Shown: piece by piece, positions 1 to 36,204 of the stretch
How the letters are laid out: every line of letters starts with the position of its first letter
Position numbering within the stretch: position 1 is the stretch's first letter
Source: an archaeon
GTDB taxonomy: Archaea; Thermoproteota; Nitrososphaeria; Nitrososphaerales; Gagatemarchaeaceae
Length of the DNA stretch: 36,204 bases
Reading direction: 5' to 3'
NCBI GenBank assembly: GCA_021791695.1
Contig: JAJYWC010000019.1
Coordinates: 1-36,204 of the forward strand
Translations under genes and position numbers: made by a program
The notes under the pieces: model-generated
What the model was told of the DNA's origin: nothing
Seen by the model: only the letters and a program-made list of their open reading frames with translations
Databases searched by the model: none

Positions 1-242
1 CGAACTAGGGACCCCCCGGTCCCTCTTCAGGGAGGCAGCCAGCCCGGACGCCACGCAGGCAGTGGATAAAGCGTGGGGTCCCAAGCCGATTATACAGAGT
101 ATAGCATCCGAATCGAGCACGAAAGCTGCGCAAAGTGTGCCAGATGCCACGAAAAGGCTTATCGCATAACGATGGAAGTTTGCTAGCTGACGATTAATGC
201 GAAGCTAGTTAAGCGAGAGCCACCTTCCAAGTTCCGATCAAG
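1..242. other. Left-end stretch without a recognisable gene
   Basis: I see no convincing coding frame, RNA fold or repeat here. It may hold the promoter of the zinc-finger gene that starts at 243, but no clear TATA element is visible at the expected distance. Confidence 0.4.
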
Positions 243-632
243 ATGGAGCACTTACCACCAAACGGGATCGGTTGCGATATGTGCCCAGCTTACTTCTTGG
301 ATGAAGTGGAATTGTCCAGGCATAAGCAAACCCACGGGACGAAAAATATGGAAGAGTCTGTGGTTCAATCCGCCGCCCCCTCCATCGGGAGTCAGGAACC
401 TCAAAAGAGTCGGAGCGATAAACCTGAAGAAAAATCGTTCAGCGTGAGGGATGAATCAACTGAAGAAGCCCGAGAAGAGAGGGGCTTGGTCGAAGGGCAG
501 CGAAACGACCGAACTAACGCCTTGGCCAACAGGGCAAGCATAGACAACTATCGGGACCATTCCGAATGGGAAGTGAACCCGGATCAGACCCCCAAGCAGA
601 CGAAGAGGGTCCAGCCGATCGATTATGTATGA
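243..632 (+). CDS. Small C2H2 zinc-finger protein
   Basis: A 129-aa protein with one classical C2H2 zinc finger near the N terminus (residues about 11-31). The spacing is C-x2-C-x12-H-x3-H, within the canonical range for DNA- or protein-binding fingers. The rest (from about residue 35) is hydrophilic, rich in E, R, S and Q, and probably disordered. Single-finger C2H2 proteins of this size occur in archaeal viruses, plasmids and their hosts, usually as presumed regulators. No ligand or target can be read from the sequence. It has no operon partner. A short acidic reading frame follows at 670-840, possibly a degraded continuation. The finger is clear; the role is inferred only as likely nucleic-acid binding. 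Confidence 0.6.
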   Translation: MEHLPPNGIGCDMCPAYFLDEVELSRHKQTHGTKNMEESVVQSAAPSIGSQEPQKSRSDKPEEKSFSVRDESTEEAREERGLVEGQRNDRTNALANRASIDNYRDHSEWEVNPDQTPKQTKRVQPIDYV

Positions 633-1016
633 ACCGGATAGCGGCTTGATTGAACAGCGACAATAACGAAACAAGAGAAGACTCCCGGCCCGCGGAGTAA
701 GAGCATCAGGTGGTGGAGAGCCCGAATCCGGAGACGAATTTCATTCGAAAGTGATGGAGTCAGAGACTGGAGAAGGGTCAGAAGAGCACGAGTCCGAGGA
801 GATTGAGGATAGGGAAGACGATATTGTCAAGCGACGATAAAATTGTGGAAGGTTGATTGGTCGCAGACGCTATTGTGAACGGAGCTGCCTGTCACCGTGC
901 TGCTTGGGATTCCTTACGAACTATCTCTAGTGATGGGACGGGATGGTCGCGAGTTGCATGATGGGACATCTGGCGGAGCACTCATGGGTCTACTTCGGAA
1001 TTGCACCCGCTGAGAA
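633..1016. other. Non-coding or degraded stretch with a short acidic ORF
   Basis: An open frame of about 57 codons without a good start ends at 838-840. Its last 30 codons, from an ATG near 753, are very acidic (many E and D) and end in KRR. It resembles the disordered part of a protein more than an independent gene. The rest, up to the convergent ATPase stop at 1017, shows nothing I can identify. Confidence 0.3.
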
Positions 1017-2537
1017 TCAGCGAGCGGTGCTTCCATCTCTGAACGGGCGGACTGCCCAATCCTCTGGCAAAAGGTTCGCACCGCCCTCTTTTGTTCTTCG
1101 AGCAGCGGTGTAGAAAATTTTCGCCTTGTCTCCGGCCCACGGCCCGGATATGATCACCTTGCCCACACCGAACTTGGTGGTCTGTTCCAGGAGTGAATCA
1201 TCTGATTTTTCCATTCCCAAAGCCGTCTTGAACTTCTGGAGCACTTCCTCGGAGCCGAGCCTCATGATGCCCTTGTTTTCACACTCGGAGATGACGAACT
1301 GGTCAAGCTTGTCGGGCCTCTGGCTCACGAGGATGAGAAAGATGGAATACTTTCTGCCTTCGGCCGCTATCGTTCTGAAGAGCTCCCTCAGCGTCTGTTC
1401 GGACTTGTTCTCCGTTGAGGCCGGAATCAGGTTGTGCGCCTCGTCCAAGACGATGAACGTGGGCACCCGCTCGATGTGCTTGCCTGCATCACCGGCGTCT
1501 TCCCACCTTTTCCTAGCTCCCTCCCACTGGAGGGCAAGCCTAGAATAGACGGCGAGAAATCTCGCACTTCTCTCCTTCAGTGAGGACATGTCAATCACCG
1601 TCAGTCTGCTTCTGTTGGTCGCGGGCTGCCGTACTGCCTGGAGATTCGAATACATCTTTGCCTGGCTGAAGTAAAAAGTGACAGTCTCATCCGAGAAGTA
1701 CTTTATCGGAGAAGTAATTCGGCTAATCCGCTGGCGATATCTAAACGGATCACGGTATCTTGGGGAATTGAGTTTCTCTTCCTTCGTACCTCGCGCCTCT
1801 GTCTGTATGCTCAGGTACTCGACGATTATTGCCCGAGAAGTCTGCTCGTAGTTCGGTATCTCTACGAGAGGTCGGATCTTCTTGTAGATGTCCTCTGCTA
1901 CTCGGACGGGACTATCCAAGGAGCGGTGCCGCCCCTCTGACCTTTGAAGCTGGAGGAGCTCTGCCACTGCGCGTACAAACCTCTGGCAGTGGTAAAGCTC
2001 TGCCCGCATGGCAGGATTCGTATCCTCGGCCAGTATCTCCTCCGAGATTGACGGCCACCAGATTTTTAGTTCCTTATAGTGGCCGTCGGTCTTGGCGTCA
2101 CCACCTCCTACCTCTGTCGCCGGACCTCTCGCCGTTTCGATTTCGATGGTTACCTTCTTCCAGACCTTTGCAAAATCGGCTTGTGACTTCTCGGTGTGCA
2201 GTTTGCCAGTTCTCGTTGAATGGTCGTACGGGGTAGTCCATGAGCTAGCCGAATCCAACAGGTGGACCTTGCGGAAATCAGCGTCCGGGTCGAGAACCAC
2301 GCAATAGGCTTTCGTGCTTATCATCAGCTCTTCCAACAGGCGTCCCAGAAAGAACGATTTCCCAGACCCGGACTGGGCGACTATGATCGTGTGCGCTGCC
2401 ATGGAAGCTGAGGGAACAAGGAAGAGATTTTCCTTCTCCTGGTACCCTGCTCTTGCGCCAGGCGCCCAGTACAAGGGATCACCCCCGTCCGCGTCGACCT
2501 TCCACCCTAGGACGAGGTCGGTCTGGTTCTTGTTCAA
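1017..2537 (-). CDS. HerA/FtsK-superfamily ATP-binding protein
   Basis: A 506-aa P-loop ATPase of the HerA/VirB4-like class (DUF87 type). Walker A is AQSGSGKS at residues 54-61, Walker B is FIVLDEAH at 361-368, and VSQRP at 404-408 is the typical sensor of this group. HerA-type proteins form hexameric DNA pumps; they work with NurA in end resection, or as motors of mobile elements and defence modules. No NurA, SIR2 or nuclease gene lies beside it, so its partner is unknown. A TATA-like element (TTTATAG on the minus strand, about 2567-2573) sits about 33 nt upstream of the start, which fits a leaderless transcript. The surrounding sparse coding suggests mobile-element ancestry. Family call is firm; role is open. 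Confidence 0.85.
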   Translation of the reverse strand: MNKNQTDLVLGWKVDADGGDPLYWAPGARAGYQEKENLFLVPSASMAAHTIIVAQSGSGKSFFLGRLLEELMISTKAYCVVLDPDADFRKVHLLDSASSWTTPYDHSTRTGKLHTEKSQADFAKVWKKVTIEIETARGPATEVGGGDAKTDGHYKELKIWWPSISEEILAEDTNPAMRAELYHCQRFVRAVAELLQLQRSEGRHRSLDSPVRVAEDIYKKIRPLVEIPNYEQTSRAIIVEYLSIQTEARGTKEEKLNSPRYRDPFRYRQRISRITSPIKYFSDETVTFYFSQAKMYSNLQAVRQPATNRSRLTVIDMSSLKERSARFLAVYSRLALQWEGARKRWEDAGDAGKHIERVPTFIVLDEAHNLIPASTENKSEQTLRELFRTIAAEGRKYSIFLILVSQRPDKLDQFVISECENKGIMRLGSEEVLQKFKTALGMEKSDDSLLEQTTKFGVGKVIISGPWAGDKAKIFYTAARRTKEGGANLLPEDWAVRPFRDGSTAR

Positions 2538-2565
2538 CTAGATTGGCAGCATGACGATGCAGATG

Positions 2566-2575
2566 CTATAAATGG
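2566..2575 (-). promoter_or_regulatory. TATA-like element of the HerA-like gene
   Basis: On the minus strand the sequence reads TTTATAGC, centred about 33 nt upstream of the start codon at 2537. This matches the spacing of an archaeal TATA box for a leaderless or very short-leader mRNA. Confidence 0.5.
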
Positions 2576-2657
2576 GTCCCGACGAATCCTCAGTCAATTA
2601 CCTTCAGATTCATCGTGGGGCGCCTTGCCACATCAAGAGTGCCTACTTCTCGGGGAG

Positions 2658-3011
2658 TTACTCCCCAAGCCTGCCTCTCTGGGTTTTGCTGTACCTTTCG
2701 ACGCGCCGTAATGTCCTCTTGATGTCTCCCTTCTCCGTCTTTCCCTGAAGGCGATTAGCCGGCCGACCGTGGCCCGGGTTACGACTTCTCGCCGGTTGAG
2801 CAATCAGCTCGTACGGGGATTCGGCTTTCCCGACCTTATCGGCGTGATTTAGGCATACAGCCACCTTTCTGAGTCTTCCACCCTCCCTGGGTCTTATCAC
2901 CACAATACCGCGCGCTGTTTCGTTCGGGTGGCCCTCCTCCTTGCACAAAGCGCAGTATCTTTCGCCCGCTGGAGAATCACCTTGGACGTGACGCGGGAGC
3001 TCTTGGTCCAT
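2658..3011 (-). CDS. Small putative zinc-binding protein of unknown function
   Basis: A 117-aa basic protein with a CALC knuckle near residues 20-23 and a CLNH pair near residue 53. Together these could form a treble-clef-like zinc site. The C-terminal half is very basic (many R, K, G) and may bind nucleic acid. It starts with ATG at 3011, and an AT-rich minus-strand element (ATTATTTTA, about 3036-3048) lies about 30 nt upstream. It follows the same orientation as the HerA-like gene but has its own promoter. I do not recognise the family. Confidence 0.55.
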   Translation of the reverse strand: MDQELPRHVQGDSPAGERYCALCKEEGHPNETARGIVVIRPREGGRLRKVAVCLNHADKVGKAESPYELIAQPARSRNPGHGRPANRLQGKTEKGDIKRTLRRVERYSKTQRGRLGE

Positions 3012-3191
3012 TCGGTATCGTACTTCGAAGTCACTAAAATAATTATCGCCCTTCTGATCGAGTGCTCACGAGCAACGCACCAGGGCATTACCAAGAGAGA
3101 GAACCACGAGAACTCGACCTCAGCGGTGTGGTACAGAAACACAAATGCAGCTGCGCGTTGGTTGTGGAAGTCGAGTTAGATTGTCTCGGGG

Positions 3192-3431
3192 TCACTCTAG
3201 CAGGAAGTTTGCCAGATCTTCCGGGTCCATCACTTCGAGCACCGTCATTGTGTCCTCCAGCTGAGAGATTCGCATGTCAATCTCCTTGTTAACTGTTTTT
3301 CCAGATCCGTCGATGTAGATCAGAGTTGATTTCTGGGGGTCGATTGTAGATTCATTCAGCGAAACGAATTTCAGGCCCTTCTTCTCGAAACCGAGGGTTA
3401 CATCATCCCTCAGCAACACTCTAGCACCCAC
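3192..3431 (-). CDS. Hypothetical 79-aa protein
   Basis: A 79-aa frame with a GTG start at 3431. The composition is protein-like, with alternating hydrophobic and charged residues and an acidic, leucine-rich C terminus ending in DLANFLLE. It has no cysteines, no motif I can name and no clear promoter. It could be a genuine small gene or chance; its amphipathic pattern makes it the best of the overlapping frames in this stretch. Confidence 0.35.
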   Translation of the reverse strand: MGARVLLRDDVTLGFEKKGLKFVSLNESTIDPQKSTLIYIDGSGKTVNKEIDMRISQLEDTMTVLEVMDPEDLANFLLE

Positions 3432-3912
3432 AAAGCATTTTTCGACGCGCGGCGCACTCCAACTTCACATGTGCCATTCTCGAATGATGTCATCGGACGG
3501 AAAAGAACGCATCTTCGGCCTAATAAATTGCGTGGATTCGATAGAAAAACTGACGGGGTGCGACCAATAGACGTTAGGGATAATTGGACCGAGACAAAAC
3601 TTGCAAATTTCGCGGCAGGCATACGAAGTCTTGCGTGACAATCTGCTCAAATGCTATAGAAGACCCATAAGCGTTGCAAGATTCGTGGCCGGCCCTAGTT
3701 ACGCCTGAGGTCTAATAGACTCTCTCAGCTAAGGTCTAGATGTTTCGTATTCCTAGGAGTCGATGTGAAAGTTAATCGTCCTGTGGGAATCGTCAAGTAT
3801 AGTATATATGGACGTAATTTCTTCCTAACGAAGTGTAGCCGACCCAATAGCTGTCGCATGCCGCCCGCGAAGGGTTTAATTCTCAAGTGACTACAAAAGA
3901 CGAGACGCGCCG
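3432..3912. other. 480-nt intergenic region with two TATA-like elements
   Basis: No supported gene. A strong AT element (TATAGTATATATGG) lies near 3797-3810 and a weaker one (GGTTTAATTC) near 3869-3879. The second is about 38 nt before the ATG at 3913 and could drive that ORF. The first has no obvious downstream gene and might start an RNA of unknown kind. Confidence 0.35.
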
Positions 3913-4152
3913 ATGGTAGGGATAAAGAAAAAGGGTGGCCCAGACGGTCACCAGGAGACCGAAGACGTTTTCAGCAACCGATTGGATGATTCGCGCCTTC
4001 TCCACGTAATCGAAAGAATTTACAAGAAAGAATACGGCTATTCATCGAGGAAATATCTCCTCACCCATTCTCCCCGAGAAGAGACGGAGAGGATACTAGT
4101 CACTCTCGAATCGGCCCACCTTCGATTACGAAGATGTTCCAAAGACGTTTAG
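3913..4152 (+). CDS. Hypothetical 79-aa basic protein
   Basis: A 79-aa frame from an ATG, with a lysine-rich start (IKKKGG) and a charged, helix-prone middle. I do not recognise it. A TATA-like GGTTTAATTC element lies about 38 nt upstream. A second short ORF (4185-4313, 42 codons) begins with a similar IKKKG stretch, so the two could be a diverged duplication or pieces of one decayed gene. Low certainty. Confidence 0.35.
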   Translation: MVGIKKKGGPDGHQETEDVFSNRLDDSRLLHVIERIYKKEYGYSSRKYLLTHSPREETERILVTLESAHLRLRRCSKDV

Positions 4153-4609
4153 ATGGGAAGTGCAAGAAAGACGAGTGGATACCCATGATTATTTTTCCGG
4201 CGATAAAGAAGAAGGGCGACAAAAAGCAATTCGTCGAAGAAGTGCACGATTCGGGCGGCTCAGGGCCGCCTCGAGGCTTCTCCTCGCGGCCGTGCAGCTC
4301 CGGTAGCAGCTAAGAACCTAACCAACGTCGCTAGCATCGCGGTCGAGAGTCGGAACAAACGACTGGCGGTCGTTCAGCGCGCCGGACACATCTTTAGGGT
4401 TACCACGGGGAAAGTAGACCGTCCGCATTTAGGTCTCCAGAGCCCAATGGGAGAACCTATGGACGTTGATTAGCAAGCCGGACTGGGTAGAGTTCCATCC
4501 GCCGATACCAGCATCCCAGGGGGCCTGAAGCACGGACTACCAACCACTTCTTTTTTGCAGCACCTAGGGAAGGATTCGGGCTACAATATGGGCCCGGGGT
4601 TAACTCGTG
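4153..4609. other. Mostly non-coding stretch with one 42-codon ORF
   Basis: The only open frame of note is ATG 4185 to TAA 4313 (42 codons). It begins MIIFPAIKKKGDKK and turns into a G/S/R-rich tail. From 4314 to 4609 I see no gene, RNA or repeat. Confidence 0.3.
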
Positions 4610-5281
4610 TCATGTCTCTTCGCTAAGGACCTGAAAGGCCTTCGGGCCGTCCTCCTCCCGCATTATCATTACTATGTCTTCGTAACTCAGAAACCCGTAG
4701 AGTATGTTTACCCCGTTTCTGTACAACAGCTCCGTGATGAGTGAGACGATTCCCGGAACCTCCTTCGCGTTCGGAGGCATCCTGACTGTGATCTTGGCGA
4801 CGCTCTTCTTCATGGATAGAGGGTGTTTTTTCGCGAGCAGCGCCTCCAGAAGGAGCGCGTCCTCTTCCTCGGATATCACCCTGACGGAATTGGGAAGCTG
4901 GAAGATGTCCGGAGTCCCACTTAACTTGGATGCTAGTTTCAAAATTGCCTCGATGACCCTATGTGCCTCAGCACCTTTGGCCCCGATCGTCGTGTCTACC
5001 ACTCCGCCCGCCAGGTTGAGCTTGGCGCCCCTTAGGACGGCTGGCATCTCCTCCATCTTGCTCTCGGACAGACGGTCAGAGAACCTCTTGATCGCCGCCA
5101 CGACGGTCTCGATGTTGGCCTTCCTCCCGGTCAGCTCCTCAACATCGACAGAGATTCTTGATGCGAGTGCGTGATAGTTGACGATCTTGAGCTTTAGCGA
5201 CTCGTACACGACATGGTTTCGCAGGATTATCGTAGAGACAGCGTCGCTCACGGGAACGGAGTTCCCCTTTGAGTTACTCAT
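4610..5281 (-). CDS. ACT-domain protein, probable ligand-responsive regulator
   Basis: A 223-aa protein. The last third (residues about 155-220) has the alternating beta-alpha pattern of an ACT domain, with a PPNAKEVPGIVSLITELLY segment typical of the first strand-helix of the fold. The N-terminal 75 residues are helical and may form an HTH-like or oligomerisation module. ACT domains bind amino acids or other small ligands and control enzymes or transcription. The gene is divergent from the tandem-RAM Lrp-like gene at 5391 with 109 nt between start codons. A minus-strand TATA-like element (TTATATTTATTA, 5311-5322) is about 36 nt upstream of the ATG. The pairing suggests both sense related metabolites, which is inference. 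Confidence 0.75.
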   Translation of the reverse strand: MSNSKGNSVPVSDAVSTIILRNHVVYESLKLKIVNYHALASRISVDVEELTGRKANIETVVAAIKRFSDRLSESKMEEMPAVLRGAKLNLAGGVVDTTIGAKGAEAHRVIEAILKLASKLSGTPDIFQLPNSVRVISEEEDALLLEALLAKKHPLSMKKSVAKITVRMPPNAKEVPGIVSLITELLYRNGVNILYGFLSYEDIVMIMREEDGPKAFQVLSEET

Positions 5282-5310
5282 TATGGCACTTTAGGGCAGC
5301 CCGTCTTCGG

Positions 5311-5360
5311 TAATAAATATAACTTACACACCCATAACCCTATATAGTGTCACATATATA
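5311..5360. promoter_or_regulatory. Divergent promoter region between the ACT and Lrp-like genes
   Basis: Two AT-rich elements face opposite ways. TTATATTTATTA on the minus strand (5311-5322) is about 36 nt before the ACT gene start. CACATATATA on the plus strand (5351-5360) is about 35 nt before the ATG at 5391. A further TATATAG (5341-5347) lies between. Spacing matches archaeal TATA boxes with short leaders. Confidence 0.6.
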
Positions 5361-5390
5361 ACAAATTGAAACACATTGATAACATCAACA

Positions 5391-5891
5391 ATGAATCCAA
5401 CAACTGTATTCGCAAGAGTACAGCCAAGCATGCGCAACCAGGTGACTGAGCAGCTGAAGAAGATCCAGGGAATAACCTACTTCTCACCGCTCGCCGGTAG
5501 ATTCGACTTCGCCATCGAGCTGAAGGCAGCCGATCAGAGGCAGGTCTACGAGCTGGTCAACAAGGTGCGTTCCATAAGCGGGGTCACATCGACAAGAACC
5601 TACACACCATTCGAGGGCTTTGCAAACGGCAAGAACATCCAGGCAACTGATTCCCTTGCCCTAGTGCTGGTGAGGGTCAACGAGCAGACGCAGGCGCAGA
5701 AGGTCCTGCAGTCCATGGAGCAGCAAGCGCAAGTCCGCAATGCATACGTCGTACCCGGAGAGTTCGACATCCTCGCGACAGTCTACGGAAAGAACAACGA
5801 AGAGATCCTGTCCCAGGTTTCGAAGATCGCCGACGTCCAGGGCGTAAGAGCGAGCGAGACGCTGTTAGCCTACAAGCCCATCTGGGCGTAG
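5391..5891 (+). CDS. Lrp/AsnC-family protein of two tandem RAM domains, no HTH
   Basis: A 166-aa protein made of two consecutive Lrp-type ligand-binding (RAM/AsnC C-terminal) domains: residues about 5-75 (FARVQ... to RTYTPFEGF) and about 85-163 (LVLVRV... to ETLLAYKPIW). Each shows the beta-alpha-beta-beta-alpha-beta pattern with a GxFD-type centre (AGRFDF, PGEFDI). The usual N-terminal HTH is absent, so it probably does not bind DNA alone. It may act as a metabolite-sensing partner, possibly of a full Lrp protein or of the divergent ACT protein. I chose ATG 5391 over an in-frame TTG at 5376 because the TATA element at 5351-5360 is about 35 nt upstream of the ATG. The coding sequence is followed by a T-run at 5899-5906. 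Confidence 0.8.
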   Translation: MNPTTVFARVQPSMRNQVTEQLKKIQGITYFSPLAGRFDFAIELKAADQRQVYELVNKVRSISGVTSTRTYTPFEGFANGKNIQATDSLALVLVRVNEQTQAQKVLQSMEQQAQVRNAYVVPGEFDILATVYGKNNEEILSQVSKIADVQGVRASETLLAYKPIWA

Positions 5892-5897
5892 GCTTCG

Positions 5898-5951
5898 GTT
5901 TTTTTCTTAAAAAGGAAAAGTGCAGGGAGAGCGCCCCTCGGGGCGCTCTCC
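5898..5951 (+). terminator. T-run followed by a strong GC hairpin
   Basis: A run of T (about 5899-5906) follows the Lrp-like stop codon. A perfect 12-bp inverted repeat then lies at 5926-5937 and 5940-5951, separated by 2 nt (an 11-bp stem closing a 4-nt loop). It sits between the Lrp-like gene and the 3' end of the convergent tRNA-Trp gene. On the minus strand the region just past the tRNA is also U-rich. It probably insulates or terminates both transcripts. Confidence 0.6.
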
Positions 5952-5964
5952 AAACAAAGTAAAG

Positions 5965-6105
5965 TGGTGGGGACGGCCGGACTTGAACCGGCGGCCTACA
6001 GGTTTCTGCAGCTCCATTGGGAAATCATCCACGCGAGCGTGTCATCAAACCTATTGTAGTTTGACCACTGGAGCCTGTCGCCATACCTGGCTAGGCTACG
6101 TCCCC
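5965..6105 (-). tRNA. tRNA-Trp(CCA) with a 64-nt intron and encoded CCA
   Basis: Read on the minus strand. The acceptor strand GGGGACG (6105-6099) pairs with CGTCCCC (5975-5969), followed by discriminator A and an encoded CCA at 5967-5965. The D-arm is GCC...GGC, the T-arm is GCCGG-TTCAAGT-CCGGC, and the anticodon stem is ACAGG/CCTGT. The anticodon CCA (6071-6069) lies in loop CTCCAG|A. The intron (6067-6004) interrupts between positions 37 and 38, the standard archaeal site for bulge-helix-bulge splicing. Inside it is a 6-bp hairpin (6059-6064 with 6045-6050), a box-C-like TGATGA (6047-6042), a second GATGAT-type box (6030-6024) and TGGAGC (6016-6011), complementary to the anticodon loop. 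Its first 15 nucleotides are the attachment core of the adjacent element. Confidence 0.93.
6091..6105 (+). repeat. Attachment site at the tRNA side (15-bp direct repeat)
   Basis: CTAGGCTACGTCCCC is nucleotides 15 to 1 of tRNA-Trp read on the plus strand. The identical 15-mer recurs at 22357-22371 at the far end of the accessory block. The match stops exactly at tRNA nucleotide 1 (6106 is T, 22372 is C), so the repeat is a true recombination core rather than a second tRNA. Confidence 0.85.
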
Positions 6106-6106
6106 T

Positions 6107-6119
6107 CGTACGTGATACC
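6107..6119 (+). repeat. Left inverted arm of the attachment region
   Basis: CGTACGTGATACC begins one base inside the left core. It is the inverted complement, with one mismatch, of GGTATCGCGTACG at 22334-22346. Rejoined as attP, the two arms flank the 15-bp core symmetrically, as expected for integrase arm- or core-binding sites. It runs into ATACCTTACC (6115-6124), which recurs at 22299-22308. Confidence 0.65.
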
Positions 6120-6128
6120 TTACCCCGG

Positions 6129-6138
6129 CCTTATAGCC
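6129..6138 (-). promoter_or_regulatory. Element-borne TATA-like sequence serving tRNA-Trp
   Basis: On the minus strand this reads GGCTATAAGG, centred about 28 nt upstream of tRNA nucleotide 1 at 6105. It lies inside the integrated element, so it replaces whatever promoter preceded the tRNA before integration. The same AT core may also serve the integrase, which lies about 45 nt away in the other direction. Confidence 0.55.
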
Positions 6139-6179
6139 GAATCTGTCCCGATTCGTTTGCAAAAGGAGGCGATTGGTAG

Positions 6180-7547
6180 TTGGTGCTTCAGGCCCTGGTG
6201 GACGTGGGGATCGACGGATGGAAGTCGAGCTACGCCAGTGTAGACAACGTGCTCCGCCACCTTCAGCGGAAGTCCAGCGGCTACGGCGCGCCCAGCTACG
6301 CCAGCGTTGAGTGGTACGGCGCGATACTGAACGCCTTTTGCAAGTACGTCGGGAAAGATCCAGATCAGTTGGTATCCCTCCCCAAGAGCGAATTGGAGGA
6401 GGTTATTCACTCTTACCTTGATTCGGGGATTGCGAAGGGGCTCAGCAAGAAGACCGTGAAGAACAGGCGGAGCTGCCTCCTCATGCACTTCAAGAAGAAC
6501 GGGTACAGGGGAGACAGGGAGCTGGAGATCGAGGTATACCCGGTCCCAGCTAGATACAGGAAGATGCTGGAGTACATCCCGAGCTCGGCCGAGGTTCTTG
6601 CGATGGCGGACGCCGCCCGGTCCCTGAGGGACAGGGCGATGATACTCTGCATGTACACGAGCGGGCTGAGGGAGAGCACGGTGAAGGCGCTGCGCTACAA
6701 GGACGTGAGGCACGACTTGTCCTCAGACATCATCCTCGTCCCCGTGTATCCCGAGATGAAGCGCATCCACCACAAGGCGTGCAAGAACAACATCCCCTAC
6801 TACACCTTCTTCGACATAATCTCGACCGAGGCGCTGAAGTCCTACCTGAGGGCCAGGGAGGCGCAGTACGGCCCCATCGGGGACGAGGAGATACTCTTCG
6901 CTCCAGATGCCCGGGCCTCCCGGGTGAGCCCCGAAGTGGCGAAGTTCAAGGCACTGGCGAAGATGGAGGTAAACAGGATAGTGAAGAACTCCGCCAGGAA
7001 CGCGGGGCTGAAGGAGTGGAAGAACGTCCATCCGCACTCGCTCAGGAAGTCGTTCGAAGAGGCACTGAGGAGGCGAAGGCCGGACGGGTCCATGATGAAC
7101 GAGAAGGAGGTCGAGTTCCTCTTCGGGCACCTCCTAGCCGGGAGCCAGGACCCCTACTTCGGCTCGGGCGTGAGGGTGGAGGGGTCCACGATCAGCTTCG
7201 ACAGGACGATGGCCAAGAAGATACGCGAGGAGTACAGCACACTCCAGTTCTTCCCGGAGCGCAACCTGATCAACAGGGACGAGACGCTCGCGCTCTTCAA
7301 CAGGAGGTTCCTGAAGCTGTCCAACTGGACGGACGCGGAGATTGACGCGCTCGGTGACCTGAGCGAGCTCGAGGAGTCGAAGCTGCGGGAGCTTCTCGAC
7401 CGGAAGAGTAAGCAAAATCTTGGCCTAAACGGGAACACCCAGAAGGTCGTTCAGATGGGCGAGGTGAAGAGGTTCATCGAGGAGGGCTGGGAATACCTGT
7501 CGACGCTTCCGTCGGGGGAGGCGGTCATAAGACTCCCGCCACGCTAA
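6180..7547 (+). CDS. Tyrosine recombinase / integrase
   Basis: A 455-aa integrase. The catalytic set is visible: Arg in SGLRES (R164), the HSLR box (H286 and R289), His in FGHLL (H317) and the nucleophile Tyr in DPYF (Y326). The N-terminal 130 residues form a SAM-like DNA-binding core-binding domain. About 125 residues follow the tyrosine, a longer tail than in minimal archaeal integrases. The start is TTG at 6180, about 10 nt after a strong Shine-Dalgarno sequence (AAAGGAGG, 6162-6169), which is unusual in this mostly leaderless genome. The gene is intact and not split by the attachment site, so it is not an SSV-type integrase disrupted on integration. It begins 75 nt inside the tRNA-proximal end and presumably catalyses integration and excision of the island. 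Confidence 0.93.
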   Translation: MVLQALVDVGIDGWKSSYASVDNVLRHLQRKSSGYGAPSYASVEWYGAILNAFCKYVGKDPDQLVSLPKSELEEVIHSYLDSGIAKGLSKKTVKNRRSCLLMHFKKNGYRGDRELEIEVYPVPARYRKMLEYIPSSAEVLAMADAARSLRDRAMILCMYTSGLRESTVKALRYKDVRHDLSSDIILVPVYPEMKRIHHKACKNNIPYYTFFDIISTEALKSYLRAREAQYGPIGDEEILFAPDARASRVSPEVAKFKALAKMEVNRIVKNSARNAGLKEWKNVHPHSLRKSFEEALRRRRPDGSMMNEKEVEFLFGHLLAGSQDPYFGSGVRVEGSTISFDRTMAKKIREEYSTLQFFPERNLINRDETLALFNRRFLKLSNWTDAEIDALGDLSELEESKLRELLDRKSKQNLGLNGNTQKVVQMGEVKRFIEEGWEYLSTLPSGEAVIRLPPR

Positions 7548-7586
7548 AACAGTCGACTGCCAGAAGAAAACATCTTTGATGCTAGT

Positions 7587-8264
7587 CTACCCTTTTTCTT
7601 TGGCCCGCTGCAGAAGCGAATTCTTCTTTTCATACGATACTCCCCAAGACCAGACTCTGACCCCTTGTGGGCAGCTCTGAACCGCTTCTCGTTCGAATTC
7701 ATCCTTGAGGCCTATTCCGTCAGAGTCGAAAAATCGGTCGTCAATAACACAGAAGTATCCAAGGGTCGTTACTCCGCAGTTGACCGCGAGTGTGAGCGCT
7801 CTAACGTCGTTCCAATAGGACCCGTAGACATCGTTCGAATACGATCCTATCCGATTCTTGAGGTGCACCAAATCTGTGGGTTTCTTCTCGTGCAAAGAAT
7901 AATGCATCTTCATCTCGACTAGCAAAGAGAAAATCGGGTCCGTCCTCCCCATGACAAGAATATCTGGTTGAAACTTTCCATCGCCCATTCGCTCAATTGA
8001 TTCATAGAGCTGACGAGAATCACTGAAATTTCCCGTAGACAGTTTCATGTTGATGTAAACATCGGCGTCTGATCCTAATCCCACGAGAGCATCCTTGAGT
8101 GCGCATGCAAAATGCCACTGGAGGTCGTATTCCGTCCAAAACCCGACTGGACGGGAGGTAAGCCCTCCTTGGCCGTAGACCTTGAACTGGTCTACCCATG
8201 CTTGCGAATACTCTCCCTTGACCTGCTCCCACGCTCGACTAAAGGCCGACTCGATTACGCCCAA
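7587..8264 (-). CDS. Putative PD-(D/E)XK-fold nuclease-like protein
   Basis: A 225-aa protein with a pattern typical of the PD-(D/E)XK nuclease fold. It has Glu in FWTEYDLQ (E45), then PD at residues 100-101, followed 15 residues later by VEMK (E117 and K119). The rest is mixed alpha/beta without membrane segments. Many small proteins of this layout are restriction or repair nucleases, but others are catalytically inactive. The start is TTG at 8264, with an AT-rich minus-strand element (GTTAATAATG, about 8286-8297) about 28 nt upstream. It converges on the integrase and diverges from the UDG-like gene. The fold call is a motif-level inference; substrate is unknown. Confidence 0.6.
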   Translation of the reverse strand: MGVIESAFSRAWEQVKGEYSQAWVDQFKVYGQGGLTSRPVGFWTEYDLQWHFACALKDALVGLGSDADVYINMKLSTGNFSDSRQLYESIERMGDGKFQPDILVMGRTDPIFSLLVEMKMHYSLHEKKPTDLVHLKNRIGSYSNDVYGSYWNDVRALTLAVNCGVTTLGYFCVIDDRFFDSDGIGLKDEFEREAVQSCPQGVRVWSWGVSYEKKNSLLQRAKEKG

Positions 8265-8522
8265 GCATTCCTAGAGAAAAAGGAACTCATTATTAACGCC
8301 ACCGAATGCTCGACATGGCTAGCAGACGGCACATCAGGCAATTGGCCCAGCAAATGGGGTACAGCCAATAATCTTAATTCAAGGGTCAGAGGACAAACAT
8401 TCCGAAAGAGGAGTCTGCGGGGAACGGCAAAGAGCAATTCCGATGGTCGACCGTGGGTACCGAGCGACACGCCTTGGCTTGTCAAGTCTTCTTCCGAATT
8501 AGCAAATCTATTGAGTAGAATC

Positions 8523-9143
8523 ATGGTATGGAGGCGCGAAGTTCACCTGAGCGGGAGTGACCCAAGGTATGACCAGATTATGGGATGCTACGGTAACCCG
8601 GAAGCAAGAATCATCTTCGTAGCCGAAATTCCAGAGGTCATTGGGATAGACAAGATCATCGCCAACCTGAGAGATAATGGGTCCGCTGAGGAGCTTTGGA
8701 CGAAGAACTGGAACTCTAGCGAGGGTGACAAACTCTTTCGAAAGGCGCTGGCAACGAATTGCTTCATCCCAGAAGGAGCGGATGACCGACCGTGGGAATG
8801 GAACTGCTGGGTAACAAACTTCGTCAAATGTCCCTGTCAGACTCATTTTTGGCGGTATGAGGTGAAAAAGAGTAGAAGAGAAGGGATACTTCGAAAAAGC
8901 GCGAAATTCTTCAATGAAGAGGTCGGACTAATCTCTCCAAAGATGGTGGTCACGATGGGGGAAGACGTGAAATCATACTTAAAGACTTACGCATCCGAAT
9001 TGGGGAACTTGCCCAAAGACCAACCTTGGGTCTACCATTACGCGCACAAATATGACCAGAAATCAAAAAGGAAGTATCGGCAAAGATTCCACAAGGTGGC
9101 TGAGGAATATTGGAATTTGATAAGGAATGAAGGAGCGCGTTGA
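8523..9143 (+). CDS. Uracil-DNA glycosylase-like protein
   Basis: From ATG 8523 the product is 206 aa with an order of motifs like family 4/5 UDGs. ARIIFVAEIPE (residues about 29-38) sits where GEAPG is expected, VTNFVKCPCQ (97-106) resembles the conserved VTNxVKCRPP segment, and SPKMVVTMGEDV resembles the PKVIVALG strand. A YHYAH segment near the C terminus could supply the HP(S) loop. Key positions differ from canonical enzymes, so it may act on another lesion or be a sensor of modified DNA. The frame stays open upstream to 8112, which would overlap the divergent gene; the true start is uncertain. Canonical UDGs remove uracil from DNA; here that activity is inferred. Confidence 0.65.
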   Translation: MVWRREVHLSGSDPRYDQIMGCYGNPEARIIFVAEIPEVIGIDKIIANLRDNGSAEELWTKNWNSSEGDKLFRKALATNCFIPEGADDRPWEWNCWVTNFVKCPCQTHFWRYEVKKSRREGILRKSAKFFNEEVGLISPKMVVTMGEDVKSYLKTYASELGNLPKDQPWVYHYAHKYDQKSKRKYRQRFHKVAEEYWNLIRNEGAR

Positions 9144-9185
9144 TGACATCAACACGTACCTAAAGCATAAGGTGTAAGAAGCAAC

Positions 9186-9810
9186 TCATTTTTCCTTGTA
9201 TCGACTTTCCATCCTGGTAAGGTCTTCGCGAAATCTTTCCATCGTTTCATCGTTCCTCTTCTTCCTGATAGCCTGAAGAGAGTTAACCGAACCTATTACC
9301 TCGTCCAAGATCGTTCTTGCCAAGGATTTGTGCGCCTCCAATCCGTCGATGGTTTGTTTTCTAAAGTCCAAAGGCAATGAGTAGTGTAGTGAGAGTATGC
9401 AGCACCCTCGTACTTCAAGTGACTTCTGACCTGCGCCTTCCACTTATTCAATTCAATCTTGTTTGCCTCTCGACTGCTCTCGATAGATGTATAAATCCAC
9501 CCCTTGTCAAGGCGGATTCGCAGGCAACCCTCTAGTACTGTTTGTAGATCAGGTTCATTCGCAGTCTGCTTGATGTAATACCGCAATATCTTACCCCCTG
9601 CCGACCGTTTATCTGTAGCGCTCTTGCCAGATGCATGATGGAGAGTTCTTCGATTCGTTGAAGTTTCTCGTAGCCTCCCAAAAACAAACGCCTAATTCCT
9701 ATCGAAGGAACAATATGAACTTTCGAGCATTCCCCTCTCCCATCGTGTTTCCCCTCCCCTATCTCCCGTGCAACCTCCGAGTGGCGCGGTGAGATTATGT
9801 TTCTTGTCAT
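9186..9810 (-). pseudogene. Frameshifted unknown gene, third in the CHAT operon
   Basis: Three overlapping frames read as one protein if two shifts are allowed. The first runs from ATG 9810 through YEKLQRIEELSIMHLAR. The second continues from about 9625 with ATDKRSAGGKILRYYIKQTA to about 9390. The third carries DFRKQTIDGLEAHKSLAR to the stop at 9186. The joined product would be about 200 aa, helical and charged, and I do not recognise it. Its first codon overlaps the stop of the upstream gene by 4 nt (ATGA at 9807-9810), so it was part of the operon when intact. Either it has decayed or the assembly has indel errors here; the sequence alone cannot decide. Confidence 0.5.
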
Positions 9811-10319
9811 CTTCGAAGCCGTTTCTCTATCTCGTTGTAGAAGAGGAACTTGGCGACTTTACCCTCGGCCTTTGGCATATCCTCAAGGTCCTTCTCGTAT
9901 TCGCGGTCGGCTAGATGAATCAGCTGTCTTCCCTTCCCCCGCCTAAACCATGAGAATCTAGTCCTCTGTACAATGCGCTTGTACCTCTCTGGGTCGACAA
10001 ACAGATTTTTTCCAAATCGCAAAGTAAAGCAAATCAAATGCCGGCGTCCGCGTCGCTTTTCATATCCCAGTAGTTCTCCCTCACGCACAAGAAAATACTC
10101 CTTCGTATCGGTCCTAAGGACCATATGGACTCTTAACGGAAACTTGTTTTTGGCAAGCACTTTGGAGGCTTCTCTCGACAGACATATGGCAGGATAATGC
10201 CAGGTACGTGGTTCGCTCTCCGACTCTACTAACTCCCTTTTTGCCTTCCGATATGTCCAAGGACTCTTGACAATCCGCATAGTTCGGATTATGAGAATCG
10301 GAGATTGGTTTCCTGGCAC
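9807..10319 (-). CDS. Unknown protein, partner of the CHAT protease
   Basis: A 170-aa basic protein rich in R, K and aromatic residues, with no transmembrane helix and no motif I can name. The start is uncertain: ATG 10319 overlaps the CHAT gene by 31 nt, while ATG 10280 (product begins MRIVKSPWTY, 157 aa) falls 8 nt after the CHAT stop. Its own stop overlaps the start of the next gene by 4 nt. Tight linkage to a caspase-like CHAT protease suggests it is the protease's substrate, activator or effector. That role is inferred from context only. Confidence 0.6.
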   Translation of the reverse strand: MPGNQSPILIIRTMRIVKSPWTYRKAKRELVESESEPRTWHYPAICLSREASKVLAKNKFPLRVHMVLRTDTKEYFLVREGELLGYEKRRGRRHLICFTLRFGKNLFVDPERYKRIVQRTRFSWFRRGKGRQLIHLADREYEKDLEDMPKAEGKVAKFLFYNEIEKRLRR

Positions 10320-10948
10320 CTGCCATCACCACGAACAATTGTGTGCGTCTTCATGCTATTAGCGTCCAGACAGACGTAAGCGAGATCGTCGAAACCGCGC
10401 AAAGATCCGGCAGAATGGAATGCCTCCACGATTTTGAAATGGCGTCCGAGAAGAAAATCGTAAAAGAGCATCGAGAACGTAAGGGCGGTCTCAAAGCTCA
10501 CTTCATTCTTAGGCGCGATTACGAATTTCTCACCTTTTCTTCCCTTGCAGAGAGATGCAAACGCGGTTATACTAGTTGGTCCTCCTGCAACCAAACAGGC
10601 ATTGAGAAATAGAAGTTTGGTCGCTGAAGGAAATTCAACCTCGACGAATCGGTCATACTGGAACTTCTTTCCTCTCCTTAAGCTGAGCTCTCTATGATTC
10701 CCGTGACACGAGACATGGATGTACCTGTGACCCTTCTCAAGTAGCTCTTTGAGATGCCGATCGGACTTAGCCTCGATAGGAGCTTTCGGGATGTTTCTAC
10801 GGAGTCGGAGGCCGCTGGCATTAACAAAGAATTCGATGCTAGTTTGTAGGGCCTCGCACTCTTTCAACTTGTTCTTCTTTTGGAAGGCTTGGTCAGTTGC
10901 CTCCACAAGGAGCAGGTGACTCGTGTCCAATTCAACATAGAGACACAA
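10289..10948 (-). CDS. CHAT-domain (caspase-like) protease
   Basis: A 219-aa protein consisting almost entirely of a CHAT domain. The catalytic dyad is recognisable: His in YIHVSCHGNH (H82) and Cys in LLFLNAC (C118), each at the end of a hydrophobic strand, as in the clan CD (caspase/separase) fold. CHAT proteases in prokaryotes act in immunity and programmed death, for example cleaving gasdermins or serving CRISPR type III-E. No gasdermin, TPR or CRISPR gene is nearby. The start is TTG at 10948; an internal GTG is possible because an AT-rich element lies close upstream (about 10955-10966). It leads an operon with a 170-aa unknown protein and a frameshifted third gene. Confidence 0.82.
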   Translation of the reverse strand: MCLYVELDTSHLLLVEATDQAFQKKNKLKECEALQTSIEFFVNASGLRLRRNIPKAPIEAKSDRHLKELLEKGHRYIHVSCHGNHRELSLRRGKKFQYDRFVEVEFPSATKLLFLNACLVAGGPTSITAFASLCKGRKGEKFVIAPKNEVSFETALTFSMLFYDFLLGRHFKIVEAFHSAGSLRGFDDLAYVCLDANSMKTHTIVRGDGRCQETNLRFS

Positions 10949-11054
10949 CCAGAGTTGTAATTAAGGCTCATAGCGAAAGCCGACCGCTTCGCCGCCGACG
11001 CGAGCACATCGGCAAGGCCAAGGATTCCTGAATGAGACAGAATATAACGACGGA

Positions 11055-11246
11055 CTACTTTTTCAGTTCGCGGTACAGCAGCTTCGAATACATTCTAACC
11101 TTGATTGTTACTTCTTCATCGGGTACGAAATCGGGCTCCGAAAGGATGAGGTCTCTCAGCACGCTCGAAGGAGGCAGCTTGGTCCTCGCCAGCTTCTTCA
11201 GCTCGACAAGGCTGACGACGGCCTGCGGGTGGTCTGAGGCTTGCAC
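11055..11246 (-). CDS. Small conserved-looking protein downstream of the wHTH gene
   Basis: A 63-aa protein with a compact patterned sequence: KLPPSSVLRDLILSEPDFVP followed by a hydrophobic and basic helix ending in LLYRELKK. Short proteins with a similar LPPSS-LRDLILSEPD core are familiar to me from archaeal mobile elements, but no function is established. It starts inside the end of the preceding winged-helix gene (overlap 11198-11246), so the two are probably translated together. It might be a regulator's partner or antitoxin-like; this is a guess from size and coupling. Confidence 0.55.
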   Translation of the reverse strand: MQASDHPQAVVSLVELKKLARTKLPPSSVLRDLILSEPDFVPDEEVTIKVRMYSKLLYRELKK

Positions 11247-11962
11247 CGCGAATCGTCCTTAGGGGCATATTCCAGATTTAAGGCAGGACCGGCTAATCTC
11301 TTGCATGAACCTTCCGACGCGTGTTCAGCCAGCAGTTCTTCGAGCCACTGTCTCACCAGACCTGCCCTCTCCGGTCCCAGCTTCTCGACGAGGTCGACGG
11401 CAGTCTCCTCAAGCTCCTCCTCGACGAGCGCCGCCCTTCCACGGCCAGTAATCATGTACGCCCCGTCTCGGTCCTTCCCGATGAGACCAGCGGCGAGCAG
11501 CTGTTTCAGCGAGACGTAGATCGTCTTGTCCGGCCTCCCGAGCTCCCTCTGGATCTCCGAGTAGCGCGCTGGCCCTTCCTTCACGAGCCGCAAGATTGAA
11601 CTCTTTACGGTCCTTCCGGATGAGCGCGTTCTTTCCCGAAGAGCGCGATTCCGGCTCTGCCTCGGACACCAGCTAACCACCGCATCAATGCTCTCCAACT
11701 CCTCCGCGATTGCCAGTCGCTCAGTTTCTGCAGCAGGATCTCCGAGGGCGTGGTGCAGGGCCAGCCTGCTCAAGTGAGCGAGGATTCTTTTCTTGACGGC
11801 CTGGACGGAGCAATACCCTCCCTCGAGCACGAGGGCCTTCTTCCTTGAATCCTCATCGCTTGCCGGTCCGGTGTAGACTCTCTTCTTCCGCTTTGCCGCC
11901 GTGTCGTAATAGCAGAAGTAGAGGTAGCGCTTGCCGTCGACAAGGAGCGTCTCTATGGGCAT
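11198..11962 (-). CDS. Winged-helix transcriptional regulator
   Basis: A 254-aa protein. Residues about 118-180 form a winged helix of the ArsR/PadR-like type (SSILRLVKEGPARYSEIQRE, a recognition-helix region, then a wing with DGAYMITGRGRAAL). The N-terminal 35 residues (GKRYLYFCYYDTAAKRKKR) resemble the short basic beta segment seen at the start of some archaeal phage integrases and may touch DNA. The last 40 residues are low-complexity. A TATA-like CCTTTAATG on the minus strand (about 11984-11992) lies about 27 nt before the ATG at 11962, so it is probably leaderless. It likely regulates element genes, its own operon first. Confidence 0.7.
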   Translation of the reverse strand: MPIETLLVDGKRYLYFCYYDTAAKRKKRVYTGPASDEDSRKKALVLEGGYCSVQAVKKRILAHLSRLALHHALGDPAAETERLAIAEELESIDAVVSWCPRQSRNRALRERTRSSGRTVKSSILRLVKEGPARYSEIQRELGRPDKTIYVSLKQLLAAGLIGKDRDGAYMITGRGRAALVEEELEETAVDLVEKLGPERAGLVRQWLEELLAEHASEGSCKRLAGPALNLEYAPKDDSRCKPQTTRRPSSALSS

Positions 11963-12331
11963 TCGTCACATTAGGTCAGGCGCGCATTAAAGGAACTGGT
12001 CGGTGATTGAGGTGGGTAGCGCGTCGGCCACTTCGGCGAGCGGATAATCATCTCGGCGGAGGCACAATGAAACCCCAGAGAATCACCTATTTCTTCAGCG
12101 AAGTTTAGCTAATCCTGGTCAACAGACATAACGATAGGTTGCCGAAGTACCTGTCAGATCAAATGTTCAACGGACTTGCTGAATGGTTGAGGGACGAAGG
12201 AATTGAATGTAACACAACGACTCATTAAACCCACTGCGTGCGAATTAATCAGAAAGAACTCGTTCTCGATTACATCAAGAAGTCTCGGTTTCAATAATAG
12301 TTTGAGTTCTCCCTAGGACTTCGCTCCAGTC
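11963..12331. other. Intergenic region with a decayed ORF interrupted by TAG
   Basis: An ATG at 12067 opens a frame that meets TAG at 12106-12108 and then continues in the same frame, protein-like, to TAA at 12226-12228. The second part includes LPKYLSDQMFNGLAEWLRDE. It looks like the remnant of a small gene. Nothing else is recognisable. Confidence 0.4.
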
Positions 12332-13417
12332 TCACCCATGCACTAAGATTAGAAGGAAAATTGAGAGGCCGACAACGAATACAAGCAATTTTCCAGCCGC
12401 AGCCCTTCTCTCATAAGCGATACTCTCTCCCGTTGTGAAATAGTCAAATCGTTCGGAGAACCCTGCTACGTGACCTCTGCTGAGATTTCCTGCGACTCGT
12501 CCGAGTTCATTAGAGAGTCTCACCAGAGCGGCCTCCACACCGGTTCTCCCAGATCCCATTCCTCGCCGATGACATCTGATTGAATCTGCCGCAAATTCTA
12601 TCAGGCACGCCGCAAGAATTGCATATCCAACCCCGTAGATTAGCCTCGGCTCTAACACTCCAGCTACGGCGAAAGCCAAGGCCCCCAGCACGGCGGCCTC
12701 AGACATATTTGGGAAATTCCGATACCTGTACTCCTTGTACATCGCAGGTAGTCTGGAATCGCCGTAAGCCCAACGCGCGAATCTCTTGTATTGGCGAGAT
12801 CCGTTGTGCCACCAGGGATGTTCCACCACAGCCTCAGGGACCGACAGAAACCTCTTGCCGGTGTGCTTGACGATTCTGAGGCAGAAGTCGATGTCCTCGC
12901 CACCACCGTGGCGGGGAAAATCCTGCGAGAACCGTACGGGCCCCATGGCGACTCTTCGGACCAGAAGATTGGCAGTCACGCCCCAAGACACCGTTTGGTG
13001 CGTCTTCGCGATGCCCTGAAACGTGAGGATATCGCTCGCGACGACCCCCCGCTCGAACGAGTTTACGGGGTCCGGAAGTCTCGTGAGCCCGACGAAGCCG
13101 ACTGCATCCGGCCATCTCTCAATCGCGAGTCTGTATGACTCGATGAGGGAAGGCGACGGGATGACATCGTCATCGATGAACAAGATGTAATCGCCGGAAC
13201 CCGCCTCCACGCCCGCATTCCGCGCGGCGGAAGCTCCTGCACCACCACTCTGGACGACCTTCACATTGGCACCCTTGGCAGCCGCGAAGGTGGCCGGCGG
13301 TTTGTCCGTAACCACGAAGAAGTTTAGCATCGTTCCCTCCGGTGCATGCAGGTTCAGTATCGATTGGAGATTGGTTGGCGACCCGCCGGTCGGGATGACC
13401 ACGTCAAAGCTGATCAT
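12332..13417 (-). CDS. Family 2 glycosyltransferase with C-terminal membrane segments
   Basis: A 361-aa GT-A fold enzyme. The N terminus is the nucleotide-sugar binding start (SFDVVIPTGG), DDD at residues 82-84 (FIDDDV) is the metal/UDP motif, and GGGEDIDF (171-178) holds the acceptor-site ED. Hydrophobic segments at about 244-280 and 344-359 would anchor it to the membrane, with the catalytic domain on the cytoplasmic side. It transfers a sugar from a nucleotide donor, probably to a lipid-linked or S-layer glycan. It overlaps the upstream radical SAM gene by 14 nt, so they form an operon. Donor and acceptor cannot be read from the sequence. Confidence 0.88.
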   Translation of the reverse strand: MISFDVVIPTGGSPTNLQSILNLHAPEGTMLNFFVVTDKPPATFAAAKGANVKVVQSGGAGASAARNAGVEAGSGDYILFIDDDVIPSPSLIESYRLAIERWPDAVGFVGLTRLPDPVNSFERGVVASDILTFQGIAKTHQTVSWGVTANLLVRRVAMGPVRFSQDFPRHGGGEDIDFCLRIVKHTGKRFLSVPEAVVEHPWWHNGSRQYKRFARWAYGDSRLPAMYKEYRYRNFPNMSEAAVLGALAFAVAGVLEPRLIYGVGYAILAACLIEFAADSIRCHRRGMGSGRTGVEAALVRLSNELGRVAGNLSRGHVAGFSERFDYFTTGESIAYERRAAAGKLLVFVVGLSIFLLILVHG

Positions 13418-14387
13418 GGACGGATTCCACGGCTATCCATTCGTGAGACAGATTTTGGGTGCAGAAGCAGTGGCTGCCCACCTTGCACCCGAGCTTCACA
13501 CTTTCGAACTTTGCTCGCACAGCTTCGACCTCTTCGGAGGAGATTGACTGGAAGGAATCGCCGAATGATGTGGAATCGACCCAGTAGCATATGCTGAGTT
13601 TCCCCGCAGTTGCAATGGCTTGCCTAGGGCCGAGTCCGCACGATTCCGGCGCCAAGGCCTCGCCGGAAATCAGTCTTGCGATGTCTTTCCAGAACGAAGG
13701 GGGATTCGTCAGAGGGGAGTCCAGGCTGGGAATGGCCTCCGCAACTCGAAGGAGTCCGGGTACGTCTCGTTCCGTCAACAGAAGATCAGGGGCGCTTCTA
13801 GACACGTGGCCGTCATCGAAGACCGGCTGAAATTTTACGAAATCGACGCCCAGGGACCTCCCGAACTTTAGAATTCGCTCTACTGTCTTCAGGTTTGCGG
13901 TCGGGTGGGAGGCCACGGAGTTTATGCCCAGTTCGAACTCTCTGGGGAGGTCCGAAATCCGCTCCAGGTTTGAGATGACCTGCTCTAGCAGTTGTTTCGG
14001 AGTGTCTCGGGTGATCAATGCTGTTTCCGGGTCCAACGAATCCAACGATACCGTGACGCCTGTCGCACCGTTGTCGAGGAGGCGATGCAACTCTTTCTCG
14101 TCGAGCCCGTATCCGTTGGTGATGACTATGACGCTCTCGACCAGCCGGCCGTAATGCTGTAAGATCGTCTCCAGTTGGGGATGAATTCTTGGTTCACCTC
14201 CTGACAGAACGACCCTCTGTACGCCTAGCGCTCTAATCGTTTGCTCCGGTATCAGCACCTCTTTCAGTCCCATATGGACGCCCTTTGGATTGGATTTGTT
14301 GCCCCATTGGCAATACCTGCAAGTGGCATTGCAGCGATAGGTGACGTCGACGACCATCGTGTTCAGCGTGTCCAGCAGGCTGGTCAT
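13404..14387 (-). CDS. Radical SAM protein with C-terminal cysteine cluster
   Basis: A 327-aa radical SAM enzyme. The cluster motif C-x3-C-x2-C is at residues 19-26 (CNATCRYC), and SGGEPR (62-67) binds SAM. The C-terminal region contains further cysteines (CGLG, CYW, then CKVGSHCFC), consistent with an auxiliary iron-sulphur cluster of the SPASM/twitch kind. I chose ATG 14387 although the frame is open to 14591: the CxxxCxxC motif sits at its usual distance from this start, and a TATA-like element (about 14413-14424) is about 31 nt upstream. It pairs with the glycosyltransferase downstream, so it may modify a sugar or a small peptide for the cluster; the substrate is unknown. Confidence 0.85.
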   Translation of the reverse strand: MTSLLDTLNTMVVDVTYRCNATCRYCQWGNKSNPKGVHMGLKEVLIPEQTIRALGVQRVVLSGGEPRIHPQLETILQHYGRLVESVIVITNGYGLDEKELHRLLDNGATGVTVSLDSLDPETALITRDTPKQLLEQVISNLERISDLPREFELGINSVASHPTANLKTVERILKFGRSLGVDFVKFQPVFDDGHVSRSAPDLLLTERDVPGLLRVAEAIPSLDSPLTNPPSFWKDIARLISGEALAPESCGLGPRQAIATAGKLSICYWVDSTSFGDSFQSISSEEVEAVRAKFESVKLGCKVGSHCFCTQNLSHEWIAVESVHDQL

Positions 14388-14410
14388 CGGGATCTGATGC
14401 CGGAGAGGAG

Positions 14411-14425
14411 GAATTAAGTATAGCA
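14411..14425. promoter_or_regulatory. Shared TATA-like element of the divergent glycan operons
   Basis: The AT-rich GAATTAAGTATAGC sequence lies about 30 nt from the radical SAM start (minus, 14387) and about 25 nt from the epimerase start (plus, 14443). One element could serve both leaderless transcripts, so the two halves of the glycan cluster are probably co-expressed. Confidence 0.5.
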
Positions 14426-14442
14426 CTCTGAAATCGTCTAGA

Positions 14443-15411
14443 TTGGGGGACGAGCGAACGAAGGCGCTGATTCTCGGGGCGGCCGGCGTGCTGGGGTCCT
14501 CGCTCGTCGATAGGTTAGTCGAGAAGGGAATCGACGTAAGAGCGATGGACATCTGCAGGATAGACGAGGCGTGGAGACTGGCTGAGAACAAGCCCCTAAT
14601 TGATTATCGATGGAAGGCATCCTCCGACATTGCGAAGCCCGACCTTGACGGGGTGAACGTAGTGTTCGATGCGGGGATAGGGGTGGCAGACAGGCCGCTG
14701 GGAAACGCGAGCCCAGAATACACGACGATAGTCAATGTGATGCCAGCAATCAGGCTGTTAGAGGCGGTGCGGCTCCTTCCGAAGGCGAGGAGACCCACCT
14801 TGATCTATCCGAGCTCGTTCAACGCTCTCTACGGGCACCCGTATGGATCGAAGTACGTCCCAAGCATGCTGCCAAACCCATCGTCTGTGTACGGCTGGAC
14901 CAAGGCCAGCGTCGAACTTCTGTACTCTACGTACAGGCGAGCATACGGGCTTCCAACTATCATTTGCAGGGTTGGAAGCGGCTACGGTCCCAAGATGCGA
15001 AGCGACGAGCTGCCTGCCAGATTGATCTTGAGCGTCCTGAGCAAGAAGGGGATGGTTGTCAGGTCTCCCGACGCGAGGAGGTTATGGACCTACGTCGGGG
15101 ATATCATCGACTTCTATGGCCGACTCGTCGAACATCTGGACGATTACACCGGACAAACGATTCATTGCGCAGGCAATGTAGGCAACGAGACAGTGACCAA
15201 CATGCATCTAGCCCGCATGGTCATGGATCTCTCAGGTCAGTCGGTAGTCATGAAGAGGGGAGGATACGAGGCCGGGGAGCTGATAGACGGAAAACCGATT
15301 TCGTTCGAGGTCGGTGGCGATTCTCCCATCTGGCGACCCAGACATACGCTGAGTCAGGGCCTCACCAAGACGCTCAGTTGGTTTAAGAAGAACAGGTGGA
15401 GATACGAATGA
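14443..15411 (+). CDS. NAD-dependent epimerase/dehydratase (extended SDR)
   Basis: A 322-aa extended short-chain dehydrogenase. The Rossmann glycine motif is GAAGVLG (residues 12-18), the catalytic YxxxK is Y150-K154 in YGWTK, and the PSS segment before it supplies the active-site Ser. Enzymes of this group act on nucleotide-activated sugars (4-epimerases, 4,6-dehydratases and relatives). The start is TTG at 14443. It is divergent from the radical SAM/GT2 pair and followed by a phosphatase and a methyltransferase, which fits sugar-nucleotide supply for a surface glycan. The exact reaction is not determinable here. Confidence 0.87.
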   Translation: MGDERTKALILGAAGVLGSSLVDRLVEKGIDVRAMDICRIDEAWRLAENKPLIDYRWKASSDIAKPDLDGVNVVFDAGIGVADRPLGNASPEYTTIVNVMPAIRLLEAVRLLPKARRPTLIYPSSFNALYGHPYGSKYVPSMLPNPSSVYGWTKASVELLYSTYRRAYGLPTIICRVGSGYGPKMRSDELPARLILSVLSKKGMVVRSPDARRLWTYVGDIIDFYGRLVEHLDDYTGQTIHCAGNVGNETVTNMHLARMVMDLSGQSVVMKRGGYEAGELIDGKPISFEVGGDSPIWRPRHTLSQGLTKTLSWFKKNRWRYE

Positions 15412-15442
15412 TGCGGCGTGGGACCGAAGAGTCGATGTTGCA

Positions 15443-16129
15443 TTGACAGAAAAACTCTCGGATAGCAAGAGACTGCTTCACTTCTGTGTGGCATTCACAC
15501 CAAGCACAAGGAAGATCGTTGTCATCAGACACTCGGAACGGATATCGTTTTATGGTGTTCCGATGGAGCAGTGGGACAGTATCGGAATCACCGAGAACGG
15601 GGCCAGCGCCGCCAGGCGACTCGGAAGGTCCCTGGCAGGCGTAGCAGGCTTCCCGCGCGTCAACGTAGTCAGCTGGGGTCAAAGCAGGTGCGCCGAAACG
15701 GCCACCGCCGTTGCGGAGGGATTGACCGAAGGAGGGGCCTCAGTCAGCGCCGCGGCTACCCTCAACTTGAACGGTCCGATTTCCGACCACTCGGCATACA
15801 AGGAAATGATAACGTCTAACCGATGGCAGGAGGTGCTGGAATTGTGGCAACGAGCGGCGAGCACCAAAGGTAGCCTAACACCCATCGCAGAGTACGCCTC
15901 TTCATCGTTTACAGAGATACTAGCTTCAACCACGAGCCCACCGAACCAGCTCACACTCATCGTCACGCACGACCTTCACATTCTACCTCTCGCCCGGCAC
16001 GCGGCCGGAACCAAGGTTCCCCTTCCAGACTACTTGGACGGCTTTGTTATCAGCGAGCGAGAAGGCGAATTTCTTTTCGGTTACGGCGAGTTCATGAAAT
16101 CCATAGATTTGGATTCCCTGACACATTGA
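15443..16129 (+). CDS. Histidine phosphatase superfamily protein
   Basis: A 228-aa protein with the signature of the phosphoglycerate-mutase-like phosphatases. IRHSER (residues 28-33) carries the phospho-accepting His at 30, SRCAET (81-86) has the second Arg, and VTHD (174-177) has the second active-site His. Most small members dephosphorylate sugar phosphates, nucleotides or phosphoproteins. The start is TTG at 15443, 31 nt after the epimerase stop. The stop overlaps the next gene's TTG (TTGA at 16126-16129), so the three are one operon. In this setting it may hydrolyse a sugar-phosphate intermediate; that is inference. Confidence 0.82.
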   Translation: MTEKLSDSKRLLHFCVAFTPSTRKIVVIRHSERISFYGVPMEQWDSIGITENGASAARRLGRSLAGVAGFPRVNVVSWGQSRCAETATAVAEGLTEGGASVSAAATLNLNGPISDHSAYKEMITSNRWQEVLELWQRAASTKGSLTPIAEYASSSFTEILASTTSPPNQLTLIVTHDLHILPLARHAAGTKVPLPDYLDGFVISEREGEFLFGYGEFMKSIDLDSLTH

Positions 16130-17430
16130 GCCTAACTAGCACGCTGCGAGAAGCCGAGAAAAGCTTCGCCGACGACATGCCGCTTGAGTCTCTGCGGCAC
16201 CTTGACAGACTCGCGGAAACCAAGAACGTCTCAATTCTCTTGCTCAGAGCGCTGGTTCGCGAGAGCGTCAACGACCTGACCGGAGCTTTCTCTGATTTAC
16301 AGTCGAAGAACTTGAGTCCCCATTTCATGATAATCAAAGCACGCATCCTCGCGAAGCTGGGATTCGGTGACAAGGCAATAGCTCTTCTGCAGGAGGTATT
16401 GACGAAAGTCGACCAAGAAATCCGCCCAACCTTGGCCGAAGAAGCATTGGGGATTGGCGGCCGCAGGTTCGATTTGCGCCTGATGGGAATTGGTCTGAAG
16501 AAGAATCAAGTCTCCATGTCTGCACCGCGCAACGTCGGAGCGATTCTCGCGCACCTGGGTGCACTCGCCGAGCTCGATGAAAGAGACCTCCAGGTGTTCA
16601 GCGGGCAGCTTGGATCGCGGGAGTTATCTCGTTACCGCGAGCTGAAGACCATCGACGAACTCCGCCACATTCTTGATGCAGGCCCGCAAATCACCGCAAT
16701 CCGGAAAGCCATATTCGGAATACGCGGGTGGCTCTCTTTTGACGAAGCTAGGCTTCTTGCGGCGTTATCCTCGCGCGTTCCCCGTCAGCTCGCGATTGTC
16801 GAATTGGGTTCATTCTTCGGGAGGTCGACAGTCGCTCTATCCTGTGGGCTAAAGGATATTGGCGTCGCAAGGATCCACGCGGTAGACCCGCACAAGGGGC
16901 TGGCTGGAATATTTGAAGGGAGCACTCTCGATCCTTTCTTGAAGAACCTCGAATCCAGACGCGTCGGAAGGAAAGTGAGAGTGCACGTGTCTACGTCGGT
17001 GACCTGCGCCCGAAGCTGGAATGGAGGGCGAATCGGGATGCTTTTCATAGATGCCCGCCATGACACAGATTCGGTGCGGAGTGACTTCGAAGCATGGTTT
17101 CCGGCCATGACGAGCACTTGCTACGTGGCATTTCACGATGTAACGCAACCGGGCCCAAACGCGGTCGTGAGGGACCTTCTTTACTCCCGTGAACTTCGTC
17201 CACTAGGACTTCGCGACAGCACCTTCGTTTTTCAGGTGTCCAGCTCTCGGTTGGAGCCTCATCGGACTAGACTTGCTGACGAGTGGGACAAGTATCTACA
17301 GTCGCTCCACGCTGACTACGACACTTGGGTTGAACTACAGCGCTCGAAATTGAGGCTGGAGACGCTGCAACTTTTCGAGGATGCGACACGGCAGCGTCGC
17401 CATCTCACTCAACCGTCCTGCGCGGATTGA
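16126..17430 (+). CDS. SAM-dependent methyltransferase with helical N-terminal domain
   Basis: A 434-aa protein. Residues about 220-370 form a class I methyltransferase of the family-24 kind: motif I is VELGSFFGRST (225-235), the ribose-binding acid is in HAVDPH (D254), and LFIDARHD and FHDVTQPG mark the later strands. The first 200 residues are helical, with a TPR-like pattern in the first 100, possibly for substrate or partner binding. Family members often methylate sugars or lipid-linked glycans. It is translationally coupled to the phosphatase by a TTGA overlap and ends the plus-strand glycan operon. Substrate unknown. Confidence 0.8.
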   Translation: MSLTSTLREAEKSFADDMPLESLRHLDRLAETKNVSILLLRALVRESVNDLTGAFSDLQSKNLSPHFMIIKARILAKLGFGDKAIALLQEVLTKVDQEIRPTLAEEALGIGGRRFDLRLMGIGLKKNQVSMSAPRNVGAILAHLGALAELDERDLQVFSGQLGSRELSRYRELKTIDELRHILDAGPQITAIRKAIFGIRGWLSFDEARLLAALSSRVPRQLAIVELGSFFGRSTVALSCGLKDIGVARIHAVDPHKGLAGIFEGSTLDPFLKNLESRRVGRKVRVHVSTSVTCARSWNGGRIGMLFIDARHDTDSVRSDFEAWFPAMTSTCYVAFHDVTQPGPNAVVRDLLYSRELRPLGLRDSTFVFQVSSSRLEPHRTRLADEWDKYLQSLHADYDTWVELQRSKLRLETLQLFEDATRQRRHLTQPSCAD

Positions 17431-17624
17431 AGACGTCTGTCCTTGACCGGGGGGGGGGAAATCGAAAGTGATCCAGATTCGCGATATTGCGGCTTAAGAG
17501 CGTCCATGACATTTCTAGGTAGGCAAATGCCATGGGAAGGCAGGTTGCTGTCCATGAATTCGCTAACTCGTCCTTGGAGTTCCAGCCAGTGCCGGCGTTA
17601 AAAGCAGTCCAGCTCTCCTCCCGC

Positions 17625-17810
17625 ATGACCGGACCCGGACAGGCAGAACTTTGCGAGCGCTGCGGCTCTCCCCTCGACGAGAGCGGGCTGTGCTGGTCGT
17701 GCAGCGGCGGTCGCTTCGATCGCCTTCGTTTCCCGAGTCGGTTAAGGAAGGCGGGCCTTACAGCATTTCAACAAGGTAATATATCAAGCAACCCATGTAA
17801 ATTCCCTTGA
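17625..17810 (+). CDS. Small zinc-ribbon protein coupled to the GHKL ATPase
   Basis: A 61-aa protein with a C-x2-C-x9-C-x2-C zinc ribbon (CERCGSPLDESGLCWSC, residues about 10-26) and a basic tail. The frame is open from 17532, but I chose ATG 17625 because a TATA-like GTTAAAAG (about 17594-17602) sits about 27 nt upstream. Its TGA stop overlaps the TTG start of the ATPase gene (TTGA, 17807-17810). That coupling makes it a likely first gene of the operon and a possible nucleic-acid or protein-binding accessory. Confidence 0.55.
   Translation: MTGPGQAELCERCGSPLDESGLCWSCSGGRFDRLRFPSRLRKAGLTAFQQGNISSNPCKFP
17776..17786 (+). promoter_or_regulatory. TATA-like element before the GHKL ATPase
   Basis: GGTAATATATC is centred about 26 nt upstream of the TTG start at 17807. 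It is the strongest AT element here, so the ATPase can also be transcribed without the zinc-ribbon gene. Confidence 0.55.
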
Positions 17811-19477
17811 GCGCGGAGCAATCAGCTAAGCCAATCGAGACTGGCGAGATAGAGGTTCAGGTTTCTCGGGATATTGTCAGCCACCTGAGTTTCGGAATCT
17901 ACAAGAACTTCGCTCGAGCAATTAGAGAGCTCATTTCGAACTCTTACGATGCACGGGCCACGGAGATTCGCATCGGCTTAGATCTCGAGTCGAATCCTCC
18001 CAGAGTGGTCGTAAGGGACAATGGTGTTGGGATGGATAAGAATGACATGGAAAACAGATTGTTCAGATTAGGAAATGTGACGCCTTTTACCGACAATTTA
18101 GACGATTTGGGGAGGAAGCGGATAGGCCAGTTTGGAATCGGTTTCCTGTCAACCTTTCCATATTGCGAAAGAGTAGTAGTCACAAGCAAAAAAGAGAAAG
18201 AGGATACCATAATCGAAGTTTCAGCTGAAACGAGTGCCTTTTTCCAAGGAGAAACCTTCAACGTTACTGACTACAAGGCGCCTTTCTCCAAATACAACAG
18301 TGACCTCCCAATTGAGAAGGGAGAAACCATTGTTACTCTTGAGAGCATTAAGCCCCACATTGTTAAGCAATTGCAAAGAACGAGAAGTCAGAGGAGCAAA
18401 GCCAGCATTGAGAGTTTCGATGGCTATGAAAAGTTCAAGTGGACGATAGCGCAGTTCGCTCCAATCTCTTTCCCGCCGGACAGGACCGATTTGAGGGAAT
18501 ACTTCGAAGTCAAAGGGCGTACCCCACTGAGGGTCTGGTTAGACGGCGAAGAGCTATTCAGAAATGTGCCTGCAGACGCCGAAATACTTCAGAAGGGCGA
18601 ACAATCCTTCGATAATATTGACGTCAAGTATGTCATCATGACGCCAAATAAGCCAGTTCAACCTGAAGAAGCCAGAGGGCTGCAGATTCGAGTTTGTGAC
18701 GTAGGAATCGGATTGCCGACGGACTTTGATGTAATCAAACTCCGGTCCAGGAACCTTGGCAGGCTTTACTACCTGTGCGGAGAGGTCCAGATACTCAAAG
18801 GAATAGTACCTGTCAAAATCGACAGAGACAGTCTATCGTGGACAGAGTCAGTCGAGAAGATGGAAATTTTCTTCAGAGATCAGCTCACAAAGCTCAATGA
18901 AGTGCTGGAGAAAGAGGCGATAACAGACAAGGCTGTAAGGTCCGAGATTGAGAAGCTCCAGGATCCGGAGCCACTTCTCGAAGAGCTCGAATCGCTTCAG
19001 CTCATCAGATACCCAAAGAGCAGATTGAGAATGAAGAAAACAGCGAAGCACACAAAGCAGCGTGTTCAACCAGAACCCGCAAAAACACTGGAGAGCGTCT
19101 TCAAAAACCGGGGTTTTGAGGTTATTGCCGATGATGATGTCGCTTCAGCCGACACCTTAGCCATCGAGGTTCGCGCAAACGAGAAGCAAGTCATAATTCG
19201 AGAAAACCATCCGAGCTTCAAGGAATACGTAACGGTCCTTAACGAGTCTTTTGAAGTGAACTATGAAGATTGGAAAGCAACCCCCTCCTTAGATTCTGCT
19301 TGCAAAATTCAAGGGACGAAGGTTACCTTTAATCCCAATCACCCGGTTTTCCAACTAAACCTCGATGTCGAGGTGCTCAAGAAACTAATCGTAGGAGTGA
19401 TTATTACCGTCGACAAGAACCCGCGACGGTCTGAACTTTGTGATCAATTCTACCGGCTTCTCATGGACATGTTCTGA
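17807..19477 (+). CDS. GHKL (Hsp90/MORC-like) ATPase
   Basis: A 556-aa protein with an N-terminal Bergerat-fold ATPase. The N box is ELISNSYDA (E41, N45), the G1 box is DNGVGM (71-76) and the G2 box is GQFGIGF (107-113). The domain is followed by a middle region resembling the S5-like transducer of Hsp90/MutL/MORC proteins, and by a C-terminal half with a basic linker (about 400-425) that I do not recognise. Such ATPases dimerise on ATP binding and clamp DNA or clients; related MORC/MutL-type forms are known in restriction-modification contexts. The next gene starts 3 nt downstream, forming an operon with two unknown proteins. Its base composition is AT-richer than the glycan cluster. A defence role is inference from gene order. 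Confidence 0.85.
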   Translation: MSAEQSAKPIETGEIEVQVSRDIVSHLSFGIYKNFARAIRELISNSYDARATEIRIGLDLESNPPRVVVRDNGVGMDKNDMENRLFRLGNVTPFTDNLDDLGRKRIGQFGIGFLSTFPYCERVVVTSKKEKEDTIIEVSAETSAFFQGETFNVTDYKAPFSKYNSDLPIEKGETIVTLESIKPHIVKQLQRTRSQRSKASIESFDGYEKFKWTIAQFAPISFPPDRTDLREYFEVKGRTPLRVWLDGEELFRNVPADAEILQKGEQSFDNIDVKYVIMTPNKPVQPEEARGLQIRVCDVGIGLPTDFDVIKLRSRNLGRLYYLCGEVQILKGIVPVKIDRDSLSWTESVEKMEIFFRDQLTKLNEVLEKEAITDKAVRSEIEKLQDPEPLLEELESLQLIRYPKSRLRMKKTAKHTKQRVQPEPAKTLESVFKNRGFEVIADDDVASADTLAIEVRANEKQVIIRENHPSFKEYVTVLNESFEVNYEDWKATPSLDSACKIQGTKVTFNPNHPVFQLNLDVEVLKKLIVGVIITVDKNPRRSELCDQFYRLLMDMF

Positions 19478-19480
19478 TGT

Positions 19481-20203
19481 ATGTCCAACGTCCCTGTTGA
19501 CTATAGGTCACAACTTCTTTCAGGTCTCTGGATTCCAAACATTCTGAAGTTTAGTGACATGTTAGGACCACGTACAGGGAACAAACACTACAAAGTTCTC
19601 TCGCTAGCATCCACAGATAATGAACATCTTGAGGTAAGAAACTTGGTTCAGAATGGACTTGTATTCAAGAAGAAAGACATCCATCTTTGGACATATACTC
19701 ACCTAAAGGCCCTCAGGCTCGTCGACAGTGGATGTCGAGTCATGGCCCCTTCAAGATACGAGAACACTTTAACTCAGAATCCTCAATCGGTTGAAGCCGA
19801 ATTCCCTTTTCAAATAATAAACCTGGATTTTGTATCGCAAGACATGTCTTTAGAGTCAGGTAGGGCTGAGCGTGAAATTGAGAGCATAGAGGCAACGTTT
19901 CGACTGCAATCGGAAAACGCCCAAAAGCCACATTGTGGATTTTCAATCGCCTACACAACACTGCTTGACAGTCTTCCAATCAATTGTTATGACTTGATTC
20001 AAAGACTAAATTCGCACCACCGAGACGGCTGGTCTGGAATTCTTACTAAGGACTTTCCGCCTGACGCGCTACCGTCCGCAGTCAAGACAGAGACGATTCA
20101 ACGGTTGTTGACCGTAATGGCGGTGAAATATGGTTATCATGTACTGGGTTTCGAAGGATTGCTCGTAGGAGATGTCTATTCGATTGTTGTCGGAGCCAAA
20201 TAA
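19481..20203 (+). CDS. Unknown 240-aa protein of the GHKL operon
   Basis: A 240-aa alpha/beta protein starting with ATG 3 nt after the ATPase stop and ending directly before the next ATG. A central strand, FPFQIINLDFVSQD (about residues 108-121), is followed by a helix and then by CGFSIAYTTLLD. This resembles the acidic-strand layout of degenerate Rossmann-like (methyltransferase-type) folds. No SAM-binding glycine motif is visible, so I do not claim enzymatic activity. The zero-gap arrangement strongly suggests it forms a complex with its neighbours. Confidence 0.65.
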   Translation: MSNVPVDYRSQLLSGLWIPNILKFSDMLGPRTGNKHYKVLSLASTDNEHLEVRNLVQNGLVFKKKDIHLWTYTHLKALRLVDSGCRVMAPSRYENTLTQNPQSVEAEFPFQIINLDFVSQDMSLESGRAEREIESIEATFRLQSENAQKPHCGFSIAYTTLLDSLPINCYDLIQRLNSHHRDGWSGILTKDFPPDALPSAVKTETIQRLLTVMAVKYGYHVLGFEGLLVGDVYSIVVGAK

Positions 20204-20938
20204 ATGAGTCCAGGAAAGACCAAGAGCGTCGATCTCGAGAAGACGCGCAAGACACTAAACAAGAATCTCAACTCGACAGTCAAGAATTTCAAGAGCGACT
20301 TGGATTCAATGATGGAATCGATACAATCAATCAGTCATTGGTCCAATGTGTTGCAAGACACGAATTCATTGGGATTGGTCAACGAGATCTTCATGGACTC
20401 ATACATGTCGATTGATTTCTCGAGTATGGCTCTTTACAAATACGCGGACACCGCGTTGCGTTCTGCATTAGAGAATTCACTGAATTGGATATACTTCTCA
20501 AATCATCCCGTGGAGTTCGGATGGTGGAAAACAGGCGACGAGTGGTTCCTTCCTATGGGCAGCCATCCCTGGGGAAGAGGATACGAATATTTCAAGCTAC
20601 TAATAGGTGATACGCGCGTCGCTCCGATATTTGACAAGCCCCAGCAAGGGAGAAAAACAGTCTCCGTCGCGGGAGTATATTCCGAGCTCTCAAAATCTAG
20701 TCACAGCAATAGCCTAAAGATGCAGACTGCCGGAGGGGAGCTTTCACCGACGTATGATGCGGGAAGGTTCAAAGAATTCAGAGATAGGATTCGCGACGTA
20801 TTGAGTCTGGTTAACGCTATAATGATCCTTGTATTTCAAGATGAATTCGGCAAGATGAATAAGTTGGACAAAAAAGGAGTCACTTCGGTGCTCTTACCAG
20901 AGCACGAGGCTATCCTGAAGTCTATGCGCCGGCTATAG
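20204..20938 (+). CDS. Unknown 244-aa helical protein of the GHKL operon
   Basis: A 244-aa mostly helical protein that starts at the base after the previous stop codon. A notable segment is YADTALRSALENSLNWIYFSNHP (residues about 78-100; an ALRSALE core followed by aromatic residues and NHP). It recalls HEPN-like helical bundles of defence loci, but the strict R-x4-6-H motif is not present. No membrane helix is evident. The family is not recognised. It ends the tight three-gene run; about 100 nt of non-coding sequence follow. Confidence 0.62.
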   Translation: MSPGKTKSVDLEKTRKTLNKNLNSTVKNFKSDLDSMMESIQSISHWSNVLQDTNSLGLVNEIFMDSYMSIDFSSMALYKYADTALRSALENSLNWIYFSNHPVEFGWWKTGDEWFLPMGSHPWGRGYEYFKLLIGDTRVAPIFDKPQQGRKTVSVAGVYSELSKSSHSNSLKMQTAGGELSPTYDAGRFKEFRDRIRDVLSLVNAIMILVFQDEFGKMNKLDKKGVTSVLLPEHEAILKSMRRL

Positions 20939-21040
20939 GTCTTGCAGCATTCTACGGAATCATTGAAGCACCGTATGTATCAAGGATAGAAGGAAGAAAG
21001 GCTTCGTGCGGCACTCATGAAGCAATGAAGCAACTAAGCA

Positions 21041-21262
21041 ATGCTTAATGATGCCACCTCAAATGCTGAGACAGGAGTCAGTTTGGGTAAGAGGAAACAT
21101 ACGATAATCATCAGCGAAAAGCTCGATGACCAGATCAAGACATACATCAAAGACAGAGCAGTACAGATAATCGACAGCGGCGATAACATCCCCAGCAAGT
21201 CCCAGCTCTTCGAAGAACTGCTTACGAAAGGATTGCAGGCGACTAAGGAAGAAGGGAAATGA
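21041..21262 (+). CDS. Small RHH-like DNA-binding protein
   Basis: A 73-aa protein with a short strand (HTIIISEKLDDQIKTYI) followed by two helices, the general shape of ribbon-helix-helix regulators. It overlaps the DNA methyltransferase start by 4 nt (ATGA, 21259-21262), so it is translationally coupled to it. It probably acts as a controller or specificity partner for the methyltransferase. The RHH call is based on pattern only. Confidence 0.55.
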   Translation: MLNDATSNAETGVSLGKRKHTIIISEKLDDQIKTYIKDRAVQIIDSGDNIPSKSQLFEELLTKGLQATKEEGK

Positions 21263-22263
21263 GAAATCACGAACCCAAGACTGCCGAGTACTTAGTCCGT
21301 AAAACCGCGCCGTATTATCACACTGTCAAAGGAGCCGCTTACTTGGGTGACGCTCTACAGCTCCTTGAAACTGTCCGAGATGAGACCATAGATCTAATTG
21401 TTACTTCGCCTCCCTTTGCTTTAGTATTCCAAAAACGCTACAAATTGGCACCCGATTTTGTCGATGCCCAACATTATCTAGATTGGTTTATGCCAATTGC
21501 GCGAGAGTTTCATAGAGTGCTCAAAAAAGACGGCAGCCTCGTTCTTCACCTTGGCGGTTCCTGGAACCCGGCTTATCCAACCAAGTCCTTGTATAACTTC
21601 GAAGTGCTTACGGAACTCTGCAAAAATGACTATTTCTCATTGGCGCAGGATTTTTACTGGTTCAATCCTGCCAAGATGCCGTCACCAATCGAGTGGACCA
21701 ACGTGAGACGCATTCGTGTTAAAGACGCGGTTGAACCAATTTGGTGGTTATCCAAGGATTCCAAAGGGAGAACAAAGGCGAGGAACACCCGCGTCTTGAT
21801 AGAATATACGAAGAGCATGCTCAAGCTACTTGAGCGAGGATCTTACAGCTCCGGGCAGCGACCATCCGGCTACAATATTTCACGCGCAGGCTTTCTTCAT
21901 AAGAACCGTGGCGCGATTCCGCCTAACCTAGTTCCTTATCCGAATATGCTCCCTTTCTCGAACACTGAGTCCAATGGAGCATATCTCTCAAACTGTAAGA
22001 AATATGACATGGTCCATCCCGCGAGATTCCCTATAATGGTTCCTGAATTCTTCATCAGATTCCTAACCACTAGGAAATCTCAAGTCGTTCTTGACGCGTT
22101 TGCTGGCAGCAATAGCACCGGATATGCCGCGGAAAAATTAGGCCGAAAGTGGCTAGCCTTCGAGAAGTCTGAAGAATATCTGAAAGGCTCTATGTTTCGC
22201 TTCTTCGGTCCGAGAGAAGTAGAGAAAATGTGGTCAAAAGACCGTGTTCGAAGTGGGGCATAA
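21259..22263 (+). CDS. DNA methyltransferase, N4-cytosine type
   Basis: A 334-aa DNA methyltransferase. The catalytic motif IV TSPPFAL is at residues 49-55, and the SAM-binding motif I DAFAGSNSTG is at 279-288. Motif IV before motif I is the beta-type order, and SPPF is typical of N4-cytosine enzymes such as the PvuII group. It should methylate a specific DNA sequence using SAM. No classical restriction endonuclease gene sits beside it. The upstream GHKL operon, or the PD-(D/E)XK-like gene elsewhere in the island, are candidate partners; otherwise it is an orphan. It is the last gene before the right attachment site. Confidence 0.9.
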   Translation: MRNHEPKTAEYLVRKTAPYYHTVKGAAYLGDALQLLETVRDETIDLIVTSPPFALVFQKRYKLAPDFVDAQHYLDWFMPIAREFHRVLKKDGSLVLHLGGSWNPAYPTKSLYNFEVLTELCKNDYFSLAQDFYWFNPAKMPSPIEWTNVRRIRVKDAVEPIWWLSKDSKGRTKARNTRVLIEYTKSMLKLLERGSYSSGQRPSGYNISRAGFLHKNRGAIPPNLVPYPNMLPFSNTESNGAYLSNCKKYDMVHPARFPIMVPEFFIRFLTTRKSQVVLDAFAGSNSTGYAAEKLGRKWLAFEKSEEYLKGSMFRFFGPREVEKMWSKDRVRSGA

Positions 22264-22333
22264 ATACGAAGGATACATCAACATACTGAATGACCGCCAT
22301 ACCTTACCTCAATCTGCCGGAAAATTGGGGCCA

Positions 22334-22346
22334 GGTATCGCGTACG
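22334..22346 (-). repeat. Right inverted arm of the attachment region
   Basis: GGTATCGCGTACG is the inverted counterpart (12 of 13) of 6107-6119. It lies 10 nt before the right core copy. A further ATACCTTACC at 22299-22308 repeats, in direct orientation, the sequence at 6115-6124. Confidence 0.65.
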
Positions 22347-22356
22347 CGAGGGCAGA

Positions 22357-22371
22357 CTAGGCTACGTCCCC
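22357..22371 (+). repeat. Far attachment site (copy of tRNA-Trp nucleotides 1-15)
   Basis: This is an exact copy of the 15-bp core at 6091-6105. The rest of a tRNA does not follow, so it is a recombination scar. Immediately outside it begin core genes on the minus strand. Confidence 0.85.
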
Positions 22372-22444
22372 CTTGGACACCACGTCCAGCCTTTGAAAGA
22401 GACCTCGAATTAAGGTTGAAGGTACGCCCGGCACCTGGCGGTTG

Positions 22445-23011
22445 CTAGACCTCTGCCGAGAGCATGTCTATCTTGGTGATTATACCTTCGACCTTGTCCC
22501 CGGTGGCTACCAGGATGGCCGGGACGAACTTGAAGAGAGAGAACAGTGCCTCCACGGGGGTGTCGGCACTCACGATGGGGAAGATCGGCTGCAGGAAGCC
22601 TGAGATTGGCTTGGTGAGGATGCTGCGGGGGTCGTCCAGCGTGCTTAGCAGCTGGACTATCTGGTTCTCCGTTATCGAACCGACGAGTCTGGTCCCGGAG
22701 TAGACAGGGAGCTGCGAGATCCCTCCCTTCTTCATGGCGTTGACGCTGTCGGAGATTGTCACCGTCGACTGGATGGAGATCACGGGCTTGGACATGACCT
22801 CCGATGCCTTCTTGCCCTCTATGCGAATCTGGGACCTCAGCGCTTCGGAGATGGATTTCATGGTGCTGAAGGAGGGGTCGACCAGGCCCGACTCGAGTTT
22901 CGCTATCAGGGACTGGCTGACGCCTGCCGCCCTGGCTAGCTCGGACTGGGTGATCCCTAGCTGGACCCGTATCTTCTTCAGTTGCTTCGGATCTATCGTG
23001 GAAACTGACAA
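22445..23011 (-). CDS. HTH-CBS domain transcriptional regulator
   Basis: A 188-aa protein with an XRE-type helix-turn-helix (residues about 9-62, LGITQSELARAAGVSQSLIA) followed by a pair of CBS domains (about 70-125 and 130-188). CBS pairs bind adenine nucleotides or SAM. Fusion to an XRE HTH is a common archaeal arrangement and suggests energy- or nucleotide-responsive transcription control. The gene lies just outside the island's right end and looks like a chromosomal core gene. An AT-rich element (near 23025-23040) precedes the start. Confidence 0.88.
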   Translation of the reverse strand: MSVSTIDPKQLKKIRVQLGITQSELARAAGVSQSLIAKLESGLVDPSFSTMKSISEALRSQIRIEGKKASEVMSKPVISIQSTVTISDSVNAMKKGGISQLPVYSGTRLVGSITENQIVQLLSTLDDPRSILTKPISGFLQPIFPIVSADTPVEALFSLFKFVPAILVATGDKVEGIITKIDMLSAEV

Positions 23012-23059
23012 GCCCCGGAGGTTTGTGGTTATTCGTATATGAATTTTTGCACGGAAATT

Positions 23060-23332
23060 TTAGGAAAGGTGGTGCGGAAGGCCCCCCTCCACTATCTCGA
23101 CCGGCAGCTTCGCCCTCCATCGGGCCAGGAATTCCAGGTCTTCCTTCTTGTTCCTGAGCTCATCTGGCAGCATGACCGGTATCTCGTCGATTATCGGATA
23201 GTATCTCTTGCACTTCTCGCAGGAGAGCACGCCATCGATGACCTTGTCGCCCGAAGCATTCAGCTCGATCATCTGCAACGGATAGTGCTTGTCGATGGGG
23301 CACGCCAGGATGTCGAGGAGTCTCCTCTGCAT
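23060..23332 (-). CDS. Trm112-like zinc-binding protein
   Basis: A 90-aa protein with the Trm112/UPF0434 signature: LLDILACPID near the N terminus (C11), CEKC (C38, C41) and YYPIIDEIPVMLP. Trm112 proteins are small zinc-binding partners that activate and stabilise methyltransferases acting on tRNA, rRNA and release factors. The frame stays open to 23482, but the family start is the Met at 23332. Transcribed in the same direction as the HTH-CBS gene, 48 nt upstream of it. Confidence 0.85.
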   Translation of the reverse strand: MQRRLLDILACPIDKHYPLQMIELNASGDKVIDGVLSCEKCKRYYPIIDEIPVMLPDELRNKKEDLEFLARWRAKLPVEIVEGGLPHHLS

Positions 23333-23615
23333 GGCGGGTCGGCAGCCAATCCGGGACTTATGCGTTGCCCTCAGAAAGGTTAATGTAACAGTGCGCGAGC
23401 AGGCCCCGTTAGCCGGCCATAGCGTGTGGGTCCGACCTAGTCTCATTCCGAACCTAGAAGTCAAACCACACGTCGTCACCATGTTAGTGAGGTGCGAGAG
23501 CTCTCGCGAAGTGGTGATGTCGGCACCTATTATCGATAAACCTCTGAAACTGCCGTTTTCATCAGGTAAAACGTTTAAGTTTGAGTCGTAGGCGCGGGTA
23601 CCAGTGCATTAGTTA

Positions 23616-24734
23616 GTGTCGTTACTCTCCGGACTACCACTTCAGTTCAGCATCGACGTGAGCAGCCTGCTCAACGTAGTCTGGCTGGGTTCAATCTTCG
23701 TGTTCTTCATCTACGGCCAGAGGCTGCAGATGTATCTGATAGCCAACGACATCTCGCGCGCCCTGAACAGGCTGAAGATAATGCGCGACAAGTCCCGCAA
23801 GGAGGCCATTGACTACTTCACCAGTTCCGGAAAGGTGACCGGGGACCCGACGCAGAGGATAGACGAGTTCCTCGACTACGTGACGATCATGCCGGTCGAC
23901 ATGGACCCGCGAGGGGTCGTCGAGAAGGTTCAGCACATCACCAACACGCGCGACGAGAGAGTGAGGGCGGAGGTAAGTCAGATAATCCCCAACCTGGACC
24001 CGACAAAGGTCTCTGTCGCTGAGAACATCCTCGAGATAGCGACCTCGCTGAACCAGATCCACAAGATAGTCCGGCACTACTACCTCCTTGGAAAGAAGAC
24101 GAACTCGTACATGCTCCTCTTCCAGCTACAGATGATAATGCCGATGGTGCTGCAGGAGGCCGACGCTCTGGTGAACGCGGTTGACACCTTCAAGCTGGGC
24201 CAGCCAGTGGGCGACGGTATCGGCCCGGTGATCGCTTCGCGCTACATGCAGAACCTCCCCAAGCAGGTGGTCGGGAAGGACACGGTCATGACCGTGGGCG
24301 AATACAAGGGGAGGACTCTCTACGTGCTCAAGGCGGAGGGTCCGATGGGTTACGTGGGCGAGCCCGGCGTGGCCATCCAGAAGCTGATCGAGGAGATGAA
24401 GGTGCCGCTGAACGCGATCATCATGGTCGACGCCGCTCTCAAGCTCGAAGGCGAGAAGACCGGCGAGATAGCGGAAGGAGTGGGTGCGGCGATCGGAGGG
24501 ATCGGAGTCGACAAGTTCAAGATCGAAGAGGTCTCGTCGACGCACAAGATACCCGTCTACGCCATTCTCGTCAAGCAGAGCATACTCGAGGCAATCACGG
24601 TGATGCGCAAGGAGATAGCCGAGGCCTCGGACAAGGTCCAGGTCCTCATCAACAGAGTCATCGAGGAGAAGACAAAGGAAGGAGACAAGGTGCTCCTCGC
24701 CGGCATCGGAAACACCCTGGGAGTCGGACAATGA
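23616..24734 (+). CDS. DUF1512 family archaeal protein
   Basis: A 372-aa protein of the archaea-specific DUF1512 family, whose role is not established. One transmembrane helix near the N terminus (residues about 17-41, LLNVVWLGSIFVFFIYG) leaves the rest soluble, probably in the cytoplasm. The C-terminal domain (from about 240) has a regular alpha/beta pattern with IIMVDAALKLEGE and AEGVGAAIGGIGVD. The start is GTG at 23616. Its stop overlaps the ATG of a small zinc-ribbon gene by 4 nt, so the two are co-translated. Confidence 0.82.
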   Translation: MSLLSGLPLQFSIDVSSLLNVVWLGSIFVFFIYGQRLQMYLIANDISRALNRLKIMRDKSRKEAIDYFTSSGKVTGDPTQRIDEFLDYVTIMPVDMDPRGVVEKVQHITNTRDERVRAEVSQIIPNLDPTKVSVAENILEIATSLNQIHKIVRHYYLLGKKTNSYMLLFQLQMIMPMVLQEADALVNAVDTFKLGQPVGDGIGPVIASRYMQNLPKQVVGKDTVMTVGEYKGRTLYVLKAEGPMGYVGEPGVAIQKLIEEMKVPLNAIIMVDAALKLEGEKTGEIAEGVGAAIGGIGVDKFKIEEVSSTHKIPVYAILVKQSILEAITVMRKEIAEASDKVQVLINRVIEEKTKEGDKVLLAGIGNTLGVGQ

Positions 24735-24925
24735 TGAACTCGCAACAGGACCGAAAGGCGAAGTTCATAGTCTACACGATCGAGGAGTGCCCCGCCTGCG
24801 GTCAGAAGACCAAGCGCGCCTTCCAGCTTGGGGACTACGTCACCAAGGACGGGTCGAAGTGCAGCAAGTGCGGAAACACCACCAAGATAACCTCAATCTA
24901 CGCCGAGGCTCCGCCCAAGACCTAG
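24731..24925 (+). CDS. Small zinc-ribbon protein paired with DUF1512
   Basis: A 64-aa protein with two CxxC knuckles (CPAC near residue 20 and CSKC near 44), forming a typical zinc ribbon. The start overlaps the DUF1512 stop (ATGA) and the end overlaps the convergent methionine aminopeptidase by 4 nt. Its constant company suggests it works with the DUF1512 membrane protein; the function is unknown. Confidence 0.72.
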   Translation: MMNSQQDRKAKFIVYTIEECPACGQKTKRAFQLGDYVTKDGSKCSKCGNTTKITSIYAEAPPKT

Positions 24926-25812
24926 GTCAGCACGACGAGCCCGCCGTCCTCGATGGTCATCGTGTGCTCGAACTGGGCCACGGGCTTCCCTGAAGCCTCC
25001 ACCAGCGCCGGATAGGAGTGCACCAGCCGGCGTTTCTCGAGCTCCTTCAACAGCGCCATCAGCCTTCCCTCCTTGTATCCCTGGGCGAACCACCTGGGTG
25101 AGAACGGCAGCGTCTTCCTCGCCGTCCAGACCCTGTCCACCAGGTCGTCGAGCTCCTTGTTCCCGGTCCTCTTCCTCACGACGACCGAGAAGATGTTCTC
25201 CTGTTCCGACTCCACGACGTATCCCGCCGCGTCTCCAAGGGTCAGAAAGGGCTCTATGGCGAAGACGTCCCCCTTGTTGAGCATGGGTAATCCCGGCGAG
25301 TAGAGGTTGGGAATGCTCTTCCCGGCGTGCACGACATACTGCTCCACGGTGTGCCCGCTGAGGTTGCTGATGGGCTTGAAGCCGTCGGCCTTGGCCGAGG
25401 CCTGTATGGCCCTCCCTATCTCCCCTATCCTCCTGTCGCGCTTCGCGACGCCTATCGCCGCCTGCAGCGCCCTCTCCGTCGCCTCCAGAAGCGGCTGATA
25501 GCTGGGATTGCTCGTGATCGTCAGCGAGGTGTCAGCGACGTACCCGTCCACGTGCACGCCATAGTCTATCTTCACCACGTCCGACTCGCGGATCTTGACA
25601 CCGTCGTCCTTCTGAGGAGCATAATGGGCGGTGACGTCGTTGACGCCTATGCCCGTCGGGAACGCCGGCTGGCCGCCTCTCCGGACTATCTCCGCCTCGA
25701 CCTTCTCAGCGACCTCCAGCAGCCCCGTCCCCACTCCGAGGTTCTGCCTTATCCAGCCTCTGAGTTCCCTCGCGACCTTTCCGGCTTTGAAGTATTGTTC
25801 GGGTATCTGCAC
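24922..25812 (-). CDS. map: Methionine aminopeptidase, type II
   Basis: A 296-aa archaeal MetAP that removes the initiator methionine from new proteins in the cytoplasm. The catalytic His is in TAHYAP (H63). The five metal ligands are visible: D83 (KIDYGV), D94 (YVADTS), H154 (LSGHTV), E187 (FAIEPF) and E282 (FEHTM). Length matches archaeal type II enzymes, with the insertion domain between about 190 and 265. It is divergent from coaD with 58 nt between starts and converges on the zinc-ribbon gene with a 4-nt overlap. Confidence 0.95.
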   Translation of the reverse strand: MQIPEQYFKAGKVARELRGWIRQNLGVGTGLLEVAEKVEAEIVRRGGQPAFPTGIGVNDVTAHYAPQKDDGVKIRESDVVKIDYGVHVDGYVADTSLTITSNPSYQPLLEATERALQAAIGVAKRDRRIGEIGRAIQASAKADGFKPISNLSGHTVEQYVVHAGKSIPNLYSPGLPMLNKGDVFAIEPFLTLGDAAGYVVESEQENIFSVVVRKRTGNKELDDLVDRVWTARKTLPFSPRWFAQGYKEGRLMALLKELEKRRLVHSYPALVEASGKPVAQFEHTMTIEDGGLVVLT

Positions 25813-25870
25813 GCATCGCTCACTAATTCTTTTATCCGCTTCTTGCTAGAACCCGGACAACTGTCGTTAT

Positions 25871-26392
25871 TTGAAACTTGGGGATAGAGCGGGCGGATTC
25901 CGATTCGGCACCGTCGCCACCGGAGGGACTTTCGACCACATACACGCGGGCCACAAGCGTCTCCTCGAGAGGAGCTTCGAAGCGGGTGGTCGGGTGATAA
26001 TCGGCCTGACCTCCGACGAGTTTGTCTCCCGAGTGGGCAAAAAGCCCGACTTCGACTATGCGACGAGGGAGAGGAAGCTCAGGGAGTACATCGAAAAGAC
26101 CTTCCCGGGACGCGAATACCGGATAGCGAAGCTCTACGACTACTTCGGCCCCGGGATAGCCGATGGCGACGTCCAGGCGCTCGTGGCCAGCCCTGAGACG
26201 GCGTCGCGCCTCGGCCTGGCAAACAGGCTGAGGAGGGAGAAGGGTTTCCCTCCGCTCGAGCTCGTGACGGTAGAGTGGGTGCAGGCCGCAGACGGGAAGC
26301 CGATCTCCTCAACCCGGATCAGGAAGGGCGAGGTCGACGAGGAAGGAAGGATGCTCGGGAGGGACGGTCCTCCCGATCCTCCGGGAAAGTAA
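25871..26392 (+). CDS. coaD: Pantetheine-phosphate adenylyltransferase, archaeal type
   Basis: A 173-aa nucleotidyltransferase. GTFDHIHAGH (residues about 19-28) is the TxGH-type ATP motif, and ISSTRIRKG near residue 145 is the second signature. It transfers AMP from ATP to 4'-phosphopantetheine to make dephospho-CoA, the penultimate step in CoA synthesis. The start is TTG at 25871. TrpRS follows 27 nt downstream on the same strand, so they may be co-transcribed. Confidence 0.92.
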   Translation: MKLGDRAGGFRFGTVATGGTFDHIHAGHKRLLERSFEAGGRVIIGLTSDEFVSRVGKKPDFDYATRERKLREYIEKTFPGREYRIAKLYDYFGPGIADGDVQALVASPETASRLGLANRLRREKGFPPLELVTVEWVQAADGKPISSTRIRKGEVDEEGRMLGRDGPPDPPGK

Positions 26393-26419
26393 TTTATTCT
26401 ATTCAGCAGAGCAGGGACC

Positions 26420-27550
26420 GTGGAGAACGAGAGGCTCGACCCGTGGGGTAACAGCGCGGTCGACAACTACGAGAGGCTGCGCTCCGAGTTCGGGATAGAG
26501 CCCCTCAAGCCTCTGCTGACTCGGTTCAAACACCCGAGCCTCCACATCCGGCGCGGAATCGACTTTGGACAGAGGGACCTCGGGAGGGTCCTCGACGCCG
26601 TCGACAGCAACAAGAGCTTCGCTGTAATGAGCGGCATCAAGCCCACGGGAGTCTTCCACCTGGGGACCAAGATGACCGCAGACGACATGGTCTACTTTCA
26701 GACTCTCTCGAAGAAAGCGACAGTCTTCTACGCCATCGCCGACGTCGAGGCGTTCAACGACAACGGACTGAGCTTCCAGCAGAGCTCGAAGATAGCGATT
26801 CAGAACGTGGCCGACATACTCGCCCTCGGCCTGGACCCCGAGAGGGCCGTCGTCTACAAACAGAGCCAGGAGATCAGGGTCATGAGGATGGCCACGATTT
26901 TCTCGAAGGCCGTCACCAACAACATGCTAAGGGCTATCTACGGGGAAAGGCAGGTCGGGCTCTACCTCTCCGCGCTCATCCAGGCGGGAGACATCCTGAT
27001 GCCCCAGCTCCCCGAGTTCGGCGGCCCCAAGCCCGTGGTCGTCCCAGTCGGGGCGGACCAGGACCCACACATCCGTCTCTCCCGGGACCTGGCCAACAGC
27101 TACCGCGAGGACTTCGGGTTCATCCCCCCGTCCGCCATCTACCACAGGCTCATCCGGAGCCTCGACGGTTCCACGAAGATGTCCAAGCGGAGCTCCAACT
27201 CATCCTTCGCACTGGACGAAGACCCCTCCTCTGCGGCGAAGAAGGTCATGTCGGGCCTCACCGGGGGGAGGCCTACGGTCGAAGAACAGCGCCGGATCGG
27301 GGGAGAGGCCGAGAAGTGCCCGATCTATGACCTGTACCTCTTCCACTTTGCGGCGGAGGACGAGTACGCCAAGCGCGTCTACGATGAGTGCTACGGCGGA
27401 ATCCGGATGTGCGGCGAGTGCAAACAGGAGCTGGCCGGCATCGTAAAGAAGTATCTCGAAGAACACAGGAGGAAGCGAGACTCGTTGATGAAGGACGCCG
27501 AGGAGCTGCTCGAGAATAGCAGGAAGTCTCTGGACTCGATGCCCAGATGA
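26420..27550 (+). CDS. trpS: Tryptophanyl-tRNA synthetase
   Basis: A 376-aa class I synthetase of the archaeal/eukaryal type. SGIKPTGVFHLGT (residues 71-83) holds the HIGH-equivalent, and KMSKR at 253-257 is the KMSKS loop. AIADVEAF and GADQDPHIRLSRD are conserved in TrpRS. It charges tRNA-Trp, whose gene is at 5965-6105 in this window and carries the island. The start is GTG at 26420. Its stop overlaps pheS by 4 nt (ATGA), giving a trpS-pheS-pheT operon. Confidence 0.95.
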   Translation: MENERLDPWGNSAVDNYERLRSEFGIEPLKPLLTRFKHPSLHIRRGIDFGQRDLGRVLDAVDSNKSFAVMSGIKPTGVFHLGTKMTADDMVYFQTLSKKATVFYAIADVEAFNDNGLSFQQSSKIAIQNVADILALGLDPERAVVYKQSQEIRVMRMATIFSKAVTNNMLRAIYGERQVGLYLSALIQAGDILMPQLPEFGGPKPVVVPVGADQDPHIRLSRDLANSYREDFGFIPPSAIYHRLIRSLDGSTKMSKRSSNSSFALDEDPSSAAKKVMSGLTGGRPTVEEQRRIGGEAEKCPIYDLYLFHFAAEDEYAKRVYDECYGGIRMCGECKQELAGIVKKYLEEHRRKRDSLMKDAEELLENSRKSLDSMPR

Positions 27551-29058
27551 GCGAGCAGGACGGCCCTCCGCTGCACCCTCTGGAACGTAAGGTCCTGGAG
27601 GCCCTGAAGGGCAGGGACTGGGTCGACTTCGATTCTGTCGTGAGGGACTCGGGCCTCATTCCGGACCAGGTCCGCAGAGCGGTCAGCTGGCTCTCATCAA
27701 AGGGCCTGATCGGCGTGCAGGAGAAGACCGTCCGTGAGCTATCCCTGAAGGGAGAGCCCGCCGAGCTGCTGTTGATGCAGAGGATAGGGCAGGCGGGCCT
27801 TCCGATGGAGACCGTGCGCGGCTCATTCGGGTCGAACCAGGAGTTCGCGGCCGCCCTCGGAAACGCCAGGTCGGCTGGCTGGATCGAGGTATCGCAGAAG
27901 GACGGCCAACCATTCGTCGCACCCAGAGACAGGAAGACGGCTGAGCGGTACGAAACATTCGTAGCCTCCCTCAGAGGGAAAGCGATCCCGGAAGACCAGA
28001 TCGCCGCCGAGTATCGGGACTATATCGAGAGGCTCGTCTCGAGAGACATGGCGAAGGTGGACGAGACGAGGTCCGTCTCTCTGCGGATCACGACGAGCGG
28101 GGACGATGCCATCAGCAGGGCCGCGTCCGCCGGTTGGATAGAGAGAATCACGCCGGAAGTGACGGCCAAGATACGACTCAGCGGGACTAGCCCCAAGCTC
28201 AGACCGATAGACGTCAGCGCGGCAGCGCCCGGGTTCTACGCCGGAAGGAGGCATCCCGTGAAGGAGTTCATCAACGAGGTCAGGGAGGTCTACCTCTCGA
28301 TGGGTTTCGTCGAGATTGCAGGCGACTCGGTCCAGCCGTCGTTCTGGAACTTCGACGCTCTATTCACCCCGCAGGACCATCCTGCCAGAGAACTGCAGGA
28401 TACCTTCTACGTGAAGGGTGGCCGGGACGAGTCGATCCAGAGGACCGGCGTGGTGGCGAAGGTGGCGTCGGTGCACGAAAGCGGCGGTGCGACGGGGAGC
28501 AAGGGCTGGCGATACTCGTGGAACGTCGAAGAAGCGAGACGCCTCGTCCTGAGGACCCACAACACCGCCCTCACCATCAGGGCCACACAGGAGTCCGGCG
28601 ACAGGGAGATGCGCGTCTTCAGCGTAGGCAGGGTCTACAGGAACGAGAGCCTCGACTACAAGCACCTTGCGGAGCTGCACCAGATGGAAGGGGTGGTGAT
28701 CGGCGAAGGGCTCAACCTTCGTCACCTTATGGGCGTGCTCACCCGTTTCTACGCCAAGCTGGGGATGAGCGGGGTGAAGCTCTGGCCATCCTTCTTCCCG
28801 TACACGGAACCTTCGATGCAGGTGATGGTCTACTACGAGAAGGTCGGGAGGTGGCTGGAGATGGGAGGCTCGGGCGTCTTCCGTCCCGAGGTGACAGAAC
28901 CGCTCGGGGTCAAGAAGCCAGTGATAGCGTGGGGGTGCGGGCTGGAGAGGCTGCTCATGCTGAGGTTGGGCGTGCAGGACATCAGAGAGCTGTACAACAG
29001 CAATCTCGATTGGTTGAGGAGAAGGAGAGACATTGCCAGTACTCAAGATATACTTTAG
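27547..29058 (+). CDS. pheS: Phenylalanyl-tRNA synthetase alpha subunit
   Basis: A 503-aa class II synthetase subunit in the archaeal layout. A winged-helix N-terminal domain (about residues 8-75, LHPLERKVLEALKGRD) is followed by a linker with further small domains and the catalytic core from about residue 230. Motif 2 is FSVGRVYRNESLDYKHLAEL-like near residue 360, and motif 3 is GCGLERLLMLRLG near 465. It pairs with PheT as an alpha2-beta2 enzyme charging tRNA-Phe. It overlaps trpS by 4 nt and pheT by 26 nt. Confidence 0.95.
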   Translation: MSEQDGPPLHPLERKVLEALKGRDWVDFDSVVRDSGLIPDQVRRAVSWLSSKGLIGVQEKTVRELSLKGEPAELLLMQRIGQAGLPMETVRGSFGSNQEFAAALGNARSAGWIEVSQKDGQPFVAPRDRKTAERYETFVASLRGKAIPEDQIAAEYRDYIERLVSRDMAKVDETRSVSLRITTSGDDAISRAASAGWIERITPEVTAKIRLSGTSPKLRPIDVSAAAPGFYAGRRHPVKEFINEVREVYLSMGFVEIAGDSVQPSFWNFDALFTPQDHPARELQDTFYVKGGRDESIQRTGVVAKVASVHESGGATGSKGWRYSWNVEEARRLVLRTHNTALTIRATQESGDREMRVFSVGRVYRNESLDYKHLAELHQMEGVVIGEGLNLRHLMGVLTRFYAKLGMSGVKLWPSFFPYTEPSMQVMVYYEKVGRWLEMGGSGVFRPEVTEPLGVKKPVIAWGCGLERLLMLRLGVQDIRELYNSNLDWLRRRRDIASTQDIL

Positions 29059-30658
29059 CAGGTTCCAGAAGATGACGGGTCTCACACGTGAGACAATCGT
29101 GGACAGGTTGCCCTTCCTGGGACTGGACATCGAGGGCGAGGACGCTGATGCCATCAGGATAGAGTACAACCCGAACCGCGCCGACTTCTCAACCGACTAT
29201 GGAATCGCTCGTGCCCTGCTCGGGCTCGTCGGGAAGGAACTAGGTCCCCCAGAGTATCACGTGAGGAAGGGCAGGTTCTCGGTGCGCGTCTCATCCAGTG
29301 TGGCCCACGTGCGCCCGTACATCTCGTGCGCGGCCGCGACGGGCCTGAGGATGGAAGACGAGACGATAAGGCAGCTCATCTCGATGCAGGAGGACCTCCA
29401 CAACGGCATAGCGAGGAGGCGCAAGAAGGCCGCCATAGGCTTGCACAACATGGACGTCCTCAAGCCGCCGCTCTCGTACGAATGCAGACCCGCCACGTTC
29501 GAGTTCACTCCGCTCGGCTCCGACAGGAAGATGAGCATCAGGCAGGTCCTTGGTGAGACCGAGACGGGCATCGCCTACGGGCACATACTCGAGAAGGCGA
29601 AGGGCTATCCTATCCTGAGCGATTCGGCTGGCACCGTCCTGTCGTTGCCTCCGATAATCAACGGGAGCGCGACGAAGGTGGACACGAGCACGAAGAATCT
29701 CCTGGTCGATGTCACGTCAACCGACAGGAGAATAGGGGACGAAGCCCTGGCGATCATCTGCGCAGCGCTATCCGATGCCGGGGCGACGGTCGAGTCGGTC
29801 GAAGTCGAGTACACCGGAGAGAGAGTGGTGACCCCTGACCTCTCGCCGACCACGATGAAGTTCGACGAGACCCTCGCCAAGAAGATGGTCGGACTCGACT
29901 TGGACCATTCCGAGATGGTCGCGTGCCTGGGGAGAAGCAGACTGGGTCTCGACAAACAGGGCTACGCGATCATCCCTCGGTACAGGGTAGACATACTCCA
30001 TCCGGTCGACCTTGCGGAGGAGGTCGCGATCGGCTACGGCCTCGACAAGATCCAGCCCCTCTATCCTCCCAGCAAGGAGCCCGGAAGTCTTGATATGACC
30101 AACTCCGGTCTCGACCGCATATCCGAGTCGGTAGCCATGGCCGGATTCACAGAGACGATGAACTTCGACCTTGTCGACGCGACCTCCCTCTACAGCAGAT
30201 TCTCGAGGAGCCCAGACCTCAGGATAGAGGTCGAGAACCCGAGGACGATCGAGCACAGCATCCTGCGAGACTCGATTGTACCCTCGCTCATGGCTGCACT
30301 CGCGCGCAACGTACAGGCCGCCTATCCTCAGAGGATATACGAGGTCGGCCGCGTCTTCCTGAGAGACGGGGAGAGAATCGCCGAGAGGCCGAGACTGGCC
30401 GCGCTCAGCGCGCACTCGGGTTCGTCATACTCGGAGGCCAAGATGTACCTGGAGGCCCTGCTCCTGACACACACCGGAGAGCCTCCTCAGACGCGACCGG
30501 CGGAGCACTGGGCGTTCGCCGAGGGAAGGACGGCGGAGGTCTTTGTCAGGGGAAAGAGTGTCGGATACATCGGTGAGGTAAGGCCCTCGGCGGTCGCTGC
30601 TTTCGGGCTCGACGTGCCGGTCTCGGGTTTTGAGATAGACCTCGCCACGCTGCACTAG
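29033..30658 (+). CDS. pheT: Phenylalanyl-tRNA synthetase beta subunit
   Basis: A 541-aa beta subunit, the usual archaeal length without the bacterial tRNA-binding and FDX extensions. It begins MPVLKIYFSRFQKMTG and contains the B3/4-like editing region (NGIARRRKKAAIGLHNMDVL, about residues 125-145) and the pseudo-catalytic class II fold at the C-terminal end. The TTG start at 29033 lies inside the end of pheS (26-nt overlap), so translation is coupled. Last gene of the aromatic synthetase operon. Confidence 0.95.
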   Translation: MPVLKIYFSRFQKMTGLTRETIVDRLPFLGLDIEGEDADAIRIEYNPNRADFSTDYGIARALLGLVGKELGPPEYHVRKGRFSVRVSSSVAHVRPYISCAAATGLRMEDETIRQLISMQEDLHNGIARRRKKAAIGLHNMDVLKPPLSYECRPATFEFTPLGSDRKMSIRQVLGETETGIAYGHILEKAKGYPILSDSAGTVLSLPPIINGSATKVDTSTKNLLVDVTSTDRRIGDEALAIICAALSDAGATVESVEVEYTGERVVTPDLSPTTMKFDETLAKKMVGLDLDHSEMVACLGRSRLGLDKQGYAIIPRYRVDILHPVDLAEEVAIGYGLDKIQPLYPPSKEPGSLDMTNSGLDRISESVAMAGFTETMNFDLVDATSLYSRFSRSPDLRIEVENPRTIEHSILRDSIVPSLMAALARNVQAAYPQRIYEVGRVFLRDGERIAERPRLAALSAHSGSSYSEAKMYLEALLLTHTGEPPQTRPAEHWAFAEGRTAEVFVRGKSVGYIGEVRPSAVAAFGLDVPVSGFEIDLATLH

Positions 30659-30914
30659 AACTGATTATAACCCGGCTCGGCTGGCTCGTACCGGCTTCCG
30701 TCGAATCGCGCGAAAAACGGCCACCCGCGAAGGCGGTAAAACGCTTTGATGAACGGATGGTTTACCCAGTCGTGCTACAGACGGAAGCCACTCCGGATAC
30801 ACTTTTATTGGAGCCGAAGCCCATTTGGTCCGGCCCGTTTAGAGAGGCTTGAGGATAACGGTCTTTGCCGGGAGATGAGTCGAGCTGTTCAGAGGCGGGC
30901 CACACATCACCATA
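30659..30914 (+). promoter_or_regulatory. Promoter and possible structured leader of the Toprim gene
   Basis: A TATA-like CTTTTATTG (about 30802-30810) predicts a start near 30831, leaving an 80-nt leader before the TTG at 30915. Two short arms, GGCCCG (30832-30837) and CGGGCC (30896-30901), would close a long stem around that leader. The first half of the region, to about 30795, holds nothing I recognise. Confidence 0.4.
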
Positions 30915-31331
30915 TTGACGTCCCGGGACAAGCGGTATCTCGACTTTGTGGAGTTTCTCGTGGGGTTCGTCGACGAACTGAACGTCCTCTCGGCCGAGGA
31001 CGCCGCCGTCCTGGTCGAAGGCAAGAGAGACAGCAAGGCTCTCGTCGCACTCGGATACAGGGGCAGGATACTCACCAAGGCGTCCTTGTCGGCCGGGAGA
31101 ATCGAGGCCAGCCTAGAGGGCGTCAGGTCCGTCATCATACTAACAGACATGGACAGGGAGGGACGCAGATTGGCCGCGGGTTACATCAAGCTCTTCCAGA
31201 CCCTGGGACTGAAAGCCTCCCTGACCCACAGGAAGCGTCTGAGCCGGGCTTCGCACGGAGTCTTCCTGCACATCGAGAACCTCTCGCGGTTCGCTCCCGA
31301 GGTCGTCGATATCGGAGGAACGGCGACTTAG
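30915..31331 (+). CDS. Small Toprim-domain protein
   Basis: A 138-aa protein made of one Toprim fold. VLVEGKRD (residues 32-39) contains the catalytic Glu and ILTDMDREG (75-83) the DxD pair that binds Mg2+. Small archaeal Toprim proteins are related to the RNase M5/primase catalytic core, but their reaction is unproven. It lies upstream of DnaG in the same orientation, so two Toprim genes stand side by side. The start is TTG at 30915. Confidence 0.85.
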   Translation: MTSRDKRYLDFVEFLVGFVDELNVLSAEDAAVLVEGKRDSKALVALGYRGRILTKASLSAGRIEASLEGVRSVIILTDMDREGRRLAAGYIKLFQTLGLKASLTHRKRLSRASHGVFLHIENLSRFAPEVVDIGGTAT

Positions 31332-31337
31332 ATGAGG

Positions 31338-31378
31338 GTTTAAATATGGGACGAAATCGCAGCGATTCTGTTAAGCTT
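31338..31378 (+). promoter_or_regulatory. AT-rich promoter elements before dnaG
   Basis: GGTTTAAATATG (about 31338-31349) and TTAAGCTTAG (about 31371-31380) are TATA-like. The second is about 41 nt before the TTG at 31416. Either could drive dnaG, separately from the Toprim gene. Confidence 0.4.
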
Positions 31379-31415
31379 AGTTCCGTTAACTAGCTGACAC
31401 GAGAAAGAACGCAAT

Positions 31416-32663
31416 TTGCCAGATTCGGCTATAGTAAAGTACCTCGTTAAGTTGAGGTTCGAAGTAGATGGAGTGGTGGAAAAGGCCGACATGATCGGCG
31501 CCATCTTTGGTCAGACTGAGGGCTTGTTCGGTCCAGAAATGAACCTGAACGAGCTCCAGAAGAGCTGGAAGGTAGGGAGGATCGAAATCAATCTCGAGTC
31601 CAAGAATGACCGGACTTATGGAGAGATCCTCATACCGATGTCCACAGACGTAAGCACGGCGGCGCTCATAGCGGCCGCAGTGGAGAGCGTCGACAAGGTG
31701 GGTCCGTGCTCGGCGAGGGTCGAGCTCGTCACCATCGAGGACGTCAGGGCTTCCAGAAGGAAGCAGATAGTCGACCGCGCCAAGGACATCATGAAGGAGT
31801 GGGGTTCCAGGACCGCGAGCGAGGGGGAGAACCTGCTGAAGGATGTTCAGGACTCGACCAAGAGGGCGCGCGTCGTCAGCTACGGCGTGGAAAACCTTCC
31901 TGCAGGACCGGGAGTCTACACCTCTGACATGGTCTACATCGTCGAAGGCAGGGCAGACGTGATACTCTTCCTTAGAGCGGGCATCGAGAACGTCGTAGCC
32001 GTCGAGGGCACGAGCATCCCCCAGTCGGTCATCGACCTCGGGAGGAAGAAGAGGCTCATCGCGGTGCTAGACGGGGACAGAGGTGGAGACCTCATCGAGA
32101 AGGAGCTCGACCAGGTCGTCAAGGTCGAGAGAGTCCTGCGCGCACCGCACGGAAAGGAGGTAGAGGACCTTACCCCGGTTGAAGTACTTCAGCTTCTCAG
32201 AGGCGAGGCCCCCCAGAGGTCGTCCAGACCCGAAAGGGCTGAGCGCCCTGAACGCGCGGAGCGTCACGAGAGGCCGGAGCGCATGGAGGAGCCGCCAAGG
32301 AGAGAATACCGCGAGCACAGGCAGAGAGCCCCCGAACCTGAGCCGGTGACGATTCAGGTACCGGAGCCGTTGGGCTCAAGGATCAAGGAGATTTTCCCGT
32401 CGCTCAACGGCACGCTGGAGGCGGTCCTCCTCGACGAGCCGCTCGCAGAGAAGGGAAGATTCCCGATCAGCGAGCTGGTGCAGAAGGTCGATGCAAACTC
32501 CGGCGCGAAGTTCATCATATTCGACGGGATAATCACCCAGAGGCTCGTGGACGCGGCCGCAAAGGCGAACGTGACCGGCATCATCGGGCACAGGGTGGGC
32601 GACATCAGGAACCTGCCTGAAACCCTGAGTGTCGCCACATTCAGGGACCTCGGGCTCGAGTAG
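31416..32663 (+). CDS. dnaG: DnaG-type primase, archaeal
   Basis: A 415-aa archaeal DnaG. A conserved N-terminal domain (about residues 1-160) is followed by the Toprim core with YIVEGRADV (near 173-181) and AVLDGDRGGD (near 210-219), then a C-terminal domain (from about 310). In archaea this protein is a stable exosome subunit that helps bind poly(A)-rich RNA, and it has weak primase activity. A proline- and RE-rich linker (about residues 267-310) contains repeated PERAER units, longer and more charged than I would expect. The start is TTG at 31416. Pelota follows after 10 nt, linking RNA surveillance functions. Confidence 0.93.
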   Translation: MPDSAIVKYLVKLRFEVDGVVEKADMIGAIFGQTEGLFGPEMNLNELQKSWKVGRIEINLESKNDRTYGEILIPMSTDVSTAALIAAAVESVDKVGPCSARVELVTIEDVRASRRKQIVDRAKDIMKEWGSRTASEGENLLKDVQDSTKRARVVSYGVENLPAGPGVYTSDMVYIVEGRADVILFLRAGIENVVAVEGTSIPQSVIDLGRKKRLIAVLDGDRGGDLIEKELDQVVKVERVLRAPHGKEVEDLTPVEVLQLLRGEAPQRSSRPERAERPERAERHERPERMEEPPRREYREHRQRAPEPEPVTIQVPEPLGSRIKEIFPSLNGTLEAVLLDEPLAEKGRFPISELVQKVDANSGAKFIIFDGIITQRLVDAAAKANVTGIIGHRVGDIRNLPETLSVATFRDLGLE

Positions 32664-32673
32664 CCTAAGGCCC

Positions 32674-33732
32674 TTGATTGTATCGAGCTTCATACCCAAG
32701 CAGGGCATCTGCTCCCTGGTGGTCGAGTCTCCCGATGACCTCTGGATTCTGCGCAGGCTGATCGGTCCCGGGGACACCATAGTCACCAAGAGTTCCCGCG
32801 TCTCCAAGAAGGAAGACGAATACTCGCGGCCTGACAGGGGGGAGCGAATCAAGGTCACGATAGCCCTCGTGGTCGAGTCGGTCTCTCTCGACAGCAGCGT
32901 GGGGCGTCTGAGGGTCCGGGGCAGGATAAGCGAGTCCAGCGACGACAGCGTGAGCACTGCGGGGAGTCATTCCGTCTCGGTCTCTCCCGGCTACGGACTT
33001 ACCCTGAGGAAGAGCGACTGGACTCCCCTCGACACCACAATCCTGAACTCGGCGAAGGCGAGCAGGACCTTTCTCGTCGTGACGATGGACAGAAGAGAGG
33101 CCGGGATAGGCACCCTGAGCGGCTCCCATCTGTCGATAACCGCGACCATAGACTCCGGCGCGTCCGGCAAAGGCGGGCAGGAGGTAGACCAGGAACCGTA
33201 CCTCAGAAAGATAGTCGGTGTCCTCGCCAACACTTGGCGAAGCGGAGACCTGATAGTGGTCGCCGGACCGGGCCACACGAAGCTGGCACTCGCGAACCGC
33301 ATAGCCGCGCACCCCGAGATGGGGAAGAGCTACATCGTCCTAGAAGGCTTCGACCTCTCAGGAGCCGACGGCGTGCGAAACCTGGTGAAGTTCGAGGGAT
33401 TCAAAAAAGTCGCGAGCGACAGCGTCCTGGTCGAGGTCCAGGAGATCGTCGAGCAGGTGATCAAGAGGATCACTCAGGGCGACACGAAGGTCGCCTACAC
33501 GCTTGCGAGGGTCAGGCAGGCGGCCATGGCAGGCGCCGTCGAATCGTGCGTCGTCTCCGACGACGTATTCACCCAGGACATAGACGAACAGGAGCTTGTC
33601 GATACCCTCAACAAGGTCGAGCAGCTGGGTGGGAGGGTCTACCTTTGCGACTCTTCGCTCGAGACCGGCAAGCAGGTCTCGTCCTTCGGTGGGATGGTGG
33701 CGACGCTGCGTTACTCGTTCAAGCCTTACTAG
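32674..33732 (+). CDS. pelA: Pelota / Dom34, ribosome rescue factor
   Basis: A 352-aa protein with the pelota order: an Sm-like N-terminal domain (ESPDDLWILRRLIGPGDTI near residues 18-36), then the eRF1-like middle domain and C-terminal domain. With the ATPase ABCE1 and an aEF1A-type partner it releases stalled ribosomes. The frame is open from 32629, but the family start is at the TTG at 32674, 10 nt after dnaG. The 3' end overlaps the convergent site-2 protease gene by 4 nt. Confidence 0.93.
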   Translation: MIVSSFIPKQGICSLVVESPDDLWILRRLIGPGDTIVTKSSRVSKKEDEYSRPDRGERIKVTIALVVESVSLDSSVGRLRVRGRISESSDDSVSTAGSHSVSVSPGYGLTLRKSDWTPLDTTILNSAKASRTFLVVTMDRREAGIGTLSGSHLSITATIDSGASGKGGQEVDQEPYLRKIVGVLANTWRSGDLIVVAGPGHTKLALANRIAAHPEMGKSYIVLEGFDLSGADGVRNLVKFEGFKKVASDSVLVEVQEIVEQVIKRITQGDTKVAYTLARVRQAAMAGAVESCVVSDDVFTQDIDEQELVDTLNKVEQLGGRVYLCDSSLETGKQVSSFGGMVATLRYSFKPY

Positions 33733-34982
33733 GTCAGGTACGCGATAAGATACGGGCCTGCTATCACTGAGACCAGAACCAGGACTAATGCCACGGTAAT
33801 CCCAGCGGTCGCCCTTCCCGCGACGACTTCGCTTATTCTGCCTCGTCCAATGCCGACCAGGAACCTCTCCATCGCCTGACCGCCGTCCATCGGGTAGATC
33901 GGCAGGTTGTTGAAGATCGCCAGGTTGAAGTTGACGAAGAAGATCCAGAACAGAAGATTCTGTACCGCGTTGGTGGCGGCTCCGAGCGGCGAGGTATAGA
34001 ACGTGTTAAGCTGCGCTGAGAACGGTATGGACGACGCTATCCCGGGGAACGCCGGCGGGACGATGTACAGAACCCACCTCACGGGGGCCTCGTTCTGAGG
34101 ATTGACGTACGTGCTCACGAATCCCGTCAGGGCCGCGTACGGGATGTAGCTTACCCCAAGATAGGGCGCGGTCGTGTTCTGATGCGTCTTCGTGTTCGTG
34201 TAGACGATCTCGCCGAGCTTGACGTTCTGCAGCACCTCGGTGCGTCCGTCGTGCCAGACGGTGATGTTGACCACCTGGTAGGGCTGTAGGCTCAGGGTCC
34301 CAAGGTTGTTGTTCGGGACTCCGTCTATCGCCTGTATGAAGTCCCCCGGGGCGATGCCGGCGCTAGATGCGGGCGAGGGGACGTTCACGCTCGCAATCGC
34401 TGACCCGTTGGCGAGCGGGGTCATCGAACCGACGGAGACGACCAGGAGTAGCAGACAGAGCAGGCCCACGATGAAGTTTATCCCGGAACCGGCTCCGAGC
34501 ACACGCAGAGCCATGCTGGGCCGGACTTCCTTCATCTCCTTCTCGTCCACCTCCACGAACGCGCCGATTGGAATGACCAGAAAGAACAGCACGCCAGCGG
34601 TCTTGACGCGCATCCCGAGGCTGCGGGCGACTATGCCGTGCGAGGCCTCGTGGATAACCACCGCCGTCACTATGGCTATCCATCCGTCGACTACCGGGAC
34701 GTAGGGGTTGAGACCTGGGAGCAGAAGGTTCGCCGTCGGACTTATGTTGCTCGCGACGTAGCTCGCCACCTCGGCACCTTTCGGCGAAAGATAGACGAGG
34801 AACTCCCCTAGAATGAGGAAAAGCGCTATCCCACCCGATATCGGCAGGAGGTAGAGCATGAACCAGGCGAGCGGCTTCGTTATCCTCCGCTTCCCAAGGG
34901 AGTCCATGATGGACAGGCCCTTGCGGGTGCGGAGCATCACGATCCCATAGTTGAAGGTGAACCGCTTGTACTCTTCCTGCAA
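33729..34982 (-). CDS. Site-2 protease family metallopeptidase (M50) with PDZ domain
   Basis: A membrane zinc protease of about 417 aa. Hydrophobic segments flank HEASH (the HExxH zinc site, residues 111-115 from this start) and a second signature NNLPIYPMDGG near residue 370. Between them lies a PDZ-like domain (ASVNVPSPASSAGIAPGDFI). Site-2 proteases cut regulatory or signal-anchor proteins within the membrane. The frame stays open to 35027. I prefer TTG 34982 because a shared TATA-like palindrome (35007-35021) is about 31 nt upstream, but ATG 35027 is possible. Confidence 0.87.
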   Translation of the reverse strand: MQEEYKRFTFNYGIVMLRTRKGLSIMDSLGKRRITKPLAWFMLYLLPISGGIALFLILGEFLVYLSPKGAEVASYVASNISPTANLLLPGLNPYVPVVDGWIAIVTAVVIHEASHGIVARSLGMRVKTAGVLFFLVIPIGAFVEVDEKEMKEVRPSMALRVLGAGSGINFIVGLLCLLLLVVSVGSMTPLANGSAIASVNVPSPASSAGIAPGDFIQAIDGVPNNNLGTLSLQPYQVVNITVWHDGRTEVLQNVKLGEIVYTNTKTHQNTTAPYLGVSYIPYAALTGFVSTYVNPQNEAPVRWVLYIVPPAFPGIASSIPFSAQLNTFYTSPLGAATNAVQNLLFWIFFVNFNLAIFNNLPIYPMDGGQAMERFLVGIGRGRISEVVAGRATAGITVALVLVLVSVIAGPYLIAYLT

Positions 34983-35006
34983 ATTCGCGACTCGACCGAG
35001 CGGGCA

Positions 35007-35021
35007 ACGCTTTAAGCGTTC
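35007..35021. promoter_or_regulatory. Palindromic TATA element shared by divergent genes
   Basis: AACGCTTTAAGCGTT is palindromic apart from its central base. Its centre is about 31 nt from TTG 34982 (minus) and about 30 nt from TTG 35044 (plus), so a single symmetric site could start both leaderless transcripts. Confidence 0.5.
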
Positions 35022-35043
35022 GTCCATCTCGCGGAGGCCGTCC

Positions 35044-35994
35044 TTGTCCTCGTCATCCTGCAGCAGGTGTGGCTCCCCCTCCTTCTACACGAGGCGCTAC
35101 TCCGGTGAGGTCCTCTGCAAGGACTGCTTTGGCGCTTCTATCGTCGAAAAGACCAGAAGGACGATCAAGAGGTACGGGATGCTAAGGCGCGGAGACAAGG
35201 TCGGCGTGGCCGTCTCGGGCGGGAAGGACAGTCTGTCCCTACTGGCGGTGTTACACTCGCTGAGCGCCGCCGGCGGATACGAGCTGGTGGCCCTGACCGT
35301 GGACGAGGGAGTGAAGGGCTACAGGGAAGAGTCGATTCAGCACGCGGACTGGCTTGCGAACAAACTGGGCGTCCCTCACACGACCGTCTCCTACAAGGGG
35401 CTGTACGGCTTCGACCTGGACGCGGCCCTCGACTGGACCGACAAGCGCGAGGTGTCCTCTTGCAGTATGTGCGGTGTCTTCAGGCGGAGAGCGATAGACG
35501 AGGCAGCGCAGCAGACTGGAGTGGACGTCATCGCCACTGCGCACAACCTCGACGACTTTGTTCAGACGTTCATGATGAACCTCATGCACGGGGACGTTGA
35601 CAGGATAGGCTGGCTCGACCCACTTATCGTCGACAGCAATTTCCCGTTCCGGAGGGTGAAGCCGTTCATGGAGGTCTACGAGGAGGAGGTGGCGCTCTAC
35701 GCGCACCTCTCGGGCCTGCCCTTCCAGAGTCGCAACTGCCCGTACATGCACGAGGGACTGAGGAGCGAGGTTCGCGACTATCTCAATGAGCTGGAGTCGA
35801 AGCACCCGGGGATGAAGAACACTTTGCTGCGCTCAAGTCTATCGGTTACGGCCAAGATTAGTCAAGCGAAGACCAAAGAAATGATTCCATGTCAAAGTTG
35901 CGGGAATCCGTCGTCGAGCGGCGATTGTGCGGTTTGCCGCATGCAGCGACTGGTTATGGACCACACGACTGTTCCTAGTAGCGCAGATGAGTAA
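35044..35994 (+). CDS. tRNA 2-thiolation protein of the NcsA/TtuA family
   Basis: A 316-aa PP-loop ATPase. An N-terminal zinc finger has C6, C9, C25 and C28, the P-loop SGGKDS is at residues 58-63, CSMCG near residue 140 and the CPY region near residue 230 carry the catalytic cysteines, and a C-terminal zinc finger (CQSCGN...CAVC) closes the protein. NLDDFVQTFMMNLMHGD is a family hallmark. Such enzymes adenylate the target uridine and insert sulphur, making 2-thiouridine at tRNA position 34 (NcsA) or 54 (TtuA); I cannot tell which from the sequence. The frame is open from 34951, but TTG 35044 fits the zinc-finger start and the shared TATA element. Confidence 0.88.
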   Translation: MSSSSCSRCGSPSFYTRRYSGEVLCKDCFGASIVEKTRRTIKRYGMLRRGDKVGVAVSGGKDSLSLLAVLHSLSAAGGYELVALTVDEGVKGYREESIQHADWLANKLGVPHTTVSYKGLYGFDLDAALDWTDKREVSSCSMCGVFRRRAIDEAAQQTGVDVIATAHNLDDFVQTFMMNLMHGDVDRIGWLDPLIVDSNFPFRRVKPFMEVYEEEVALYAHLSGLPFQSRNCPYMHEGLRSEVRDYLNELESKHPGMKNTLLRSSLSVTAKISQAKTKEMIPCQSCGNPSSSGDCAVCRMQRLVMDHTTVPSSADE

Positions 35995-36204
35995 ATGCTC
36001 GGCCGCATTAGGTTCGCACAGCGACGGAAGCGCAGCACGGGTTGCGATGCCGTCTGGCAACACGCTAAATAACTCCTCAAGTTGTCCTTTCGTCTGGTGG
36101 CGGGTAGGGCTGGGAGATTAGCCGTCTCCCGATAGACTGAAACCGGCTACATGCAGAGGCCAGTAACTGTCGGGTAAAGCCATCTCTCCTTCTACCTACG
36201 CACT
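35995..36204. other. Right-end stretch without a recognisable gene
   Basis: No convincing coding frame, RNA or repeat. The short open frames here are antisense or shifted shadows without motifs. Confidence 0.4.

Follow-up and report, generated by a model that had tools for sequence, protein, structure and literature searches.

GHKL ATPases encoded beside DNA methyltransferases are a described theme, in which MORC and paraMORC proteins occur in prokaryotic restriction-modification (R-M) operons (Iyer et al. 2008, PMC2292703). The statement in an earlier note on this DNA, that GHKL/MORC-like ATPases neighbour methyltransferases in prokaryotic conflict systems, is supported by the paraMORCs. HEPN domains of the Ymh type are fused to paraMORCs and are found in R-M neighbourhoods (PMC3710099). 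VcSduA, a GHKL-nuclease, protects against phage (PMC12137116). The antiviral systems of archaea are poorly characterised (PMC12988326). The archaeal cassette analyzed here places a GHKL ATPase and two partner genes, together referred to as the trio, next to an N4-cytosine methyltransferase. We estimate at about 55% the probability that it is a mobile, methyltransferase-paired, paraMORC-type restriction or abortive defence module, whose effector and activity we infer.

The cassette and its island

The features of the window, the whole 36,204-nucleotide stretch of DNA that was analyzed, are listed in Table 1. The open reading frames (ORFs) and their tight junctions (TTGA, 3 nt, 0 nt and a 4-nt overlap) were all confirmed as the earlier note gave them. 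That note had not recorded a 102-nt gap between the genes of the 244-aa and 73-aa proteins, because of which the trio and the methyltransferase may be transcribed separately, as two units. The GC content at 18-22 kb is 0.44-0.47, below most of the window (0.47-0.63). The window derives from a Nitrososphaerota archaeon, and over 14.8 kb it is 99.96% identical to a contig of MAG FK2_bin.84.

Table 1 Features of the cassette and of the proposed island, in window coordinates.
Feature	Coordinates	Strand or location	Basis
Intron-containing tRNA gene, proposed integration target	5968..6105	-	Rfam RF00005, 54.2 bits
Proposed attL, CTAGGCTACGTCCCC	6091..6105	tRNA gene 5' end (last 15 bp on + strand)	Exact 15-bp direct repeat
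Tyrosine integrase of the cassette-carrying island	6180..7547	+	PF00589, E 8e-11
61-aa zinc-ribbon-like ORF, probably non-member (remnant or spurious)	17625..17810	+	Sub-threshold DZR matches
GHKL (Hsp90/MutL/MORC-like) ATPase, putative S5-type second domain	17807..19477	+	556 aa, TTG start
240-aa protein, distant PP_RS20740 (NF047698) relative	19481..20203	+	Homologue after G231 ATPase
Candidate effector of 244 aa, DUF5677-like with a HEPN-like residue pattern	20204..20938	+	hhalign, G231 homologue
73-aa protein, possible RHH regulator	21041..21262	+	ORF; 4-nt overlap with methyltransferase
N4-cytosine DNA methyltransferase, M.PvuII family	21259..22263	+	334 aa; 1boo match, motifs
Proposed attR, CTAGGCTACGTCCCC	22357..22371	~93 nt past methyltransferase stop	Exact 15-bp direct repeat

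Two small ORFs had been assigned more than the searches bear out. A zinc ribbon had been counted as a cassette member, yet the ribbon matches are sub-threshold (E 0.003) and no counterpart lies beside the cassette of G231, a genome from another family of the same phylum. The GC content of this ORF by codon position is flat (0.55/0.61/0.56), whereas the neighbouring genes dip at position 2, and the ORF probably does not belong to the conserved set. The RHH label of the 73-aa protein was unsupported by profile searches. Since no convincing match was found in Pfam, NCBIfam, PHROGs or PDB, the label reflects the appearance of the sequence only. A relationship to the small ORF preceding a Methanothrix methyltransferase was rejected, the similarity not being above that of shuffles.

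The cassette is probably the right-end cargo of a ~16.3-kb integrative island spanning positions 5968-22371, with boundaries proposed from a 15-bp repeat, no empty site being seen in a close relative. This is the sole direct repeat of at least 13 bp of the tRNA-end region in the window, against a chance expectation of ~0.005. The distance from the tRNA gene to a regulator gene (22445-23011) is 1.4-8.9 kb in three genomes of the same genus versus 16.3 kb here, and a search of five genomes of that genus did not find the ATPase. A tRNA 5' end is an unusual place for integration, used by 1 of 39 tRNA-targeting thaumarchaeal elements (PMC6563490). Other island genes encode a glycosyltransferase, an epimerase and a radical-SAM protein. 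The island also encodes UDG-like (8112-9143) and CHAT-like (10289-10948) proteins, both below Pfam cut-offs.

The methyltransferase and the GHKL ATPase

The methyltransferase matches PF01555 (E 7e-33) and the M.PvuII structure 1boo (E 1.7e-83). Its TSPPF and FAGSN motifs are present, and the N4C methyltransferase named in the earlier note is real and intact. The sequence is 48% identical to M.PvuII of pPvu1 and 52-55% identical to two other plasmid enzymes, its TSPPF and FxGSN motifs being intact. The enzyme is predicted to recognise CAGCTG, which occurs 10 times in the window versus 15.8 expected, a mild under-representation with counts too few for a conclusion. Most of the plasmid relatives examined adjoin ordinary restriction enzymes, the neighbours being R.PvuII together with a C-type regulator, an HNH endonuclease, or genes annotated as restriction endonucleases, whereas the window enzyme adjoins the ATPase trio. 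For the closest relative, from Methanothrix, no restriction enzyme is annotated immediately next to the gene within the stretch examined.

The ATPase matches PF13589 (E 4.1e-21), and inspection and alignment bear out that its N, G1 and G2 boxes (ELISNSYDA, DNGVGM and GIGF) are intact. The region that follows the GHKL domain would be an S5-type domain, judging from its position and its alignment with other GHKL proteins. Over the GHKL domain, the best named relatives are the BbrUII/HgiDII restriction family, Hsp90/HtpG and MzaB. The closest NCBIfam match is NF050001 (BbrUII/HgiDII; E 1.4e-20), and the PADLOC profile REase_II and the MzaB profile align with E values of 6.9e-14 and 9e-11. Membership of the BbrUII/HgiDII family was rejected because the match is partial, covering residues 17-189 only with 73 bits against a family cut-off of 550 bits. 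Assignment to MORC proper was rejected as well, because the GhXhhpXXRhl motif of the S5 domain was not seen on inspection, where the region reads GLQIRVCDVGIG. Shedu membership was considered and rejected.

The earlier note stated that no classical restriction endonuclease is present, and none is recognisable among the cassette genes; neither is an SFII helicase nor an RE-fold, HNH or Vsr nuclease partner. The ATPase contains no recognisable nuclease domain. These results bear on the proposal that the trio is a multi-subunit endonuclease, a split HgiDII/BbrUII-type enzyme with a cryptic nuclease in the 240-aa protein or in the C-terminus of the ATPase. An M.PvuII-type methyltransferase would require a cognate cutter, its plasmid relatives adjoin PvuII, HNH or other endonucleases, and the GHKL domain is closest to the BbrUII/HgiDII family. 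However, that likeness covers residues 17-189 only, a conserved [DE]xK was seen in none of the three proteins, and the single GIY hit of the motif scan of the trio falls inside the GHKL domain. The 240-aa protein gave two loose HNH-like pattern hits, the histidines of which are not kept in its homologue. We consider a cryptic nuclease unlikely.

The two partner proteins

The 240-aa protein aligns with NF047698, the PP_RS20740 family, with 17.1 bits and E 0.0026, the family cut-off being 200 bits. In another genome (G301), the protein encoded immediately after a related ATPase matches the same family well (E 8.8e-20), also below the cut-off. The hhalign comparison of the 240-aa protein with this PP_RS20740-like protein yielded a probability of 62% and a score of 38.2 over 46 columns; the best of 100 shuffles scored 24.6 and ten decoys scored below 16. 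A mutation in PP_RS20740 has been associated with furfural tolerance (PMC9630843). The AlphaFold models of the 240- and 244-aa proteins were unusable, with pLDDT values of 42 and 35. A Foldseek search with the low-confidence model of the former listed many SAM methyltransferases, none of them significant (best E 0.12), which leaves a Rossmann or methyltransferase-like fold as no more than a lead.

Pfam gave no convincing match for the 244-aa protein. Its G231 homologue scores 14 bits against DUF5677, for which the Pfam gathering score is 27.1. A profile built from the two sequences aligns with six DUF5677 proteins with an hhalign probability of 62% and a score of 38.5, the best of 30 column shuffles reaching 20.2. 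The alignment is centred on a shared LRSxxE motif, downstream of which a Y-x-x-x-S-x-x-x-H pattern can be discerned by eye (LYRNLSGSIH in G231 and LYRNWSESAH in a DUF5677 protein). This pattern resembles that of HEPN domains, and DUF5677 is a family that we take to be part of the HEPN superfamily. With respect to the HEPN RX4-6H motif, the histidine is conserved, and the arginine seen in G231 (YRNLSGSIH) is a serine in the window protein (YSELSKSSH). The 244-aa protein is the leading candidate for the effector of the cassette. The earlier note had called both partners unknown proteins; they prove not entirely unknown, one being PP_RS20740-like and the other DUF5677-like, both remotely. Neither matches a well-known housekeeping family.

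Recurrence of the trio and relation to described systems

Homologues of the ATPase, the 240-aa and the 244-aa proteins are encoded in G231 in the order seen in the window, with junctions of 0 and 4 nt and amino acid sequence identities of 44%, 29% and 32%, respectively. Such in-order homology of all three proteins indicates that their grouping is more than chance. A D12-class adenine methyltransferase (PF02086) is convergent with the G231 trio, 13 nt away. The neighbourhood is conserved: two distant archaea have the trio with a DNA methyltransferase next to it, the methyltransferases being of different classes. The D12 pairing suggests that the trio and the DNA mark may be exchangeable. Because the trio recurs in G231 beside a different DNA-marking enzyme, it is probably a rare, swappable restriction-type module.

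The window and G231 contain the only complete copies found, and the trio is rare. Among 398 genomes of the phylum searched with the 240-aa protein, G231 gave the only true second hit; a match in G169 (E 0.005) is due to chance, inside an unrelated metabolic gene region. The 257 genomes of the class of G231 contained none besides G231, and the 400 genomes of the class of the window only the window's own ATPase. A Cloacimonadales bacterium encodes an ATPase homologue, 47% identical over 317 aa, in a contig that ends inside the gene; the 240-aa gene was not found in a search of the MAG, and this genome gave the only true hit among 125 of its phylum. Matches of the ATPase profile in G442 and G587 are located in unrelated genes. 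No relatives of the trio turned up in viral contigs, for which the middle domain of the ATPase, the alignments of the 240-aa and 244-aa proteins and the G301 PP_RS20740-like protein served as queries, nor in plasmids and phages by tblastn. Instead of antiviral defence, the trio could serve the island, in its stabilisation or in controlling integration or replication, as its place at one end of what is probably an integrative element would allow. Nonetheless, the stretches examined around the G231 trio and the Cloacimonadales ATPase show no evident integrase, and GHKL-methyltransferase pairing is a defence theme (PMC2292703), so that we regard such a role as very improbable.

More distant members of the ATPase superfamily, 24-28% identical to that of the window, occur at three loci (L009, L010 and L011) in other archaea of the same phylum. 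At L010:3617-6915, a GHKL ATPase of 591 aa, HTH-like in its N-terminal region, is convergent with a 486-aa N4/N6-type methyltransferase that has a long C-terminal extension. At L009:3449-5709 and its flanks, the GHKL ATPase lies within a Dnd/Pbe phosphorothioation locus (PbeC, DndA, DndD and DndC), directly preceded by a gene whose product weakly matches DUF4145 (HEPN). A 2024 reappraisal of Dnd systems (PMC10853773) does not contain the terms GHKL, MORC or HSP90. L011:3775-6410 is a two-gene pair, a GHKL ATPase followed by a PP_RS20740-like protein. The plasmid GHKL proteins matched by the window ATPase adjoin cytosine methyltransferases, Vsr, Z1 and PD-(D/E)XK proteins. A Rhizobium plasmid operon (L018:3018-10143) encodes Vsr, a cytosine methyltransferase, a GHKL ATPase, Z1 and a PD-(D/E)XK protein, and is MZA/paraMORC-like. 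The plasmid and archaeal contexts agree with the paraMORC theme (PMC2292703) and with the HEPN-paraMORC fusions (PMC3710099).

The recurring neighbours also bear on whether trio and methyltransferase belong together. The trio could be a module that works on its own in abortive infection or conflict, with the 73-aa/methyltransferase pair as a separate orphan methylation unit on the same island. The gap between them, the different class and orientation of the G231 methyltransferase, and the glycosyltransferase, epimerase and radical-SAM genes carried on the island are consistent with this arrangement. However, a DNA-modification gene adjoins the trio in both complete copies and lies near two of the distant ATPases too, and we consider independence somewhat unlikely.

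In the preferred reading, that of a methyltransferase-paired paraMORC-type module, the ATPase and its partners may, as the earlier note suggested, form an effector reading the methylation mark. Host DNA would be protected at PvuII-like sites by the methyltransferase, the ATPase dimer would shut on DNA as an ATP-driven clamp, as proposed for paraMORCs, and the 240-aa protein would act as adaptor or reader. When the complex encounters DNA that is unmodified or aberrant in another way, it would release the HEPN-like 244-aa protein, an effector that would act on nucleic acid, possibly RNA, with an abortive outcome. A tentative and rather less probable extension is that the trio is a three-gene GHKL module not described before, in which the ATPase as clamp, the PP_RS20740-like protein as reader and the HEPN-like protein as effector would act against unmodified DNA whatever the type of modification; hence it would pair with N4-cytosine or N6-adenine methylation, and its distant cousins with phosphorothioation. 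How GHKL/MORC proteins act beside DNA methylation is a question for prokaryotes and eukaryotic MORCs alike. If true, a minimal three-gene GHKL module with no recognisable nuclease and interchangeable methyltransferases would be a small system for the role of the ATPase in modification reading.

The cassette shares parts with several described systems. Only its GHKL domain resembles BbrUII/HgiDII, and the other ~480 positions of the NF050001 family are unmatched. The match to MzaB of MZA is likewise limited to this domain, and no Z1 or nuclease partners were seen in the cassette. From PvuII R-M it differs in having the ATPase trio instead of R.PvuII and an HTH-type C protein, despite the 48% identity between the methyltransferases. 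In the GHKL-Shedu protein VcSduA (paraMORC3), the GHKL ATPase is also proposed to control an effector, but there the PD-(D/E)xK domain is in the same chain, and the passages cited here mention no methyltransferase partner (PMC12137116). As in the Ymh HEPN-paraMORC fusions, a GHKL ATPase is coupled to a putative HEPN-type protein near R-M genes; here the genes are separate, the protein is DUF5677-like rather than Ymh, and a third protein lies in between. The majority of described paraMORC operons include a helicase, Vsr or RE-fold nuclease partner, whereas the window set does not. Its ATPase has no recognisable RE-fold (paraMORC3) or TIR (paraMORC4) extension and no MORC motif was seen, and its 240-aa and 244-aa partners are not described in PMC2292703. 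With the paraMORCs the window ATPase nonetheless shares an N-terminal GHKL domain followed by a probable S5-type region, a place beside a methyltransferase, and a sporadic, mobile occurrence.
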